From IMG/VR virus record IMGVR_UViG_3300042517_000805, positions 1-64,000 of that record: 64,000 bases of DNA; one strand, 5' to 3'. This stretch comes from a virus. A program made the translations under genes and the position numbers. Every line of letters starts with the position of its first letter. The stretch's first letter is position 1. Below are positions 1 through 64,000 of the stretch, piece by piece. The notes beneath the pieces are model-generated. The model searched no databases. It saw only the letters and a program-made list of their open reading frames with translations, and was not told the origin of the DNA.

Positions 1-71
1 ATATTCTCACATACCAGATTATACAAATAGTTAATTTCGGTTTTGGTCAGCTCAAGCGTTGTAGTTTTCAT
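1..71 (-). CDS. Small hypothetical protein, 5' part only
   Basis: Reading leftward, an ATG at 71 overlaps the stop codon of the upstream gene (GGATGAAA), giving MKTTTLELTKTEINYLYN and then running off the window edge. The overlap and shared direction suggest it is the third gene of a translationally coupled set of tiny genes. Function is unknown; only about 23 residues are visible. Confidence 0.6.
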   Translation of the reverse strand, partial: MKTTTLELTKTEINYLYNLVCEN

Positions 72-196
72 CCCTTAGTAACCTCAATACTCCACTTAGT
101 ACCCTTCAACTCAGCAATCACACACATGTCCAACTTAACCAGTTCAGCCACAATTTCGGCCAAACGCTCAATCTCATTAATATTTAAGTAGATCAT
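68..196 (-). CDS. Small hypothetical protein (42 aa)
   Basis: A 42-residue frame starting MIYLNINEIERLAEIVAEL. Its ATG overlaps the upstream TAA (TAATG) and its TGA overlaps the next ATG (ATGA), the usual sign of translational coupling in phage mini-operons. The N-terminal half looks helical and amphipathic; the C-terminal half (LKGTKWSIEVTK) looks like a beta hairpin. I recognise no family. The overlap pattern is what supports it as real. Confidence 0.65.
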   Translation of the reverse strand: MIYLNINEIERLAEIVAELVKLDMCVIAELKGTKWSIEVTKG

Positions 197-372
197 TATA
201 CCCTCATCACTATCTTTTCGTACTCAGTAATCAAATCAGTCACCGTTATACCATACTTCTCTGCTAAAGTCAATGCGTCTTTTTTAGCAGGACTCCTGAT
301 CATCATTGGGTTTTTAAGAACCCTAAGAACATAAACTATCGCTGCGTTTCTATCTGATTCTTCTTTATTCAT
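196..372 (-). CDS. Small hypothetical protein (58 aa)
   Basis: This 58-residue frame (MNKEESDRNAAIVYVLRVLK...) is preceded by a strong ribosome-binding site, AAAGGAGAAGTG, next to the ATG. It is the first protein gene after the tRNA-like sequence at 418-490 and leads three overlapping genes that run to the left edge. It is probably transcribed from the promoter at 987-1014 together with the RNA. No family recognised; mostly helical and basic. Confidence 0.75.
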   Translation of the reverse strand: MNKEESDRNAAIVYVLRVLKNPMMIRSPAKKDALTLAEKYGITVTDLITEYEKIVMRV

Positions 373-417
373 CACTTCTCCTTTGTATTGTTATACCGGC
401 TGTTAATGGATCGACTT

Positions 418-490
418 ACCAGATAACAGGGTTTGAACCTGTAACTCCTCTCATCTCTGAGTGGAACTCTGCCATTTGAGTTATATCCAG
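418..490 (-). tRNA. tRNA-like gene, anticodon not assignable
   Basis: On the minus strand a 73-nt unit folds with a 7-bp acceptor stem (CTGGATA/TATCTGG, with two G-U pairs), a D arm (ACTC/GAGT, loop AAATGGCA) and a perfect T arm (ACAGG-TTCAAAC-CCTGT). The length matches a class I tRNA without encoded CCA. The anticodon arm is abnormal: with standard numbering the stem does not pair and U33 is missing. A shifted CC-A-CTC/GAG-A-GG stem leaves a 6-nt loop. It may be a degenerate tRNA, a tRNA mimic or an atypical tRNA, so I give no amino acid. Confidence 0.55.
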
Positions 491-504
491 CGATAGTTTT
501 ACAG

Positions 505-985
505 ATAATGTCCGGTATCACGCATTAACTAACCTCAAGGTTTTACCTTATCTAAGGTTTCTATCCGACCCCTGTTTGTAATCAGCGAACCATTTACGAC
601 TCCGGTTCTATACTCCACTAATACCCGATATTTTTAACCCTTGGGCCAGGTAAACACTAGTGGAAACCGTCCACGGAAACCTCCCTGAGATTGTTCATGA
701 AGCAATCTGTCTGGCTCTTGGGAACGATTACTGATTGTATTATAACGTGGTGAGGACGCGATCCCCCATAGATTGGCACTACTATCCAGTGCGTAACCGG
801 CACTGTCAGCATCATCGCTGCCGCGACATGCGATGCTTATCGTAATGAGTTACCCAACCTAGTCCAAGGCATGGACCCACGAGTTTTGTATTGTAAAGCA
901 GATAGGGTTGAGCCATACTCGACAGCCATTTAACCGTGGCTACTTTGATATCATTCTGCCAGCGGCCCTCATCTGCTTGTTTCTT
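505..985 (-). ncRNA. Candidate large structured non-coding RNA
   Basis: About 480 nt without a convincing protein gene lie between a good leftward promoter (987-1014) and the tRNA-like gene. Helices visible by eye are: 8 bp at 971-978/896-903 (AAGCAGAT/ATCTGCTT); 6 bp at 813-818/830-835; CAGTGC/GCACTG at 787-792/800-805 with a 7-nt loop, which competes with 776-780/788-792; and a palindrome at 545-558. A large RNA beside tRNA genes in a phage recalls the GOLLD and ROOL classes, but I cannot identify their conserved motifs. A leader or intron remnant is possible. Confidence 0.4.
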
Positions 986-986
986 A

Positions 987-1014
987 ACTATACCTCATTA
1001 TTTTTTGTTGTCAA
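987..1014 (-). promoter_or_regulatory. Sigma70-type promoter for the RNA/tRNA-like unit
   Basis: Minus strand TTGACA, 16-nt spacer, TATAGT. It faces left towards the structured RNA, the tRNA-like gene and the three tiny genes. Unlike most promoters of this region it lacks a CGATA motif. Confidence 0.7.
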
Positions 1015-1032
1015 GTATTTTTGAAAGAACAG

Positions 1033-1151
1033 GACAGGCAGCACTGGGCGTCGCACCCACCATAGTACGCGAACTATGTTGCTTCAACGTAGGTCTATTT
1101 AGCAGTTTATCTTGGCCTTCGATAAACGCGAACAACCTTGTGCTACCTGTC
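1033..1151 (-). ncRNA. Small structured RNA with tRNA-like closing stem
   Basis: A 119-nt segment closed by a 12-bp helix, GACAGGTAGCAC with GTGCTGCCTGTC (one G-U pair). Inside, by eye: a 7-bp hairpin GTTTATC/GATAAAC (1105-1127), GTTG/CAAC, ATAGT/ACTAT and a T-arm-like TGGG-TGCGACG-CCCA placed exactly before the 3' closing strand. The acceptor plus T arm mimic a tRNA, but 112 nt between acceptor ends is too long and no anticodon arm fits. It has its own consensus promoter at 1172-1200, about 14 nt upstream of the stem. Nothing in it codes for protein. Confidence 0.55.
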
Positions 1152-1171
1152 TTGTCCTCTCTTGTTCAATC

Positions 1172-1200
1172 ATTCTACATCTATTATCGTCACTTGTCAA
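1172..1200 (-). promoter_or_regulatory. Sigma70-type promoter with CGATAATA spacer motif
   Basis: Minus strand TTGACA, 17-nt spacer containing CGATAATA, then TAGAAT. The predicted start lies near 1165, just before the 12-bp closing stem of the small RNA. Confidence 0.8.
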
Positions 1201-1254
1201 GAGGCTTCTGTAGGAATTCCAAAAATTTTTTAGTATTGACGTAACCCTATGATA

Positions 1255-1322
1255 CACAAGCACTTACATCAAAGTCGGCCGCCCGCCCTATCCCTAAGTT
1301 CTTTAAGGATAAGGACTTACGA
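1255..1322 (-). repeat. Intergenic palindromic element, copy 1
   Basis: First of ten related elements. Plus-strand pattern: CACTTACATCAAA, GC-rich core (GGCCGCCCGCCC), CCTAAGTTCTTT, AAGGATAAGGACTTAC. The arms AAGTyCTT and AAGGACTT are inverted copies. It begins directly after the stop codon of the gene at 1323-1502, so it is the 3' untranslated region of that unit. Confidence 0.7.
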
Positions 1323-1502
1323 TCAGTAGTCTTCAGCCTCAATAGGCTCGTCGGCAGAGTAATTGGAGTTGGTCAACACTTCTGGCCTATACTTACTCAA
1401 CTTTTTATCCAGACACTCCAAACAAACCCTACCCAGTGGAATTCCCCTAGCATCACTTTCCCACCAACTTTTCTTGCCAGACCCACATGGACAAACTCTC
1501 AT
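1323..1502 (-). CDS. SEC-C-like zinc-binding small protein (59 aa)
   Basis: A 59-residue protein beginning MRVCPCGSGKKSWWESDARG. CPCGSGKKSW matches the metal-binding SEC-C type motif (CxCxSGKK), and a second pair, CLEC, follows at about 27-30, so one zinc site is likely. The C-terminal tail is acidic (DEPIEAEDY). Similar short CPCGSGK...ESW proteins are common accessory proteins of phages and bacteria, without a known role. RBS AAGGGG is 6 nt upstream. It is second in a two-gene unit after 1512-1715. Confidence 0.8.
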   Translation of the reverse strand: MRVCPCGSGKKSWWESDARGIPLGRVCLECLDKKLSKYRPEVLTNSNYSADEPIEAEDY

Positions 1503-1511
1503 GATATCCCC

Positions 1512-1715
1512 TTAGTTATTACTAGCCCCAATAGACTCACGAACCCTAACCGCACCTTCGTTCTTGGCAATCTCAAGAGCCCTACAAAAGAACTCAAAGA
1601 AAATATCCAACTCATCATGAATAGACTGCTCATCCACAGTAGCAGCATTAAACAGACGAATGGAAAAATCGGCCACACAATCACAAACAGCCATACGTTC
1701 ATCATCTGTCAACAT
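1512..1715 (-). CDS. Small acidic hypothetical protein (67 aa)
   Basis: Starts MLTDDERMAVCDCVADFSIR after a good RBS (AAGGGAGAA). Predicted all-helical and acidic. It is the first gene of a two-gene unit from the promoter at 1736-1764, followed after 9 nt by the SEC-C-like protein. No family recognised. The alternative frame over the same DNA (1499-1705) has no RBS and is a shadow. Confidence 0.8.
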   Translation of the reverse strand: MLTDDERMAVCDCVADFSIRLFNAATVDEQSIHDELDIFFEFFCRALEIAKNEGAVRVRESIGASNN

Positions 1716-1735
1716 AAAATTCTCCCTTTCTGCTC

Positions 1736-1764
1736 AATATACTCTATGAAAAACTCTTTGTCAA
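1736..1764 (-). promoter_or_regulatory. Sigma70-type promoter
   Basis: Minus strand TTGACA, 17-nt spacer, TATATT, upstream of the gene at 1512-1715. This is one of the two promoters in the region with no CGATA motif. Confidence 0.8.
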
Positions 1765-1811
1765 GCCCCAACTATTGGCTGACTATACCCACTCAGCCCG
1801 ACCCGCTAGGG

Positions 1812-1961
1812 TTAGGCGGGACAACTATGGGTAATTCGCTCAATGAGCAAATTCTTCCCATACAACTTTTCGGCCTGAGACAACGCATGATAGGTACTGT
1901 ACGCATGAACATATCCTACCACCTTATTACCCTTCATGACCATATAGGTATCGGTACTCAT
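1812..1961 (-). CDS. Small hypothetical protein (49 aa)
   Basis: A 49-residue frame starting MSTDTYMVMKGNKVVGYVHA. Its ATG overlaps the stop of the upstream gene (AATGA) and an RBS (GGAGGATGA) lies inside that gene's end, so it is probably translated by coupling. The sequence (KGNKVVGYVHAYSTYHALSQAEKLYGKNLLIERI) looks like a small alpha/beta domain. A GC-rich hairpin (CCCGC/GCGGG) directly after the stop may terminate the unit. Confidence 0.75.
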   Translation of the reverse strand: MSTDTYMVMKGNKVVGYVHAYSTYHALSQAEKLYGKNLLIERITHSCPA

Positions 1962-2230
1962 TCGTCATCCTCCGATCCGGCAAACATACTATTCCAGCAC
2001 TCATCGTCAAATCCCGTCATCAGAATTTCACGCTGTTCAGCATTGAGATGAAGAAAGCAGTTTTGAATCAACTCTCCATTGAGCCAACGCTGTGCGTCAG
2101 CAAGTCGAGTAGAGATTGCAAAATCCTTGCCGCTCTTGGTCTGACCCTCAAACATCACCCAAGAGCCATCGCTGCTAACAGTTCGCGTGACATCATCACT
2201 AAAAGCAAACGGCTTACCGAGCATAAACAT
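1958..2230 (-). CDS. Hypothetical protein (90 aa)
   Basis: Starts MFMLGKPFAFSDDVTRTVSS behind a strong RBS (AAAGGAGAA). The N-terminal half predicts beta strands (SWVMFEGQTKSGKDFAIS), then a helical and acidic C-terminus (GSEDDE). First gene of a two-gene unit from the promoter at 2258-2286. No recognised family. Confidence 0.8.
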   Translation of the reverse strand: MFMLGKPFAFSDDVTRTVSSDGSWVMFEGQTKSGKDFAISTRLADAQRWLNGELIQNCFLHLNAEQREILMTGFDDECWNSMFAGSEDDE

Positions 2231-2257
2231 CTTCTTTTTCTCCTTTTGATTCCTTGT

Positions 2258-2286
2258 ATTCTACACTACTATTATCGACCTGTCAA
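2258..2286 (-). promoter_or_regulatory. Sigma70-type promoter with CGATAATA spacer motif
   Basis: Minus strand TTGACA, 17-nt spacer GGT-CGATAATA-GTAGTG, TAGAAT. Drives the genes at 1958-2230 and 1812-1961. Confidence 0.85.
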
Positions 2287-2330
2287 GAGGAAAAACTTGA
2301 GCAAAAAAAGATTGTCGTAAAGTGTTGTGA

Positions 2331-2402
2331 GATAAAGACTTACGACTCGCGGGGCGGGCCGACCTCGCCCTAAGTCCTTTGGTGTCAAAGAGTTAGGGGT
2401 TG
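2331..2402 (-). repeat. Intergenic palindromic element, copy 2
   Basis: AAGACTTACGACTC, GC core GGGGCGGGCCG, CCTCGCCCTAAGTCCTTTGG, then AAAGAGTTAGGGG. Lies between the promoter of the 1958 unit and the stop of the gene at 2432. Arms and core order match the other copies. Confidence 0.7.
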
Positions 2403-2431
2403 GTCAGTTAGTAGGCAGAGACTGCTAGTTT

Positions 2432-2836
2432 TTAGAACAGGTTAGCAAACCCGCTCTTGAACAAAGCACCGGCCAGCAACGGCTTTCGGCACTTCGTTAC
2501 ACGTTCTGCGTAGAAATTACGCACCTTACCATCCGCAGTTCGACACGTTACCAGATTACTGGTACGCACAAACTCAGGATCATTGATACGATACCGACTC
2601 TTGCGATTGAGTCTCGCAATCTGATCGGCAGTCAACGTCTGCTTGCCAATCACCTTAGCAAGAAAACGCTCATGCGTTCCATGCAAAGGCTGCTCGTAAA
2701 CAAAGTTGAAAACCTGACCCTCTTGGGCATTCGCCAAGCTAGCTTTCGATCCACCATAGACCGAATAGAAGACGAAACCCACAACAGCAACGGCAGCAGC
2801 CGCAAAAATCGCACCAAACAGAATCACATCGTTCAT
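2432..2836 (-). CDS. Single-pass membrane protein (134 aa)
   Basis: I start at 2836 (MNDVILFGAIFAAAAVAVVG) because AAAGGG lies 5 nt upstream. The longer frame from 2875 would begin at the predicted transcription start. Residues about 3-25 are a hydrophobic membrane segment; the rest is basic and soluble (EQPLHGTHERFLAKVIGKQT...) and predicted to be cytoplasmic. Single-gene unit from the promoter at 2882-2910. Function unknown. Confidence 0.75.
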   Translation of the reverse strand: MNDVILFGAIFAAAAVAVVGFVFYSVYGGSKASLANAQEGQVFNFVYEQPLHGTHERFLAKVIGKQTLTADQIARLNRKSRYRINDPEFVRTSNLVTCRTADGKVRNFYAERVTKCRKPLLAGALFKSGFANLF

Positions 2837-2881
2837 AGAAACCCTTTCAAATTGAAAACCGATCACAACATCCATGCCACA

Positions 2882-2910
2882 AGTCTACACTAATTATCGT
2901 CATTTGTCAA
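2882..2910 (-). promoter_or_regulatory. Sigma70-type promoter with CGATAATT spacer motif
   Basis: Minus strand TTGACA, 17-nt spacer AATGA-CGATAATT-AGTG, TAGACT. The TGA inside TTGACA is also the stop codon of the upstream gene (2907-3170), so the two units are packed without a spare base. Confidence 0.8.
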
Positions 2911-3170
2911 GCGGGAACTTTAGAAAAATTTTCTTCCCAATACTCTACCATTTCAGCCATGTTGATACCACTATCATTCCAAGCCACACAATCGGGCGTT
3001 TCGAACCGAATAGGACTCACTTCAAAAATCTCACGAATCAAAATTCTAAAATGATCGTAAGAGCCACACTGTTTGGCTAGAGTATACAAACCCTCATCGT
3101 TGCTGATCCACAAGCAGACATTCCAAGTTTGATAGTTTTGATAGCCGTTATAGGTTCCGTCGGGACTCAT
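2907..3170 (-). CDS. YxNxxTWN-LWI family phage protein (87 aa)
   Basis: The N-terminal block YNGYQNYQTWNVCLWISNDE is the signature of a small accessory family widespread in phages (I recall it as DUF7249), of unknown function. The remainder is helical, ending MAEMVEYWEENFSKVPA. No classical RBS is evident: the ATG is preceded by GGTGAGAAC. Single-gene unit from the promoter at 3201-3229. Confidence 0.8.
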   Translation of the reverse strand: MSPDGTYNGYQNYQTWNVCLWISNDEGLYTLAKQCGSYDHFRILIREIFEVSPIRFETPDCVAWNDSGINMAEMVEYWEENFSKVPA

Positions 3171-3200
3171 GTTCTCACCCTTGCCTTTCTTCTATACTGC

Positions 3201-3229
3201 ATTCTACTATCTATTATCGTCAATTGCAA
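3201..3229 (-). promoter_or_regulatory. Sigma70-type promoter with CGATAATA spacer motif
   Basis: Minus strand TTGCAA, 17-nt spacer TTGA-CGATAATA-GATAG, TAGAAT. Drives the gene at 2907-3170. Confidence 0.75.
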
Positions 3230-3280
3230 GTGGTAAACTTGAATCTTTCAGCATTGCAAGGTTTCCGTAAGTCTTTATTC

Positions 3281-3349
3281 GATAAGGAGTTACAACAATC
3301 TGGGGCGCCCGCCCTTACCCCAAGTTCTTTGGAGTTAAGGACTTGCGTC
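3281..3349 (-). repeat. Intergenic palindromic element, copy 3
   Basis: GATAAGGAGTTACAACAATC, GC core GGGGCGCCCGCCC, CCCCAAGTTCTTTGG, TTAAGGACTTGCG. It abuts the stop of the gene at 3348-3893. A short CCGTAAGTCTTTATTCG segment precedes it. Confidence 0.7.
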
Positions 3350-3893
3350 AAGCTTTCACTTTCTGCTTTTTCTTTTTTGTTACGGGCATCTTGAGCTTTT
3401 TCCAAGCTGTTCCTTCAAGATTACGAAAAGAAGAAGTAGTAACATCGATCTGGCTTGCCTTAGAACGATGATTACCAACAAACTCCCTCGCTGTCGCTTT
3501 GGTCATCCATCGGACTTTAGGCCCATTAGGAGTAACATATACCAGAAAAAGAATATCAAACTTAGACAATTGCACATGCTTGAATGAAAATTTATATCTA
3601 GTAATTTTCTTAGTCCTGCTACTAACCAGAGGAGTAGCTAAAGCTGATTTCACTTCAATCCTAACATCCTTATTCAAGGTAATGTCGTGGGAATGAGATC
3701 CACCATGATAGCTTGTCTTGTGCTTCTTCAGCAGTCCATCCCTAACCATCTTTTCAATTGCATGACCACGAAACTGCGACCCCATCTTAGAGAGTTTATA
3801 TGCTGATTCGCTCTTGGATGGAGAGAAAATAGCAGGCCGCTTCAATCCCTTGAGTTCTGGAAGCACACGACTCAAATCTTTCATCGTGAACAT
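3348..3893 (-). CDS. Putative PD-(D/E)XK nuclease-like protein (181 aa)
   Basis: RBS AAAGGAGG precedes the ATG. Residues about 38-85 contain QFRGHAIEKMVRDGLL, then HDITLNKDVRIEVKSA. A helix with E, then D-x(n)-ExK, is the layout of PD-(D/E)XK/restriction-like nucleases (E46, D70, E79-V-K81 by my count). The C-terminus is very basic (KKLKMPVTKKKKQKVKA), suiting DNA binding. Family assignment is by motif only. Host DNA degradation would be a plausible early role. Single-gene unit. Confidence 0.5.
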   Translation of the reverse strand: MFTMKDLSRVLPELKGLKRPAIFSPSKSESAYKLSKMGSQFRGHAIEKMVRDGLLKKHKTSYHGGSHSHDITLNKDVRIEVKSALATPLVSSRTKKITRYKFSFKHVQLSKFDILFLVYVTPNGPKVRWMTKATAREFVGNHRSKASQIDVTTSSFRNLEGTAWKKLKMPVTKKKKQKVKA

Positions 3894-3917
3894 AGCTTGT
3901 CCTCCTTTGGTTGAGTC

Positions 3918-3945
3918 ATTCTACAGGAGTATCGGCTATTGTCAA
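3918..3945 (-). promoter_or_regulatory. Sigma70-type promoter with CGATA motif
   Basis: Minus strand TTGACA, 16-nt spacer containing CCGATACTC, TAGAAT. Drives the nuclease-like gene at 3348-3893. Confidence 0.7.
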
Positions 3946-3988
3946 TAGATTCGGTAAGAAATTCTCTTTCGTCACAATCCTATGCAAG

Positions 3989-4056
3989 ATAAGGACTTAC
4001 GTCAAATCCGGCTCCCCGCGTCGGCCCTAAGTGCTTGAACACAAAGGGTTTACGAC
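3989..4056 (-). repeat. Intergenic palindromic element, copy 4
   Basis: ATAAGGACTTACGTCAAATC, core CGGCTCCCCGCG, GGCCCTAAGTGCTT, AAAGGGTTTACG. Lies just after the stop of the gene at 4070-4300. Confidence 0.7.
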
Positions 4057-4069
4057 GAGAGATTATTTT

Positions 4070-4300
4070 TTACTCAAAATCAACAAAGATGATTTGAGCA
4101 TAGCCGCGAGGCTTAACGGTATAGCCATCGCCATAGTCAAGAGTATCGGCCTTGACCGCAGTCATACCGGCCAGAGCCTTGGCCTTACGAATAACACTAC
4201 GCTGAGAAGCATTCTTCTTGGGGATGAACTCATAACGATTCACCCAACCATAGTTAGCTTCACCACCAAAAGTATCCGTATGGGTAACAACGCACTTCAT
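4070..4300 (-). CDS. TDTFGGEANYxWV family protein (76 aa)
   Basis: Contains THTDTFGGEANYGWVNRYEF, a recognisable motif of a small family found in phages and some bacteria with no known function, followed by a basic helix and YGDGYTVKPRGYAQIIFVDFE. The ATG overlaps the stop of the preceding gene (ATGA). It is the third gene of the unit from the promoter at 4703-4730. Confidence 0.8.
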   Translation of the reverse strand: MKCVVTHTDTFGGEANYGWVNRYEFIPKKNASQRSVIRKAKALAGMTAVKADTLDYGDGYTVKPRGYAQIIFVDFE

Positions 4301-4443
4301 TTAACAAGTTCCTTTGCTTTCATGGTTTCAAGATACAACTGTTCCAACATCTTCACACGATTCACTGCACGACTAGCTTCACGATTCATGAGTATAACAG
4401 CTTTCTGGTGTGCTGTCAAGGGCTTTTTGTTTTTAGTTTTCAT
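4297..4443 (-). CDS. Small basic helical protein (48 aa)
   Basis: I start at 4443 (MKTKNKKPLTAHQKAVILMN), which has a GAGGAATAAA site just upstream. The longer in-frame extension to 4539 overlaps the preceding gene and lacks an RBS. Lys/Arg-rich and predicted as one or two amphipathic helices. Coupled by ATGA overlap to the next gene. Function unknown. Confidence 0.75.
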   Translation of the reverse strand: MKTKNKKPLTAHQKAVILMNREASRAVNRVKMLEQLYLETMKAKELVK

Positions 4444-4459
4444 TTTATTCCTCACTAGA

Positions 4460-4666
4460 CTACCACCCATTACGGCGGCACTCTTCATTCCAAGCTTCCA
4501 CTTCTTCCCGTTGCTTACGAGTAACCGCCGGACCCTCACCAGTCAGATAAGCATCACGAGCAGCATCATACCCATCGTCACTATCCACAAACGGTTCGCA
4601 GTGTTCCTTGCAACGCGAGCAAATATCACCACGATAGATCATCACACCACAGCAATCACTCAACAT
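4460..4666 (-). CDS. Small zinc-ribbon-like protein (68 aa)
   Basis: The N-terminus MLSDCCGVMIYRGDICSRC has two Cys pairs (CC at 5-6, CSRC at 16-19, and C23) suited to one zinc ion, followed by an acidic and helical tail ending ECRRNGW. First gene of a three-gene unit. The ATG follows a GAGAGAGTGAAAG purine stretch. Role unknown. Confidence 0.8.
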   Translation of the reverse strand: MLSDCCGVMIYRGDICSRCKEHCEPFVDSDDGYDAARDAYLTGEGPAVTRKQREEVEAWNEECRRNGW

Positions 4667-4702
4667 CTTTCACTCTCTCTTTCTCTATCTCTTATATCGA
4701 CA

Positions 4703-4730
4703 AGTATAGCATAGAAACTTTAGGTGTCAA
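4703..4730 (-). promoter_or_regulatory. Sigma70-type promoter, CGATA after the -10
   Basis: Minus strand TTGACA, 16-nt spacer, TATACT, followed at once by TGTCGATATAAG, so the CGATA motif sits at the predicted start site rather than in the spacer. Drives 4460, 4297 and 4070. Confidence 0.75.
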
Positions 4731-4802
4731 GCAGAAAATTTTGAAAAAAAAGAAAAGATTTTTTGGCACGACATCTGCTATGAGTCATAAGTCCTTACTG
4801 CT

Positions 4803-4870
4803 AAAGGATTTACGTCAAATCCGGCCCGCCCCGCCAGCCCTAAGTGCTTACGCACAAAGGGTTTAGGGCG
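4803..4870 (-). repeat. Intergenic palindromic element, copy 5
   Basis: AAAGGATTTACGTCAAATCC, core GGCCCGCCCCGCC, AGCCCTAAGTGCTTACG, AAAGGGTTTAGG. Precedes the stop of the gene at 4876. An extra CATAAGTCCTTACTG lies just to its left. Confidence 0.75.
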
Positions 4871-4875
4871 AGTGC

Positions 4876-5268
4876 TTAGAATTTTCCTCCAAAATCTGGA
4901 CTAATTCCAAGTTGCTCCTGAACATCTTCATCGTTCAGGGTATCTTCATCCATCATGAAATCCATATCATCAAAGAACATTTCGATTTCTGGCTGTCCAT
5001 CATGGGCCATAATAGCAGCAAAATCATAGATCATAAAGTAAGCCGTAGCTTGCACCCATGATTCTACAAGTCCCGAATGTAACTCAATAGTGTCTCTATT
5101 AAGATAAACATACTCTATTGCAGAACACTTTGTGCTATCATTCATCTCATCCCATACCGGAATTTCATACTTATTCAATTCTTCAGCAAGAACGCCATCT
5201 TCTAGCCACTGTGAATAATTCTCATATGTAGCTTCAATCATTCCCGTCGCAATCTTTCGATACTGCAT
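4876..5268 (-). CDS. Acidic hypothetical protein (130 aa)
   Basis: Starts MQYRKIATGMIEATYENYSQ after a good RBS (AAAAGGAAAG). Strongly acidic, mostly helical, with an Asp/Met/Phe-rich stretch (FFDDMDFMMDEDTLNDEDVQ). No signal peptide. Last gene of the four-gene unit from the promoter at 5838-5866. Acidic phage early proteins sometimes mimic DNA or bind host factors, but nothing here proves that. Confidence 0.75.
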   Translation of the reverse strand: MQYRKIATGMIEATYENYSQWLEDGVLAEELNKYEIPVWDEMNDSTKCSAIEYVYLNRDTIELHSGLVESWVQATAYFMIYDFAAIMAHDGQPEIEMFFDDMDFMMDEDTLNDEDVQEQLGISPDFGGKF

Positions 5269-5284
5269 TGTTCTTTCCTTTTAA

Positions 5285-5560
5285 TTAGTCGTTATATGGC
5301 CCGTCTTCATTGTAGTCCACAAATCCCACAGCCTCATCGGCGTGGAAATCTTCTACTCCATCGTCACCATAGTAACCGTAATCCTCGTCGGTTCCCCATC
5401 CAGCGGAAGCCAACGCAGATTCAGCATCACCATCCATACTATCATCAAACGAATCATCAGAATCATTCTCCAGGTCATCATTTCCAGCCCAATAATCGTT
5501 AGTACGATCATCAGCGTCGATACCGTAAAAATCTTCAAGATCGTCATATTCGTAGCTCAT
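5285..5560 (-). CDS. Highly acidic Asp/Tyr/Gly-rich protein (91 aa)
   Basis: Starts at MSYEYDDLEDFYGIDADDRT, with RBS GAGGG 7 nt upstream; the TTG two codons earlier is less likely. Roughly a third of residues are Asp or Glu, with Tyr and Gly filling most of the rest (DEDYGYYGDDGVEDF). Likely disordered. The extreme charge could suit a DNA mimic or decoy, an inference only. Its ATG follows the stop of the tiny gene at 5563. Confidence 0.7.
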   Translation of the reverse strand: MSYEYDDLEDFYGIDADDRTNDYWAGNDDLENDSDDSFDDSMDGDAESALASAGWGTDEDYGYYGDDGVEDFHADEAVGFVDYNEDGPYND

Positions 5561-5562
5561 GA

Positions 5563-5634
5563 TCAATCCCTCACGATGGTAGTAACGTAAAACAAACCCA
5601 CATAGCCCACAACAAAAGCAATTGCACTAAGCAT
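5563..5634 (-). CDS. Tiny single-pass membrane peptide (23 aa)
   Basis: MLSAIAFVVGYVGLFYVTTI plus VRD. The ATG overlaps the end of the preceding gene and has GAGGAGTATACTA as RBS, and the stop lies 2 nt before the next start. Almost the whole peptide is one hydrophobic segment with a charged C-terminus. Only 23 codons, so the RBS and the snug gene packing are the main support. Confidence 0.55.
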   Translation of the reverse strand: MLSAIAFVVGYVGLFYVTTIVRD

Positions 5635-5800
5635 TAGTATACTCCTCGGGAACGAATTCGTCAACAGCACCTACAACGTCAGCCCAATCCCAAAAATTGA
5701 CTTCCACACTGGGGTCATCGATAGGCTCGACCATCGGCTCAACAATCCCCGCTTCGGCCATGTCGTTCAGAATATCGTTGATCTCGTCGAAGTTCAGCAT
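5627..5800 (-). CDS. Small acidic protein (57 aa)
   Basis: I start at 5800 (MLNFDEINDILNDMAEAGIV), 9 nt after AGGAA. The upstream extension to 5866 would run into the promoter. Acidic throughout (EPMVEPIDDPSVEVNFWDWA...), predicted helical at the N-terminus. First gene of the four-gene unit 5800 to 4876. Confidence 0.7.
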   Translation of the reverse strand: MLNFDEINDILNDMAEAGIVEPMVEPIDDPSVEVNFWDWADVVGAVDEFVPEEYTNA

Positions 5801-5837
5801 GATTCTGGTTCCTGTGGTTTCCGTTCGTGATGCTGCG

Positions 5838-5866
5838 ATTATACTCTTATTATCGGCCAGCGTCAA
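5838..5866 (-). promoter_or_regulatory. Sigma70-type promoter with CGATAATA spacer motif
   Basis: Minus strand TTGACG, 17-nt spacer CTGGC-CGATAATA-AGAG, TATAAT. Drives 5627, 5563, 5285 and 4876. Confidence 0.85.
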
Positions 5867-5943
5867 GCAGAAACTTGGAAAATTCCAGAATATAATTTCA
5901 TGCCAAAGACGAAAAATCTTTTAGTTAACGTAAAGTCTTGGTG

Positions 5944-6012
5944 CATAAACACTTACGCTTCGCGGGGGCGGCCGGACTCGACGTAAGTCCTTACAGGTGA
6001 AGGAGATACGTC
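5944..6012 (-). repeat. Intergenic palindromic element, copy 6
   Basis: CATAAACACTTACGC, core CGGGGGCGGCCGG, ACTCGACGTAAGTCCTTAC, GTGAAGGAGATACGTC. The end of the 26-residue frame (5991-6071) lies inside this copy, unlike the other copies, which begin after the stop. Confidence 0.65.
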
Positions 6013-6071
6013 ATAGTGCAGCCAATAATAAAACACACCCCCCACAATATGTAGTCACTCACTTTCATCAT
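5991..6071 (-). CDS. Tiny membrane peptide (26 aa)
   Basis: MMKVSDYILWGVCFIIGCTM plus TYLLHL, behind an excellent RBS (GGAGGAAA). One hydrophobic segment covers most of it. The frame overlaps the end of the 36-residue peptide gene. A longer frame to 6179 exists but has no RBS and would overlap that gene fully. Probably one of a pair of tiny membrane proteins. Confidence 0.5.
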   Translation of the reverse strand: MMKVSDYILWGVCFIIGCTMTYLLHL

Positions 6072-6165
6072 TTTCCTCCATATACATGATATTTGACATA
6101 CTAGCGTACAGTACAATACCACAAATATAACCGAAAGCAACACTAATAAAGTCGAACTGATACAT
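6055..6165 (-). CDS. Tiny membrane peptide (36 aa)
   Basis: MYQFDFISVAFGYICGIVLY then ASMSNIMYMEENDESE. A hydrophobic segment spans about residues 5-25, with an acidic tail. RBS GGAGATACACGG is next to the ATG. Third gene of the unit 6587 to 5991, between two other small membrane proteins. Confidence 0.55.
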   Translation of the reverse strand: MYQFDFISVAFGYICGIVLYASMSNIMYMEENDESE

Positions 6166-6192
6166 CCGTGTATCTCCATTTTGTTTAAGTGG

Positions 6193-6381
6193 TCAATCCC
6201 CGTATCCTACCCAGAAATCATCACCCTTATCATTCTTCATAAGAGTAAAACCCCTGGCCCGCATATTCTCATACTCGTTTATTCTCTGCCAAACTTCTCC
6301 CACAATAGTGAGAAAATAAGCAAAGAACAAAACCCCACACATAACCGCCACCCAGACCCACACCATAATAAAATCGCTCAT
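6193..6381 (-). CDS. Small membrane protein (62 aa)
   Basis: Start chosen at 6381 (MSDFIMVWVWVAVMCGVLFF) because GGAGG lies 8 nt upstream. Residues about 4-30 form a Trp/Val-rich membrane helix, followed by a soluble tail (EVWQRINEYENMRARGFTLM...). Stop of the upstream gene is 2 nt away. Function unknown. Confidence 0.75.
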   Translation of the reverse strand: MSDFIMVWVWVAVMCGVLFFAYFLTIVGEVWQRINEYENMRARGFTLMKNDKGDDFWVGYGD

Positions 6382-6383
6382 AT

Positions 6384-6587
6384 TCAAGCCTCCGGTTGAG
6401 TAGAGATAGCAGTTAGATTCCCGCACTGCTCAAGATAGCACGAACGATACTTACCCTCACCCAATTTCACAATCATCAAATGACCCTTGGGCTTATCATA
6501 AACCCTACGAACCTCACCCCTGAAGCTCTTACCCTTATAATCAAAAGCTACCCAATCATGTCTCTGTGGCAACGTGAGATTGTCCAT
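6384..6587 (-). CDS. Small SH3-like hypothetical protein (67 aa)
   Basis: MDNLTLPQRHDWVAFDYKGK..., predicted beta strands resembling a small SH3-like barrel (VAFDYKGKSFRGEVRRVYD, HLMIVKLGEGKYRSC). RBS AGAGGAAAAG. First gene of a four-gene unit whose other members are small membrane proteins. No definite family. Confidence 0.75.
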   Translation of the reverse strand: MDNLTLPQRHDWVAFDYKGKSFRGEVRRVYDKPKGHLMIVKLGEGKYRSCYLEQCGNLTAISTQPEA

Positions 6588-6637
6588 ACTTTTCCTCTTT
6601 GTTGTTAGTTCTCGTTTTCCCTATACCTATTATCGAC

Positions 6638-6666
6638 ATTCTACCATATCAACCTTTAGCCTGCAA
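6638..6666 (-). promoter_or_regulatory. Sigma70-type promoter, CGATAATA after the -10
   Basis: Minus strand TTGCAG, 17-nt spacer, TAGAAT, followed directly by GTCGATAATAGG. Drives 6384, 6193, 6055 and 5991. Confidence 0.75.
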
Positions 6667-6693
6667 TACCTTACAGTATCGATAGGTTGGCCT

Positions 6694-6900
6694 CTAACCC
6701 CTCTTAGGGGCTACGAGATCAACCCTCACGATTTCCTTGGTGTCGAAACCCTGAGAACGCATATACTGGTAAACCGCACGGTCTGAACCGCAACGGTAAA
6801 CTCTATAGGCTTTCCCATTCTTCATATGCACGATATGATCGTAAATATAAATAGAGGGAAGCGAACGGGTGAAACTTTCGACTGAAACTGACTCTCTCAT
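6694..6900 (-). CDS. Small hypothetical protein (68 aa)
   Basis: Start at 6900 (MRESVSVESFTRSLPSIYIY) with a GAGAGTTGAAG purine-rich RBS. Contains HIVHMKNGKAYRVYRCGSDR, probably a small beta-rich domain, then a basic C-terminus (DLVAPKRG). The last codons lie in a CCCC/GGGG hairpin that may act as the end of the unit. Confidence 0.7.
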   Translation of the reverse strand: MRESVSVESFTRSLPSIYIYDHIVHMKNGKAYRVYRCGSDRAVYQYMRSQGFDTKEIVRVDLVAPKRG

Positions 6901-6929
6901 CTTCAACTCTCTTTCTTTCTTGTCCTACG

Positions 6930-6958
6930 ATTATACATCTATTATCGTCCAGTGTCAA
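6930..6958 (-). promoter_or_regulatory. Consensus sigma70 promoter with CGATAATA spacer motif
   Basis: Minus strand TTGACA, 17-nt spacer CTGGA-CGATAATA-GATG, TATAAT: both hexamers and the spacing match the consensus exactly. Drives the gene at 6694-6900. Confidence 0.9.
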
Positions 6959-7017
6959 GCTATTTCTAGAGAAAAGAATCCTTACAATATCGTAAGGTTG
7001 CAAGTTGTTGCGTCATA

Positions 7018-7084
7018 AGGAGTTACATCAAATCGGGGCGGTCGCGTTTGCCCTAAGTCCTTATAGGGTAACGCTTTAGGTCAA
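7018..7084 (-). repeat. Intergenic palindromic element, copy 7
   Basis: CATAAGGAGTTACATCAAATC, core GGGGCGGTCGCG, TTTGCCCTAAGTCCTTATAGGG, AACGCTTTAGGTC. A short CCTTACAATATCGTAAGG palindrome lies left of it, next to the promoter at 6930-6958. About 30 nt separate the element from the stop at 7114. Confidence 0.75.
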
Positions 7085-7113
7085 CTGCTATATGTTTGTG
7101 CAGTAGTGATCGT

Positions 7114-7488
7114 TCATTCATCACTCTTGAAGCTGAACGGGCTGAGTTCCAGATGGGCGACCACACCATACTGTTTGGTCAGTTCCTCGATACGTTCACG
7201 GCTTCCCGGCTTTCCAACCGGAACGATCATGGTATCCTCACCCCCCACATAGCGGGGGTCAGCCTTTTCCTTGCGAACCTTGCCAATGTTCTTCAGTGCG
7301 GTACGATTGAATTTGAGTACCTTTTCGGTCACAACGTAACGCTTGTGGTCAGTCACACCGTGAACGTAGTCAACGTCGATGATGCACTGCTCATCGGTCA
7401 CTTCGTGGCGAACTGGAATCGCGATACCCTTGAAGATCATACGGGCTTGACGCTTGGCATTTTCGATGATTGGATACTTGGTTTTCAT
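7114..7488 (-). CDS. Hypothetical protein (124 aa)
   Basis: Start at 7488 (MKTKYPIIENAKRQARMIFK) with a weak AGAGAAAAAG site; extending to 7530 would place the start in the -10 box. Basic, with beta-rich stretches (HKRYVVTEKVLKFNRTALKN) and a mixed C-terminus (RERIEELTKQYGVVAHLELS). No recognisable family. Single-gene unit. Confidence 0.75.
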   Translation of the reverse strand: MKTKYPIIENAKRQARMIFKGIAIPVRHEVTDEQCIIDVDYVHGVTDHKRYVVTEKVLKFNRTALKNIGKVRKEKADPRYVGGEDTMIVPVGKPGSRERIEELTKQYGVVAHLELSPFSFKSDE

Positions 7489-7528
7489 TGTCTTTTTCTC
7501 TAAGGGTCTATCGTTCTCTTGTGCGATC

Positions 7529-7557
7529 ATTATACCAAACTGATTTTATCGTGTCAA
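7529..7557 (-). promoter_or_regulatory. Consensus sigma70 promoter with CGATA spacer motif
   Basis: Minus strand TTGACA, 17-nt spacer starting CGATAAAA, TATAAT. Drives the gene at 7114-7488. Confidence 0.85.
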
Positions 7558-7570
7558 CCTTACAATACCG

Positions 7571-7756
7571 TTAGGCCCAGGGATGGCCGTAGGCATCAAC
7601 TGCGGGAGCTAGCTCATCGTCCGAAAAATATGCGTTCATACTTTCGGTTACGGTTACTTCCCACACATTACCCTCATCGTATTCCCAGCCTACGATTTTG
7701 CCAAACTTTTTCTCTTTTCCCCACATGAACGATACGCTGTCACCAATTTCAAACAT
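7571..7756 (-). CDS. Small SH3-like protein (61 aa)
   Basis: MFEIGDSVSFMWGKEKKFGK then IVGWEYDEGNVWEVTVTE. The pattern (GDxVxF...KFGKIVGW...VWEVTV) is that of a small SH3-like barrel, acidic at the C-terminus. RBS GAGAGAAAAG. Single-gene unit from the promoter at 7797-7825. Role unknown. Confidence 0.75.
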   Translation of the reverse strand: MFEIGDSVSFMWGKEKKFGKIVGWEYDEGNVWEVTVTESMNAYFSDDELAPAVDAYGHPWA

Positions 7757-7796
7757 TCTTTTCTCTCTTTCTTTCTTCTCTATGTCTTATATCGAC

Positions 7797-7825
7797 ATTA
7801 TACCATGCTCATCTTGAGCTTGCAA
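7797..7825 (-). promoter_or_regulatory. Sigma70-type promoter, CGATATAA after the -10
   Basis: Minus strand TTGCAA, 17-nt spacer, TATAAT, then GTCGATATAAG. Same layout as the promoters at 4703 and 9273. Drives the gene at 7571-7756. Confidence 0.8.
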
Positions 7826-7928
7826 GAGAAATCTAGAAATTTTATTGTCAAGAATTTTTGACAAAAGAATCGTCTATTTTCTATCCTATTGGCACAGCAT
7901 TTGCTAGGTGAACGTAAAGTGTTGCAGC

Positions 7929-7993
7929 ATAAGGACTTACGTCGATCCCGGCCCGCCCGCCTCGCTGTAAGTCCTTTACAGACAAGGCTTTAT
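7929..7993 (-). repeat. Intergenic palindromic element, copy 8
   Basis: CATAAGGACTTACGTCGATC, core CCGGCCCGCCCGCC, TCGCTGTAAGTCCTTTACAG, ACAAGGCTTTATG. One of the clearest copies. It begins directly after the stop of the gene at 7995-8294. Confidence 0.8.
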
Positions 7994-7994
7994 G

Positions 7995-8294
7995 TTAACT
8001 CACCACCATACGATCCTCAAACGGTGTGCCGTCTTTTAGGTACCATTCGTAGTTCTTCTGGTATACCTGTACGGGCGAATACTGGTTGATACGCTTCTTA
8101 GTGGTGTGCGTATGCCATCCACCACTATTGAGCATAACAGTATCGTCGGGATAAATCACCACGACATTCGTACCATGCAACTCTATTGCAACGCTACCAT
8201 CGGCCTGGATATAGGCATAGGTATTGTTGCCAACCTTGCGAGTATCCTTATTAGTCTTACCACGAACCATCTTTACTGCTTCAAAGTGTGTCAT
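7995..8294 (-). CDS. SGGWxTxTTKxRIN family phage protein (99 aa)
   Basis: Contains NNTYAYIQADGSVAIELHGT, then a YPDDTVMLNSGGWHTHTTKKRIN block that I recognise from a widespread small phage/plasmid family of unknown function. Mostly beta. Its RBS is weak (GCTGGTAAAC), but the stop of the 35-residue gene at 8300 is only 5 nt upstream, so coupling is likely. Last gene of a three-gene unit. Confidence 0.8.
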   Translation of the reverse strand: MTHFEAVKMVRGKTNKDTRKVGNNTYAYIQADGSVAIELHGTNVVVIYPDDTVMLNSGGWHTHTTKKRINQYSPVQVYQKNYEWYLKDGTPFEDRMVVS

Positions 8295-8299
8295 TTTGT

Positions 8300-8407
8300 T
8301 TACCAGCTTTCGCTAATGATTCCTAGTAATTGTTGAAGAAACTGTAAAACTTCTTTGATATTGTATGTAGCATAATCTACATAACCATCAGGCAGATACC
8401 TAGACAT
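8300..8407 (-). CDS. Tiny hypothetical protein (35 aa)
   Basis: MSRYLPDGYVDYATYNIKEV then LQFLQQLLGIISESW. RBS GAGGGAAT lies next to the ATG. The C-terminal half is an amphipathic to hydrophobic helix. Sits between the 37-residue membrane peptide and the 99-residue protein. Confidence 0.65.
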   Translation of the reverse strand: MSRYLPDGYVDYATYNIKEVLQFLQQLLGIISESW

Positions 8408-8413
8408 ATTCCC

Positions 8414-8527
8414 TCAGTCGTGAAGAATGGATTGAATAGCGTTACCCACCTCGTGGGCGGTGTACGAGATGAAACCAGCAAAAGCAATCAAGGCAAACAA
8501 CTGAACGTATTCGATAGTCGTAATCAT
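8414..8527 (-). CDS. Tiny membrane peptide (37 aa)
   Basis: MITTIEYVQLFALIAFAGFI then SYTAHEVGNAIQSILHD. RBS AAAGGAATCCCA. Residues about 7-21 form a short hydrophobic helix; the tail is amphipathic. First gene of the three-gene unit from the promoter at 8556-8584. Confidence 0.65.
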   Translation of the reverse strand: MITTIEYVQLFALIAFAGFISYTAHEVGNAIQSILHD

Positions 8528-8555
8528 TGGGATTCCTTTTCTTTCTTGTGTTCTT

Positions 8556-8584
8556 ATTCTACACCTATTATCGACCAACGTCAA
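8556..8584 (-). promoter_or_regulatory. Sigma70-type promoter with CGATAATA spacer motif
   Basis: Minus strand TTGACG, 17-nt spacer TTGGT-CGATAATA-GGTG, TAGAAT. Drives 8414, 8300 and 7995. Confidence 0.85.
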
Positions 8585-8640
8585 GCTCTAGCAATAGTTT
8601 TCTTCCTTACAATATCGTAAGGTTCATAAGCCTATATGAG

Positions 8641-8706
8641 ATAAGGACTTACGTCAGATGCGGGCGCCCGGCCTCGCCCTAAGTGTTTATAGGGTAAGGC
8701 TTTAGG
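8641..8706 (-). repeat. Intergenic palindromic element, copy 9
   Basis: ATAAGGACTTACGTCAGATG, core CGGGCGCCCGGCC, TCGCCCTAAGTGTTTATAGGG, AAGGCTTTAGGTC. It ends where the stop codon of the gene at 8707 begins. A CCTTACAATATCGTAAGG palindrome lies to its left beside the promoter. Confidence 0.8.
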
Positions 8707-8922
8707 TCATGAGGCGTGAATGAAGACCTTTTCGCTTACTGTACGGTTAGTCACTGTCACGATCCAATTCTTTCCGCTACCATCCTCACGCATGATACCA
8801 TTGATAAGGCCCACATGAGCGTTACCCTTTGGGTCGAGCACGCAGTGATACTTACCAGCTCGCATAGCAGAAAAAATCTTATCAAGGTTGTTCGTCACAG
8901 TTTTGTAGTTAGTCTGAAGCAT
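8707..8922 (-). CDS. Hypothetical protein (71 aa)
   Basis: MLQTNYKTVTNNLDKIFSAM then RAGKYHCVLDPKGNAHVGLI. RBS AAAGGAAAAAG. An N-terminal helix followed by beta strands (NWIVTVTNRTVSEKVFIHAS). Single-gene unit from the promoter at 8953-8982. No family recognised. Confidence 0.75.
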   Translation of the reverse strand: MLQTNYKTVTNNLDKIFSAMRAGKYHCVLDPKGNAHVGLINGIMREDGSGKNWIVTVTNRTVSEKVFIHAS

Positions 8923-8952
8923 CTTTTTCCTTTTCTTTCTTGTGTTGTTTCT

Positions 8953-8982
8953 ATTATAGGTTATCGGTTAGGGCGTTGTCAA
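8953..8982 (-). promoter_or_regulatory. Sigma70-type promoter with CGATAA spacer motif
   Basis: Minus strand TTGACA, 18-nt spacer containing CCGATAACC, TATAAT. Drives the gene at 8707-8922. Confidence 0.75.
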
Positions 8983-8986
8983 TACC

Positions 8987-9229
8987 TTAGTAGTAAAGAA
9001 AATCTTCCAGAATGTTTCCGTCCCGGTCAACGGTGATTCCCTCACCCTCATCACCCATCGGAAAAAAGTCTCCAATGCAGGCGTTTCCGTCGCTCATTTC
9101 ATAGTAGTGAAAAGCCTCTTCGAGCAACTCACCACCGATGCGAGCAATACCAACAAGAGTTTCGGGCATGGTCGAATCAGCACCATAGAGGAAGTTTTCG
9201 AGTTCGTTGCGATTGTTGATGGTGATCAT
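8987..9229 (-). CDS. Acidic hypothetical protein (80 aa)
   Basis: MITINNRNELENFLYGADST then MPETLVGIARIGGELLEEAF. RBS AGGACAAGAAA. Acidic, with a C-terminal DGEGITVDRDGN-like beta region and terminal FLYY. First (rightmost) gene of the early region. Function unknown. Confidence 0.75.
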   Translation of the reverse strand: MITINNRNELENFLYGADSTMPETLVGIARIGGELLEEAFHYYEMSDGNACIGDFFPMGDEGEGITVDRDGNILEDFLYY

Positions 9230-9272
9230 TTTCTTGTCCTCTTGTTTATCGTTCTCTTGTTCTTATATCGAC

Positions 9273-9300
9273 ATTATACAGAGTATTCTTTAGCTTGCAA
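9273..9300 (-). promoter_or_regulatory. Sigma70-type promoter, CGATATAA after the -10
   Basis: Minus strand TTGCAA, 16-nt spacer, TATAAT, then GTCGATATAAG. Drives the gene at 8987-9229 and is the rightmost promoter of this type found. Confidence 0.75.
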
Positions 9301-9348
9301 GCGAAAAGTTTCCTTGCATTTTCGTAAGGTTTCGCAAAGACAAACACC

Positions 9349-9415
9349 ATAAGGACTTACATCAAACGCGGGCTTCGTCATTCGTCGTAAGTCTTTATGT
9401 CACAAGGACTTGCAG
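9349..9415 (-). repeat. Intergenic palindromic element, copy 10
   Basis: CATAAGGACTTACATCAAAC, shortened core GCGGGCTTCG, TCGTCGTAAGTCTTTATG, ACAAGGACTTGCAG. Rightmost and most diverged copy, with a weak GC core. It marks the border of the early region. The next 120 bases (9416-9538), with a G5T6 run and a GC-rich stretch, hold nothing I can identify. Confidence 0.65.
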
Positions 9416-9538
9416 ACAGTTGCAGACAGGGGGTTTTTTCGTTTTAAAGGGGCCAAGGGGTCGCACAGTCAAAACCGCCGGGAGGTCCATAAACAATAAG
9501 CGCCTCCATACATAATTGGCCAGTTTATTAGCCATTTA

Positions 9539-11146
9539 TTATCTATTTATGATTCTTTCCCAAGCTATTGAAACTTGTCTCGATATTGGATCGTAAATTA
9601 CAATCTTCATATCATTAGTTCCTTTATGAAACCAGCTTCTATTCAAAGCTATATTAAATCCGTGTCTGGCGCTACCGACCACCGGAATTAACGCTGGTCT
9701 ATACAAATTAGCCCACTGTCCAGTAACTATCCTTCCATTAATAATTACTCTAACAAGAACCGGAGATGCTCCGGACCTCTCACTAAAAGCCCACCCCGCC
9801 ACTCTATCTAATCTTAAATATCCCACCCTAACAATCGGAGGAGGAATAGTAACTGTGGATGATGCTACAGAGGTCCAAGATCCTGTTTGAGAATCTCTGG
9901 CCTCAACACTTATAACATGCTCCCCTATTGTGAGACCGCCCAGATTAAAAACAAATGACCCACCAACCCCAGTCCATAGATACCCACTATCTGCACCATC
10001 TATTATTATTCTCACATAAATACTAGAGTTCGGAGAATTAAGATCTTTAGCCCATCCACTAATACTTCTTAAATTCTGACTGATTATGGCTCCTGTTGGT
10101 AATATGTTTCCATCATAAGGAACTCCCAACACATTAGATATAGCTGCCCCCACGTTCAATTTTCCTCCTGTTGCCACCTTTCCAAATAGTTCCGGAAGCT
10201 TATCTACTGATCCAAAAATAGCAGCCTTAACTTTTGAAATTGATAATCCAGGTTTAACAGAGTTCAACAAAGCTACAGCACCAGCCACTTGAGGAGCTGC
10301 CATACTAGTCCCCGCCATATATCCATAATTATTATATGGAATAGTAGATAGTATCATGCTACCAGGAGCAGCAATATCTACATTAGTAGCTCCATAATTT
10401 GAAAAGCTAGCTAACTTTATTCCATCATATCCTAAAGCCCCTACACTAATAATATTATCATTATCAAAACAACTAGGATATCTTAATGTAATATCATTAT
10501 CGCTACCATTATTACCAGCCGCCACCGTCACCACCACCCCAGCATCATTTAATCTACCAATCGCCCCATACAACATATTACTAAAACCAGTCCCCCCACC
10601 CCAACTAGCATTAGCTACTACCACATTTACTCCATAAGTATTCTTCATCATACTAATATAATCCATGGCTCGAATAGCCCCACCAGTATCGCCCACCCCC
10701 TTGTCGTTCATAAACTTTAAAGCCATTAAACTCACATTCCAATTAATCCCCGCCACCCCCAAACTATTGCTTCCTTCTGCGCCAATTATGCCTGCCACAT
10801 GACTTCCGTGTCCGTATCGGTCCTGAATATCATTATTATTAGAATAAAAATTCCAACCATTAATATCATCTATATATCCATTATTTTCATTATCTATCCC
10901 GTCCCCCGCTATCTCTCCAGGATTAGTCCATAGATTATTCTTCAAGTCCTGATTAGTTAAATCAATACCACTATCTATAATCGCAACAACAATGTCTTTT
11001 GAACCAGTTCCATACTGCCACGCTTGATATGCTGAAATACTTTGAAGAGCCCACTGATCATTAATTTTTGGATCATTAGGAACAACTGACAATAATTTTC
11101 TATTTTCTAGAGACTCTACAGTTAGACTAATAGCTTTTTTGCCCAT
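9539..11146 (-). CDS. Secreted subtilisin-like serine protease (S8) with LEPRxLLS-type N-terminus
   Basis: 535-residue subtilase. The catalytic triad is complete by motif: D58 (AIIDSGID), H113 (YGHGSHVAG) and S281 (GTSMAAP), with the oxyanion Asn at 212 (AAGNN). The N-terminus carries ESLENRKLLS at 11-20, a variant of the LEPRxLLS motif typical of planctomycete exported proteins. Residues 350-430 and 440-535 look like two beta-sandwich domains. RBS AAGGAAGTG. A phage copy could be a virion-borne or secreted protease that opens the proteinaceous planctomycete cell surface, or could process virion proteins; location is inferred. Probably acquired from a host. Confidence 0.9.
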   Translation of the reverse strand: MGKKAISLTVESLENRKLLSVVPNDPKINDQWALQSISAYQAWQYGTGSKDIVVAIIDSGIDLTNQDLKNNLWTNPGEIAGDGIDNENNGYIDDINGWNFYSNNNDIQDRYGHGSHVAGIIGAEGSNSLGVAGINWNVSLMALKFMNDKGVGDTGGAIRAMDYISMMKNTYGVNVVVANASWGGGTGFSNMLYGAIGRLNDAGVVVTVAAGNNGSDNDITLRYPSCFDNDNIISVGALGYDGIKLASFSNYGATNVDIAAPGSMILSTIPYNNYGYMAGTSMAAPQVAGAVALLNSVKPGLSISKVKAAIFGSVDKLPELFGKVATGGKLNVGAAISNVLGVPYDGNILPTGAIISQNLRSISGWAKDLNSPNSSIYVRIIIDGADSGYLWTGVGGSFVFNLGGLTIGEHVISVEARDSQTGSWTSVASSTVTIPPPIVRVGYLRLDRVAGWAFSERSGASPVLVRVIINGRIVTGQWANLYRPALIPVVGSARHGFNIALNRSWFHKGTNDMKIVIYDPISRQVSIAWERIINR

Positions 11147-11217
11147 TGATCACTTCCTTGCGTTTTTTTGTGATAAAATAAGAGACAACTCTCACCCTAT
11201 CAGAAAAATTTGAGAAG

Positions 11218-11502
11218 TCAATACCTAATTGGAACATAAACTGTTTGAGGAACACTAACTACCTCATATCTCTTTAAAAGAGTCCAGCATCGACGTTCTA
11301 CCACAAAGTTTTGATAAGTTGTTACTGGAACGAGCTGAGGAGCTGCAGGAGCTATTATAATCGGATAGTATACTGGAACATACTGAATAGCTGGAGCTTG
11401 TTGAACAGCCATTGGTTGCTGAGGAACATAACTCATCCAATCACTACCATATGATACTGAACATAGAGCAAATACAAACAATCCGCTTAATAGCTTTAGC
11501 AT
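11218..11502 (-). CDS. Small secreted Tyr/Pro/Val-rich protein (94 aa)
   Basis: Start at 11502 (MLKLLSGLFVFALCSVSYGS) behind AGAGGATAATTTT. Residues 1-17 are a signal peptide, with a possible Cys at the cleavage region. The mature part is rich in Tyr, Pro, Val and Gln (MSYVPQQPMAVQQAP, YVPVYYP), with a C-terminus PQTVYVPIRY. The gene at 19125 encodes a paralogue with the same CSVSYG signal end and composition. Probably exported to the periplasm or cell surface; no function known. Confidence 0.75.
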   Translation of the reverse strand: MLKLLSGLFVFALCSVSYGSDWMSYVPQQPMAVQQAPAIQYVPVYYPIIIAPAAPQLVPVTTYQNFVVERRCWTLLKRYEVVSVPQTVYVPIRY

Positions 11503-11544
11503 AAAATTATCCTCTGAGGTTAAAAGAAATTGACCAGTTTCCAC

Positions 11545-11563
11545 ACTTATAGTATCGACAGTC
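11545..11563 (-). promoter_or_regulatory. Candidate late promoter
   Basis: Minus strand GACTGTCGATACTATAAGTG, upstream of the secreted-protein gene at 11218-11502. It shares GTxGAT/GTAT-N-CTATAA with the motif before other virion and surface genes, but is one of the weaker matches. Confidence 0.4.
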
Positions 11564-11576
11564 CCGTATTGGAACT

Positions 11577-11861
11577 TTAGTCCTTATAAGGAACCAAATG
11601 TTTGCGAACAAAGACCATATTAATAAAAAATCCACAAAAAGCACTCAGTATGTTACTAACCATTGGAGCTGTAAAATCTTGCAAAGGATTTAAAAAGAAC
11701 GATAGGCCAAGACTAATCCAAAAACTAACACACTCATGACACAACAATGGTTTACGAACGTATGGAACTCGCGCTACCAAATTTCTTAGTGGCCGAGTAA
11801 CTTCAGTATCACTCCAAGCGTACGACAAAGCTAAAGAAATAAATAAATAAATTATGAACAT
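11577..11861 (-). CDS. Small integral membrane protein, possible holin-like (94 aa)
   Basis: Start at 11861 (MFIIYLFISLALSYAWSDTE), with GGGGAATAAGAG upstream. Two or three membrane segments (about 1-15, 47-58 and 68-86), a TRPLRNLVARVPYVRKPLLC stretch and a conserved-looking CHECVSFW between them. The Cx2CxxFW pattern recalls small phage membrane proteins of the DUF1360 type; a holin role is only a guess. Overlaps the end of the gene at 11852 by 10 nt. Confidence 0.65.
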   Translation of the reverse strand: MFIIYLFISLALSYAWSDTEVTRPLRNLVARVPYVRKPLLCHECVSFWISLGLSFFLNPLQDFTAPMVSNILSAFCGFFINMVFVRKHLVPYKD

Positions 11862-12223
11862 GCTCTTATTCCCCAAGTTCCTGGACCCTGAGCATTTACG
11901 TGCGTATTAAAAAAAGTTCCTCCGCAGTATAATGCCCCTTGTTGTCTGAAGTACGTGGCACTTAGTGTTGCATTGCCATAATACCATTGATTGTTTGCAT
12001 AAGCATAAGTGGCAGTGTTATACGAGGAGTTTCCAGTACCACAGTAGTTATTGCCAGAGTTACATGCTGCTATAAGGATAAGGCAACTACCTGTTCCACA
12101 ATATGATGATGTCCCATCACTACAACAGTACTCTCCCGCTGAACAATTACTGTTAGATGTACAAGGAGCTAGTTTGTTTACCACTTGGCTATAAACTGGT
12201 CCGTTACTATTATCATATGCCAT
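11852..12223 (-). CDS. Cys-rich virion/surface protein with shared N-terminal tag (123 aa)
   Basis: Start at 12223 (MAYDNSNGPVYSQVVNKLAP), with AAAAAGGG upstream. The first 18 residues match those of the genes at 12764 and 14115 (DN-x-G-x-VYS...). The rest is rich in Cys, Gly, Asn, Ser and Tyr (CSAGEYCCSDGTSSYCGTG), suggesting a disulfide-stabilised extracellular domain. No signal peptide, so the tag may dock it to the virion. Longer upstream extension overlaps the sulfotransferase-like gene and is unlikely. Confidence 0.65.
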   Translation of the reverse strand: MAYDNSNGPVYSQVVNKLAPCTSNSNCSAGEYCCSDGTSSYCGTGSCLILIAACNSGNNYCGTGNSSYNTATYAYANNQWYYGNATLSATYFRQQGALYCGGTFFNTHVNAQGPGTWGIRACS

Positions 12224-12239
12224 AATATTGTACCCTTTT

Positions 12240-12752
12240 TTATAAAGATTCCCACAACTCCACATCAGAAGAATATGCTTCACGAATAAGAATTTTCTGT
12301 TCTTCCGTCAAGACTGGCTTGTCTTCTTCTAACTCCTCATTTAATATTGGTACAGGAGTCTCCAACCCTAACCATTGTGCGCAATCATCTATTTGATCAG
12401 GGAATCGAAAGTAGGTTATTCCTTCAGCCAATAGTCCCATAGATTCTAGTGTCCAGAAATGAACATCAAAAGATATTGATTCAAGTCCTTCTTCTACGGT
12501 TTTTTGTTGTCTAGCACAAGATGAGCGAAATCTTTCAACAGGGTCTCTAACTAAGCAACACAAATTAGGAATATCATTATCGTCTAATGGCGAACCTATA
12601 GTATGTGTGGTTGCGTTAATGGGATGCCATCTTTCTCCTTCTGGATTTCTTAGTGACGTTGGTAATGCTTGCCATATTACACTGTAGCTTCCGCTACGAG
12701 CCACAAGAGCAAACCTTTTTCCATTTGGTAGTGTGATTTTTGCGCCTTTCAT
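12240..12752 (-). CDS. Small sulfotransferase-like protein (170 aa)
   Basis: Resembles the core of Golgi-type/bacterial sulfotransferases that use PAPS. An ARSGSYSVIWQAL segment (18-30) sits where the 5'-phosphosulfate loop lies, and LVRDPVERFRSS (about 67-78) matches the 3'-phosphate motif (RxPxxRxxS). A C-terminal helix ends with SSDVELWESL. At 170 residues it is shorter than usual (about 220-300), so it may be a minimal or decayed enzyme. RBS GGAGAAA. It lies between two genes with the shared N-terminal tag, so sulfation of a surface component is possible. Confidence 0.6.
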   Translation of the reverse strand: MKGAKITLPNGKRFALVARSGSYSVIWQALPTSLRNPEGERWHPINATTHTIGSPLDDNDIPNLCCLVRDPVERFRSSCARQQKTVEEGLESISFDVHFWTLESMGLLAEGITYFRFPDQIDDCAQWLGLETPVPILNEELEEDKPVLTEEQKILIREAYSSDVELWESL

Positions 12753-12763
12753 AGTATTTCTCC

Positions 12764-13597
12764 TTATGTGATTGTGATTGTGCCGGTGTATCCGCCGCTG
12801 TACCGCGACCCGCGCAGGTCAACAATATAATCGCCGGGGTTCATCGTAAGCGTCTTAGTCAAGCCATACGGGTACGGGGCCGAATAAGTGCCATTCTTAT
12901 CTAATGTCCAACCCGAATTATTGTAGTTGACAATAGAACGTAGTGCATTTACGCCGCCGGTTGTTAAATCCCACCCGGTGTTATTTCCGCGTCTGTTTAT
13001 AAACGCAATCGTTACTGAACGCGCTGAACCCGCAGGTACGGTAAAGAAGACCTTGCCAGCATGTGCATTGGCATAAACGGTAAAGCTGGTCACCAGACCG
13101 CTTACGCTAACATTCGCTGCCGGATCGAAATTTGCAAAGTCGGTGCCATCAGGGAATGGCTTGGCACTGGCAAGCACAGAGTTGGCAAACGTATACGTCG
13201 CTGTGGACGAGCTAGGATAGTTGTTAAAGTTGCCGCCGGGAACACTCACATAGTAAGTGCCAGCGTTTAGAGAGGACGGGTTGTCGTAGTTGAAAAGGCC
13301 GTCTTTATCTAGCTGACCGCCGCCGTGGTTGGTCACAGAGCGGAAAAACTTGGGGGTGCCAGTGATGGTGCCGGAGTTTCCACTGAGGGTGAAAACATGG
13401 GTCCAGAGGGTCGAAGGATAAGAAGGAGAATAACCTTGGAAGGTTGTGCGTGTGAAAGAGTTGCTTGTGTTGGACCAAGTGGCGGGCCACGGCTGGACCC
13501 CAACGCTGCCGCCATAGTTGTCGGTGGGGCGCGCGAAGCCGGTGAATAAAGCAGGCTTCCCAGTTAACACGCTATAAATTGGCCCATTATCATTCAT
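12764..13597 (-). CDS. Virion/surface beta-rich protein with shared N-terminal tag (277 aa)
   Basis: Begins MNDNGPIYSVLTGKPALFTG: the NGxxYSVLTGKP tag is nearly identical to that of 14115. The rest is Gly/Ser/Thr/Asn/Tyr-rich with two similar modules (GTYYVSVPGGNF..., GTYSAPYPYGLTKTLTMNPG), like pre-peptidase C-terminal beta sandwiches. No signal peptide. Base composition is clearly richer in GC than neighbouring genes, especially 13300-13560, so the body of the gene may have been acquired recently. A fibre or receptor-binding role is inferred. Confidence 0.65.
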   Translation of the reverse strand: MNDNGPIYSVLTGKPALFTGFARPTDNYGGSVGVQPWPATWSNTSNSFTRTTFQGYSPSYPSTLWTHVFTLSGNSGTITGTPKFFRSVTNHGGGQLDKDGLFNYDNPSSLNAGTYYVSVPGGNFNNYPSSSTATYTFANSVLASAKPFPDGTDFANFDPAANVSVSGLVTSFTVYANAHAGKVFFTVPAGSARSVTIAFINRRGNNTGWDLTTGGVNALRSIVNYNNSGWTLDKNGTYSAPYPYGLTKTLTMNPGDYIVDLRGSRYSGGYTGTITIT

Positions 13598-13634
13598 GGT
13601 GTTGTATCCTGTTGAGTAAGTTATTCAATAATCA

Positions 13635-14039
13635 CTACAAGAAATACACCACTACTTTATCATCTCTTTCAGCCACGCTAAACATTCGGAACATCTTGCC
13701 GGGTAAAGTTCCCGCAAATGCCGCCCACGCTTCTTCTCCCTTATCAACAAGGAAGACCTTACCAGCATAATTATTAGCAGCTCGTTCATCACTTAAAGAT
13801 TGTAGCTTAACAGTTATTTCACTAGCATCTTTAACATACTGATCTAAAATATTTGGATTAGCTTCTAGATGTTCAGAGAAGAATTTAAAAACTCTTCCTC
13901 GACAAGAACAATTAGGATTATCCTTAAAAGTCACAAGATCCGCCAGAATGGAAGGAAAATCGTTCTTAAGACGGTTAAAAGTTTCTTCGTCCTTAATCAG
14001 AATAGGAAGAATATCGGCCACATTGTTTTTATTGATCAT
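13635..14039 (-). CDS. Hypothetical protein (134 aa)
   Basis: MINKNNVADILPILIKDEET... with a strong RBS (AAAGGAGACTAAAT). Soluble and mixed: a helical N-terminus with CSCRG at about 44-48, and a beta-rich C-terminus (KMFRMFSVAERDDKVVVYFL). It lies between two genes of the shared-tag family but lacks the tag. No family recognised. Confidence 0.7.
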   Translation of the reverse strand: MINKNNVADILPILIKDEETFNRLKNDFPSILADLVTFKDNPNCSCRGRVFKFFSEHLEANPNILDQYVKDASEITVKLQSLSDERAANNYAGKVFLVDKGEEAWAAFAGTLPGKMFRMFSVAERDDKVVVYFL

Positions 14040-14114
14040 ATTTAGTCTCCTTTAGTTTATAATAGAGACCATTGAGGTATTGGCAAGATTATATCGTGGA
14101 TAGATTTTAATCTC

Positions 14115-14426
14115 TCAAGATGGTGCGTTACAAAGAATAGTATCGTTACAGAATTGTCCAACTTTAGACGCATCGCAAGTTCCGCAATAAGAAGTAAATC
14201 CCTCTGGTGTGCCGGTGCCGTTAACGTAATAACCACCGGTGAATTGATTGCAAGGAGCTGCTGTACAACAACCAGAGCAACCCGCGTAATTATGAACGGC
14301 ATTTCCGAAGTCCCATTCGTAACCGCCATATCCATCACTTATACACTGTACAGAAAAAGTTCCGCACTGCCCAGGCTTCCCAGTCAAAACACTATAAACT
14401 GTCCCATCATTATTATCATATACCAT
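14115..14426 (-). CDS. Cys-rich virion/surface protein with shared N-terminal tag (103 aa)
   Basis: Starts MVYDNNDGTVYSVLTGKPGQ after AAGGGAAATTG. The tag is shared with 12764 (YSVLTGKP) and 11852 (YDN-x-x-G-x-VYS). The remainder has about eleven Cys among Gly, Tyr and Asn (CSGCCTAAPCNQF), probably a compact disulfide-rich domain. No signal peptide. It directly follows a candidate late promoter. Confidence 0.65.
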   Translation of the reverse strand: MVYDNNDGTVYSVLTGKPGQCGTFSVQCISDGYGGYEWDFGNAVHNYAGCSGCCTAAPCNQFTGGYYVNGTGTPEGFTSYCGTCDASKVGQFCNDTILCNAPS

Positions 14427-14449
14427 ATAACAATTTCCCTTACAACTAG

Positions 14450-14473
14450 TAGTAATTATAGACTATACACCCC
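14450..14473 (-). promoter_or_regulatory. Candidate late promoter
   Basis: Minus strand GGGGTGTATAGTCTATAATT, about 25 nt upstream of the gene at 14115-14426. One of the best matches to the GGTGTAT-N-CTATAAT motif, here on the leftward strand. Confidence 0.55.
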
Positions 14474-14485
14474 AAACGGGGGAGA

Positions 14486-15661
14486 CTAGCAAAAAGTTAT
14501 TTGATATTCCTTCAATATCTTTTTAAGTTGTGTTTTTTCGTTCTTTTCCAACTCCCTATCACTAGAAATTCTTACATTCAAATTCTCAAACTGAACTTGA
14601 ACCAAGTTATTCTTAAAATCTAATTTGTTAATTTCTTCTTTTATTTGCGTTAACTTGGTAGTTCCTTTAAGAGCAAAGGGCCGATTTTCCAGCATCTTGA
14701 ATGGCCGATACAATCTTCCACATTGACATCGCAAGTATTGGTCTTGAATCTCACAAACATCTCCGTTCCAATAATTTACAAAAGGCGCAGCTAGTGAAAA
14801 ATAATCCGTAGTTACTAATTTAGAATCTATACTTTTATGAAGCGTAATATTATCTAATAAATGATAAGTTCCAAACTTACAAGTAAAGAAACTGGCCCCA
14901 CCATCCCAACATCTCATATGATCACAGTGATAATCTATAAGCTTGTTAATTTTCAAAAATTCAAAATCTCTTTGTAATGGAAATTCATTACTATGACTCA
15001 ATAAATAACATAATTTTTTAGAATACTTTCTTTTTCTGATCTCATTACATAGCTGGTTAATTATAGGTCCCGTACTAATTATAATATCAATTTCAGTACC
15101 GCTTAAATAATCGAACAATTTTTCATACCAATCAGTACTACCAAAATTTTGAAAGTTAATATAATCTACCGAACAATCCTTACTACCATGATTATACTGA
15201 AACTGATTTGAAACAGAGTGGTCCGATCTGACAAATTCACTATCTGAGAAAACAGACAATGTGTCTTTAAAATAATACATTATTGCTATTTTAATATGAT
15301 GTTGATATAATCCAAACTCCTTGAGTATCAAACTCCAATGTTGATCATCTATTAAAAATCTAGCATATCTATTATATATAGAGTATGAAAAAGGATCTCC
15401 TGTAGTACTTCCGCTAGTGCTACGTATCCCACTATTCTCTTTTAGCTGTGGAACATACCAGTTTTCTTTATTAAGTAGATCATCCTTGATAAATATTCTG
15501 TCTGGCCGATATAAAGTCTTATAAACATTACTATGTTCAAGTGCCCAATTTACTATATTCTTTTCCAAAAGCTCTTGATAGTATCTTAAAGTAGCATCGT
15601 CTTGATATAACAAGGTGTCTGCCATCTCAACATAACTATCTAATAGTTTTTCAGAATTCAT
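14486..15661 (-). CDS. CapK/PaaK-like adenylate-forming enzyme (391 aa)
   Basis: The ATP/phosphate loop RSTSGSTTGDPFSYSIY (about 81-97) is the hallmark of the phenylacetate-CoA ligase/CapK branch of the adenylate-forming superfamily. Near residue 300, NYWNGDVCEI and RCQCGRLYRP match the GD and CxCGR motifs of that branch. CapK-like proteins accompany capsule and polysaccharide clusters, where they may activate acyl groups for sugar decoration. Last gene of the four-gene overlapping sugar operon, starting 11 nt inside the glycosyltransferase gene. Confidence 0.75.
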   Translation of the reverse strand: MNSEKLLDSYVEMADTLLYQDDATLRYYQELLEKNIVNWALEHSNVYKTLYRPDRIFIKDDLLNKENWYVPQLKENSGIRSTSGSTTGDPFSYSIYNRYARFLIDDQHWSLILKEFGLYQHHIKIAIMYYFKDTLSVFSDSEFVRSDHSVSNQFQYNHGSKDCSVDYINFQNFGSTDWYEKLFDYLSGTEIDIIISTGPIINQLCNEIRKRKYSKKLCYLLSHSNEFPLQRDFEFLKINKLIDYHCDHMRCWDGGASFFTCKFGTYHLLDNITLHKSIDSKLVTTDYFSLAAPFVNYWNGDVCEIQDQYLRCQCGRLYRPFKMLENRPFALKGTTKLTQIKEEINKLDFKNNLVQVQFENLNVRISSDRELEKNEKTQLKKILKEYQITFC

Positions 15662-16358
15662 TAGTCTTCTCTACAGTATCCTTCAGATTATAGATAAAAG
15701 AACAAGGAGTAAAAATATTATTATTAGGATTTAACAGTTTTTTCTTTTCATTATATTTCATAATAATTTCATTATATTTTACCATTGTTTCCCAATCCAT
15801 ACCCTCTCCAAAATCTTTAATAGTATCTTTTTTACTATTAGATACCGGAGGAGTAATACTAGGAATACTTTTAAATTTATAGTCTAGATAGTTTGCTCGT
15901 AAAATAATATCATTATCATGAACTCCGGCAGGAAAAAAGTTTTCATCATATCCTCCTATCTTAACAAAGATTTCTTTGCTCATTCCTATTCTTCCATGAG
16001 TTCCTTTAAGATATTCATGACAATGAACTCCTTGATCAGAAGATCTTATTTCATCAACTATATTATCTAAATAATTATCACAATCTAAATTAAAAACATA
16101 ATCTCCAGAGGAAAATCGCACAGCAAAATTTTTAGCTATTGGAATAGAATACTTAAAATCAAGAGCTTGATAGTATTTAACAAAACTATATTTTTCCAAA
16201 TATTCCGCGATATATTCAGATAAGTTATCTGTTGATCCACAGTCCACAATTATCCATTCAATATCTTGGTATTGTCCAAGAGTCTCCATATTTTTTAAAA
16301 AAGTCTTACTAAACTGATACAGTCTATTTTTTATTTGAGAGCATATTGATATTTTCAT
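15651..16358 (-). CDS. Family 2-type glycosyltransferase (235 aa)
   Basis: GT-A fold signatures in order: IEWIIVDCGSTDNLSEY (about 33-49), IPIAKNFAVRFSSGDYVFNLD with the DxD motif LDCDN (about 93-97), and GGYDENFFPAGVHDNDIILR (about 135-155), typical of the C-terminal galactosyltransferase-like segment. Transfers a sugar from a nucleotide donor; acceptor unknown. Its ATG overlaps the GlmS stop (ATGA) and its end overlaps the CapK-like gene. Confidence 0.85.
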   Translation of the reverse strand: MKISICSQIKNRLYQFSKTFLKNMETLGQYQDIEWIIVDCGSTDNLSEYIAEYLEKYSFVKYYQALDFKYSIPIAKNFAVRFSSGDYVFNLDCDNYLDNIVDEIRSSDQGVHCHEYLKGTHGRIGMSKEIFVKIGGYDENFFPAGVHDNDIILRANYLDYKFKSIPSITPPVSNSKKDTIKDFGEGMDWETMVKYNEIIMKYNEKKKLLNPNNNIFTPCSFIYNLKDTVEKTNEF

Positions 16359-18175
16359 TCTACAGTAACGCTTTTTGCTAAGTTTCTTGGTCTATCAATA
16401 TTACAGCCCCTTAGCTTTGCGCTATAATAAGAAAACAACTGCAGAGGAACTACGGAAACTAGTGGACACACATGATCAATACATGAAGGAACATAAATAT
16501 TATGATCTCCAGCAATATCTTGTTGTTGATTGCTTATAGTAATTACTTGACCATCTCTTGCTTTTATTTCTTGAATATTGTTTTGTAATTTTTGATACTG
16601 ATCCATATTATTAGATATAACAATTGTTGGAGTGTCTCTATCAACCAAAGCTAAAGGACCATGTTTCATTTCAGCAGCAGCATATCCTTCAGCATGAATG
16701 TAACTAATCTCTTTAAGCTTCAAAGCACCCTCTAGTGCTATAGGGAAATTGTATCCTCTTCCAAGAAATAAACAATTCTTAATATCACAGTACTCCTCAG
16801 CAATACTCCATATCTCTTCTGAAGAGTCTAGTGTTTGTTTAATTAAGTTTGGAAGATTTAGTATTTCATTAATTATATTTCTTCTAATCTCAATATTGTA
16901 TTTTTCTTGATTTTGATTAATCCATAAAGATAATAATAGAAGCACCAAAACTTGATTTAAAAAAGTCTTGGTACTAGCAACACCAATTTCTACTCCTGAC
17001 CTTAAAAATATGCCACAGTTAGTCATTCTTGCCATGGTTGAATTAGGAACATTGCATATTCCAATGACAGTTGCTCCTTGAGCTTTTGCTTTTTCTAAAG
17101 CAGCAATAGTATCTGCGGTTTCTCCGCTCTGACTAATTCCAATAACAATATCTCCAGGACTAATTGCTGTTAATCGATATCTAAATTCGCTAGCATATTC
17201 AACACTAACTTTAATATCGTTTAATTCTTCAATATAGTATTTGCCTAATAATCCAGCATTCCAGCTTGATCCACAAGCAACAATAGTAATATGTTTTGCT
17301 GAAGACAATACTTTTTCATATCCTAATAATCCACCAAGTTTAATTTTATCTTTAGAGATACGCCCAGTAATACATTGAGTTATTGTTTCTGACTGTTCAT
17401 AAATCTCTTTGAGCATGTACGACTCATAATCCCCTTTATCAGAAGGCATTCTATGATCTAGTACTTTTTCTATTTCACAGTCTACTTCGATTCCGCATGT
17501 CATATCATAGGTGACAATTTGATCATTAATTTTACAGACGCTATTGTCTTTAAGATATACTATATTAGTAATCTTCTGATCAATACCCATTTTATCAGAG
17601 GATACATAGTATTCGCCATCTCCTATTCCTACTATCAAAGAGCTTCCTTTCCTAGCACAAACCAGAGTATCTGTACTATACCTATCGATTACAACAATAG
17701 CATAAGCCCCCATAACTTGCTCTAAGGCTAGTTTAGTTGCTTCAAATAACGACAGATTATTAGAGATCATAATATCATATATCAAATATAATAGAACTTC
17801 ACTGTCAGTATCTGATGAGAAAGTATACTTCGGACTTAATTCAGCCTTGAGTTCTTTATAGTTTTCAATAATTCCGTTATGAACTAATACTAATCTCTGA
17901 TCACTAGTAACATGAGGATGACAGTTGTTTAGTGATGGTTTTCCATGAGTTGCCCAGCGAGTATGAGCAACAGCACAGTACGATCTCAGTAAGGACGAAC
18001 CAGCCTGTTTTTTTAAAGACTCTACCGGTCCCACAGACTTATAAACTTTAAATTCTGGGCCACATACATAACACACCCCAGCACTATCATATCCTCTATA
18101 TTCTAGAGACGATAGTTTGTCTAATATATCATTTGAACAATTGTTCTTTCCGACGTATGCTACAATTCCGCACAT
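16355..18175 (-). CDS. glmS: Glutamine-fructose-6-phosphate aminotransferase
   Basis: 606 residues, full length. The N-terminal class II glutaminase starts MCGIVAYVGKNN with the catalytic Cys2, then SLEYRGYDSAGV, HTRWATHGKPS and LVHNGIIENY. Two SIS sugar-isomerase domains follow (ACGSSWNAGLLGKYY, GISQSGETADTIAALE, then GRGYNFPIALEGALKLKEIS), with the C-terminus DRPRNLAKSVTVE. Makes glucosamine-6-phosphate, the entry to amino-sugar nucleotides. It starts inside the end of the fucose synthase gene (16-nt overlap). Chlorovirus PBCV-1 likewise encodes this enzyme with the two GDP-fucose enzymes. Rare in tailed phages. Confidence 0.97.
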   Translation of the reverse strand: MCGIVAYVGKNNCSNDILDKLSSLEYRGYDSAGVCYVCGPEFKVYKSVGPVESLKKQAGSSLLRSYCAVAHTRWATHGKPSLNNCHPHVTSDQRLVLVHNGIIENYKELKAELSPKYTFSSDTDSEVLLYLIYDIMISNNLSLFEATKLALEQVMGAYAIVVIDRYSTDTLVCARKGSSLIVGIGDGEYYVSSDKMGIDQKITNIVYLKDNSVCKINDQIVTYDMTCGIEVDCEIEKVLDHRMPSDKGDYESYMLKEIYEQSETITQCITGRISKDKIKLGGLLGYEKVLSSAKHITIVACGSSWNAGLLGKYYIEELNDIKVSVEYASEFRYRLTAISPGDIVIGISQSGETADTIAALEKAKAQGATVIGICNVPNSTMARMTNCGIFLRSGVEIGVASTKTFLNQVLVLLLLSLWINQNQEKYNIEIRRNIINEILNLPNLIKQTLDSSEEIWSIAEEYCDIKNCLFLGRGYNFPIALEGALKLKEISYIHAEGYAAAEMKHGPLALVDRDTPTIVISNNMDQYQKLQNNIQEIKARDGQVITISNQQQDIAGDHNIYVPSCIDHVCPLVSVVPLQLFSYYSAKLRGCNIDRPRNLAKSVTVE

Positions 18176-19098
18176 GATTTAGTTTTTAAGTACCATTCTA
18201 TGGTTTTTTTTAATCCTGATATAAACTCTTGCTTTGGCTCCCAGTCTAATAGCTGCTTAGCTTTGGCAATATTCAAAACTCGTCTAGGCTGTCCATTTGG
18301 TTTAGAGCTATCCCAAAGAATATCTCCGCTATAATTAACCAATTCTTTAATTTTGTCAACTAATAATAGAATACTAATTTCTTTGCCAGATCCCACATTA
18401 ATAGGACCGGGATCCTTAACCTTTTCCATTCCGTCAACAACTGCTCGTGCTGCATCTTCAACGTACAAGAACTCTCTAGTTGCTGATCCATCTCCCCAAC
18501 AAGAAACATTTGGGAAATTACGCTTTTTAGCAATTATGAATTTTCTAATTAATGCAGGAATAACATGAGAAGAAGCTGGATCAAAGTTATCAAAAGGTCC
18601 ATAAAGATTAGTTGGTACTATTACGCAACTATTTAATCCATACTGTTTTTTATAAGCCTCCAACATCACAAATAAGGCCTTTTTAGCAATCCCATAAGGA
18701 GCATTAGTTTCTTCAGGATATCCATCCCAAATATCCTCTTCCATAAAAGGAGCATCACAAAACTTTGGATAAGAACATACTGTACCAATTTGAACAAACT
18801 GGCTAACCCCGTACAGCCTGCTCATCTCAATAAGATTAGATCCCATAACCATATTACTATAAAAGAATCTTCCAGGATTAGCCATATTCGCCCCGATACC
18901 TCCAACCTCTGCTGCCATATGAATCACAGTATCGGGCTTATGCTCTTCAAATAGTTTTTTAACAGTGCTATAATCAGTTAGATCATAGTCTTTCTTTCGT
19001 GGTATAAATATATCGGTTTGGCCGTAATTCCTATTCAGTAGTTCCTGATAAACAAATCGGCCTAAAAATCCACCACCACCAGTTAATAATATCTTCAT
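18160..19098 (-). CDS. fcl: GDP-L-fucose synthase
   Basis: 312 residues, standard length. Extended SDR enzyme: NADP-binding GGGGFLGRF (8-16), AAEVGGIGAN, active-site Tyr-Lys in NAPYGIAKKA, and WGDGSATREFLYVEDAARA. Catalyses epimerisation and reduction of GDP-4-keto-6-deoxymannose to GDP-L-fucose. The substrate comes from Gmd, encoded at 21476 on the other strand. First gene of the four-gene sugar operon. Confidence 0.95.
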   Translation of the reverse strand: MKILLTGGGGFLGRFVYQELLNRNYGQTDIFIPRKKDYDLTDYSTVKKLFEEHKPDTVIHMAAEVGGIGANMANPGRFFYSNMVMGSNLIEMSRLYGVSQFVQIGTVCSYPKFCDAPFMEEDIWDGYPEETNAPYGIAKKALFVMLEAYKKQYGLNSCVIVPTNLYGPFDNFDPASSHVIPALIRKFIIAKKRNFPNVSCWGDGSATREFLYVEDAARAVVDGMEKVKDPGPINVGSGKEISILLLVDKIKELVNYSGDILWDSSKPNGQPRRVLNIAKAKQLLDWEPKQEFISGLKKTIEWYLKTKSCAEL

Positions 19099-19124
19099 AA
19101 TCTTATTATATCCTTCTATATTTA

Positions 19125-19439
19125 TTAATACCTATAAGGACTTACAACTGGACTAGTAATATAATATGGTCCGCTATTACGAAACCAACAAGGTCTATGA
19201 TAATATACAGGAGCAATATGCTGGTATTGATAAATCGTAAAATTAGGTATGACTATTGGCCGAAATTCCCAAGTATTGACCAACACCTCTTTCTGCACCA
19301 ATACTGGAACAAAAGAAACATTTGGAGCTTGATAGTATACGGTGGATTGAACGGGAACAGTTTGATATATTACATCTTGACCATAAGAAACTGAACAGAA
19401 CACTAGAGCCAAAAGAACCAGGGCGCTTTTAATCATCAT
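19125..19439 (-). CDS. Small secreted Tyr/Pro/Val-rich protein (104 aa)
   Basis: Begins MMIKSALVLLALVFCSVSYG, a signal peptide whose CSVSYG end is shared with the gene at 11218. The mature part alternates Tyr, Val, Pro and Gln (VPVQSTVYYQAPNVSFVPVL) and ends VVSPYRY. RBS AAGGAAGC. Exported; function unknown. It lies upstream of the sugar operon and after a candidate late promoter. Confidence 0.75.
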   Translation of the reverse strand: MMIKSALVLLALVFCSVSYGQDVIYQTVPVQSTVYYQAPNVSFVPVLVQKEVLVNTWEFRPIVIPNFTIYQYQHIAPVYYHRPCWFRNSGPYYITSPVVSPYRY

Positions 19440-19470
19440 AAGATGCTTCCTTTACATGATAAAATAAGAA

Positions 19471-19490
19471 TTATAGTATTACGATACAAC
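19471..19490 (-). promoter_or_regulatory. Candidate late promoter
   Basis: Minus strand GTTGTATCGTAATACTATAA upstream of the gene at 19125-19439 and, through it, the sugar operon. It resembles the segment GCATCGTAATACGATTAG before 25289 and the CTATAA end of the late motif. Confidence 0.45.
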
Positions 19491-19507
19491 TTAAACAATT
19501 TATATTC

Positions 19508-19546
19508 CAAAAATAAAAGCTACCAGCCTAAATAACCGGTAGCTTC
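19508..19546 (-). terminator. Rho-independent terminator
   Basis: Minus strand stem AGCTACC/GGTAGCT (19518-19524 with 19538-19544), 13-nt loop, then TTTTATTTTTGG. Placed 30 nt after the stop of the gene at 19576-19803. Confidence 0.8.
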
Positions 19547-19575
19547 TATCTGGTTGTTAACTATTTTTAAATAGA

Positions 19576-19803
19576 TCAATTAACTGACGGAACAGCACCA
19601 TCAGCTACCTTAGCAATTTTACGAGGACGACCTCTACTCTTCTTTAGAGCAAGCTTTCTTCGCTGTCTTCGCACCATAGCAGTAGTAATATTCTCTCCGG
19701 TCATCTTACTAAGAGATCCGGCCAGAAATTCGTCACACAAACTAGTGTGGTTATTTTGAATGTAGTCCAGTTCAGCAGATGTCCACTTTTTATAGTTGGC
19801 CAT
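19576..19803 (-). CDS. Small DNA-binding-type protein with AT-hook (75 aa)
   Basis: MANYKKWTSAELDYIQNNHT begins a Myb/SANT-like helix-turn-helix of the kind seen in phage and GcrA-like regulators; the C-terminus has KSRGRPRKIAK with the GRP core of an AT-hook. RBS AAGGAG. It diverges from the packaging operon, so it could regulate that intergenic region. Followed by a good terminator. DNA binding is inferred from motifs only. Confidence 0.65.
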   Translation of the reverse strand: MANYKKWTSAELDYIQNNHTSLCDEFLAGSLSKMTGENITTAMVRRQRRKLALKKSRGRPRKIAKVADGAVPSVN

Positions 19804-19833
19804 AATAACTCCTTAAAAATCTTGTTTAATAAA

Positions 19834-19861
19834 TTGACAATTTGTCCAACGAACATATTAT
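19834..19861 (+). promoter_or_regulatory. Sigma70-type promoter of the rightward operon
   Basis: TTGACA, 16-nt spacer, TATTAT, about 30 nt before the first rightward gene (19894). It has no CGATA motif. The divergent gene at 19576-19803 starts 31 nt to the left. Confidence 0.7.
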
Positions 19862-19893
19862 AGTAAGAGTTGGCAAGTTTGAGGCAACAAAAA

Positions 19894-20067
19894 ATGAACA
19901 AAATAAATATCAAAACGAATAATATTATCGACTCTGTATTGCACGTCAGGGCATCAGGCACCATAGAGGACGTATCCTCAGATCTAGAGTCTTTGCCCGC
20001 AAAAACTATAGCGCAACTACTAGATGAAAAAACAACAGAAACCAATCAAGACAAAACCTCAGAGTGA
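19894..20067 (+). CDS. Small hypothetical protein (57 aa)
   Basis: Start at 19894 (MNKINIKTNNIIDSVLHVRA), with GAGG 9 nt upstream; the longer frame from 19870 lacks an RBS. An N-terminal basic part is followed by an acidic stretch (SGTIEDVSSDLESLPAKTIA). Overlaps the next gene by 44 nt. No family recognised. Confidence 0.6.
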   Translation: MNKINIKTNNIIDSVLHVRASGTIEDVSSDLESLPAKTIAQLLDEKTTETNQDKTSE

Positions 20068-20701
20068 TTTGCCTAATGGTGTTAAAACAGAAGAGTTTTT
20101 ACAAGCATTAGAAAATATTAGCAAAAGATTAGCTAATAAGTTTAGATTTGCATATCATAGTGTAGAGGACATGAAACAACAAGCCGCAATCTTCGCTCTT
20201 GAAGGCTTGGAAAACTATGATAATAAAAGACCATTAGAGAATTTTCTATGGACCCATGTTCGCAATAGACTATTTAACTATAAGAGAAATAACTATCAGC
20301 GACCAGACAAACCCTGTCATTCTTGTCCTTTCTTTGACAAAACATGCAAAGTATCATTGAGTCAATGTGAAAAGTATAACAATAAGCATGATTGTGATTT
20401 ATATGCCGCCTGGGCAAAACGTAACGAAGTTAAGAAAAATATTATACAACCATCCTATATAGAAACCTCATTACATCAGTCTGTACAGCCAACAGATTTT
20501 GATCTTAACGTACAGAATCAAGAATTAATCAAATTTTTAGATATGCATGTTCAAAGCGAGTTTCGTGAAAGCTATCTGAAACTTAAACATGGGGCCAAAA
20601 TTTCTAAGTTAGAACTTAAAAAATTACAACAACATATTTTTACTTTAATGGAGACAAACAATTGGAAGCCAACAACATTCCAAGAAAACGAGGACAATTA
20701 A
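20024..20701 (+). CDS. Sigma factor-like protein (225 aa)
   Basis: Residues about 30-95 (RLANKFRFAYHSVEDMKQQA...LENYDNKRPLENFLWTHVRNRLFNYKR) match sigma-70 region 2: an acidic helix, then the -10-binding and core-contact helices. A Cys cluster follows (CHSCPFFDKTC, then C and C within 20 residues), suggesting a zinc-binding insert. No clear region 4 is seen. Likely a phage sigma for late transcription, comparable in logic to T4 gp55; candidate targets are the GGTGTAT-CTATAAT motifs. The RBS is weak and the start lies inside the previous gene. Confidence 0.6.
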   Translation: MKKQQKPIKTKPQSDLPNGVKTEEFLQALENISKRLANKFRFAYHSVEDMKQQAAIFALEGLENYDNKRPLENFLWTHVRNRLFNYKRNNYQRPDKPCHSCPFFDKTCKVSLSQCEKYNNKHDCDLYAAWAKRNEVKKNIIQPSYIETSLHQSVQPTDFDLNVQNQELIKFLDMHVQSEFRESYLKLKHGAKISKLELKKLQQHIFTLMETNNWKPTTFQENEDN

Positions 20702-21483
20702 GCCTCGACGAAGAAAAATATATCAGAGAGAACTACAAAACATTAAGCTTACAGCAGATAGCTGATAACCTCAATCGTACTGTCTCTCCCGTACAAAGAT
20801 ATGTTTCTGAGAATCAACTATCTATTGTTGAGTCAGATAATGATGCAGAAATATTAAAACACAAGCTTCACACGAAAACTTTTTGGAGAGAAATACAGAG
20901 ACAGTTTGATGTTGACACTGGAGAGCTTGAATACTTTGAAGATACGTGGGTAGGTTTAATAAAACAGTTTAGAGAAGACGTTTTACCAGCAGAAGAACTA
21001 CAAATTAAACAATTCATCACCATAGATATTCTGATTAACAGAAGCATGAAGGAGCGTAAGAGACACATCGCTGAAACAGAAAAACTTCAGAAACAAGTAG
21101 ACAAAGAATATGAAAAGACAGAAACAGAAAGAGACATTCCGAAACTTGCAAATCTGGAAACCCAACTGAGCTTTGCTCGCAATAGCATTGCCAATTATAC
21201 CAATGAGTATACAAAGCTATTAAATGAACAACAGAAAATTAGTAAAGATCTAAAGGCGACCCGAGAGCAGAGAATTAAAAGAATTGAAGACGGGAAAAGT
21301 AGCTGGGTCGGTTTAATTAGAATGTTAGAAGATGAAGAAGTGAGAGAACGAGAAGGTAAGGAAATGGAAATTCTGAGCATGGCTACAGAAAAAGTTAAGT
21401 ATAAGCTACAAGGATATCATAACTATCAAGACGGAGTTGTCGATAAACCCCTACTAACCCCAGAAAGTGTGGACAATGAATAA
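20662..21483 (+). CDS. Putative small terminase subunit (273 aa)
   Basis: TTG start with GGAGAC 6 nt upstream. Residues about 10-50 (RGQLSLDEEKYIRENYKTLS...) form a helix-turn-helix. Residues about 130-220 are a long coiled coil (KERKRHIAETEKLQKQVDKE...), the oligomerisation type seen in small terminases. The position, three genes before the large subunit, supports packaging-site recognition. No sequence signature proves it, so another DNA-binding protein remains possible. Confidence 0.55.
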   Translation: MEANNIPRKRGQLSLDEEKYIRENYKTLSLQQIADNLNRTVSPVQRYVSENQLSIVESDNDAEILKHKLHTKTFWREIQRQFDVDTGELEYFEDTWVGLIKQFREDVLPAEELQIKQFITIDILINRSMKERKRHIAETEKLQKQVDKEYEKTETERDIPKLANLETQLSFARNSIANYTNEYTKLLNEQQKISKDLKATREQRIKRIEDGKSSWVGLIRMLEDEEVREREGKEMEILSMATEKVKYKLQGYHNYQDGVVDKPLLTPESVDNE

Positions 21484-22480
21484 AACAGCACTGATAAGCG
21501 GAATAACAGGACAAGACGGTTCATATCTTGCAGAACTATTATTAGATTTAGACTATGCTGTTATAGGACTATATCGACGATCTAGTTCTTCTAATCTTGA
21601 AAGAATATCACACATTTCTAATCCAAATCTGCACCTAGAAGAATTTGATCTAACCGATCCCAGCTCATGTATTTCAGTTATCAATAAGTATAAGCCAGAT
21701 GAATTTTACAATTTAGCTGCACAAAGCCATGTTGGGACAAGTTTTAATCAGCCCACCACAACATTTGAAATTGACACTATAGGAGTTATTAATTTATTAG
21801 AGAGCATCAGGAAGTTTTCTAATAGTACAAAATTTTATCAGGCTAGCACAAGTGAAATGTTTGGATCTAATTATTCTGTAGGAGTGGGTAATAATAAATA
21901 TCAGAATGAAGATACTAAGTTTTTACCACAAAGCCCCTACGCTGTTGCCAAGATGGCAAGTCATAGAATGATACAAATATACAGAGAGGCTTATGGTCTA
22001 TATACTTGTTCTGGAATTTTATTTAATCACGAAAGTCCACGACGAGGTGTAAATTTTGTTACTCGTAAGATAACTAATTTTATCGGTCAACTTGTTTCCG
22101 GATCAATATCACCTGCATCAAAACTTGGGTTGGGCAACTTAGAGGCTAGTAGAGATTGGGGACATGCTAGAGACTATGTCAAGGGCATGTTTTTAATGCT
22201 ACAACAAGATGAAGCAGACGATTTTGTATTAAGTACTGGAGATACATATACTGTGAGAGAATTTTGTGAAAAAGCATTTTCTTATGTTAATTTAAATTGG
22301 TCCGATTACATATTTATTGATCCAGAGTTCTATAGACCCTGTGAGGTTAATTATCTTAAAGGTGATAGTACTAAGGCAAGAAATAAGCTTGGGTGGTCTC
22401 CTAATGTGTCGTTTGATGATCTGGTCAAAGATATGGTAGATAGTGATATTTCTAAATATAGAACCAACTCATATGTTTAA
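21476..22480 (+). CDS. gmd: GDP-mannose 4,6-dehydratase
   Basis: 334 residues, starting MNKTALISGITGQDGSYLAE (the GTG 9 nt upstream is less likely). Extended SDR signatures: GITGQDG (9-15), NLAAQSHVGTSF, ASTSEMFG, SPYAVAKMAS with catalytic Tyr and Lys, NHESPRRG and GNLEASRDWGHARDYV. Converts GDP-mannose to GDP-4-keto-6-deoxymannose, the substrate of the fucose synthase at 18160. It overlaps the neighbouring genes at both ends (8 nt each) inside the packaging operon, so it is expressed with virion genes. Confidence 0.96.
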   Translation: MNKTALISGITGQDGSYLAELLLDLDYAVIGLYRRSSSSNLERISHISNPNLHLEEFDLTDPSSCISVINKYKPDEFYNLAAQSHVGTSFNQPTTTFEIDTIGVINLLESIRKFSNSTKFYQASTSEMFGSNYSVGVGNNKYQNEDTKFLPQSPYAVAKMASHRMIQIYREAYGLYTCSGILFNHESPRRGVNFVTRKITNFIGQLVSGSISPASKLGLGNLEASRDWGHARDYVKGMFLMLQQDEADDFVLSTGDTYTVREFCEKAFSYVNLNWSDYIFIDPEFYRPCEVNYLKGDSTKARNKLGWSPNVSFDDLVKDMVDSDISKYRTNSYV

Positions 22481-22751
22481 GCGTAATTTTGATGATCCAG
22501 AATATAAAAAGTGGAGAACCAAGGTATATAAAAGAGACAAACATCAGTGCCAATGGCTAGGATGTACTATGCGTAAAAGGCTAAATGCTCATCATATTAA
22601 AACTTGGGCTAATTTTCCTGGTTTGAGATTTGATGTTAATAATGGAATTACTTTATGTTATTATCATCACAAACTAATCCAAGGATTAGAACATATATAT
22701 GAAGCAGTATTCTTAAAAATATTAGCGGATAAAAAAAATGACTCATTATAA
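22473..22751 (+). CDS. HNH endonuclease (92 aa)
   Basis: Starts MFKRNFDDPEYKKWRTKVYK, overlapping the gmd stop. The motif CQWLGC...LNAHHIKTWANFP...FDVNNGITLCYYHH is a complete HNH with the two Cys pairs of the zinc-stabilised type. HNH proteins beside the terminase are needed for packaging in several HK97-type phages, which suits this location; a homing role is less likely as it is tightly overlapped in the operon. Confidence 0.85.
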   Translation: MFKRNFDDPEYKKWRTKVYKRDKHQCQWLGCTMRKRLNAHHIKTWANFPGLRFDVNNGITLCYYHHKLIQGLEHIYEAVFLKILADKKNDSL

Positions 22752-23217
22752 TAACTTTACTATTATTGTAGACACAAGAGAACAACAACCCTGGGTTTTT
22801 GAGTCTTATACTACAGCAAATAAAAAACTAGATACTGGAGATTATAGCATAGAAGGATTAGAGCACTTAATTTGTGTTGAAAGAAAAAAGAGTGCTAGTG
22901 AATTTGCTAACAATGTTGTAGAAAGCAGGTTCAAAGATGTAATAATGAGAATGAGCAATATCAAGTACGCATTTTTATTACTAGAATTCGATCTAGAAGA
23001 CCTTCTAGTTTATCCTATAGGATCTACTGTTCCCAAAAAGATGTGGGATAAGATTAAAATTAGTCCAGCTTTCTTAATTAAAAATATATTAGAGCTAGAG
23101 ATGTCTCATAATATCAAAGTGTTCTTTTGTGGTAATGCTACAAACGCTGCTAAGCTTGCAGAAATGATTCTTAAAAAGATTCACTATTTAGAAGTGGTTA
23201 AACAGAATAATGTCTAA
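22738..23217 (+). CDS. ERCC4/XPF-type nuclease (159 aa)
   Basis: Matches the ERCC4 nuclease domain: IIVDTREQQPWVF (about 9-21), LDTGDYSIEGL (about 34-44) and the catalytic ICVERKKSASEF (about 49-60). Only the nuclease domain is present, without a helicase or HhH pair. Stand-alone ERCC4 proteins in phages act in recombination, repair or DNA processing. It overlaps HNH by 14 nt and TerL by 8 nt, suggesting a packaging-linked role. Confidence 0.85.
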   Translation: MTHYNNFTIIVDTREQQPWVFESYTTANKKLDTGDYSIEGLEHLICVERKKSASEFANNVVESRFKDVIMRMSNIKYAFLLLEFDLEDLLVYPIGSTVPKKMWDKIKISPAFLIKNILELEMSHNIKVFFCGNATNAAKLAEMILKKIHYLEVVKQNNV

Positions 23218-25231
23218 AAACGTAGCTTTCGACAATGCATGGCTCGGATTAGGAGACCTATCGACTCTGTCGATTGATAGTAATCCTATGATTCATAGAA
23301 ACGAACTGGATATAGAAAATCCAGATTTGCATTTAATGAAACTACTAAGAAACCCAAAGTATATTGGAGGCACATGTAAACTGTTGTTCGGTATAGAATT
23401 ACATCCAATACAGATGACTATTCTTCAAGAACTATGGATTAGACCATTTCCTATGTATATTGCTAGTCGTGGGTGGGGTAAAAGTTTCTTGCTAGCCCTA
23501 TACTGTGTTGTCAGAATGACATTTTATCCAGGAACAAAAATAGTAGTAGTTGGTGCTGCTTTTCGTCAAAGTAAAATCATTTTTGAATACATGGAAACTA
23601 TATGGCGTAGTAGTCCCATATTAAGAAGTATTTTTGGCGGTGGGGATGATGGTCCTCGTCGAGATGTTGATAGATGCACAATGAGATTAGGAGATAGTTG
23701 GACAGTAGCCATTCCCATGGGTGACGGAAGTAAAATCAGAGGACTAAGAGCACATATTATTATTGCAGACGAATTTGCCTCTATATCTCCAGATATTTAT
23801 GAAACCGTAGTCTCTGGATTCGCAGCAGTATCGGCTAGTCCAATACAGAACGTAAAAGAAGAAGCCAAAAAAGCAGCGATGGTTGAGGCTGGATTATGGA
23901 ATACTGAGCTAGAAGCACTCAATGTTAAGATGGGCAATCAGGCCATTATATCAGGAACAGCAGATTACGCATTCAAGCACTTTGCATCATATTGGAAAAG
24001 ATATAAAGCGATTATAGAGAGTAAGGGGGATGCTAAAAAACTAGAAGAAATTTTTAAAGGAGAAGTTCCTAGTAATTTTAATTGGAAAGACTATAGTATC
24101 ATTAGAATGCCATATGAGCTAATACCCAAAGGATTTATGGATGATAAACAGGTTTCAAGAGCTAAGGCTACTATTCATAGCGGTATTTATAATATGGAAT
24201 ATGCTGCCTGCTTTGTTAGTGATAGTGAAGGATTCTTTAGAAGGAGCTTGATAGAAAATTGTGTCGTATCTAATAACAATATCATAATAGACAGTAAGCC
24301 AATTAAATTTTCAGCAGCAATTAACGGTGATCCTAATAAGCAATATATCTATGGTATTGACCCAGCATCCGAACAAGACAATTTCAGTATAGTAATACTA
24401 GAGGTTAATCCCACACATTCGCGTATAGTCTATTGCTGGACAACAAATCGTGCTAATTTTAAGGAAAGACAAAAAATAGGCTTGGTTACTGAACATGATT
24501 TTTATGGATTCTGTTGTAGAAAAATTCGTAATTTAATGAAGACCTTTACTCCTATACGAATCGGTATGGATGCTCAGGGTGGTGGTGTCGCTATTGAAGA
24601 AGGACTACATGATCCTTTAAAAATAGATGGCGGAGAGCATCTAATATGGCCGGTGATAGATGATAACAAATCTAAAGATACTGATGATCAAACTGGATTG
24701 CATATTTTAGAGCTGGTTCAATTTGCCAAAGCAGAATGGACTAGTCAGGCTAATCATGGTATGAGAAAAGACTTTGAGGATAAAGTATTACTATTTCCAG
24801 AATTTGACAACTTAACCCTTGGTTTGGCATTAGAACAAGAAAATAAAAATATTATCAGCACCGACCTAAGTGCCGCCTTATATGATAGTTTAAGTGAATG
24901 TATTTTAGAGATAGAAGAGCTTAAAAATGAATTAACAACTATTGTTATGACACAAACAAGTAATAACGCCAACGCCAGAGACAGATGGGATACTCCTGAA
25001 ACTAAACTATCTCATGGAAAAAAGGGCCGATTAAGAAAAGATAGATATAGTGCCTTATTAATTGCCAATATGTTAGCTCGTCAAATTAATAGAGCCCTTA
25101 AGCCAGTAGACTATGATGTGATTGGTGCAGATGCTCGTAATTCCGTAAAAAGTGATGGAAAGTTATATAAGGGTCCAGATTGGTTTGTATCTGGCGCCAA
25201 TGATGATATTTATACGGGAATTTATAGATAA
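23210..25231 (+). CDS. terL: Large terminase subunit
   Basis: 673 residues. ATPase: Walker A SRGWGKS (86-92), Walker B IIIADE (183-188, catalytic Glu188). Nuclease: YGIDPASEQDN near 380 with the first acidic residue of the RNase H-like fold, then GMDAQGGG at about 453. Motor that pumps DNA into the prohead and cuts it. Overlaps the ERCC4 gene by 8 nt. Followed by a candidate late promoter and an endonuclease gene before the portal. Confidence 0.95.
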   Translation: MSKNVAFDNAWLGLGDLSTLSIDSNPMIHRNELDIENPDLHLMKLLRNPKYIGGTCKLLFGIELHPIQMTILQELWIRPFPMYIASRGWGKSFLLALYCVVRMTFYPGTKIVVVGAAFRQSKIIFEYMETIWRSSPILRSIFGGGDDGPRRDVDRCTMRLGDSWTVAIPMGDGSKIRGLRAHIIIADEFASISPDIYETVVSGFAAVSASPIQNVKEEAKKAAMVEAGLWNTELEALNVKMGNQAIISGTADYAFKHFASYWKRYKAIIESKGDAKKLEEIFKGEVPSNFNWKDYSIIRMPYELIPKGFMDDKQVSRAKATIHSGIYNMEYAACFVSDSEGFFRRSLIENCVVSNNNIIIDSKPIKFSAAINGDPNKQYIYGIDPASEQDNFSIVILEVNPTHSRIVYCWTTNRANFKERQKIGLVTEHDFYGFCCRKIRNLMKTFTPIRIGMDAQGGGVAIEEGLHDPLKIDGGEHLIWPVIDDNKSKDTDDQTGLHILELVQFAKAEWTSQANHGMRKDFEDKVLLFPEFDNLTLGLALEQENKNIISTDLSAALYDSLSECILEIEELKNELTTIVMTQTSNNANARDRWDTPETKLSHGKKGRLRKDRYSALLIANMLARQINRALKPVDYDVIGADARNSVKSDGKLYKGPDWFVSGANDDIYTGIYR

Positions 25232-25232
25232 A

Positions 25233-25256
25233 AGTGTATAAAGAACTATAATACAA
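25233..25256 (+). promoter_or_regulatory. Candidate late promoter
   Basis: AGTGTATAAAGAACTATAAT directly after the terL stop, ahead of the endonuclease and portal genes. Matches GGTGTAT-N-CTATAAT with one change at the first base. Confidence 0.55.
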
Positions 25257-25288
25257 TTACCGTTTGCATCGTAATACGATTAGATTTT

Positions 25289-25870
25289 ATGAAAATAGTA
25301 AAAGACAAAAATTATTGTAGATTATGTCGTCAATTTAATATTAACGCAAGTAATAATCGCACAAATTATTGTCAAAAATGTAAAAATAATATCGCTGTAA
25401 AAAATGATATTTTTGATAGATGGTCCTCTTCTAATGTTTTTATTAGTACCTCATTTATTGATTGCGTTGATAAAAAAGAATGGTTAGGTTTTACAGACGT
25501 AAAATTTAATAATATGCTGATTGATCAAATATCTAATAAATTTTCTGATTTATCCTATTGTATTTCTACTCCTGAAAGACAAAAACTTAAAAACTATATT
25601 GGTGGAAATTATTTATACTTACTTTCTGACGAAAAATGTAATTTATTAAAAATTGGTCAAACACAAAATCTGATTAATAGATTTAATAGATACTATAATG
25701 CGTCTGAGAGCAAACCAATTTATTATCATGTGTTTTCTGTTGACAGTTATGAAAAACAAGACCTATACGAAGATAAAATTAGAAATTACTTAGAATTTTT
25801 GGGCTATGTTCTCCCACTCGATAACACTGGATCAAGACTCAAGTACATACTACAAACCACAACAATATAA
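25289..25870 (+). CDS. GIY-YIG (T5orf172/MUG113-like) endonuclease (193 aa)
   Basis: N-terminal zinc-finger-like CRLCRQF...YCQKC (10-32), then residues about 105-190 matching the T5orf172/MUG113 branch of GIY-YIG nucleases: NYLYLLSDEKCNLLKIGQTQ, NLINRFNRYYN. Very AT-rich, with a poor RBS and its own upstream spacer between terL and portal, which are normally adjacent. This looks like an inserted homing-type endonuclease. Activity not assured. Confidence 0.75.
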   Translation: MKIVKDKNYCRLCRQFNINASNNRTNYCQKCKNNIAVKNDIFDRWSSSNVFISTSFIDCVDKKEWLGFTDVKFNNMLIDQISNKFSDLSYCISTPERQKLKNYIGGNYLYLLSDEKCNLLKIGQTQNLINRFNRYYNASESKPIYYHVFSVDSYEKQDLYEDKIRNYLEFLGYVLPLDNTGSRLKYILQTTTI

Positions 25871-25879
25871 AATAACAAT

Positions 25880-28078
25880 ATGGCTAACAGAAAAACAAAA
25901 AACGAAATTATTAAAGACGCTAATATTATCCCAGAGGATGCGTATGTCACATGGGGTGATGATTTGGCCAGTAAGCAGGAAGCTCTAAAAGCATCTGCTT
26001 CATCTTTAGACGAATTTACCTTAGTAGAAAGAGCTGTTGCTGCTGGTGGCAGAAGATATAGCTTAGACTTTTCTAATTTAGATGGTCAAACAGGAAGTCG
26101 TCCAGGTTTAACCAAATCAGATTACTATACTTTCCGTCCACAAGAAGCTCCTCCTAATCAAATAAAAGCCATCTTGCGCAGAGCAGATGAGGTTTATCAA
26201 CGTGTGGGCTTGGTTAAAAATGTTATAGATTTGATGGGTGATTTTGCTAGTCAAGGCATCAGATTAGTTCACAGAAATAAAAGAATTGAAAGATTTTATA
26301 GGCAGTGGTTTAAAAAAATTAGTGGCAAAGATCGTAGCGAAAGATTTCTTAATAATATATACAAAAGCGGTAATATCGTTATTGATCGTAGAACAGCAAA
26401 AATAAGCGTTAAGGTTGCAGATAAGCTTTATAGGGCTTTGGGTTCTGCCGATATGCAATTGGCAGATCTTCCAGAAGTGTCTGTAGAAAAAAGAGAGATT
26501 CCTTGGAAATACACATTTATTGACCCTGCTTGTGTCGAGGTTGCTGCTGGAGCATTATCTTCATTTGTTAGCAACAAGACTTACGAATTACAATTACCAC
26601 CATCATTACGAAGAATTATTAATAGTCCAAAAACAGAAGCTGAAAAAGCTGTTGTTTTAGGATTACCAGAACAGATTATAGAAGCAGCAAAAGCTAAGAA
26701 GCCATATCCTCTTGATCCTAATAAAACTCTAGTTTTTCATTATAAGAAAGACGATTGGCAATCATGGGCCTATCCTATGATTTATGCTATCATGGATGAT
26801 ATTACTGTTATTGAAAAGCTTAAACTAGCAGACATGGCTGCTCTCGACGGAGCAATTAGCAATATTCGCATATTCAAACTAGGTAGTCTAGAACATAAAA
26901 TAGCGCCAACCAGAGCAGCTACTGCTAAACTAGCTAGTATTTTAGGTAATAACGTTGGTGGTGGTACTATGGACTTGATTTGGGGGCCAGATATTGAACT
27001 GGTCGAATCAAATACTAACGTTCACAATTTTCTTGGAGAGGGTAAATATATTCCTCACTTGAATTCGGTATATGCTGGCCTGGGAATTCCTCCAACACTA
27101 ACAGGAACGTTTGGTGCTGCTGGAACAACAAACAATTTCATTTCTCTAAAGACCCTCACTCAAAGACTACAATATGGCAGAGATGTTTTAATACAATTTT
27201 GGGAACAAGAAATTGCAATTGTACAGAAAGCAATGGGTTTCAAATATCCTGCTAAAATTGAATTTGATAGAATGGATCTTAGTAACGAAGATAGCGAAAA
27301 GGCATTACTAATACAACTAGCTGACAGAAATGTTATTAGCGATGAGTTGTTGCAAACAAGATTTGGTTTTGATCCAGACATTGAGAGATCAAGACTTAAT
27401 CGTGAAAGCAGAGATAGGGCAGCTGAAAGGATGATACCAAAATCTGGACCATGGCATGATCCACAATTTGAAAACGCTTTGCGTAAAATTTCTTTACAGC
27501 TTGGTATAGCTGCTCCTAGTCAAGTTGGTCTTGAGCTAGATCCTAAAAAGTCTGGAGAAAAAAATGCTCTAGAATTAAAACAAGCCTTAACTCCTCCTAA
27601 AATGCCGCCGGGATCAACTAATCCATCACCAGACAAGCTTCCTAAAGAAGCTGGAGAAGGAAGACCCAAACTATCTAAAGATAGTGAAAAACGAAAAGAC
27701 AGAACATTCAGTCCAAGAACAGGTGCTTCATTAAGATTGTGGGCTACAGCAGCACAAGAAGATATTGGCGAAATTATTAACCCAATATTACTAGAGTTTT
27801 TTAATAAAAAGAATATTCGTAGCTTATCCAATATAGAAAATAAACAATTAGAAGACTTAAAAACAAATATATTGTTTAAATTTAATCCATACTCTAATAT
27901 TAGTGAAGCAGAAATAGTTAAACAGATAAGTGAACCTATTGACCATAATTTAATTAATAACTATTATAGTTGGTTAAAATTAATTTCGATAGATATAAAC
28001 AGAGAATTAACAGTTGATGAAATCAAACAAGCTAAGGCTTCTTTCTATGATATGGTGTATAACCAGTCAGCCAAATAA
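25880..28078 (+). CDS. Portal protein
   Basis: 732 residues. The central region has typical portal features: VYQRVGLVKNVIDLMGDFAS (about 97-120), a KDDWQSWAYPMIYAIMDDIT stretch, and GLGIPPTLTGTFGAAGTTNN near 400 followed by a long helix (LKTLTQRLQYGRDVLIQFWE). The C-terminal 150 residues are charged and Pro-rich, then helical. Forms the dodecameric ring at the head vertex. Placed after terL and before the protease, as in most tailed phages. Confidence 0.9.
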   Translation: MANRKTKNEIIKDANIIPEDAYVTWGDDLASKQEALKASASSLDEFTLVERAVAAGGRRYSLDFSNLDGQTGSRPGLTKSDYYTFRPQEAPPNQIKAILRRADEVYQRVGLVKNVIDLMGDFASQGIRLVHRNKRIERFYRQWFKKISGKDRSERFLNNIYKSGNIVIDRRTAKISVKVADKLYRALGSADMQLADLPEVSVEKREIPWKYTFIDPACVEVAAGALSSFVSNKTYELQLPPSLRRIINSPKTEAEKAVVLGLPEQIIEAAKAKKPYPLDPNKTLVFHYKKDDWQSWAYPMIYAIMDDITVIEKLKLADMAALDGAISNIRIFKLGSLEHKIAPTRAATAKLASILGNNVGGGTMDLIWGPDIELVESNTNVHNFLGEGKYIPHLNSVYAGLGIPPTLTGTFGAAGTTNNFISLKTLTQRLQYGRDVLIQFWEQEIAIVQKAMGFKYPAKIEFDRMDLSNEDSEKALLIQLADRNVISDELLQTRFGFDPDIERSRLNRESRDRAAERMIPKSGPWHDPQFENALRKISLQLGIAAPSQVGLELDPKKSGEKNALELKQALTPPKMPPGSTNPSPDKLPKEAGEGRPKLSKDSEKRKDRTFSPRTGASLRLWATAAQEDIGEIINPILLEFFNKKNIRSLSNIENKQLEDLKTNILFKFNPYSNISEAEIVKQISEPIDHNLINNYYSWLKLISIDINRELTVDEIKQAKASFYDMVYNQSAK

Positions 28079-28092
28079 CTAAGGTAAAAACT

Positions 28093-29649
28093 ATGCAAAT
28101 ATTTGAACAAGAAAAAGCAGATGGTTTAGCTTCGGCTCTTCAAGCATCCGCCTCAATTTCTTATGCTAGTGTGGCACTGCCATACAACGGAGCTAATAAG
28201 GATATTAAATATCTAAAGAGCATAGCGTCGTTTAGCGATGAAGACTTATACTATGTTCAGTCCATTCTAGTATCGTCATCATGGAATAAAAATGATGATA
28301 TATTTGATAAACTAGAAGTATGGAATGCTAGGAATACTCCAGAACATAAGCCTACCAATCTCGAACACAATGAAGAAACTATTATTGGTCATATTATTTC
28401 TAATTGGCCAATTACAGAAGATGGCATACTAATCGACGAAAATACTCCGGTAGATAATTTACCAGAAAAATATCATATATTAACTGGTTCTGTTATTTAT
28501 AAGGGCTTTACTACTCCAGAACTCAGAGAAAGATCAGAAAAGCTGATTGCAGAAATCGAAAGTGGATCAAAGTACGTTAGTATGGAATGTTTCTTTAAGG
28601 GATTTGATTATGGTGTTTTAAATAAAGCTAGCGGAGAATACAAAATTCTTAGCAGAAATAATGAAACAGCATACCTAACAAAGTACCTGCGAGCATATGG
28701 TGGTCTTGGTGAACATGAAGACTATAAAATAGGTAGAGTTCTAAGAAATATTACCTTTACTGGTAAGGGTTATGTTGACAAACCAGCTAATCAAGATAGT
28801 ATAATCTTTTCTAAGAATATGATTATTAAATCAGAACCAGAACCAGAAACAATAATTGATAATTTTGAAGAAAAAAATGAAGAAATTGTCAATTCAGGTG
28901 TATTAAATTTTCAATCCAATACTAATTCGGAGATTTTAACTATGAGTGCAGCTAAAGAAGGGGTTGTAATGGCAAATACAGAAACTACAACAGAAGTCGT
29001 TGCGCAAGTAACTGAACTTAAAACAGCAAACGAAAAACTACAAGCAGAGCTTGCAGAAGTTGTTGCTGCCAAAGACAGTGAAATTGCTCAGATCAAAGAG
29101 CAGGCTGCACAATTACTAGCACAAGAAATCGAGAAGCTTCAAACAGAAATGTTGGCTGAAGCTGCTAAGAAAATGGACGAAGAAAAGAAAGCTAAAGACG
29201 AAGAAATGACAAAAGTCAAGTCTGAGCTTGATGCCGCCAATGAAGTCATTGCTGGCTATAAAATGAAAGAAGAAGAGATGGCCAAGAAAGAAAAGAAAAT
29301 GAAACGTATGGCTTCTCTTGTTGAGGTTGGCTTTGATAACGAAGCAGCCTCTGCTACAGTAGATAAATTTGAGTCTCTTGATGATGTTTCTTTTGAGGCT
29401 ATGACATCACTCTTTGCTGGCAAATTACCTCCTTGGTTAAACAAGAAGGATAAGGAAGACGACAAAGAGAAGAAAGATAAGCCCAAAGCCTCGTCTGATA
29501 ATGCCGATTCCCAGGTTTTGGAGCAGGCTGAAGAAGATGAGTCTGTTAATTTGAGCGTCGGCGGCGAAACAGAATCCCAAGTGGATTCAACAAGAGCTGC
29601 TTTGGTCGAATTCGTATGTAGCAAACTAGGCAAAAAGAATAACAAATAA
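28093..29649 (+). CDS. Prohead protease fused to scaffold
   Basis: 518 residues. The N-terminal about 240 residues resemble phage head-maturation proteases (NLEHNEETIIGHIISNWP, SGSKYVSMECFFKGFDYGV, ITFTGKGYVDKPANQDS). Residues about 295-400 form a long charged coiled coil (ELKTANEKLQAELAEVVAAK...). A Lys/Asp-rich linker and a C-terminal helix follow, as in scaffolding proteins. Probably processed during head maturation. The catalytic residues are not certain by eye. Confidence 0.75.
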   Translation: MQIFEQEKADGLASALQASASISYASVALPYNGANKDIKYLKSIASFSDEDLYYVQSILVSSSWNKNDDIFDKLEVWNARNTPEHKPTNLEHNEETIIGHIISNWPITEDGILIDENTPVDNLPEKYHILTGSVIYKGFTTPELRERSEKLIAEIESGSKYVSMECFFKGFDYGVLNKASGEYKILSRNNETAYLTKYLRAYGGLGEHEDYKIGRVLRNITFTGKGYVDKPANQDSIIFSKNMIIKSEPEPETIIDNFEEKNEEIVNSGVLNFQSNTNSEILTMSAAKEGVVMANTETTTEVVAQVTELKTANEKLQAELAEVVAAKDSEIAQIKEQAAQLLAQEIEKLQTEMLAEAAKKMDEEKKAKDEEMTKVKSELDAANEVIAGYKMKEEEMAKKEKKMKRMASLVEVGFDNEAASATVDKFESLDDVSFEAMTSLFAGKLPPWLNKKDKEDDKEKKDKPKASSDNADSQVLEQAEEDESVNLSVGGETESQVDSTRAALVEFVCSKLGKKNNK

Positions 29650-29673
29650 CTCACTTTTAATGGAGATTTTACA

Positions 29674-30132
29674 ATGGCTCTAAAACCAGATCGTGTTGAA
29701 CTTTTAACTGATGTTTCCTTTTTCATGAACACAACAGCCGAGCGTGGTGGTGTTGTCAGTGTTGTAACAGCCACCAGTGGTGTTGGCGTTTCAATGGACG
29801 ACGCTAATGCTGTTGTTGCTTATGCTGCGGTTGCTTCTGGCGCCAAGCCAGTTGGCCTACTATTGAATGATGTTGTTAACCTTGATCTAACCAGACAGCA
29901 CATCAACTGGCACAAAGACGAGACACAAGTTGGTGGCAAGGTCACCGTGCTTCGTGTTGGTCAGGTTACAACAAATATGTTAGTTGCTGCTATCACTCCT
30001 TCTGCTGGTGCTGATGCTTATGTTGGTGCTAGTGGCTTGATTGGAACAAGTAGTACGAATGCTGTTAAGATTGGTCAATTCCTTAGCGCCAAAGATACCG
30101 ACGGCTACGTCAAAGTATCAGTTAACCTTTAA
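29674..30132 (+). CDS. Head decoration protein (152 aa)
   Basis: MALKPDRVELLTDVSFFMNT with a strong RBS (GGAGATTTTACA). Gly/Val/Ala-rich, all-beta, with LTRQHINWHKDETQVGGKVT and a C-terminal GYVKVSVNL. Genes of this size and type between protease and major capsid protein usually encode trimeric cement/decoration proteins. Short spacing to the capsid gene suggests abundant co-expression. Confidence 0.75.
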   Translation: MALKPDRVELLTDVSFFMNTTAERGGVVSVVTATSGVGVSMDDANAVVAYAAVASGAKPVGLLLNDVVNLDLTRQHINWHKDETQVGGKVTVLRVGQVTTNMLVAAITPSAGADAYVGASGLIGTSSTNAVKIGQFLSAKDTDGYVKVSVNL

Positions 30133-30161
30133 TCATTTTTCAATAACAGGGAGATAAACAC

Positions 30162-31172
30162 ATGTCAGCCAAAACCGAAAGATTTCAACCAACACCAGAG
30201 TTAACAGATCTTCTTGTTCGTTCTGGTTCGCCAAATAGAGAGGTCGCTCTTGCTGCTAATGCTGAATTTGCAAAAGCTCTTGAACTACCTCTTCGCAGAG
30301 GAGTTTTAAGTGGAGATATCCTAGACGGTATTTTCGAGCCAATTCAATTAGCTCAAAGTGCTACTCCAGAGTTTCCTCTTGATTTTCTAGCTCCTGGCAC
30401 AGAAAAAGACTTTGTTGCCTATACAATCCCCAACCATGGATATATTCCAGAGCGCCATGTTGAAGGCGATTACGTCATGGTCCCAACATATGATGTTGGT
30501 GCATCCATCGACTATCTCCTAAAGTATGCCCGCGATGCTCGTTGGGACGTTGTTGGTCGTGCTATGGAAGTTCTAGAAGCTTCTTTCGTTAAGAAGATGA
30601 ATGACGACGGCTGGCACACTATCTTGGCTGCTGGTGTTGATCGCAACATCGTAGTATATGATAGTGATGCAAGCTCAAGTCAGTTCACAAAGAGACTAGT
30701 GAGTCTCATGAAGACTGTTATGCGTCGAAATGGTGGTGGTAACAGTACCAGTGCCAATAGAGGTCTCCTAACAGATCTTTATGTTTCTCCAGAAGCTATG
30801 GAAGATATTCGTAACTGGGGTCTTGATCAGGTTGACGAAGTTACTCGTAGAGAAATCTACACAGCTGCCGATGGCAGTCTCAACAGAGTATTCGGTGTCA
30901 ATCTTCATGACCTAGATGAACTAGGTGTTGGACAACAGTATCAGTTGTTCTATTCCAACACGCTTGGAGCAAGTCTTCCAGGAAGTAAGACCGAAGTTGT
31001 TGTTGGTCTTGATCTTCGCAAGAGAGACAGCTTCATTATGCCAGTTCGTCAAGAAGTTCAGATCTTTGAAGACGATACACTACATCGTCAGAAGAGAGCT
31101 GGTTTCTACGGCTGGGCCGAACTAGGCTTTGCTGTTCTTGACAACCGCAGAGTTCTCGTTGGCGCACTATAA
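30162..31172 (+). CDS. Major capsid protein (HK97 fold)
   Basis: 336 residues, starting MSAKTERFQPTPELTDLLVR after an AGGGAGATAAACAC RBS. Features include a helical N-arm, a long spine-helix region (ASIDYLLKYARDARWDVVGR), and the C-terminal RKRDSFIMPVRQEVQIFEDD...AGFYGWAELGFAVLDNRRV, typical of HK97-like capsids. Codon use and RBS look optimised for high expression, and a strong terminator follows. Confidence 0.9.
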   Translation: MSAKTERFQPTPELTDLLVRSGSPNREVALAANAEFAKALELPLRRGVLSGDILDGIFEPIQLAQSATPEFPLDFLAPGTEKDFVAYTIPNHGYIPERHVEGDYVMVPTYDVGASIDYLLKYARDARWDVVGRAMEVLEASFVKKMNDDGWHTILAAGVDRNIVVYDSDASSSQFTKRLVSLMKTVMRRNGGGNSTSANRGLLTDLYVSPEAMEDIRNWGLDQVDEVTRREIYTAADGSLNRVFGVNLHDLDELGVGQQYQLFYSNTLGASLPGSKTEVVVGLDLRKRDSFIMPVRQEVQIFEDDTLHRQKRAGFYGWAELGFAVLDNRRVLVGAL

Positions 31173-31206
31173 TTTAGTGATCGTCAATAATTAATCAAAA
31201 GAAGAT

Positions 31207-31238
31207 GGGCCAGTATTCGCTGGCCTGTCTTTTTTTTT
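31207..31238 (+). terminator. Rho-independent terminator after the capsid gene
   Basis: Perfect GGCCAG/CTGGCC stem (31208-31213 with 31220-31225), loop TATTCG, then TGTC and nine T. Separates the head genes from the fibre genes. Confidence 0.95.
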
Positions 31239-31271
31239 ATACATATGCTTTTCAGCATAGTTATAGTTCCA

Positions 31272-31290
31272 AGGTGTATTAAACTATGAA
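31272..31290 (+). promoter_or_regulatory. Candidate late promoter
   Basis: AGGTGTATTAAACTATGAAT just after the capsid terminator and before the fibre genes, an ideal place for a new promoter. Good match to GGTGTAT-N-CTATnAT. Confidence 0.6.
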
Positions 31291-31322
31291 TATCTTACAT
31301 AAAAATCTATTTAGGGCAGATT

Positions 31323-31730
31323 ATGGCAGCTAGTAAATACGATTTTATTATCGAACAAGGTTCGTCTTTTAGATTAACATTAGTCTATAAAGATGAGAAT
31401 GGCAACATTATTAATTTAAGTAATTGGTGTGCTAGACTAACCTGGAAAACCAACACTAATATTACACAGGCTTTTACTACAGATAATTTAGATTATACCG
31501 TATATAAATTTACGATAGAACCAGAGCTAGGTAAACTGACTCTGCTTATACCAGCTAGTACAACCAATTCTTTTGCTTTTAATACGGCTAAGTATGACCT
31601 AGAATTACAAAGCGATGACGATTTGTATACTGGTGGAGGCAAATATATTAGTCGTTTACTTTTTGGAACAGCAACTATCGGCAAGAGATTTAGTCAATCT
31701 ACAGATCTTTTGGAATGTGATAACACATGA
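31323..31730 (+). CDS. Virion structural protein, beta-rich adaptor domain (135 aa)
   Basis: MAASKYDFIIEQGSSFRLTL, then DLELQSDDDLYTGGGKYISRLLFGTATI. The pattern of strands (FRLTLVYKDENGNIINLSNW, KLTLLIPASTTNSFAFNTAKYDLEL) matches the N-terminal adaptor of baseplate/fibre proteins seen in large phages. The first 125 residues of the gene at 40070 are a clear paralogue. Coupled to the next gene by ATGA overlap. Confidence 0.7.
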   Translation: MAASKYDFIIEQGSSFRLTLVYKDENGNIINLSNWCARLTWKTNTNITQAFTTDNLDYTVYKFTIEPELGKLTLLIPASTTNSFAFNTAKYDLELQSDDDLYTGGGKYISRLLFGTATIGKRFSQSTDLLECDNT

Positions 31731-31954
31731 GCAATTTTACATTAGAAATTTTTGATACTAAGCATACTCTCGAAATAGAAACTGCTATAGCTAATACTTT
31801 TAATAATTTGACTATTGAGACTTCTTCAGATAAAAGTGTAGATATTACTGTTGGATATGCTGGTACTGTTGTATATGCTAGTGATATTTTAGGTTTAGAT
31901 TCTTATTTAAGTAACTTTATAGACCAATATAGTATTGATTGTGGTTCACCATAA
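31727..31954 (+). CDS. Small virion-associated protein (75 aa)
   Basis: MSNFTLEIFDTKHTLEIETA..., acidic, ending DQYSIDCGSP. Its C-terminus resembles the end of the next fibre protein (CVIDGGTP), hinting at a common attachment or trimerisation tail. Overlaps the previous stop. Function unknown; likely part of the tail-fibre complex by context. Confidence 0.6.
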   Translation: MSNFTLEIFDTKHTLEIETAIANTFNNLTIETSSDKSVDITVGYAGTVVYASDILGLDSYLSNFIDQYSIDCGSP

Positions 31955-31974
31955 TAATTATTAGGAGATGACAA

Positions 31975-33666
31975 ATGTCTGTTCAAACATTAATTCAAGT
32001 TCGTAGAGGCACAGCAAGCGAATGGAGAGTTGCCAATTCAACTCTTAGTGCTGGTGAATGGGGTTTTGAAACAGACACAAAAAGATACAAGATAGGTGAT
32101 GGTCTAACCTCATGGAATAGTTTAGCATATTCCTCAATATTACCATCGTCTAATGATCTGACTGGAGTTAGTGGTATTGGGGTTAGTTTCACATCAAACT
32201 CCGGTATCCCTGTAAGAATAGCTGTTACGGGTATTGGCTCTTCTCAGGTGACAGATTTTAATAGTAGTGTGAGTGGACTATTACCAGTTAAAAGTCTAGT
32301 TGCTGGAACCAATATATCTGTTACTCCAACCGGAGACAAAGGATTTGTAATATCCTCAGAGGGCCTAGACACCAATGCTGTAAAAGATGTTGTTGGATCT
32401 ACTATTAGTGGTGTTAGTGGAGTAGCAGTTAGTTATAATAATACATCTAAAGTTGTTACAGTTAGTTTAAGTGATCCTTCTATCCAGTCTACCGATGTTA
32501 CAGACTTTAATAGTGCTGTTAGTGGTTTAGTAAATGGTATTTACGCTCCTCTCAGCAGTCCGACATTCACCGGTTCTATAACAATTCCTAATGGTACTGG
32601 TAATTTTAGCTCTTTACAGGTTGGTAATGTCCCTGTTAGTGTTAGCGGACATACTCATCTAGCAGCTAATATCACAAACTTTAATAGTGTAGTAAGTGGA
32701 CTTATAGGAGTAAAGAGTTTAACTGGTACTAGTGGTATTGGAGTAGTAAATAACGCTGGCAGCCATACCATTGCGATTACCGGGATTCCTAGCTCTCTAA
32801 TTACGGACCTGGGTAATATCGCCACAACAGAGGTTGTTGGTAGAACGGGCATACTTCTTACTTATGATAGTGTTTATGATAAGATGTATATCGACACAAC
32901 TGGTGTGTCTTTGGTAGGACATACTCATAGTTGGAGTAATATTTCAGACGCTTCAGCTATTGTATCTCTTAATGAGTTAGCATATTTATCTGGAGTATCT
33001 GCCGGAACTGCTAGTGCAGGAAGGGCTTTGGTGCTTGATTCTAACAAGAATATTACTTCTATTAATTCTATTACTACTACTGGAAACATTACTGTTGGTG
33101 GAAATTTAGTAGTACAAGGTACTACTACAACAGTTAACAGTACTACTGTAGAAATTGGTGATAATATTATTAGAGTCAATGCTAGTGGTCTTAATACCGG
33201 AGGTATGGAAGTTTATACTGGTAGTGATACAAAATCTTTTGTATGGAATACATCATCAAATAGATGGGAATTCACTGGTGGTAATATTTATACTAGTGGT
33301 AATTTTATTGGATCATTAAGCGGCAATGCTAGTACTGTTACTAACGGAGTATATACAACAGATACTGGTACAGTAACAAGTACAATGATTGCAAATGATA
33401 CTATCGTTGATGCTGATATCAATAGTGCTGCCGCCATCTCTTATAGCAAATTGAATCTTTCAGCAAGTATTACAAACTCTGATATTGCTAGTAATGCAGC
33501 TATCGCAGTTTCCAAACTAGCTAGTAGCGGAGTAACTATTGGTAGTACAGTTGTGAATCTTGGGTCATCAACTAATAGTATCGCTGGGCTAAGTAGTATT
33601 AGTGGCACCAGTGCCGGTAGCCCAACAACCCTCTACTACTGTGTCATCGATGGCGGAACACCATAA
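31975..33666 (+). CDS. Tail fibre protein with Mtd-type N-terminal domain (563 aa)
   Basis: The first 55 residues (LIQVRRGTASEWRVANSTLS...KRYKIGDGLTSWNSLAY) match the RxGTxxxW...GExGxxTxxxxxKiGDGxxxWxxL domain that anchors many fibres (major tropism determinant N-terminal type). The rest is a long Ser/Thr/Gly/Val repeat region with recurring TDFNSxVSGL and SGIxV units, a beta-structured shaft, ending YYCVIDGGTP. RBS AGGAGATGACA. Likely host recognition. Confidence 0.85.
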   Translation: MSVQTLIQVRRGTASEWRVANSTLSAGEWGFETDTKRYKIGDGLTSWNSLAYSSILPSSNDLTGVSGIGVSFTSNSGIPVRIAVTGIGSSQVTDFNSSVSGLLPVKSLVAGTNISVTPTGDKGFVISSEGLDTNAVKDVVGSTISGVSGVAVSYNNTSKVVTVSLSDPSIQSTDVTDFNSAVSGLVNGIYAPLSSPTFTGSITIPNGTGNFSSLQVGNVPVSVSGHTHLAANITNFNSVVSGLIGVKSLTGTSGIGVVNNAGSHTIAITGIPSSLITDLGNIATTEVVGRTGILLTYDSVYDKMYIDTTGVSLVGHTHSWSNISDASAIVSLNELAYLSGVSAGTASAGRALVLDSNKNITSINSITTTGNITVGGNLVVQGTTTTVNSTTVEIGDNIIRVNASGLNTGGMEVYTGSDTKSFVWNTSSNRWEFTGGNIYTSGNFIGSLSGNASTVTNGVYTTDTGTVTSTMIANDTIVDADINSAAAISYSKLNLSASITNSDIASNAAIAVSKLASSGVTIGSTVVNLGSSTNSIAGLSSISGTSAGSPTTLYYCVIDGGTP

Positions 33667-33697
33667 TTATTATTATTCAAAAATATAGGTAAAAACT

Positions 33698-35722
33698 ATG
33701 GCCTCATTATATACTTTTGGAAATAAATTTTCTTTCAAAAATAATAAACTTACTATTAGAAATAGTTTGTTACCAGATTTTAATGGCGCAAATACTGGAT
33801 TTGCTATTTGGAATGGTATTACTCGTCATTTAACAACTGTTGGAACAAATGGTAGACCAAGCTATTATGGCTGTTTTGATATGACCGGTAATGCATATAC
33901 TTGGAATGATTTAAATGGAACGGCTAGTGCGCAAAGAGGTTTAAGAGGCGGAGACTGGGACGATTACTATACTAATGATGAATCTTCAAAATTTCGTTTT
34001 TCTTATACAATAACTTCAACATGGTCAACTGTTGGTTTCCGTGTAGCCAGTTTATCTAATGAATACTCCTTAAATAATTTTGTTTTAGTTGGAGATATCA
34101 ATAATTCTGCTGATACTACTGGATATGGAGCAGTTAGCTATTCTTATTATATGAATAAATACCATGTAACTAATAATGAATATGTAGAATTTTTAAATGC
34201 TATTGCTAAGACTGATACATATAGCGTATATACAACTTCGATGAATAGTGACGCTAGAGCAGGAATTATCCGTAGTGGCTCTAGTGGTAATTACGTCTAT
34301 AGCGTAAAAACGAATTACGGCAATAAACCAGCGGTATTGTTGAATTGGCTACACTCAGCAAGATACTGCAACTGGCTTCATAATAATAAACCGACAGGCG
34401 CACAAAATAGTGGAACTACAGAAGGAGGAGCATACACTCTAAATGGAAGAACTAGTGGTAATGCTGTAGTTAAAAACAGTGGAGCAAAATATCATATCCC
34501 AACAGAAAATGAATGGTACAAAGCGGGCTATTATAAAGGAGGAGGAACAAATAAAGGCTATTGGCTTTATGGTACACAAAGTAATACTCGCCCAGCTCCT
34601 GTTTATGCTGATGAGAATGGTAATGGTACTATAAGGCCAGTTAGTTTGAAGCCAACGACTGTTGTCGGATCCAATGTCTCAACAACTCCAGTTAGTGACA
34701 GAATTTATAATACTAATATCGTTGTGAATTATAGTAATGTGTCATCAGCTGGAATAACCGCAATTACTCCGATTACACAAAAAGACCCGAAACTTCCTGC
34801 TAATTTTAGCTTAAGTAATAATTTAGGCAAATATAATATTAGTACTAATTCTTCTATATCTGGTAGTATAGACACCTGCTTCACACTACCGGCCTCTGTT
34901 ACACAATCAGTTTTTGATAAAACAAGAATTTTTCATACCAATTCTTCCGGAGTTACTTCTGATGTAACAGTACTAACCGGCCCCAATGCTCCAAACTATT
35001 CTTTAAGAAAAATTTGTTGTAGAACTACTTCTTTTAGTGATTTTCATATGGTGCCAGAAATAGACTTCGTTGATCAACCCATACCCAATTCTATTAGTGG
35101 AATTCCTGCTAATGGTACTATTGATTTAAGTTGGTCTATAAGTGATACTACAGATATAGAAAACTATATCATAAAATATAGTACTGACACAGGATCTTCA
35201 TGGACAGAATTTAACCATAATGCTTCTACAGGATTAGCTATTACTGTTGATGGATTAACAAATAATACCAGCTATATCTTCACAATATCTTCGGTATCAT
35301 CTTCTGGTATGAGCAACTTCTCCAATCCTAGTTCTTCTTTTACTCCAATTCCTAGTATCCCTGATAGTCCAACCAATGTTGTTGGAATTCCCGGTATTGA
35401 GTCTGTTGACTTAAGATGGGACGTTCCTAACGACGGAGGCTCATCCATTACTGATTATATTGTACAATATAGCTCTGATAGTGGGGCGACATGGACCACA
35501 ACCAGCGAATCTATTATTTTATTTGCTGATGATATATCTACTACTAGAAATTTTACAGTTTATAATTTAGGAATTATACCATATATCTTTAAAGTTTGTG
35601 CTGTCACTGAAGCTGGGAATAGTGATTTCTCCACCCCCTCGGACCCTGTAACACCATATTCTGATTCTTATGATATTTACATAGCAACCTATTCTACTAT
35701 TGATCCTAATTTAATACCCTAG
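33698..35722 (+). CDS. Receptor-binding-type protein: circularly permuted FGE/C-lectin domain plus two FnIII domains (674 aa)
   Basis: Residues about 45-118 contain the normally C-terminal half of a formylglycine-generating-enzyme/SUMF1 domain (YYGCFDMTGNAYTWND, RGLRGGDW, VGFRVAS). Residues about 127-310 contain the normally N-terminal half (VLVGDINNSADTTGYGAVSY, YHVTNNEYVEFLNAIA, AKYHIPTENEWYKAGYYKGG). Thus the domain is permuted or built from two complementary fragments. After an Ig-like stretch come two fibronectin III domains (about 455-545 and 550-640). FGE-like C-lectin folds are used as phage receptor binders. No sulfatase-modifying activity is implied. Confidence 0.75.
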   Translation: MASLYTFGNKFSFKNNKLTIRNSLLPDFNGANTGFAIWNGITRHLTTVGTNGRPSYYGCFDMTGNAYTWNDLNGTASAQRGLRGGDWDDYYTNDESSKFRFSYTITSTWSTVGFRVASLSNEYSLNNFVLVGDINNSADTTGYGAVSYSYYMNKYHVTNNEYVEFLNAIAKTDTYSVYTTSMNSDARAGIIRSGSSGNYVYSVKTNYGNKPAVLLNWLHSARYCNWLHNNKPTGAQNSGTTEGGAYTLNGRTSGNAVVKNSGAKYHIPTENEWYKAGYYKGGGTNKGYWLYGTQSNTRPAPVYADENGNGTIRPVSLKPTTVVGSNVSTTPVSDRIYNTNIVVNYSNVSSAGITAITPITQKDPKLPANFSLSNNLGKYNISTNSSISGSIDTCFTLPASVTQSVFDKTRIFHTNSSGVTSDVTVLTGPNAPNYSLRKICCRTTSFSDFHMVPEIDFVDQPIPNSISGIPANGTIDLSWSISDTTDIENYIIKYSTDTGSSWTEFNHNASTGLAITVDGLTNNTSYIFTISSVSSSGMSNFSNPSSSFTPIPSIPDSPTNVVGIPGIESVDLRWDVPNDGGSSITDYIVQYSSDSGATWTTTSESIILFADDISTTRNFTVYNLGIIPYIFKVCAVTEAGNSDFSTPSDPVTPYSDSYDIYIATYSTIDPNLIP

Positions 35723-35758
35723 AACCATTGTTCTTTTATAGTGGCTTTGGTATTGTCT

Positions 35759-35783
35759 GGGGCGTATAATTAACTATTATGAT
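35759..35783 (+). promoter_or_regulatory. Candidate late promoter
   Basis: GGGGCGTATAATTAACTATT then ATGAT, about 35 nt before the fibre gene at 35819. Same layout as the other candidates, with C for T at the third position of the core. Confidence 0.5.
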
Positions 35784-35818
35784 TTAATACATCCAATTCT
35801 CAGGAATAATACTTAAAG

Positions 35819-36505
35819 ATGGCCGTAAATGATCTGATCACATTTCGCAAAGGGACAGCTTCAGCATGGACTTCTGCTAATCCAGTATTAGCTAGTGGTG
35901 AGCCAGGATACGATCTGACCAATAAAATTTTTAAAATTGGGGACGGAGCATCCAACTGGACTAGTTTAGGTAGTATAAACCTAGCTTCATCTAATATAAC
36001 AGATTTTAATAGTAGTGTGAGTGGACTATTACCAGTAACTAATATTGTGGCCGGATCTGGTATTACAATATCTTCTTCTAATGCAATCTACACCATAAAT
36101 TCTACAGCAACAGGAGGAACACCTTCTCCTACTGGGAATTTCGTGGTTGAATCTTTACACGTATCTAATAGATATACGGAAACGGTTTCAGCTATCAGTA
36201 TTTCATCAAATACCCTAGTTATAAATCTAGATACTTGTAATTTATTTAACTGTGCTCTTAATTCCAATATCAACACTCTTACCATATCAAATGTTCCGTC
36301 AACTTCTGGAGTCTCTATTGGTTTTACTATTATTTTTACAGCAGACGGAACGCCAAGAAGTGTATCCTGGCCTAATAGCGTGAAGTGGCAAGCTGGCACG
36401 GCTCCTAACATAACTAGCGTAAATGGTAAAATAGACACATTTAGCTTTTTATCAGTGAACAACGGAACTTCGTGGCTAGGCTTTGTTGGAGGGCAGAATT
36501 ACTAA
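35819..36505 (+). CDS. Tail fibre protein with Mtd-type N-terminal domain (228 aa)
   Basis: Residues 5-50 (LITFRKGTASAWTSANPVLA...KIFKIGDGASNWTSLGSINL) are the same anchor domain as in 31975, followed by the same TDFNSSVSGLLPV unit. The remaining 130 residues form a beta-rich tip (SISSNTLVINLDTCNLFNCA, GFTIIFTADGTPRSVSWPNS) seen in many fibre tips. Overlaps the next gene start (TAATG). Confidence 0.8.
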   Translation: MAVNDLITFRKGTASAWTSANPVLASGEPGYDLTNKIFKIGDGASNWTSLGSINLASSNITDFNSSVSGLLPVTNIVAGSGITISSSNAIYTINSTATGGTPSPTGNFVVESLHVSNRYTETVSAISISSNTLVINLDTCNLFNCALNSNINTLTISNVPSTSGVSIGFTIIFTADGTPRSVSWPNSVKWQAGTAPNITSVNGKIDTFSFLSVNNGTSWLGFVGGQNY

Positions 36506-38727
36506 TGTTTAGTGGCATGTCCTATAAAATAGCCAGTAGATCCAGTAAGTCTTCTGCTGGGTTTAATATGCTTATTGCGGGGGAATTTGATTCCATGCAA
36601 CTGCCATGCTCTAGTTTAGTTAGATTTGACTCTAACACAGTTAACTCAGAGCCAGATTTTTCTTTTTCTGTTGCCATGGGAAGCGGATTTGATAGTTCTG
36701 TAACCGCTATCGCTATTCAAAGTGACGACAAAATAATATGCGGCGGAACTTTCACCTCTTACAACGGAACAACAAGAAATAGAATAATTCGCTTGAACGT
36801 AGATGGAAGTTTGGATTCTTCTTTTAATGTTGGTACTGGATTTAATATTAATGTAAATGCTATTGCTATTCAGAGTGACGGAAAAATAATATGCGGAGGA
36901 ACTTTCACCTCTTACAACGGAACAACAATAAATAGAATAATTCGCTTGAACGTAGATGGAAGTTTGGATTCTTCTTTTAATGTTGGCATCGGATTTTCCA
37001 GCACGGTAAACTCTATCGCTATTCAGAGTGACGGCAAAATAATATGCGGAGGAACTTTCACCTCTTACAACGGAACAACAAGAAATAGGATAGTTCGCCT
37101 CAACTCTGATGGCTCGCTAGATTCTACTTTTAGCGTGGGTAGCGGGTTCAACGCCGGTACGGTAAACTCTATCGCTATTCAAAGTGACGGCAAAATAATA
37201 TGCGGAGGAACTTTCACCTCTTACAACGGAACAACAAGAAATAGGATAGTTCGCCTCAACTCTGATGGCTCGCTAGATTCTACTTTTAGCGTGGGTAGCG
37301 GGTTCAACACCGGTACGGTAAACTCTATCGCTATTCAAAGTGACGACAAAATAATATGCGGCGGAACTTTCACCTCTTACAACGGAACAACAAGAAATAG
37401 AATAATTCGCTTGAACGTAGATGGAAGTTTGGATTCTTCTTTTAATGTTGGCATCGGATTTTCCAGCACGGTAAACTCTATCGCTATTCAGAGTGACGGC
37501 AAAATAATATGCGGCGGAGGTTTTGGCTCTTATAACGGAACTATGCTAAGAAGAGTAGTTAGATTAAATTCAGACGGAAATTTGGATTTGACTTTTTTTC
37601 CTGGGCCTGACTTTGGGCTCAGTAACACCGTTAATAGAATAGTTATTCAAAGTGACGGTAAAATAATATTTGGAGGAACTTTTACTAGTTTTTCATTTGG
37701 TTATTATTATGGTATTTATAGCATTAATTCTTATGGGATTAGAAATTATTATTACAGTCATGTTGAGATTTCTTCTGTTTATGCTTTAGTTAGACAGGTT
37801 GATGGTAAGATAGTATGTGGAGGATCTTTCGAGAGCTACAATATCGGTCTTAGTACTGCATATGTTTTTGGCATTGTTCGTTTTAACTCTGATGGAATTG
37901 TAGATTCTTCTTTTAACGCCGGTAGTGGACTTGATATCAACAATGGCGGCCAGATATTGAGTTTGGCTATTCAAAGTGATGGAAAAATAATATGTGCAGG
38001 AGGTTTTTCTACTTTTAATGGAATATCCAGAGAAGATATAGTGCGTCTCAATCCTGACGGCAGCGTAGACAGTTCTTTTAATTGTTTATTGTCTAGTGTT
38101 TTGAGCACGATATATAAAGTTGTTATTCAAAGTGATGGAAAAATAATCATAGGTGGAAATTTTACAAAATGTGTTGCTCGTCTCAACAATGATGGAACTA
38201 TAGACTCTTTTTTTAATGTGGGAAGCGGATTTAATGAGGTGGTGAATGATATAGCTATTCAAAGCGATGGTAAAATAATATGTGTCGGAAGCTTCACCTC
38301 TTACAACGGGACAACAAGAAATAACATAATTCGCTTGAACGTAGATGGAAGTTTAGATTCTTCTTTTAATGTTGGAACTGGATTTAATGATTCTGTAAAC
38401 ACCATCGCTATTCAAAGTGATGGAAAAATAATGTGCGGAGGCTTCTTCAGTAGTTACAATGGAGTAGCAAGAAATAGAATAATTCGCTTGAACGTAGATG
38501 GAAGTTTAGATTCTTCTTTTAATGTTGGAACTGGATTTAATGATTCTGTAAACACCATCGCTATTCAAAGTGATGGAAAAATAATGTGCGGAGGCAACTT
38601 CTCTAGTTATAATGAAACTTCTAGGAATAAGATAGCTAGGCTAAACTCTGATGGATCTCTGGACGCAAACTTTATAATTTCAGCATCTGCAAGTTCTGGC
38701 CCTGCGCAAAGGATCATATTATTATAA
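36505..38727 (+). CDS. Delta-60 repeat beta-propeller virion protein (740 aa)
   Basis: Start at 36505 (MFSGMSYKIASRSSKSSAGF) with RBS GGAGGGC. It contains about a dozen delta-60 repeats of roughly 55 residues, each with AIQSDGKIICGGTFTSYNGT-like and RLNxDGSLDSSFNVGxGF-like parts, forming one or two beta-propellers. Several repeats are almost identical at the DNA level. There is no signal peptide and it is cotranscribed with fibres, so a virion surface or receptor-binding role is likely. Confidence 0.85.
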   Translation: MFSGMSYKIASRSSKSSAGFNMLIAGEFDSMQLPCSSLVRFDSNTVNSEPDFSFSVAMGSGFDSSVTAIAIQSDDKIICGGTFTSYNGTTRNRIIRLNVDGSLDSSFNVGTGFNINVNAIAIQSDGKIICGGTFTSYNGTTINRIIRLNVDGSLDSSFNVGIGFSSTVNSIAIQSDGKIICGGTFTSYNGTTRNRIVRLNSDGSLDSTFSVGSGFNAGTVNSIAIQSDGKIICGGTFTSYNGTTRNRIVRLNSDGSLDSTFSVGSGFNTGTVNSIAIQSDDKIICGGTFTSYNGTTRNRIIRLNVDGSLDSSFNVGIGFSSTVNSIAIQSDGKIICGGGFGSYNGTMLRRVVRLNSDGNLDLTFFPGPDFGLSNTVNRIVIQSDGKIIFGGTFTSFSFGYYYGIYSINSYGIRNYYYSHVEISSVYALVRQVDGKIVCGGSFESYNIGLSTAYVFGIVRFNSDGIVDSSFNAGSGLDINNGGQILSLAIQSDGKIICAGGFSTFNGISREDIVRLNPDGSVDSSFNCLLSSVLSTIYKVVIQSDGKIIIGGNFTKCVARLNNDGTIDSFFNVGSGFNEVVNDIAIQSDGKIICVGSFTSYNGTTRNNIIRLNVDGSLDSSFNVGTGFNDSVNTIAIQSDGKIMCGGFFSSYNGVARNRIIRLNVDGSLDSSFNVGTGFNDSVNTIAIQSDGKIMCGGNFSSYNETSRNKIARLNSDGSLDANFIISASASSGPAQRIILL
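36700..38600 (+). repeat. Tandem near-identical DNA repeats inside the propeller gene
   Basis: The gene at 36505 carries tandem units of about 156-165 bp. Units around 37010-37170 and 37170-37330 differ by only a few bases, as do those around 36860-37010 and 37340-37500, and the pair 38330-38460 and 38460-38590. Other repeats have diverged. This mix suggests recent duplication or gene conversion among repeats. Confidence 0.85.
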
Positions 38728-38736
38728 GGAAAAAGT

Positions 38737-39261
38737 ATGTACATAGAAATAGAAAACGAACAAATAATTAAGCAACACACCACCCTCCCAAATTCTTACA
38801 AGAATATTTCTAATTTTTTTGCTCTTGAGTCTGAACAACTAGCAGATTTATCCTGGAGCGGAAATCCGGGAATTAAATTTTATCCCTATGTTGAACAGCG
38901 TCCTGAAATCCCAGATAATAGTGTTCTTGTTGGTCCAACATATACGATAGATCATGAAAATCACCGTGTTTTAGGTAGTTTCGAAATTCAACAAGCTCCT
39001 CCGCATGTTACTAATATTCCAAGATCCATCTCGGCTCGACAGATTCGCATGTGGCTCGTTAAGAACGGCTATTCATTAGCTCAGGTAGAAGCTCAAATTG
39101 AGTCTATAGAAGATCCGTTACAACGCGATCTAATTAGGGTAGAATGGGAATATGCCCCATATATAGAACGCAATCATCCTTGGTTAGTTCCATTAGCTCA
39201 GTCATTAGGGCTTAGCGAACAACAGATAGATCAAGCTTTTATAGAGGCTTCAGTAATATAA
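38737..39261 (+). CDS. Putative tail fibre assembly/adaptor protein (174 aa)
   Basis: MYIEIENEQIIKQHTTLPNS begins a small beta domain of the type found in fibre assembly chaperones (PNSYKNISNFFALESEQLAD, GIKFYPYVE). The C-terminal half has ISARQIRMWLVKNGYSLAQV and helical IEWEYAPYIERNHP-like sequence, resembling known fibre-assembly/XkdW-like proteins. Position directly after the fibre genes supports it. Confidence 0.65.
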   Translation: MYIEIENEQIIKQHTTLPNSYKNISNFFALESEQLADLSWSGNPGIKFYPYVEQRPEIPDNSVLVGPTYTIDHENHRVLGSFEIQQAPPHVTNIPRSISARQIRMWLVKNGYSLAQVEAQIESIEDPLQRDLIRVEWEYAPYIERNHPWLVPLAQSLGLSEQQIDQAFIEASVI

Positions 39262-39337
39262 AAACTATTTATTTTTATTAGTTGATTTTTTTAAAAGTAT
39301 ACACACCACACATATTAATGGAGAAACTCCTTATCGT

Positions 39338-39469
39338 ATGAATTATGCTGGCATAGGTTATATTTTTAGAGAAGATATTAACTCTCCAGAAGGAGCTTTT
39401 GTTCCTCCTTGTCCTGGAGATGATCATACCTTAAATGAGAATACTGGATTATGGGAACTTCTAAGTTAG
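39338..39469 (+). CDS. Small protein with NYAGIGY virion motif (43 aa), possibly a remnant
   Basis: MNYAGIGYIFREDINSPEGA then FVPPCPGDDHTLNENTGLWELLS. The NYAGIGYxxD...AFxxPxP...LNExTxLW pattern is recognisable from a virion protein family of cyanophages and other large phages, where it forms the C-terminus of a longer protein. Here only this part remains; the upstream frame is open (HINGETPYR) without a good start. GGAG lies 14 nt upstream of the ATG. Could be a functional mini-protein or a fragment. Confidence 0.5.
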   Translation: MNYAGIGYIFREDINSPEGAFVPPCPGDDHTLNENTGLWELLS

Positions 39470-39501
39470 CCATTTAATTTAAAATCTATCCCCTTCACTA
39501 T

Positions 39502-39520
39502 AAGGTGTATTAAAGACTAG
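39502..39520 (+). promoter_or_regulatory. Candidate late promoter
   Basis: AAGGTGTATTAAAGACTAGA before the neck gene at 39550. The first 11 bases are identical to those of the candidate at 31272. Confidence 0.55.
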
Positions 39521-39549
39521 ACATTCTATCCTTATAAAAAGGTCAAAAT

Positions 39550-40059
39550 ATGAGTTGGAATATTGAAATTCCTATTATTGTTAGAACACTAATTAATGAC
39601 TTAAGTGATAGTCCAACATATAGTGACGAAAGAATTCTTCAAACTATAGTTGTCGCATCTAAATATGTTCAATTTGACATTGTTTTAGATCAAACATATA
39701 CTATTGATGTTACTAATCCGAACATTTCTCCAGATCCAACTGTGAATAATGATAGTATTTTTATTAGTCTTGTGGGACTAAAAGCCGCTTGTATTATCGA
39801 TCAAAGTACCTTAAGAACAAAAGCTGCTCTTGAGGGAATTAGGGCAGCACTAGGCCCAGCACAACTATCTGTTGCGGGTAGTTTATCTGGATTCAATCTA
39901 ATTTTAGATAAAGGCCCTTGTGCAGCATATGAAGAGCTAACATCTCATTGGGACGTTAGAGAAGCTTCGGCCGTTAGAGCAATTCTTAGTCCGTTTGTTG
40001 GTAATAAATTTGACCCTCGTTCCCTTTATTCCGACAACCGTGGTCGAGATATGATATAG
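39550..40059 (+). CDS. Putative head-tail connector protein (169 aa)
   Basis: MSWNIEIPIIVRTLINDLSD..., with helical segments (RILQTIVVASKYVQFDIVLD, SIFISLVGLKAACIIDQSTL) and a C-terminus EASAVRAILSPFVGNKFDPR. Size, helical content and place at the start of the neck module resemble adaptor/connector proteins (gp6/gp15-like), but no signature is decisive. RBS AAAAGGTC. Confidence 0.5.
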   Translation: MSWNIEIPIIVRTLINDLSDSPTYSDERILQTIVVASKYVQFDIVLDQTYTIDVTNPNISPDPTVNNDSIFISLVGLKAACIIDQSTLRTKAALEGIRAALGPAQLSVAGSLSGFNLILDKGPCAAYEELTSHWDVREASAVRAILSPFVGNKFDPRSLYSDNRGRDMI

Positions 40060-40069
40060 AAAGAATATT

Positions 40070-41077
40070 ATGCCAGCTGCTAATTACAATTTTATCATAG
40101 AACAAGGTTCTGATTTCGTATTAAATTTTCAATATAATGATCAGGAGAATAGGCCTATTGATTTAAGCTCCAAGTGTATAGTTTTACAATGGCTTACTGA
40201 CGATGGGGCTAGTAAAGAGGTTTTTTCTAGTGGTGCTAATGCAAATTATGATATTAATGACTGGTCTATGGTTGGAGATAATACTGGATCTATTAGATTT
40301 AGACTAGCAGCAAATAGAACAAAAGATTTTGTATTTAATACTGCTGTTTATGATTTAGATATTATTACTGTTGGAGATAAACTACGAAACATAAGACTGG
40401 CTACCGGAGTTATTACTTTAGCAAAAAGAAACATCGGATTAGACTCTTGTCCAGTTAATTCTGATCCTAGTATAGATTTAACTACTCCAACAGTTACTAT
40501 TCCAGGTACTACTCCTGGTATAACGCCAACTCCAACCATAACATCTGGTCAAGTTGAAGATTTGTGTTTACCAGAAGATTGTTTAAATCTAGATATATAC
40601 TCAGTAGTATATACTGGTAGTGGATTAAATATACCAGATCTAGCAACAGTAAGCGGTTCTGTTATTACTACTGATACAAGAGAGATAGAGAATATAGAGA
40701 TAGCAATCAATAAGCTTCAGCACAATAGCCCATCCGATTTATGGTTGATGCTGAGTCCTCCTTCCGGAGACACGGTATTATTATCTGCTAATAGTAAAAT
40801 ACCGTCATTTAATAATAATTTTAGCTTTATGTTCTCAAACAAAGCTAATCCTTCAGGATATTTGCATAATATATCTAATGGTGGATTGGCTAATATATAT
40901 CCTAAAACTGATATTATAAACTATAGCGATGAAACTTTAGTATCTGGTTTTGGACAGCTCTTAGGCACTTCTGTAACTGGAGTCTGGAATCTCATAGTCA
41001 AAGACACAGACCCAATAGGATCAGGACTAATAGATTCTTGGAAACTAATAATAACATACGCAGCCCTATCAGAGTAA
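40070..41077 (+). CDS. Virion protein: adaptor domain fused to proprotein-convertase P-domain (335 aa)
   Basis: Residues 1-125 (MPAANYNFIIEQGSDFVLNF...) are paralogous to the protein at 31323. A Thr/Pro-rich linker (about 138-165) follows. Residues about 175-335 match a P/Homo B domain: IENIEIAINKLQHNSPSDLW, LMLSPPSGDTVLLS, GVWNLIVKDTDPIGSGLIDSW and KLIITY. P-domains normally follow subtilisin-type protease domains; here the domain is on a virion protein, likely as a carbohydrate- or surface-binding module. Confidence 0.75.
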   Translation: MPAANYNFIIEQGSDFVLNFQYNDQENRPIDLSSKCIVLQWLTDDGASKEVFSSGANANYDINDWSMVGDNTGSIRFRLAANRTKDFVFNTAVYDLDIITVGDKLRNIRLATGVITLAKRNIGLDSCPVNSDPSIDLTTPTVTIPGTTPGITPTPTITSGQVEDLCLPEDCLNLDIYSVVYTGSGLNIPDLATVSGSVITTDTREIENIEIAINKLQHNSPSDLWLMLSPPSGDTVLLSANSKIPSFNNNFSFMFSNKANPSGYLHNISNGGLANIYPKTDIINYSDETLVSGFGQLLGTSVTGVWNLIVKDTDPIGSGLIDSWKLIITYAALSE

Positions 41078-41081
41078 TATA

Positions 41082-41291
41082 ATGATATTATTTGCAGAAT
41101 TTAAATATGGATCAAACGTAACAATAACCACGCCTACTAGAGTAGTTTTCTCTACTCCAGCACCCGGAGACACTGGTGCTCAAAATGTTATCATAAAAAA
41201 TGAGAATATAGCATATTCTTCTAAACTATTTGAATCTGGATATGAGATAAGACAAGAGTCTCCACTATTCTATGGAATCAGGTCGTCATGA
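41082..41291 (+). CDS. Small hypothetical neck-module protein (69 aa)
   Basis: MILFAEFKYGSNVTITTPTR..., predicted all-beta, ending ESPLFYGIRSS. It follows the P-domain gene after 4 nt and its stop overlaps the next ATG. Cotranscription with connector genes suggests a minor virion component. No family recognised. Confidence 0.6.
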   Translation: MILFAEFKYGSNVTITTPTRVVFSTPAPGDTGAQNVIIKNENIAYSSKLFESGYEIRQESPLFYGIRSS

Positions 41292-41821
41292 GCAATAATC
41301 CATATATCAATATAATTTCTCCAGAATTTAAAGGATTATTTAATAATGCCATAGATGCACTATTACAACAAACAGCGCTTACTGTTCAATGCCGATTAAG
41401 ATACTCTGGACAACAAAACTCTACCTTTTGTCCAAATTGTGTGTTCGATGCGATATCCCAACTATCCTCAAATATTTACAACGGAACAGGATCTAATCCA
41501 TTTCCAGAAGGATCAATTTGTCCAGTATGTATGGGCATGGGTATGATGTTAAGTGATAGTTCTGAGCTTGTATCTTTAGCTTGTATTTTTGATAGTAAAT
41601 ATTTTGTAAATCTATCATCCAAAACGCTCAATATTCCAGCCGGAACAATTCAAACTATTTGTCATACAACTCTACTCCCTAAAATTAGAAACGCCAACGA
41701 TATTGTTGTAGACACTACTCTTGAACAGTATGGTAATTACGTATACCAAAGAGCTGGTGATCCAGAACCTATAGGATTTGGGGACAATAGATATATAGCT
41801 ACGATATGGAGCAGAAAATGA
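41288..41821 (+). CDS. Neck-module protein with zinc-type Cys pairs (177 aa)
   Basis: MSNNPYINIISPEFKGLFNN... Two CxxC pairs, FCPNCVFD (about 48-55) and ICPVCMGMG (about 78-86), could bind zinc; YVNLSSKTLNIPAGTIQTIC-like beta sequence follows. Similar Cys-containing proteins occur between capsid and tail genes of large siphoviruses as head-tail joining proteins. Overlaps both neighbours. Confidence 0.55.
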   Translation: MSNNPYINIISPEFKGLFNNAIDALLQQTALTVQCRLRYSGQQNSTFCPNCVFDAISQLSSNIYNGTGSNPFPEGSICPVCMGMGMMLSDSSELVSLACIFDSKYFVNLSSKTLNIPAGTIQTICHTTLLPKIRNANDIVVDTTLEQYGNYVYQRAGDPEPIGFGDNRYIATIWSRK

Positions 41822-42459
41822 GATTTGATATTACAATACTAGAGAACAATAGTCAGATAGCCTCCGCTATTATTCATAGCATAAAAGATGTTATTAGTGG
41901 GGCTATTAAAAAGTCCATGAACAAGATTATAGACGGCGCTAAAGATATCGTATCAGAATCTTTAAGACAAGAACCAGAATACGGATCCTTAATGTCTGGT
42001 AAGCTTAAGGCAGATTTTGGAATACCTAATTCATCTGTTGTTCAAAGAGTGGTTGATGCTTTGGTTAATACTATAACTGTGGCTGATATTCCTATTACAG
42101 CCAATAAAAATGGATTACGTGGTGGATTTGTTTTAACCATGATGAAATCTAGTGATCTTAATGGGGTTATATATCAAGACATCGCTAATGTATCAGATGT
42201 TAAAGGCTATACTCTTCCGTGGTTAGAGTGGCTATTATTACAAAACAATTCTCCAATAATTAAAAACTATGAAGTCAAATATGGCCCATCTCCATACTCT
42301 AGATCTGGTTTAGGAATTATGGTGCCGTCAGATAGTGATTGGAGAGTTCCTCCAGAGTTCGCAGGATCACAAGACGATAACTGGACAACAAGAGCGGTTA
42401 ATCGTTCAGAAGACAAAATATATAAACTCATTCAACAATCTATTGAGAAGAATATATGA
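41818..42459 (+). CDS. Putative tail completion/neck protein (213 aa)
   Basis: Start at 41818 (MRFDITILENNSQIASAIIH), overlapping the previous stop. N-terminal helices (DVISGAIKKSMNKIIDGAKD) then a mixed domain with LPWLEWLLLQNNSPIIKNYE. The C-terminal helix has WTTRAVNRSEDKIYKLIQQS. Position between joining and tube genes suits a tail completion or HK97 gp10-like role; assignment is by context. Confidence 0.5.
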   Translation: MRFDITILENNSQIASAIIHSIKDVISGAIKKSMNKIIDGAKDIVSESLRQEPEYGSLMSGKLKADFGIPNSSVVQRVVDALVNTITVADIPITANKNGLRGGFVLTMMKSSDLNGVIYQDIANVSDVKGYTLPWLEWLLLQNNSPIIKNYEVKYGPSPYSRSGLGIMVPSDSDWRVPPEFAGSQDDNWTTRAVNRSEDKIYKLIQQSIEKNI

Positions 42460-43445
42460 CAACACAGTTTAACCATGTACAATCAATAGGTAAAAAAGAT
42501 AGATTATCAGGATTAGAAGATAATCTTAAAAGCTTTTTAGACTGGTCATTTTTACAAATTGGAGGATTTGTTAATGTAAATATACCAACTTCTGGTATTA
42601 GTGCCACTAAAGGCACTGGATTTCATATTATGAAAAATGTTAACGAGCCATCTAAACCATCAAAAACCTGGGAAGCCCCAAGAAAAGATTGGGTATATGA
42701 GAATAGTTCATCGTTAAATAATCCGGCATCCATATCATATAATCCATATGGTTCGGTAGCGTCAGGACTAAATACTTCTCCAATAGCTTTTTCTGGAGTT
42801 TATCTTAATAGCACATTCTTACCAGCACCATCAGGAAGTGGCAATTATACATATTCTGTTAATTATCCACTGGGACATATAACTTTTCAAAATAACGTAG
42901 CATCAACTAGTAACGTAACAGTATCCTATAGTCATAGATATATTCAAGTATATAAATCTAGTGATTCTGTATGGTGGAAAGAAATTCAGAAAGAGACATA
43001 TACTCCACAAATTAAACCTAATGGGGATTACAGTATAACTTCCAACCACAGAGCGCAACTTCCTTGCATAATTATTGAATTAATTCCTCGTACCGAGATG
43101 ATACCATACCAGCTAGGAACAACAGAGAATATTGTTATTCAAGATGTGTTTTTACATGTTTTTGCTCAAACGGCTAATCAAAGAAATAATATAATAGATA
43201 CTTTATTGCTTCAAAAGGATAATAGCTTTTGGTTATATGATGTTAGTGCAGTCGTAAAAAATAATGCTTATCCATTAAGTCGTAATGGAGATATTAATCC
43301 TGGCGGACAGAACTATAATACTCTAGGTTCTAACTTTAAGGATCATTGGAGTACTATTAAAAATGCTACTCTTAGTGAACTAAATAATCTGAGTGCAAGC
43401 TTATACAATGGTATAGTTAGATGGTCAGTAGAGATTTTTCCATAA
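42456..43445 (+). CDS. Putative tail terminator/neck protein (329 aa)
   Basis: MTTQFNHVQSIGKKDRLSGL...LKSFLDWSFLQIGGFVNVNIPT. The C-terminal part (LPCIIIELIPRTEMIPYQLG, VIQDVFLHVFAQTANQRNNI, IDTLLLQKDNSFWLYDV) has the alternating strand/helix pattern of tail terminator proteins in large siphoviruses. An inserted beta domain (about 100-185) carries SGVYLNSTFLPAPSGSGNYT. Overlaps the previous gene by ATGA. Confidence 0.5.
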   Translation: MTTQFNHVQSIGKKDRLSGLEDNLKSFLDWSFLQIGGFVNVNIPTSGISATKGTGFHIMKNVNEPSKPSKTWEAPRKDWVYENSSSLNNPASISYNPYGSVASGLNTSPIAFSGVYLNSTFLPAPSGSGNYTYSVNYPLGHITFQNNVASTSNVTVSYSHRYIQVYKSSDSVWWKEIQKETYTPQIKPNGDYSITSNHRAQLPCIIIELIPRTEMIPYQLGTTENIVIQDVFLHVFAQTANQRNNIIDTLLLQKDNSFWLYDVSAVVKNNAYPLSRNGDINPGGQNYNTLGSNFKDHWSTIKNATLSELNNLSASLYNGIVRWSVEIFP

Positions 43446-43478
43446 TAGATATTTATTCAGGACAAGATAGGAATTATT

Positions 43479-44222
43479 ATGATTAATACAAAATGTAAAG
43501 AATGTATGTTCTCACATTCTGATGGAGAAAAGAACGACAACCCAATATGCTCTAAGAATATTATAGAACAAATAAAGGACATTAAAAATATTAAACAAGA
43601 AGATGGATTCAATATAATAGAAAATTATGCTTGTAGATATGGTTTTTCCAAGCAAATTTATGAACAGCATAAAGAACAGTGGGATCCGCAGGACTTTGAA
43701 AATAGAATGTTGGAAAATAGTAGAATAAGGTATTATCTATTATTAGATTGCTATGATCCTGATCTAGATTTTAATCATATATTACAACAGATACCAAAGC
43801 TAAATATGCCTCCTAAGTCTGTATCTTTTATGTTTCGGAGTTTAAACTTTAGGCCCTTTGTTCAAGAACATCAAGATTTTTTATTATCTAACTACAAGAA
43901 TATTCGCTGGAAGGCTCATAACTTTTTGGAAGAAATGTCTTTAGAAGAAGGTATTGATCATATTTTATCTACGAATGCAAAAAATAATGACACATCAATT
44001 TTTTTGGTGTATAATGCTAAAGATTTACAATTTCTGGATCGTGACGTTAACACTATTAACAAAAATATGATTTTATATCAATCACCAATGATAGCGATTA
44101 TTGACCGCAATAATACATTATATAGATTAGCTATGTCGTTTGATAATTATAAAGTGGCTAAAACTTTGGGTCCAAATTTGATCCCAGTACTGACTCAAGA
44201 AAGCAACATAGTATACTATTAG
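43479..44222 (+). CDS. Hypothetical protein with N-terminal Cys cluster (247 aa)
   Basis: MINTKCKECMFSHSDGEKND... carries Cys at about 6, 9, 24 and 52 (CKECMFS, PICSK, YACRYGF), probably a zinc or iron-sulfur site, followed by an alpha/beta body (RYYLLLDCYDPDLDFNHILQ, AKNNDTSIFLVYNAKDLQFL). No known fold is certain; a nucleotide-sugar-like Rossmann pattern is possible. It interrupts the neck and tube genes. Confidence 0.5.
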   Translation: MINTKCKECMFSHSDGEKNDNPICSKNIIEQIKDIKNIKQEDGFNIIENYACRYGFSKQIYEQHKEQWDPQDFENRMLENSRIRYYLLLDCYDPDLDFNHILQQIPKLNMPPKSVSFMFRSLNFRPFVQEHQDFLLSNYKNIRWKAHNFLEEMSLEEGIDHILSTNAKNNDTSIFLVYNAKDLQFLDRDVNTINKNMILYQSPMIAIIDRNNTLYRLAMSFDNYKVAKTLGPNLIPVLTQESNIVYY

Positions 44223-44235
44223 TATTTCATATTAT

Positions 44236-44258
44236 TTGGTGTAAAGTTCTAATACACG
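44236..44258 (+). promoter_or_regulatory. Candidate late promoter
   Basis: TTTGGTGTAAAGTTCTAATA, about 25 nt before the first tail tube gene. It keeps GGTGTA and CTAAT but has a variant core, so it is a weaker match. Confidence 0.4.
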
Positions 44259-44280
44259 CACAATACAATGGGAGTTTCAA

Positions 44281-45495
44281 ATGTCTATTAATAACAGAGT
44301 TTATTACGCATCACAAGCAGTACAACTAAGACCAGTTAGCCCAGAAGGAACATCATTTGGTTACTGGTATCATCCATTAGCAGTTCAAAGTGTTGGAATG
44401 ACAACCAACTTCACTACTGAACAAACTTTCCAATTAGGTACAGTAGAACTTTACGACAATGTTGAAACTATTCCAGAAGTAGAAGTTACAATCAATAAGG
44501 TTATTGATAGCACAGCACCCCTTTATCTGATGTGCATGGGTGGAAGCGCAGGAATACCAGGAGCACAGAATAAATCACTAGTATCATTATCAAATAATAG
44601 AGTTCATTTTCGTTTAGGTATTTATGGTGATGATAAGCAATATATTTCAGGTAGTGCAGGAAGTAGCGTATTATGCTCTGGCATGTATCTATCCAGTTTT
44701 AACTATACCTTTCCAGTTGACGGTAATGCCACAGAAGAGGTTACATTAGTAGGAAATAGCAAGCTATGGAATACTGGCAATATTCCTGGTGTTCAAAGTG
44801 CTAATTTTGCTGCTGGAACAATGTTTGCTCCAAATGCTAATATTGGAGGAATAACTCCTTCACAGAATAGTGGTATTTTGCGCAGGCAATATCTTAATGT
44901 TCAAGGGTCTGTTCTTCCAACTGGTAGCGGCGGAATTAGAACCCCTAATGGATCAAACGTTCTTCCTCACGTTCAAAATATTACCATTAGTTCTGATCTT
45001 GGTCGTGAAAGTATTAATCAGTTAGGTAAGTTTGGACCATATTGTCGTTATGCTACTTTTCCAATTGAAGTAACAAGCGAATTCGAAATTATTGCCCAAG
45101 ACGGAGACGGAGTAGATGTCAACGACTTCAAGAACGATGTGTTCTGTGGAACCTTAAAGAAAAATCTAGTATACAAAACCATTAGTGTTGCTATATGTGA
45201 TGATAATCATACAAACAATAATAATACTATGATTTTTGATCTTGGAAGTAAAAACACTCTAACATCTGTTAACTATACTGGTGGAGATACCGGCGGCGGT
45301 AATGCTACGGTGTCATATAGCTTTAGAAATTTTAATAATTTCTTCATAAACGCTAGTGGATCATACAGGTCCGGTATTGCTTTTGCCGATAATGGTGGCG
45401 CAGTATCTGCTCAGTCTATAGATCTTGTAAACACTGAAGATTCGGCACCAGTCTCATATTTAGATTATAATTCTGGAGATAATAATAATGTCTAA
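44281..45495 (+). CDS. Tail tube protein, paralogue 1 (404 aa)
   Basis: Starts MSINNRVYYASQAVQLRPVS behind GGGAG. Conserved with the next two genes: YWYHPLAVQSVGMTTNFTTE, GMYLSSFNYTFPVDGNATEE, RYATFPIEVTSEFEII and LTSVNYTGGDTGGGNATVSY. Beta-rich proteins of this type at this place, next to the tape measure, form the tail tube. The C-terminal extension (about 360-404) is specific to this copy. Confidence 0.8.
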   Translation: MSINNRVYYASQAVQLRPVSPEGTSFGYWYHPLAVQSVGMTTNFTTEQTFQLGTVELYDNVETIPEVEVTINKVIDSTAPLYLMCMGGSAGIPGAQNKSLVSLSNNRVHFRLGIYGDDKQYISGSAGSSVLCSGMYLSSFNYTFPVDGNATEEVTLVGNSKLWNTGNIPGVQSANFAAGTMFAPNANIGGITPSQNSGILRRQYLNVQGSVLPTGSGGIRTPNGSNVLPHVQNITISSDLGRESINQLGKFGPYCRYATFPIEVTSEFEIIAQDGDGVDVNDFKNDVFCGTLKKNLVYKTISVAICDDNHTNNNNTMIFDLGSKNTLTSVNYTGGDTGGGNATVSYSFRNFNNFFINASGSYRSGIAFADNGGAVSAQSIDLVNTEDSAPVSYLDYNSGDNNNV

Positions 45496-46726
45496 TAAAA
45501 GAATTTTTTACGCTTCACAAAGCATCAACCTTCAGCCTGTATCAACTGGCACTGCTAATCCAATAAATTATAGAAACGCTACTCATTATGTGAAGTATGG
45601 TGATGGAGATAGTTGGGTTGTTCCACTAGGTTTACAAAGCGCTGGTGTTTCAACAACGTTCAATTCTGAGCCAGTATCACAACTCGGTACCCTCCAGATT
45701 TATGCTCAAACAGAAACTTCTCCAGAAGTTGAAGTTACTTTATCAAAGATATTAGATGGCACAGCTCCATTATATTCTATTTGTACAGCTAAAGTTGATC
45801 CATCTGATGATACAATATTAAGCTCAATCAATGCTGATCTTACTCAAGTGGCTACTAACATGGTTAATGTTCGCATAGCAGTAGCTAGCGATACGGGTGC
45901 AGCAGCAACCGGAACAGCAAAGCACCACACTCTTTGTGAGAGAATGTACCTATCCAGCGTTTCTTTCACATTTCCTGTTGACGGAAATGCCACAGAAGAG
46001 GTTACGCTTGTTGGAACAAATAAGTCGTGGGGCTCTTCGGTAACATTACCGGGAGATGATACTGCTACTCCTTATGGAACTGGTACTGATGCTATTGTTC
46101 GTAGACAATATATTTCAGTAACAGGAACCGCAACATCTGCTACTCGTGATGAGTATGACAGAATAGACCAAAGCGATCTGCCAGATAATAGTATTTTACC
46201 AGTAAAGTTACCTAGATATAGTATTAATGGAGTTAGTCAGCCCCGCCTACAGAATATTACAGTTAATGCTAGCTTTAATCGTGAAAATATTAATGAGCTC
46301 GGTTTCTTTGGTCCATATTACAAATATACAACTTTCCCTCTTGAAGTTACCAGTGAGTTTGAAGTTATTGCTGTTAGCGGAGACCTCGTCAATGCTAATG
46401 ATTTTGAATATCAAGACAACGAGGGGAACGCCGCCTCAGCATTCGATTGCACAACCAAGTATACCAATTTAGCAAATGAAGAAATCGTTATTAAAGTTTG
46501 TGGTATTACAACAAATGATTCTTTATATCTTGATCTTGGTAAAAAGAACAAGCTAACATCTGTTAACTATACCGGAGGAGATACTGGTGGTGGCAATGCT
46601 ACGATAACTTATAGTTATCAAACATTTAATAAGTTAAACGTAATTCCAGTAGGAACATATGCCGAGTATGTTACCCACGACGGATCAACATCAACAACAG
46701 CTACACTGCAAAATTATAATTCATAA
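45488..46726 (+). CDS. Tail tube protein, paralogue 2 (412 aa)
   Basis: Starts MSNKRIFYASQSINLQPVST; overlaps paralogue 1 by 8 nt with RBS GGAG inside it. Shares YLSSVSFTFPVDGNATEEVT, TFPLEVTSEFEVIAVSGDLV and LTSVNYTGGDTGGGNATITY with the other two but is the most divergent, with insertions near 20-35 and 195-240. May be a minor tube protein, a decoration copy or a distal tube ring. Confidence 0.75.
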   Translation: MSNKRIFYASQSINLQPVSTGTANPINYRNATHYVKYGDGDSWVVPLGLQSAGVSTTFNSEPVSQLGTLQIYAQTETSPEVEVTLSKILDGTAPLYSICTAKVDPSDDTILSSINADLTQVATNMVNVRIAVASDTGAAATGTAKHHTLCERMYLSSVSFTFPVDGNATEEVTLVGTNKSWGSSVTLPGDDTATPYGTGTDAIVRRQYISVTGTATSATRDEYDRIDQSDLPDNSILPVKLPRYSINGVSQPRLQNITVNASFNRENINELGFFGPYYKYTTFPLEVTSEFEVIAVSGDLVNANDFEYQDNEGNAASAFDCTTKYTNLANEEIVIKVCGITTNDSLYLDLGKKNKLTSVNYTGGDTGGGNATITYSYQTFNKLNVIPVGTYAEYVTHDGSTSTTATLQNYNS

Positions 46727-46743
46727 TTATAGGAGATTTTTAA

Positions 46744-47844
46744 ATGGCGAATAATAATAGAGTTTTTTACGGTTCGCAGGTAGCTCAACTAATGCCAGCC
46801 ACTACTGGTAATAACTATACTAGATGGTATCAGCCACTAGGCGTACAAAGTGTTGGATTCACTAGCACTTTTGAAACAGAACAAACCTTTCAGCTTGGAG
46901 CTATTGATATTTATTCCATTGCTGAGAATGTTCCTAATGTTGAAGCAACAATTTCCAAAGCTTTAGACGGAACATGTCCATTGTACTTAATGTGTATGGG
47001 TGGACAAAGTGGAGTTGCTGGTGCAAATCTAACTTCATTTTCAGCTACAGAAATGAATAATAAGGGTCTTGGTGCTTTAGCAAATAATACTGTTAATTTT
47101 AGACTCGGAATATATAATGATACATCTTCTAATGTTGCTGGAACAACTAGTGACTGGGTTCTATGCTCAGGAATGTATTTATCAAGTTTAAGCTTTACTT
47201 TTCCTGTTGATGGTAATGCAACTGAAGAAGTAACGTTAGTTGGTAATAATAAAAGATGGAGTCAGAACGGCGGCATAGGAGGCAACATGACTGCCGTTGC
47301 TCCAACAGGCGAATATGCTACAGCCAAGAAACTAGCTCGTCGTCAATTCATTAATGTGAATGGTTCAGTTATGCCAACCGGTAGTGGTGGTCTCCCAACA
47401 GGACTAGCTACTAACATGGAATTGCATTTACAAAATATTAGTATCAATGCTGATCTTGGAAGAGATCAAATTCTTGAGCTAGGATCATTTGCTCCGTATC
47501 ATAGATATGCTACATTCCCAATTGAAGTTACTAGCGAATTTGAAATTATCGCAACAGAGGGTGACTACGTTAGTGCTAATGACTTCCTATTCCAAAGCGG
47601 ATGTTCAGTTCGTTACACCAACATTGGCAACTTCCCTATACAGCTACAAGTATGTGGCAGTGGTACCTCAGATGCTTTAGGCACTTTAGATATTTACCTT
47701 GGTAGTGGTAATCAATTAACATCTGTTAATTATACCGGTGGTGACACTGGTGGTGGTAATGCGTCAGTTTCATATAGCTTTAGAAATTATAATGATTTCT
47801 ATATCAAGGCTGTTCATTCGTATTCTGGTGTTCCATCAGTATAA
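46744..47844 (+). CDS. Tail tube protein, paralogue 3 (366 aa)
   Basis: Starts MANNNRVFYGSQVAQLMPAT behind TAGGAG. It is closer to paralogue 1 (RWYQPLGVQSVGFTSTFETE, EQTFQLGAIDIYS, CSGMYLSSLSFTFPVDGNAT, RYATFPIEVTSEFEII). The shortest of the three and a candidate for the major tube protein. No sheath gene follows, supporting a non-contractile tail. Confidence 0.8.
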   Translation: MANNNRVFYGSQVAQLMPATTGNNYTRWYQPLGVQSVGFTSTFETEQTFQLGAIDIYSIAENVPNVEATISKALDGTCPLYLMCMGGQSGVAGANLTSFSATEMNNKGLGALANNTVNFRLGIYNDTSSNVAGTTSDWVLCSGMYLSSLSFTFPVDGNATEEVTLVGNNKRWSQNGGIGGNMTAVAPTGEYATAKKLARRQFINVNGSVMPTGSGGLPTGLATNMELHLQNISINADLGRDQILELGSFAPYHRYATFPIEVTSEFEIIATEGDYVSANDFLFQSGCSVRYTNIGNFPIQLQVCGSGTSDALGTLDIYLGSGNQLTSVNYTGGDTGGGNASVSYSFRNYNDFYIKAVHSYSGVPSV

Positions 47845-47920
47845 AGTTGGTTTACTATAAAAGACGAGTGGTTAATTAATTTATCAATATAGACTTATAG
47901 GATTAATAAAGGACATAGGA

Positions 47921-48094
47921 ATGGAAGAATTATTGAGTGTGGTTGGTCGTTTGTATGTTGATATGCTTCATGCACAGAAGTATATTGAGAGTATGCAAAA
48001 CCAACTCAAAGATAAAGATACGGAAATTATAGCATTAAAATCAAAATTAGCAGGTTCGCCAAAAGACAAGGATAAAAATGCTGAAGAGGTATGA
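47921..48094 (+). CDS. Small coiled-coil protein (57 aa)
   Basis: MEELLSVVGRLYVDMLHAQK then YIESMQNQLKDKDTEIIALK. RBS AAAGGACATAGGA; stop overlaps the next ATG. Predicted as one long coiled coil with a Lys/Asp-rich tail. Lies between tail tube and tail-assembly genes, so probably a tail assembly factor. Confidence 0.7.
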   Translation: MEELLSVVGRLYVDMLHAQKYIESMQNQLKDKDTEIIALKSKLAGSPKDKDKNAEEV

Positions 48095-49101
48095 GTCAGG
48101 AACTAGAACAGTTTATATATCGTATTATAAGTGGTAAGTTATTATTTAATCATAATAATAAGACATATATTCTTGTTCCTCCTAAGCCCATAGTAAAATA
48201 TAGGGCTAATTTATTATATGTTTCTATCTTAAATGATGAAAAATACAATGAATGGATAAGAGCAGAAAATTTGGATAGATATATGACCTTTTTAGAAGTT
48301 TGGAATAATGAGATGACTAGCTTTGTAGAGAGATCAGAGAAGCAGATAGAGGACTTGAAAGTATCTCTATTCAATAATAGACTTAATAATAAAATGACAA
48401 CAAGAACTCGTAATCAACTAGCTAATCTCAGAAGAAAACTATCCGAACTACAACTAATACGACAAACATACTATGCTCAAACCTTAGAGGGTTATGCTGA
48501 AAGCATTAAGTATGAGTATATTATTACCAGTACATTATTCTATAATAAGAAAAAAGTATTTGGTAAATTTGGATCATTACAAACATCATATCAAGACTTT
48601 ACATCAGTAGTATCAGAAATCAACACCCATGCTTTGCAAACACCAGATTATAGAAGAATTGCAAGATCAGAATTATGGAGATCATTTTGGACAATAGATA
48701 AAAACAATATTTTTCCTGGGCCAGTTTCATTGTGGACAGAAGAACAACGAACATTAGCCGGATATAGTTCCATGTATGATAGTGTACATGAACATCCAGA
48801 AAAGCCCAACGACTCAGTAATTGATGATGACGATATGCTTGATGGTTGGATGATTAGTCAACGTCGCGCTATGGAGAAGAACAAACTACAAGAATCTATG
48901 CTTAAAACTAATTCCAAGCTCGGTAAAGCACAAGAAGTATTTATCTTTACAGATAACGAGCAAGGAGTCAAAGAGGTTATGGGTATGAATTCAGAAGAGG
49001 CAAATTTAGCTATTGCACAACGATCTAACATACTAAATAAAGGGCAATCAATAGACCATGCCCGCTTGCCAGACGTTCAAAAAGATTTACTAAATAAATA
49101 G
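48091..49101 (+). CDS. Putative tail assembly protein (336 aa)
   Basis: MSQELEQFIYRIISGKLLFN... An N-terminal domain with YILVPPKPIVKYRANLLYVS, then a long helix/coiled coil (SEKQIEDLKVSLFNNRLNNK, LANLRRKLSELQLIRQTYYA), then a largely helical C-terminus with DDDDMLDGWMISQRRAMEK. Its place before the tape measure suggests a tail assembly chaperone or initiator role. No sequence-level family identified. Confidence 0.55.
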   Translation: MSQELEQFIYRIISGKLLFNHNNKTYILVPPKPIVKYRANLLYVSILNDEKYNEWIRAENLDRYMTFLEVWNNEMTSFVERSEKQIEDLKVSLFNNRLNNKMTTRTRNQLANLRRKLSELQLIRQTYYAQTLEGYAESIKYEYIITSTLFYNKKKVFGKFGSLQTSYQDFTSVVSEINTHALQTPDYRRIARSELWRSFWTIDKNNIFPGPVSLWTEEQRTLAGYSSMYDSVHEHPEKPNDSVIDDDDMLDGWMISQRRAMEKNKLQESMLKTNSKLGKAQEVFIFTDNEQGVKEVMGMNSEEANLAIAQRSNILNKGQSIDHARLPDVQKDLLNK

Positions 49102-49111
49102 GATATAAAAT

Positions 49112-49399
49112 ATGACAAATTATCAACAGTTACTCTACGACGTAGAAACAAAGTTCAAAACAACAATGATTGGCTCATTAGCCAGATTTGAAGAAACATT
49201 TGGTCATCTATGGGAAGAAGAAGGACCTGATCAGCAAGAATATTTGGAATCTTGGGAATATACTCGAAATGCTATTCTTAACAACGGGAACAAGCAAATG
49301 AGAGCAGCATTAGATGATTTGTCAGACGCTATATTGGGGTCATATAAAACAAAATATACTTACAAGTTCAACAATAGGAATCATGGAGATAAACAATGA
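49112..49399 (+). CDS. Putative tail assembly chaperone, short subunit (95 aa)
   Basis: MTNYQQLLYDVETKFKTTMI..., all-helical and acidic (FEETFGHLWEEEGPDQQEYL). Coupled by ATGA overlap to the gene at 49396. A pair of helical proteins just before the tape measure is the usual chaperone arrangement, here as two overlapping genes instead of a visible frameshift pair. Confidence 0.5.
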   Translation: MTNYQQLLYDVETKFKTTMIGSLARFEETFGHLWEEEGPDQQEYLESWEYTRNAILNNGNKQMRAALDDLSDAILGSYKTKYTYKFNNRNHGDKQ

Positions 49400-50298
49400 A
49401 GACAAAGACTTTCAAGGCCACTATCGACGGTAAGGAAAGAGAATTTTTAGTCAAGACACCATCTTTAACTGATCAGAGAGAAGGTCAAAAGGTTTATAAT
49501 CAAGCCTTTACTGATGCTATCAAGAGTAAAAGTGTTGTTAGGGCTAAATTAGATGATTTATTAGAAGATCAAGGACTATGGAATGATGAGAAACAGGCTA
49601 AGTTCACATCACTACAAAGAGATCTGCTAGACGGTGAAAAAAGACTAGCAAAGGGCGGGTTTAGTTTGAACGAAGCCAAAGACCTTGCTATTAAAATGAA
49701 GGGCGTAAGAGATGAAATCAGAGATCTAATCAGTGTTAGAACGTCTTTAGACAACCATAGTGCCGAAGGTCAAGCAGATAATGCTAGATTTAATTATCTG
49801 GTATCCGTATGCGTGGTGTATAGTGATAACAAAGAGCCATATTTTAGGAATATGGAAGACTATTTAAATCGAGCTACTGAAGAAGTTTCTTTATTAGGTG
49901 CTCAAAATTTGGCTAACATGATTTATGGATTGGACAATGATTATGAGACTAATTTGCCAGAAAATAAATTTTTGAAAAAGTATAGATTCGTTGATGATAA
50001 GCTAAGACTAATTGATAAGAAGGGCAGATTGGTAGATGCTGATGGCAGACTAATAGACAGCAGTGGCAGATTTATTGATGAAGAAGGCAATTTTGTTGAT
50101 AAATATGGCAATAAGGTTACTTCAGACGGAGATTATATTGTTGAAACAAAACCGTTTTTGGACGACAATGGAAATCCAGTTGTTCTAGAGGAAGAGAAAA
50201 CAGATGCACCAGCAACCACTGAGACACCTCCAACACCTCCTCCTGCCCAACCATCTCCTACAGAGGCTCAACCCCCAGTTCAGCCAACTAATAGTTAG
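49396..50298 (+). CDS. Putative tail assembly chaperone with tandem DG repeats (300 aa)
   Basis: MKTKTFKATIDGKEREFLVK starts a beta domain followed by helices. Residues about 207-255 carry seven tandem 8-residue repeats (LIDKKGRLVDADGRLIDSSG, RFIDEEGNFVDKYGNKVTSD), consensus hD-x-x-G-R/N-h-h. The C-terminus is Pro/Thr/Gln-rich and likely disordered. Directly precedes the terminator and tape measure. The chaperone call is by position; the repeat region is unusual. Confidence 0.55.
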   Translation: MKTKTFKATIDGKEREFLVKTPSLTDQREGQKVYNQAFTDAIKSKSVVRAKLDDLLEDQGLWNDEKQAKFTSLQRDLLDGEKRLAKGGFSLNEAKDLAIKMKGVRDEIRDLISVRTSLDNHSAEGQADNARFNYLVSVCVVYSDNKEPYFRNMEDYLNRATEEVSLLGAQNLANMIYGLDNDYETNLPENKFLKKYRFVDDKLRLIDKKGRLVDADGRLIDSSGRFIDEEGNFVDKYGNKVTSDGDYIVETKPFLDDNGNPVVLEEEKTDAPATTETPPTPPPAQPSPTEAQPPVQPTNS

Positions 50299-50328
50299 TG
50301 TTTTTTGTTTTATCTTGACTCCTAAAAG

Positions 50329-50372
50329 TATTCCCTGCTCAGACATTGTTTTGGGCCGGGAATATTTTTTAT
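50329..50372 (+). terminator. Rho-independent terminator before the tape-measure gene
   Basis: TATTCCC/GGGAATA stem with a 22-nt loop, then TTTTTTATT. Placed 30 nt after the stop at 50298. The tape-measure gene may therefore depend on read-through or a promoter I could not identify in the short gap. Confidence 0.75.
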
Positions 50373-50409
50373 TATTACCAATATCCATCTAACTTAATAA
50401 TATAATTTT

Positions 50410-53400
50410 ATGGCTACAGCTTTTAATTTGACAGCACAACTTAATTTACGCGGTCCAAATAATGTTAACAAGATTGTTGGAGACATTAAGAAACAACTAT
50501 CTGGCATAACTGCTAATGTTAACTTGAAGTTGGACCCTAATGTTGCCAAGAACGTTAAGGCTCTTGATGCTTCGTTAAAATCGTTAAATTCTACATTATC
50601 TAGAACCTCTACGACAGCAACTTCTGCAGCATCTGCGATATCTTCTTTTGGTAGGGCTGTTAATTCTGTTAGCATAAAAAACATACCGTCACAAATTAAT
50701 GCCACGGTATCTAGTATGAATAAGCTAAATAAATCTAGCGGAACCATTGGACAGTCTTTGAATGAAGCAGCAACGGAGATGCAGGAGTTCGGTAAACAAG
50801 CAGGATTAGCAATTAGACGATTTGCTGCATTTACTGCTGTTACTGGAGTTATTTATAGTTTAACTAATAGTATTAATCAGGGTATTCAGGCTTTTATAGA
50901 ATATGACAAAGAATTAGTTCGTTTACAACAAGTCACAGGTCAAACTGCCGGAGGCTTAAAGCAACTACAAAATTCAATTTCTCAATTAGCAACTGGTTTG
51001 GGTGTTAGTTCAAAAGAATTAACAACAGTATCAGTTACACTAGCACAAGCCGGTTTAAGTGCAAAAGATACCGAAAGAGCCTTAAGAGCATTAGCATTAA
51101 GTTCACTAGCCCCATCATTTGACGACATGAATGAAACGGTAGAAGGTTCTATTGCTTTGATGAGACAGTTCGGCATTAGTGCTGGACAATTAGAACAAGC
51201 CCTAGGTTCTGTCAACGCTGTTGCTGCTGCGTTCGCCGTAGAAGCCGATGACCTAATTACTGCTATTCAGCGTACCGGCGGTGTGTTTGCTACTGCTAGT
51301 AAAGGCGTTAGTGAAGGAACAGATGCTCTTAATGAATTTATCTCGGTGTTTACTAGCGTGAGAGCAACCACTCGTGAAAGTGCAGAAACTATTGCTACTG
51401 GTTTACGTACTATCTTTACACGTATTCAGAGAGGTAGCACAATTGATGCCCTTAAGGAGTTCGGTGTTACTCTAACAGACTCAGAGGGCAAATTCGTTGG
51501 AGCCTATAGAGCCGTACAATTACTAAGTGAAGGATTGTCTAAACTAGATCCAAGAGATATTAAATTTTCTAGAATTGTAGAAGAGTTGGGCGGCTTTAGG
51601 CAGATTGGTAAAGTTATTCCTCTTATCCAACAGTTTTCTGTTGCTCAGAACGCTCTTAAGATAGCACAAACAGGACAATCTTCTTTAGCTAAAGATGCAG
51701 CAACAGCACAATTGTCATTAGCAAATCAAATTCAAAAAGTTCGTGAAGAATTCTTTGCGCTGTTTCGTGAAATTGGACAAAGCAAAGGCTTTCAATCCTT
51801 ACTCACTGGAGTATTAACACTAACAAGAGGACTAATCAAGCTTGCTGATGTTTCAAAGAGTTTGCTACCTGCGTTGAGTGTCGTTTTAGCATTTAAGGGT
51901 GCTAGTGCTTTAACTCAATTTGCTAGCGGTTTCAGCAAGGGTTTCAGGCCGGGTGGTGGTAAACCAGAAAAAGAAAGACCACGATTCGCAGACGGCGGAA
52001 GGGTTAGAAGATTTGCTACTGGTGGTGTAGTGCCCGGTAGTGGTGACAGAGATACTGTTCCAGCTATGCTAACTCCTGGTGAGTTTGTGGTGAGAAAACA
52101 AGCAGTTAAAAGTATTGGAACAGCACATCTACATAGAATAAATAAGCGAGCTAAGGGTGGCCCAATTACAGTAGAAAAATTAAAAGATATTAATCCCAAT
52201 GCTGTTCAGCCTGACTATAGAAATACAGAAGAAGCAAAAAATAAAGTAGGAGAAAAAGACCAAACTTGGAGCACATACAGAGATCAAGGCAGGAGAGGGA
52301 AGGTCAGGTCAACAGCTGTTAAATATATGCAGCCAAGAGACGAAGTATACGGAGATGTAGAATACGTACCTATTCCTGATCCTAATAGGTCAGAAGTTGA
52401 AAAATATTTTGGCAAGATAGTTCTTAAAAAAGGAATTAAGTCTATCAATCCAAAAGATAAGAGAATAAGTACTGCTTATGAAAATTATGCTCAGGATAAA
52501 GTAAAAACAATAGGAGCTCGGTATAGTGGAGATTATGATCCTTTAGATTTTGAAACCGGAGATGTTAAATTCTATAGTTCTGAAGAAAATATTCAAAAAT
52601 ATGTTTCGATAAATAAAGTTCTTTCAAAAAGACTCAGACATCAAAATAAAGATAATAGAATTAAATGGCAACCAAACTCTCCAGAACAAAAAGAGTTAGA
52701 GCCAACAACAATATATCATCCAACAGACTTAACGGAAAATAATAATTTAAAGAAAAGAATTTCAGACTGGATTTTATTATCACAAAATCAAAGAACAACT
52801 CAGGCGATTAGAGAGGGTGACTCTTTTAGTTTTGGTGGATTAGTTCAAAAATTTGCCGAAGGAGGAGAGGCTGCTAGGATTAGGAGAGTTGGAATTATAG
52901 ATAGTGACGTATTGCGAGATAAGATTAACGCTGAAAAAGTTGCTCAAGGAATGGAGTCAATCGGATCAGATAGTATACAAGACTATACCATACAACTAGC
53001 CAAGCTAGGCGTACAAAAAAGAAAGTCTGGTGACCTCAAAAAGTTTAGAGTTATTGCTGGAGCTGCTGGTAGTGGAAAGAGCAGCTTAGCTACTGGAGTA
53101 TCTGCTAATGATAACGCTACTTTGCGAAAAACTATTAGATCTCATATTATAACTCCACAAGATCTGGATAGTGTAGATGAAATTTTAACTATCACAGCAA
53201 ATGTTAGTGATGCAAAATTAGAGGGCTATCTTAGAGATGCAGATAGAACATATACCGTCTCATCCTCTACTAAGGCCGAGCAAGATCTAATAAAAAGAAA
53301 TAAAGAATCCAGAGACATCACTGGACAAGGACTTTACGGCAGAGAACCAGGGAAAACAAAGGGCGTTCCTGCAGATTTTGGAGTAGAAGAAGCAACACTA

Positions 53401-56400
53401 ATCGATCAACTAGGATCAAAAAATGTTGTACTAGGAAGAAAAGAAGATGCTGAAGGTAATCTTACAAATAGATTTAGAAGAAAAAGAGAAGATGAATTAC
53501 CAGAAATAGTACAAGCAGAAGGCTTCTATACTGGTGGTTTTGCTCCTCCAACAAGAGGTCACAGAGGCGCTTTTGATACATTGCTAGCAAATGTAATTGC
53601 CAAAAATCCAAAGGCAACACTAAAAGATATTTTGGTTTCAGTAGCTCCTAATGTTGCGATGGTCGAAGGAAAAGAAGGACTAGAGCACGCTGCTAGATAT
53701 GGTATTTTTGATGCTGATTTTAGATCATTATTAGCAGATGTAAACTTTAAAGGAGCTATGATCTCTCAGGATGCACAGTCTACTCCTGGAATACTTCCCA
53801 AGGTTATGGAAGTTCCTAGCGAAAACAATCGTAGAAAATTTGCTCGACTCAAAGGAGCGATGGCTATTACTTCCGGAAAAGAACAGGGAGTTTTAGGAAA
53901 ATACGAGAGAGCAGGAATTGAGGTTACTGACATTCCAAGAATAGAGGATATTAGTGCTACTAAAGTAAGAGAATTATTATTTAGTCAAAATTATACTGAA
54001 CTTGATAAAATAGTTAATCCTGAAGTTGGGGCAATACTTAAAGGTAATCAACCACAGCTTAAAAATAGATCAGTAATGGTTCCTGTTTTATTAGAAGAGC
54101 TTCATAAAGCAGCCGAAGCTAATACTGTTTTAGCTAACCAAAAAGCAGATGATATACTTGCTAATGCTCCTGGCGGTCCATATGCTAATGTTAGTAAAAA
54201 ATTAAAAACAGAACACCCAGATATTGCAGCACAAGTTAAGTCTATTAGAGAACAAAGAGATCAGTTTAAGAAGTCTATTTCTGGAGCTAAAGCCCATTCT
54301 ATTATTAGTGAATTAGCAGCTGCCTATCCTGAAATTTATGGTATTGATCCTTCTCGTAGAGCAGCAACAGCAGCCGCTAGCATATCAGCAGAAGACGCTA
54401 GGTCTCATCTAGGAGATAGAGTAAAATCGCTAGTGTCAGGAAGAGGCGCAGCAACTCCAGAACCTTCTCTGCTAGAGAGTATCAAGCAAAATGTTACCAA
54501 ACAATTAGCAATTCCAAAGGGTTCAGGTACTTTACCCACAGACTCTAAGACAATTACTAGCGCCTTCTTAAATACCAAGATACCGTCTGATCCAACATTC
54601 GGTATGTTTTCAGGCAAGACTATAGATCCTGGTATAGTAAAGAAAGTTTGGAGACAAACATATCCAGGACTATCAGAAGATAAGACAGCAAGCTATATTG
54701 CTTTAAAAGAATGGCTAGAAGCACAATATAATACTCGTACCGGCGCCAAAACTGAAAAACTGTCTCAGGCCATTCAAGAATCTAAAATGGTTGGATTGGT
54801 TGGTATGCTACCAATCGGACACGAAAAACTATCTGGCCCATTTACATGGATGCTGGGTAAAAATGCTGCTGGCGAGGATGTTTCCGTTACTGCTTCAATT
54901 ATAGAAAGAGGATTGGGCAAACAATACGAGGAAGAGATTAAAAAAGCACAGAGTCACGCTGAACAAGGATCAGAACTTCTAGCTTCTGGACTAGCGTCTA
55001 AGATGAAAAAACGACCAGAGTCTTTAAGATCTCTTGATAAAGCTCAGCTTGAAACTTTAGGTCAGGGAAATATTGAAGGAGCATATGTTGAACAGGCATT
55101 AGCCAGACTATGGGCCAATTTAGACAATGTTAGTACCAGAACTCGACCAATAGACTACCCAGACGGTCTCGGAGAATCTGCTGAACTATTTCCTGGCATA
55201 TCTCCAACTATGCCGACAGAAGTTAAGAGAACAATTAATAGTGATAGTAGAAGTGATGCCATAGAAGAATTCCAAAGGTATTTCAGACTTATTCATGCAA
55301 TACCAGAACCAAAAGCCAAGAAAGAAGCAGTTAAAGCATTAGCTTCAGGCGGAGAAGTACAAAGATTCATGGCTGGTGGAGTAGCAACCAAAACCAGAAA
55401 ACCAAAAGAAGTTTTTGGAACTGGAGAAACAGCATTCCCATCAAGAATATCAAAAAAATATGCCGAAGAACAACATTCAGCTAGTGAAAGCTTAAGAGCT
55501 AAATTATCATGGGATAAGTATCCTAAAGATGAAAGAATAATGGTTAACGAAGATAAGGTACAAGAAGCCTATCAACAACCATTTGATAGAGATAGGTTTA
55601 CCTCATCATTTAAAGAAAAAATTAGTCGTGACTCGCTCTTTGAGAGAATGTCAGATTTTGCTAAGTTTATAGGACTGCCACAAGAAGACTTATCTCTAGC
55701 ACTACCATTACAATTGGATTTTGGAGCAAGCTCAAGAGGGGGTGGGTTGGGAATGTTCTCTGCTGCTGAATTCGGAAAAGGAGCATCTGGAATTAGGCCA
55801 TATGAAGGCTATGATCTATCTAAATTTGGATATGGAGAAAAAGAAAAGCAAGAATCTTATGGATTAGAAAAACTTATAGCAGCAAAAGAAAAAGAAATAA
55901 AAAAGATTAGAAAAACTCCTACTGAAACTTTTGATGATGGTAGTTTCTCTTTTGACAGTGAGGCATTTCAGAAGACTTATATTGAGTTAGATAATCTTAA
56001 AAATAGATTTTTTAGATTAAAAGACCTAAAACGTGAAGCAGAAAAGGCGGCCCTTGCTGAACAAAATACCATTTCCTCAGCTACTGGTCGTGGAACCATC
56101 GGCTTTGCTCCTTCTATGGGATATGCTTCCACCACACAGAATCACTCGCTATATCATGAAATGACACATCAGCTATTTGAAGGATTAAGAACAAGATCAG
56201 CAGAAAGCTTTACTAAATATAGAGATAGAGTATCGTCTTTATTCTCTGGAGATAATGACGATTTAGCAGATGCTTTTGACTCTTTAACGGCAGTAACAGC
56301 AGGCGGCGGATATACTAGTGCTGATGTTGTATATGGTAGAAGTTATAAGTCAAATAACTTAAGTCAAATACTTTCAAGCTATTATCGTCAGAATCTTGAT

Positions 56401-59400
56401 TCTTCTAGGGGCACTACTCCTATTCCTGAAGATATAACAAAAAATCTTGCTAGTTTAAGTACTCAAAGTACAGCTGCTAAAAGAGCTAGAGAGTATAGGC
56501 CAATAAATCCTCAAGTTAACGAAGCTTTACTTCAAGGAGGTGCTAAGTTTGGAATGACTCAAGAGAAGATTAATAGAATGGAAGATAATGGTAAAGAAGA
56601 ATTCTTAACAACTTTAATAGAAAAAGCTCCTCAGCTTGATCAAAATTTACAAGGGATTTTAGATTCTACCTTAACAGAACTATTAAGTGGTGCTGGAATT
56701 CAAAGACAAAAATATGCTTCAGGAGGCAAAGCTTCAAGAAGAGTAGACTTTGAAGCCGGAGTAGGGCAGTCACCATTCGGAGGTTCGGTATCAAAAAGAT
56801 TAAGTCAATCCATTTACAATCTGCAAAAGAACACCGGACTAAGTGATTCAGAATTCAATGAAATTAAAAAGACGGCAGATACATACGGATACAATGAAGA
56901 AGAATTTAAAGAATATTTAGCAAAAAGAATACAAGAGAAGAAGAACAAAGAGGGGTTAAGAACTAATCCATCAGCACTAGCACAGCAGTTGATGCCACAA
57001 ACAAGGGTGTCAACACCTAGACAGCTAGCATTAGCACAAGCATTAAAAGACACCTCTAATGATATCGGATATAGACCATCTACTTTAGAAACAATAGCTC
57101 AAGCAAGAACAGACGTTGGTAACGCTACTAGATATGCCGTCGGCGGTATTGCTAAAGTTGGCAAGAAGGAAGACAAACAGTACGGTCAAATTAGCATCAC
57201 TGAAGACGCCGGAATGATTAATGTTGGATATCAAAAGGGTGATAATAGACAAGGATATGCTACTGGTTACAAGATGAGGAATAATCTATATTATGTTGGA
57301 TTGTCTAAAGCGACAAAAGGCTATGGACCAAGATTGTATGACGTACTGATGGAAGCTGTAACAGAAAAGGGCGCCATGCTGACATCCGATAGGTCATCAG
57401 TCAGTGAGGATGCAAAACGAGTATGGGAATATTATTTTAAAAATAGGGGTGATGTTAAGAAAACTCCACTTAAACCATCTGATTGGACTGTTAATTCGAA
57501 TTTAATAGATCCAAAACTTTACGGCAAAAAAGAAACTTGGCCCCCAGCAACTGATCCAGCTTGGACATTACAGACAGGTTATAGTAAATCTCCTAAATTA
57601 ATAACTAATACTAATGAGGTTATAAGAAAGAGATCAGGTGGTCGCCTTAGTTTTGAAACTGGTGGCACTGTTCCAGCTTTAGTTAGTAATGGAGAAGCTT
57701 ATATTCCTCCTAAGATTGCTAAAAGAATTGGTTATAGTAATCTTAATCGTATGAATCAAGCTGACCGTAACGGAATGAGCAAGTTCTCTAGTGGTGGTAT
57801 TAGTGTGTTTAAAGGCCCTGGTACCGGTACTAGCGATAGCATTCCTGCTAATTTGCCAGTTGGTAGTTTTATTCTTAGAGAGAAAGCTACTAAGGCTTTG
57901 GGTTTTAATAAAGGAGGTGCTGTACCAGCACAAAGATTTGCTACTGGAGGTGGCGTAACAAGCATGATTATGGAATGGCTGTCATCAGACATGACTGCTA
58001 GAACCAAACCCAAAATGGCTCCAAGACCTGATGTTGTAAACAGGGCGAGTGTTGTTGCTTCTAATGATACCACCAAAGCTTTAGATATTCTTGTTAAATC
58101 TCTTAATCAATTAGGTTTAAGTGCTGCTAATTCTGCAGATATTTTAAATAAGGGTGGGCAAGTTAGTTATAAAACTATACAAAAGGCTTTAGCTGAAGAT
58201 ATTAAAAGATTAAAAATTTCAGGAGCAAGCATACAAAGCATAGTTGCAGCAGAAACTACACTTGCTAATATTCGTAAAAAGAGTAAAGAAGAAGTTACTA
58301 AACAAAAAAATATACAAGGATTAACCAGTGCTAGAGGCAACTCTTCTACTAAGATTGTTGGAGGTCAAACAATTGGGGACCTACAAGCTGGTTCTGGTGC
58401 TGGACAACAAGCAATAGAGACACAAGCCCAGATGCTTGCTGCAGCAAGAATCAGAAGAAGAGGAGGAAAGGTAACAGAAAAACAACGATCTGAAATAATG
58501 GAATCATCGTACATTGATTCTGCTTCTAGAATTACTGGAATTAAAAAGAAAGAATTTAAAGCTGCTGGAATTAGTGGTGGAGATATTCAAAAATATATAG
58601 CTGAATCCATGAAGGATCGCAAGAGCTTGGCGCAGATGGATAAGCAGCTAATAGCACTCAAAACTAATGAGTTGACGAATAGCGCTGCCTACATAGCCGC
58701 CTCTAACGCAGAACAAAAAAGAATGTTGACAGAAGTTCAACAAGCAACGAAAGAAGAAATATCAACTCGCAGAAAGATTATCAACGATCTAGCTGCTCAA
58801 AATGGAACTAAGGGAGTTGGTGCTGCTGGGTTGAGAGATACTAGAAATAGTCCCATACTTAATCAGATAAAAGGATTTATAAAATCTCCTGGTAAAGTGA
58901 TGGGTGGAATATCTGCTGCTGCTGGACTAACTGCTGGTGCTTCTGATATGATTGCGAAAAATATTTATAATATGAGCACAACAGAAGGCCAAGGTAAAGC
59001 AGCAAAAACATCAGCAGCTATTCAATCTTCTGGTACAATTCTTAGCACCGGAATGGCAGCAGCATCACAGATGGCAGCTATACCAGTTATTGGTCCCTAT
59101 GTTGCTGCTCTTACTGCTGTTGGAACAGCTGCTGCGGCTGCTGCTGATTATTTTTATGATTTTACCGGTGCTCAAAAGGCTGCCACAGTAGAATTTGAAA
59201 GATCAGTAAGAGCTAAAGAAATTGGAATTGCTATGGATGGTTTGGATAGAGCATTCCAAAATTTTGAAAAAGATATGGGTAATATAACCTTACAAAAGGC
59301 TCTAGAACAAGCTATTGGTAATACTTCTTCTTTACAAATTAAAGATAATATGGCAGAAAGAGATAATGCCAAAGCAGAGTTTTCTCTAAAGAATAGAAGT

Positions 59401-62400
59401 TGGTCGGATATTTTTAGTGGTAACTTTAAGGGTTCTGCGCAGATGGATGCTCTTGAACAAGGAGCTATGGATAGTGAAATGTCTCAAAAATTATCGCCAA
59501 TATCCGATAAGGCTATGGCGTTATATGATAAACAAATTAGTAGCGGAAAAAGTATAGAAGATATTGTTAATAATGTTCGCACAGGAAATAAAGACGCTGT
59601 TAATGCTGGCGCTGCCGTTGCTTTTAATGCTAATCCCAAATTGTGGTCAGAGTTAGAACAAAAGGTTAAAGCATCAGGAGACGCTTCAGAAGCTAATGTT
59701 CTGAAGATTAAACGAGGAATTGTTGCTAGAGAACTCTTAACCAATGCAGAATTACAAGCAGCTGTAAAGAGATCCAAATTAGAAAGAGATATGGAGGCTT
59801 CTAATAGAGCTGGTCGTAGATTAGCTGAGACTTTTGATCATATAAGTGAAACTATTGATCAGTCAATTCAGAGAATGCAACGAGAGTCTGAAATTCGTCA
59901 AGCACAAGCTAATGACAGAGTAGAAGCTAGAAGAGGAAATGCCGGTTTTGATGAAAGAGCTGTTAATAATAGAAACGTTGGAGTATTAACAAATCCAAAA
60001 GCATACCAAAATGATCCTAGACGCATAGAAGAAGCTATTAGAGCAGGAAGCAGTGGTATGTCCCCAGAGCTTGCTCAAAAAATGGCTGGCGGAGCTAGAC
60101 TAGAAGCTACTTTGCCTAATGTAATGAGAAATGCGATATCTACAGAACTTAAGAGTAATGCTAGTTTAGGTCTTGATGAAGCAGCTGATGCTGCCAGAAG
60201 AAAGGGAACAGAAGCGATTAGAAATTCTGGATTATCAGAAGCTGATCAAAAAGTTGCTATAGATAAATTAAACGCAAGAATAGAAGATGAAAAAAAGAAA
60301 GTACAAGATAATGAAAAGGGAACCCCAGCAGAACAAGTTGATTCTTTTACTGACTCTATAAGTGATCTTGGTCCAGAAATAGCTAATATATTTGGTAATG
60401 CAGGCAAAAAATTAGATGATATTATCCAAGCCAGACAAGGAATCTATGATACTTTTGCAAAGAATCTTCAAGCCGCTTCAGAAGCTGCTAAAAAAGCACG
60501 AGAATTTTTCAGTAAAGCAAGAGATATAAGATATGACGCTGGAATGGACTTGAGAGAAGCCCAAACTGGCGTAGGAGAAAGCTTCTCTGAGGCAAAAGCT
60601 AAATCTGATAGTAGTATTGCAAGATTAACTGGCGGGGTTACTGATCCTCAAGCTATTGGTAGAAATATTGATGCTTTAATGGCACGGCGTGACCAGCAAA
60701 TGAAGGATAGGGATGCTGCACTATCAAATCCCAATTTAACACAAGATCAACAGAAAGATGCTGCGACTAAATTTGCTAAAGATATTCAGGCTACTAATAA
60801 TGCATTAAACGATAATAGAGAAGCATTAGACAAGTTGGCTAATAGCGCTGAAGTAGCGCAAAAAGCTCTAGACGAAGTTAAGAATATTAGAGGATTACAA
60901 CAAGATAGAGAAAACTTTGTTAATCAATTGCTTACAAACACTCCAGAAGAAGCAGACAAACTTAATCAAACCTTTATTAGACTTCAGCGCAACTTGTCTG
61001 GTGGATTAAATAATGCCTCTAATCAAAGAGATGCCCGCAATGCTTTTAATGATACATTACGTCGCACAGGAAATCTGAGAGAAGCTACTCGCGCCGGAAA
61101 TACTGTATTAGCAGACCAAAGAAAACAAACCCTTCAGTTGATGCAAGATCCTGGATTTAGGGGCATGATGACCCTTAATATGAAGAACCAGGGAATGAAT
61201 GATCAACAGATAGACAAGCGATTCAGAGACCAAGAAGGTATGTTGATGCAGCAAATGGCTATTGAGAGTGGATTGATCAATAATCCAATGGTTAGACAAG
61301 CCCTTGCTGCAAAACAAGACCCTAATGCTGATCCGGCCATGAAACGTGCTGCCGATCAATTCTTGCAGGCCACTGGTTTACAGGCCAAAGCTTCTGAGGA
61401 ACAAGGTCGATTAGAATTAGCTAATGTACAGAACTTGCTCGTAACAGCTACCGACGAATTAAGAATGTCTATAGATACCTTAACAACAACCATTAATGGT
61501 TCGTTGGGTAAAGATGGAGAAAGAGTTCCCGGTGTTGCTGGGCCTGTGGTTCCTGTTCCAGCCGGGGCCAGAGGGGTGGCGAGACCACCTCGTCCCATGG
61601 CTACTGGTGGAAAAGTTAAGACTCAGTATGCTAGTACTGGTCAATTAATAGACTTTTCTCCCAAGGGGACTGATACTGTTCCTGCCATGTTAACTCCTGG
61701 AGAATTTGTTGTTAATGCCAGATCGACCGCCAAACATCTACCATTACTAAAAGCTATTAATAGTGGGGCTGGAGTTGATGCTACTTCTAACATGAGTAAA
61801 GGTGGAGTTGTTTATTTGGATAATGGTGGATTAATAGACGAGTTTAGAAAAATAGATGCTAATAAATCCAATTTTTTAGAAGTTGGCGAAATAGATCTTA
61901 AAATGATTCAATTATTAGATAGAGATAAAGATAATAAAGTTTCCTTTGGAGAATATTCTTCAAGAGTAAAGAGCGATGGTAGTAGTGGATCTTCAAGATC
62001 TGGTTCAGGATCATCGGTTAAGAGTGGATTTAAAGCTCAAGATATGAGTTTTGAACAGTACTATAATAATAGAGCACAAAAATATGCAAAAAGATATCAA
62101 GGTACTGGAGACGAAGTACCAAGAGACACAGATAAATTCGCTAACGGAGGTATGGTTACTCCATATTATTTAGCAGAAGGAACAAATAGACCGCTATCAC
62201 GACCCGTTATGGTAGCACTACCTCCCAAAAAAGATCCTATTGAGACTGCAAGAGCTGCTCGTAAACAAGGAGTACCAACTAAGAGAAGGCCATCTTTAGT
62301 TCCTGGAGATCCTAGAGCAAAAGATGCTGAACCTAGCTTTTTTAGATTAGACCTCAATGAAGACGGTATTTTGGACAGAAAAGAAGGATATCCATACCAA

Positions 62401-64000
62401 GACTTAGATAAAGATAAAGATGGAAATATAACACAAGAGGAATGGAAAAATAATGTATTAGCACGAGCAAAGGTTCGTAAGCTAGAAAATACCATAAAAA
62501 TAATTGAAAAAGAAATAGCTGAAGGAAAACCTGTTCCTGTAAACTTTGAAGCAATGAAAAGAACACTAGGTTTCGCCAAAATAGATGCAGGTATGGCCGC
62601 TGCTCCTGGTGACAATAAGGCTTTTATCGCTAGACAAAAACGTATTGATGATAATATGAATAAAAGATTATTGGGGGGTGGTTCTATTAATAATCCTGAT
62701 GGTTCTTATGTTTTTAATAGAGAACTTAATAAGATTTATGATCGTAGATCAGCTTTTGAAGAAGAAAGAAGAGCACAGAGAGCTAAGGACGAAAACGCAA
62801 CGGACGAAGAAATATTTGATCGCACAGTAGAGGCCTATGGGGCTGGAGACTCTAACTATTGGCGCAACAGTATGGGAGTCACCGAACTGCCAAATGTTTA
62901 TGATAATTCTAGAACTTTAGACGTTATTCGCAATGAGAGTGATCTCTCCAGTAAGGGAGATCCTAATGGAGAAAAAACTAGAGCATATATAGACGGATAT
63001 ATACAATCACAAGGAGCAAGACAACAAGCGGACAGAGTGGCTCGTGGTATTGGGGCAGAGATTGATTCTCCAGATATTGCCGTAACAGGAACTCAGGGAC
63101 CAGTAGATAATCTTAACTATTTAATAGACCAAAAAGAAAAGGGCAGAGTAGCAGAAAAAGCAGCAAGAGACGAAAACTTTAAACAAGAGAATAAAAATAG
63201 AGAAGGCGCTGATGCAAGACAGGCAAAATTGGATCAAAGAGATAAAGAACTAGGTATAGATACTAGCGGCATTAATCGAGATATATATGAGAGTGGTGGA
63301 GGTTTTTCAAATCAGCCAGGAAGTGGCAGAAAAGTTACGATAGAAGAACAAAAACAAAGAAAAAGAGAAAAGGCTATAGCTGCTAGGTTTTCATTTACAG
63401 ATAAAACAGGTAAATACTCCACTACTGGAACTATTGACAAAGTGGATTTTGAAAAAGGTACTGTTAGAATAGCTAAAATTGATCCAAAAACTGGTGAGCC
63501 TATTACTAGAACCGTTCCGGTTTTTGCCGATGGCCAAACAGAAGAAGAGATTAAAGCTTCTGGTAGAGATCCCGAAAGATTTAAGGTTGGAGAGAAAGAA
63601 GAACAAGTATACACTACTGTACCCCTAGACAAACTTAGTGACCAGTCCAGAGACAAGGCCAGATCCCATGGTTTGGAAAAAGAAGCAGACAAAGCCAAGG
63701 CTGGTGAAAACTTCTCAATAGGGGAGGCTACTGGCAAAAAGCGTACAATATCTGGTAAAATATTCAGAGTAGACGAAAAGGCCGGAACAGCTGTCGTACA
63801 AAGAGATAGTGGTAAGCTGGTCACTATACCATTAGAGAAACTTGCTCCAGAGTCTAGAAATATAGCACTAGATCAAGCCAAGACAGCTACTACTGTTACT
63901 GATTTAACGCAGAAACAAATGGATGCTGATGTTGGTAATATTGATGTTACTTCATCATTACCAGAACCACCAATTCCATTAGCTGAAGACTTTACTGATA
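50410..64000 (+). CDS. Giant multidomain tape-measure protein, 3' end beyond the window
   Basis: One frame is open from the ATG at 50410 to the last base: 4,530 codons, no stop. Residues about 110-500 are a typical tape-measure core (AGLAIRRFAAFTAVTG, FRQIGKVIPLIQQFSVAQNA). Further domains in order: P-loop GAAGSGKS (884-891); HIGH-family nucleotidyltransferase (GGFAPPTRGH 1042-1051, ISATKVR 1181-1187); HEMTH peptidase motif (1916-1920); GNAT-like domain (about 2255-2340, SKATKGYGPRLYDVL); hydrophobic stretch (about 2878-2912); coiled coils; EF-hands (about 3840 and 3980-4010); two SHD1-like repeats (about 4330-4400, 4430-4490). DTVPAMLTPGEFV occurs at 548-560 and again near 3756. The protein sets tail length and probably delivers enzymes into the cell. 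The function of each inserted domain is inferred from motifs. Confidence 0.9.
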   Translation, partial: MATAFNLTAQLNLRGPNNVNKIVGDIKKQLSGITANVNLKLDPNVAKNVKALDASLKSLNSTLSRTSTTATSAASAISSFGRAVNSVSIKNIPSQINATVSSMNKLNKSSGTIGQSLNEAATEMQEFGKQAGLAIRRFAAFTAVTGVIYSLTNSINQGIQAFIEYDKELVRLQQVTGQTAGGLKQLQNSISQLATGLGVSSKELTTVSVTLAQAGLSAKDTERALRALALSSLAPSFDDMNETVEGSIALMRQFGISAGQLEQALGSVNAVAAAFAVEADDLITAIQRTGGVFATASKGVSEGTDALNEFISVFTSVRATTRESAETIATGLRTIFTRIQRGSTIDALKEFGVTLTDSEGKFVGAYRAVQLLSEGLSKLDPRDIKFSRIVEELGGFRQIGKVIPLIQQFSVAQNALKIAQTGQSSLAKDAATAQLSLANQIQKVREEFFALFREIGQSKGFQSLLTGVLTLTRGLIKLADVSKSLLPALSVVLAFKGASALTQFASGFSKGFRPGGGKPEKERPRFADGGRVRRFATGGVVPGSGDRDTVPAMLTPGEFVVRKQAVKSIGTAHLHRINKRAKGGPITVEKLKDINPNAVQPDYRNTEEAKNKVGEKDQTWSTYRDQGRRGKVRSTAVKYMQPRDEVYGDVEYVPIPDPNRSEVEKYFGKIVLKKGIKSINPKDKRISTAYENYAQDKVKTIGARYSGDYDPLDFETGDVKFYSSEENIQKYVSINKVLSKRLRHQNKDNRIKWQPNSPEQKELEPTTIYHPTDLTENNNLKKRISDWILLSQNQRTTQAIREGDSFSFGGLVQKFAEGGEAARIRRVGIIDSDVLRDKINAEKVAQGMESIGSDSIQDYTIQLAKLGVQKRKSGDLKKFRVIAGAAGSGKSSLATGVSANDNATLRKTIRSHIITPQDLDSVDEILTITANVSDAKLEGYLRDADRTYTVSSSTKAEQDLIKRNKESRDITGQGLYGREPGKTKGVPADFGVEEATLIDQLGSKNVVLGRKEDAEGNLTNRFRRKREDELPEIVQAEGFYTGGFAPPTRGHRGAFDTLLANVIAKNPKATLKDILVSVAPNVAMVEGKEGLEHAARYGIFDADFRSLLADVNFKGAMISQDAQSTPGILPKVMEVPSENNRRKFARLKGAMAITSGKEQGVLGKYERAGIEVTDIPRIEDISATKVRELLFSQNYTELDKIVNPEVGAILKGNQPQLKNRSVMVPVLLEELHKAAEANTVLANQKADDILANAPGGPYANVSKKLKTEHPDIAAQVKSIREQRDQFKKSISGAKAHSIISELAAAYPEIYGIDPSRRAATAAASISAEDARSHLGDRVKSLVSGRGAATPEPSLLESIKQNVTKQLAIPKGSGTLPTDSKTITSAFLNTKIPSDPTFGMFSGKTIDPGIVKKVWRQTYPGLSEDKTASYIALKEWLEAQYNTRTGAKTEKLSQAIQESKMVGLVGMLPIGHEKLSGPFTWMLGKNAAGEDVSVTASIIERGLGKQYEEEIKKAQSHAEQGSELLASGLASKMKKRPESLRSLDKAQLETLGQGNIEGAYVEQALARLWANLDNVSTRTRPIDYPDGLGESAELFPGISPTMPTEVKRTINSDSRSDAIEEFQRYFRLIHAIPEPKAKKEAVKALASGGEVQRFMAGGVATKTRKPKEVFGTGETAFPSRISKKYAEEQHSASESLRAKLSWDKYPKDERIMVNEDKVQEAYQQPFDRDRFTSSFKEKISRDSLFERMSDFAKFIGLPQEDLSLALPLQLDFGASSRGGGLGMFSAAEFGKGASGIRPYEGYDLSKFGYGEKEKQESYGLEKLIAAKEKEIKKIRKTPTETFDDGSFSFDSEAFQKTYIELDNLKNRFFRLKDLKREAEKAALAEQNTISSATGRGTIGFAPSMGYASTTQNHSLYHEMTHQLFEGLRTRSAESFTKYRDRVSSLFSGDNDDLADAFDSLTAVTAGGGYTSADVVYGRSYKSNNLSQILSSYYRQNLDSSRGTTPIPEDITKNLASLSTQSTAAKRAREYRPINPQVNEALLQGGAKFGMTQEKINRMEDNGKEEFLTTLIEKAPQLDQNLQGILDSTLTELLSGAGIQRQKYASGGKASRRVDFEAGVGQSPFGGSVSKRLSQSIYNLQKNTGLSDSEFNEIKKTADTYGYNEEEFKEYLAKRIQEKKNKEGLRTNPSALAQQLMPQTRVSTPRQLALAQALKDTSNDIGYRPSTLETIAQARTDVGNATRYAVGGIAKVGKKEDKQYGQISITEDAGMINVGYQKGDNRQGYATGYKMRNNLYYVGLSKATKGYGPRLYDVLMEAVTEKGAMLTSDRSSVSEDAKRVWEYYFKNRGDVKKTPLKPSDWTVNSNLIDPKLYGKKETWPPATDPAWTLQTGYSKSPKLITNTNEVIRKRSGGRLSFETGGTVPALVSNGEAYIPPKIAKRIGYSNLNRMNQADRNGMSKFSSGGISVFKGPGTGTSDSIPANLPVGSFILREKATKALGFNKGGAVPAQRFATGGGVTSMIMEWLSSDMTARTKPKMAPRPDVVNRASVVASNDTTKALDILVKSLNQLGLSAANSADILNKGGQVSYKTIQKALAEDIKRLKISGASIQSIVAAETTLANIRKKSKEEVTKQKNIQGLTSARGNSSTKIVGGQTIGDLQAGSGAGQQAIETQAQMLAAARIRRRGGKVTEKQRSEIMESSYIDSASRITGIKKKEFKAAGISGGDIQKYIAESMKDRKSLAQMDKQLIALKTNELTNSAAYIAASNAEQKRMLTEVQQATKEEISTRRKIINDLAAQNGTKGVGAAGLRDTRNSPILNQIKGFIKSPGKVMGGISAAAGLTAGASDMIAKNIYNMSTTEGQGKAAKTSAAIQSSGTILSTGMAAASQMAAIPVIGPYVAALTAVGTAAAAAADYFYDFTGAQKAATVEFERSVRAKEIGIAMDGLDRAFQNFEKDMGNITLQKALEQAIGNTSSLQIKDNMAERDNAKAEFSLKNRSWSDIFSGNFKGSAQMDALEQGAMDSEMSQKLSPISDKAMALYDKQISSGKSIEDIVNNVRTGNKDAVNAGAAVAFNANPKLWSELEQKVKASGDASEANVLKIKRGIVARELLTNAELQAAVKRSKLERDMEASNRAGRRLAETFDHISETIDQSIQRMQRESEIRQAQANDRVEARRGNAGFDERAVNNRNVGVLTNPKAYQNDPRRIEEAIRAGSSGMSPELAQKMAGGARLEATLPNVMRNAISTELKSNASLGLDEAADAARRKGTEAIRNSGLSEADQKVAIDKLNARIEDEKKKVQDNEKGTPAEQVDSFTDSISDLGPEIANIFGNAGKKLDDIIQARQGIYDTFAKNLQAASEAAKKAREFFSKARDIRYDAGMDLREAQTGVGESFSEAKAKSDSSIARLTGGVTDPQAIGRNIDALMARRDQQMKDRDAALSNPNLTQDQQKDAATKFAKDIQATNNALNDNREALDKLANSAEVAQKALDEVKNIRGLQQDRENFVNQLLTNTPEEADKLNQTFIRLQRNLSGGLNNASNQRDARNAFNDTLRRTGNLREATRAGNTVLADQRKQTLQLMQDPGFRGMMTLNMKNQGMNDQQIDKRFRDQEGMLMQQMAIESGLINNPMVRQALAAKQDPNADPAMKRAADQFLQATGLQAKASEEQGRLELANVQNLLVTATDELRMSIDTLTTTINGSLGKDGERVPGVAGPVVPVPAGARGVARPPRPMATGGKVKTQYASTGQLIDFSPKGTDTVPAMLTPGEFVVNARSTAKHLPLLKAINSGAGVDATSNMSKGGVVYLDNGGLIDEFRKIDANKSNFLEVGEIDLKMIQLLDRDKDNKVSFGEYSSRVKSDGSSGSSRSGSGSSVKSGFKAQDMSFEQYYNNRAQKYAKRYQGTGDEVPRDTDKFANGGMVTPYYLAEGTNRPLSRPVMVALPPKKDPIETARAARKQGVPTKRRPSLVPGDPRAKDAEPSFFRLDLNEDGILDRKEGYPYQDLDKDKDGNITQEEWKNNVLARAKVRKLENTIKIIEKEIAEGKPVPVNFEAMKRTLGFAKIDAGMAAAPGDNKAFIARQKRIDDNMNKRLLGGGSINNPDGSYVFNRELNKIYDRRSAFEEERRAQRAKDENATDEEIFDRTVEAYGAGDSNYWRNSMGVTELPNVYDNSRTLDVIRNESDLSSKGDPNGEKTRAYIDGYIQSQGARQQADRVARGIGAEIDSPDIAVTGTQGPVDNLNYLIDQKEKGRVAEKAARDENFKQENKNREGADARQAKLDQRDKELGIDTSGINRDIYESGGGFSNQPGSGRKVTIEEQKQRKREKAIAARFSFTDKTGKYSTTGTIDKVDFEKGTVRIAKIDPKTGEPITRTVPVFADGQTEEEIKASGRDPERFKVGEKEEQVYTTVPLDKLSDQSRDKARSHGLEKEADKAKAGENFSIGEATGKKRTISGKIFRVDEKAGTAVVQRDSGKLVTIPLEKLAPESRNIALDQAKTATTVTDLTQKQMDADVGNIDVTSSLPEPPIPLAEDFTD

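Follow-up and report, generated by a model that had tools for sequence, protein, structure and literature searches.

Tape measure proteins (TMPs) with embedded peptidoglycan hydrolases are known, and the one proven case of a TMP-fused enzyme that we know of is the RNA polymerase of the Thermus phage P23-45. The gp96 protein of this phage is a 5,002-aa TMP with an N-terminal virion RNA polymerase that is active in vitro and has been detected in virions within the full-size protein; gp96 also has metallopeptidase and transmembrane regions (PMC10770324). The original prediction for the locus described here, made from the sequence alone, named embedded peptidoglycan hydrolases as known in TMPs; with this polymerase, any view that no other TMP enzymes are known has to be qualified. 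The polyvalent proteins of phages and conjugative elements are likewise large and multidomain and are thought to be injected; zincins are their commonest domains and have been proposed to process the chain, and GNATs occur (Iyer et al. 2017, PMC5512222). Sle1-type effectors, from actinobacterial contractile injection systems, have a TMP-related modular architecture with diverse functional domains and are packaged in a tail-like particle (PMC13277306), and YomI of SPbeta-like phages, annotated as a TMP or a transglycosylase, is a TMP with catalytic inserts.

We analysed a window of 64,000 nucleotides (positions 1 to 64,000 of the IMG/VR virus record IMGVR_UViG_3300042517_000805, 107,144 bp long) that contains part of the gene for a giant TMP. 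Like gp96, its product is a giant TMP with fused enzyme-like domains; unlike gp96, with its single N-terminal RNA polymerase (PMC10770324), it carries several such domains, as exchangeable cassettes, C-terminal to a PF10145 core, and no RNA polymerase was recognised among the Pfam and PHROG matches. It shares with polyvalent proteins a large multidomain form, zincin- and GNAT-type domains and shuffled architectures, but its carrier is a tape measure, the word 'tape' being absent from the text of Iyer et al. 2017, and the passages of that account consulted hold no counterpart of its HIGH nucleotidyltransferase and P-loop set (PMC5512222). The Sle1-type effectors resemble it in modular architecture and differ in belonging to a contractile injection system of bacteria instead of a phage tail, and in having different domains (PMC13277306). 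YomI, which the core resembles at 24% over residues 80–451, differs in that the enzymes carried by TMPs of its type are wall hydrolases and do not depend on nucleotides or acetyl-CoA. P23-45 is the one known case of a TMP with virion enzyme cargo; of the multi-enzyme, recombining cassette form our search of open-licence papers found no report. We consider it likely that this TMP is a chassis for exchangeable enzyme cargo, most probably housed in the tail, entering ahead of the DNA and acting in the host.

A giant tape-measure frame and its neighbourhood

The frame starts at 50410 on the plus strand and is open through the window end at 64000 (Table 1). In the parent record it reaches a stop at 69774, giving one 6454-aa frame (50410..69774) whose last 1,924 residues lie outside the window and were invisible to the original prediction. 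Another IMG/VR record (3300042386_001233, 243.8 kb) is a 100% match to the same sequence over the compared regions, and a 6560-aa homologue is present in identical form in two further records (G002 and G003); the longest homologues found have 7577 and 7737 aa. The original prediction named a fusion of separate genes by sequencing errors as a condition that would refute it. The frame is continuous in G000, G002/G003, G005, G006, G007, G009 and others, and none of the homologues found has an internal stop; because it is unbroken at 6.0–7.7 kaa in these related assemblies it is not a sequencing artefact, and we discarded joined genes or a frameshift as having virtually no probability. Rulers of about 6,000–7,700 aa with shuffled enzyme-like domains are made by a family of uncultured giant phages. 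The 7,737-aa stop-to-stop frame of this family (G007:C1:136790-160000, minus strand) has its core start duplicated (residues 5–139) before the full core.

The tape-measure core claimed from the sequence alone was borne out by the PF10145 match (E 9e-21) and by four PHROG tape-measure families that match residues 28–511 (E 2e-21 to 9e-12), and this core resembles TMPs of Rhodococcus, Bacillus SPbeta-like and other phages at 22–31%. Upstream of the gene stand a terminase (TerL), a portal and a PHROG major-tail-protein match, and around it fn3/FGE-sulfatase/propeller and fibre-like proteins. The core domain and the position in the structural gene block identify the protein as a tail tape measure, from a giant tailed phage that is uncultured. 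A search of five of the genomes for a contractile sheath (PF04984) gave no match.

At least four virion-region proteins have FGE-sulfatase domains, some with fn3 or DUF285 in addition (window 33698–35722; record 69795–73304, 82182–85934 and 86382–87932); folds of this type are often receptor-binding variable proteins. A diversity-generating retroelement was considered for these several domains and dropped, as searches of G000, G001 and G002 revealed no reverse transcriptase. The window also encodes a 751-aa protein upstream of the tape measure with DUF5122 beta-propeller repeats (36472–38727; E 4e-173, 12 stretches), an ORF that holds a proprotein-convertase P-domain (40070–41077) and, on the opposite strand, a subtilase (9539–11146; Peptidase_S8, E 3e-48).

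Table 1. Features of the giant TMP within the window
Feature	Residues	Position in window	Strand	Basis or remark
Giant tape-measure ORF, part in window		50410..64000	+	Unbroken homologues of 5,989–7,737 aa
TMP core	1–580	50410..52149	+	PhageMin_Tail PF10145 at 188–382 (50971–51555); PHROG
Hinge repeat 1 (GG..VPGSGDRDTVPAMLTPGEFVV)	525–592	51982..52185	+	Start of cargo block 1
P-loop kinase-like domain	813–1000	52846..53409	+	GAAGSGKS at 53059–53082 (884–891)
HIGH-superfamily nucleotidyltransferase	about 1005–1250	53422..54159	+	PPTRGH at 53545–53562 (1046–1051); ISATKVR at 53950–53970 (1181–1187)
PD-(D/E)XK-like domain (tentative)	1535–1634	55012..55311	+	GxxxE ... D ... (E/D)xK; motif only
Zincin-like HExxH domain	1663–2103	55396..56718	+	HEMTH at 56155–56169 (1916–1920); ED.GK.EFLTT at 2058–2068
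GNAT-like acetyltransferase domain	2254–2406	57169..57627	+	GYGPRLY loop; Foldseek
Hinge repeats 2a/2b	about 2409–2510	57634..57939	+	End of cargo block 1
Segment taken as tape proper	~1,200 aa	57967..61584	+	Hydrophobic segment at 2888–2911
Hinge repeat 3	3730–3800	61597..61809	+	Repeat match
EF-hands, variable C-terminal block 2	3831–3851 and 3998–4014	61900..62451	+	Pfam

Domains of the cargo block, tape and C-terminal block

Blocks of the protein are often separated by a hinge repeat of the pattern GG...DTVPAMLTPGEFVV, which follows the core and, in most TMPs, also cargo block 1 and the tape. Cargo block 1 itself (residues 813–2406) lies between the TMP core and the helical tape. The motifs GAAGSGKS, PPTRGH, ISATKVR and HEMTH and the GNAT-like loop GYGPRLY are present as first described, and relatives retain the motif residues (21–24 sequences). 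We regard the cargo motifs as beyond chance because their key residues are invariant in 24/24 sequences (P-loop, HIGH and ISxTxxR) or 21/21 (HE..H and ED.GK.EFLTT). Structure prediction divided the proposed enzymes, favouring the nucleotidyltransferase and the GNAT domain, giving moderate agreement for the kinase and returning no structural match for the zinc peptidase. Of the three refuting conditions set in the original prediction (absent folds, catalytic residues missing from relatives, and joined genes), none held when examined.

In the kinase-like domain all 24 sequences keep the first G and the GK of Walker A, which is preceded by an invariant DxD and followed by LRxTxR. The structure model of this domain matches zeta-toxin kinase (Foldseek probability 0.89, E 0.01), and its PDB profile matches are chiefly to the Walker A of UvrA and a gluconate-kinase-like protein; the assignment as a kinase is of moderate strength. 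In the adjoining nucleotidyltransferase the P..GH of HIGH and the S.T..R of ISxTxxR show the same 24/24 invariance, and T stands at the first position of the HxGH-type motif, as it does in some HIGH-superfamily members. The AlphaFold model of this domain (pLDDT mostly 70–94) has NadM and PPAT as its top Foldseek matches (probability 1.00), with human NMNAT among the best, and also matches phage cytidyltransferase-like and citrate-lyase-ligase proteins. Moreover, PF01467 (CTP_transf_like) gives a whole-profile match at the same place in G005, G006 and G009 (E 7e-5 to 7e-4, slightly below the curated cut-off). The nucleotidyltransferase fold is supported by these models and profiles.

A conserved PD-(D/E)XK-like element downstream had been overlooked in the original prediction. 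Its D and K are invariant in 25/25 sequences and its E is conserved in at least 90%, the model of the region has a pLDDT of about 53–85, and a PDB profile search with the alignment gave no credible relative; we assign it tentatively, from its motif. Some relatives carry in addition a HAD-like domain (DFDxT ... (T/S)AR ... K ... DD), absent from the window, in which DFD and AR are invariant in 18 relatives and T, K and DD are present in most; no credible relative emerged from a PDB profile search with their alignment.

With regard to the HExxH domain, a third zinc ligand would be E2058 or E2064. Neither profile nor fold searches gave a PDB match, and the model is mostly helical, so that the domain has the motif pattern of a zincin but its zincin fold is unsupported and it is not a proven zincin. 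For the GNAT domain, in which the GYGP loop is conserved, a PDB profile search found no credible relative; in Foldseek the model matched HP0935 best (probability 0.99, E 0.08), with PseH and SACOL1063 next and no E-value below 0.08, and the GNAT fold is supported.

The tape, measured from hinge to hinge, is about 1,200–1,300 aa long in the close clade and variable elsewhere. A ruler of constant length was therefore not retained, the lengths being only partly regular (mean 1150, sd 300, with missed hinges distorting some values). Block 2, from the third hinge at about residue 3730 to the C-terminus, shows greater variability between relatives. Of the features predicted for it, the EF-hands pass the Pfam threshold in a scan restricted to the segment (EF-hand_5, E 7e-10), and the SHD1-like repeats gave no SHD1 match in the Pfam scans. 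Extra HExxH motifs occur in this variable block in G005 (residues 6926–6931, HEAGHH) and G007 (residues 6787–6791, HELGH), and the G005 block has a weak DUF6782 match.

Conservation and exchange of the cargo domains

In all but its closest relative, the block from the kinase to the PD-(D/E)XK-like element is 23–51% identical to the window copy, and the motif residues are still invariant. The dN/dS ratio is 0.13–0.19 for the G000/G002 cargo, 0.14–0.25 for other cargo pairs and 0.06–0.13 for cores, the core values depending on near-saturated synonymous sites; cargo and core are both under purifying selection. These data bear on an explanation in which the domains serve envelope penetration only, as structural or envelope-modifying parts with enzyme folds co-opted as scaffolds. 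Embedded wall hydrolases and the presence of hydrophobic segments agree with such a role, which we nevertheless hold to be highly improbable: motif residues stay invariant while the remainder drops to about 30% identity, and the predicted cofactors, ATP and acetyl-CoA, are cytoplasmic.

Our domain map covers 38 distinct TMP sequences or fragments, among which the presence, absence and order of the KIN_NT, HAD, PD-(D/E)XK, PEPT and GNAT domains differ. PEPT precedes KIN in G009, G010 and others, PD precedes KIN in L063/L064, HAD follows PD in G009 and L050, and GNAT precedes PEPT in L117/L118. All cargo loci that were mapped belong to ORFs of 1,726 aa or more, and in every case where the contig extends far enough a TMP core precedes the cargo.

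Cargo and core also have different histories. G000 and G002 are 86% identical in amino acids in the kinase–PD block versus 65% in their cores, and dS between them is about 0.6 in the kinase block, 0.4 in the peptidase and 2.4 in the core. G000 groups with G005 and G006 in the core tree and with G002 in the KIN_NT tree; despite the core grouping, its kinase/nucleotidyltransferase is about one-third identical to those of G005/G006. G009 and L047 have near-identical cores, and their KIN_NT domains fall into different clades. For KIN_NT, the groupings G000+G005+G006 (p 7e-13) and G009+L047 (p 3e-97) are rejected by AU tests, as is G000+G002 for the core (p 4e-24); since the groups were picked after viewing the trees these p-values are optimistic, though the log-likelihood gaps are large (97–592 units). 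Cargo domains have been lost, reordered and exchanged among related phages by recombination.

In cultured phages, tblastn with the whole cargo block gave one short match, on the hinge. A cellular origin of the cargo was considered and set aside, as two seed-based scans of prokaryote genomes (with peptidase and kinase/nucleotidyltransferase alignments), limited by their seed patterns, found no relative.

Proposed delivery of the cargo and other possible roles

The conservation of active-site residues in shuffled domains suggests that the ruler also brings enzymes into the bacterium. The P-loop kinase-like, HIGH nucleotidyltransferase, PD-(D/E)XK-like, zincin-like peptidase and GNAT domains, which follow the conserved core and come before the tape proper, would most likely be packaged in the tail, leave it with the tape measure before the DNA and enter the new host. 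There they may modify nucleotides, nucleic acids or proteins, in order to defeat defences or take over metabolism, and the zincin may cleave the cargo off the tape. In well-studied siphophages the N-terminus of the TMP lies at the end away from the tail tip, an arrangement in which block 1 should follow the C-terminal block into the cell. Against delivery, the folded domains may not fit inside the tail lumen.

The domains could instead act in the infected cell during tail building, the zincin processing the TMP and the others modifying the tail or keeping the TMP soluble, and then be removed or be inert in the virion. The HExxH domain is indeed widespread, being found in 23 of the mapped proteins, the cargo adjoins hinge repeats that could be cleaved, and a role in processing multidomain phage proteins has been proposed for metallopeptidases (PMC5512222). 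We nonetheless judge a role in assembly or maturation improbable, as tail assembly offers no obvious task for a nucleotidyltransferase or an acetyltransferase, a shuffled and exchanged repertoire is unlike assembly factors, and the TMP-fused enzyme of P23-45 occurs in virions within the full-size TMP (PMC10770324).

If the cargo is delivered, the tail would act as a syringe already loaded with effectors, a counterpart to the polyvalent proteins packaged in heads and to the effectors of contractile injection systems, and would be a possible source of counter-defence enzymes; how folded domains pass through the tail tube then becomes a physical question. Across the mapped giant TMPs, some 38 sequences or fragments, enzyme-like domains are swapped in the manner of cassettes. 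It is possible, though we lean against it, that these TMPs form a general platform for effector delivery, in which hinge-separated nucleotidyltransferase, kinase, phosphatase, nuclease-like and acetyltransferase cassettes are exchanged between phages, packed in the tail, released by a protease built into the TMP and active in the host before phage gene expression.

A narrower form of delivery would have the virion kinase and an NMN adenylyltransferase restore NAD under NAD-depleting defences. The domain resembles NadR and NadM in its HIGH nucleotidyltransferase fold and motifs and, recalling the pairing in NadR, adjoins a kinase-like domain; it differs in its low identity, in not standing alone and in domain order, the kinase-like domain preceding the nucleotidyltransferase in the giant TMP, the reverse of the usual NadR order. 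NadM and human NMNAT are among its best Foldseek matches, its PDB profile matches include NMN adenylyltransferases such as NadR (E 0.03–0.34), and NadR as carried by phages consists of a nucleotidyltransferase and a P-loop kinase (PMC9503650). We consider this specific role unlikely, given that PPAT and citrate-lyase-ligase fit about equally and the best PDB profile match is MJ0951, that NAPRTase, which would support NAD salvage, was not found in six genomes, and that PD-(D/E)XK-like and HAD-like partners suit nucleic-acid end processing equally.

Small stand-alone CTP_transf_like nucleotidyltransferases are encoded elsewhere in G007 (85645–85929, minus strand) and G009 (24058–24366, plus strand), in open frames of 148 and 151 aa.
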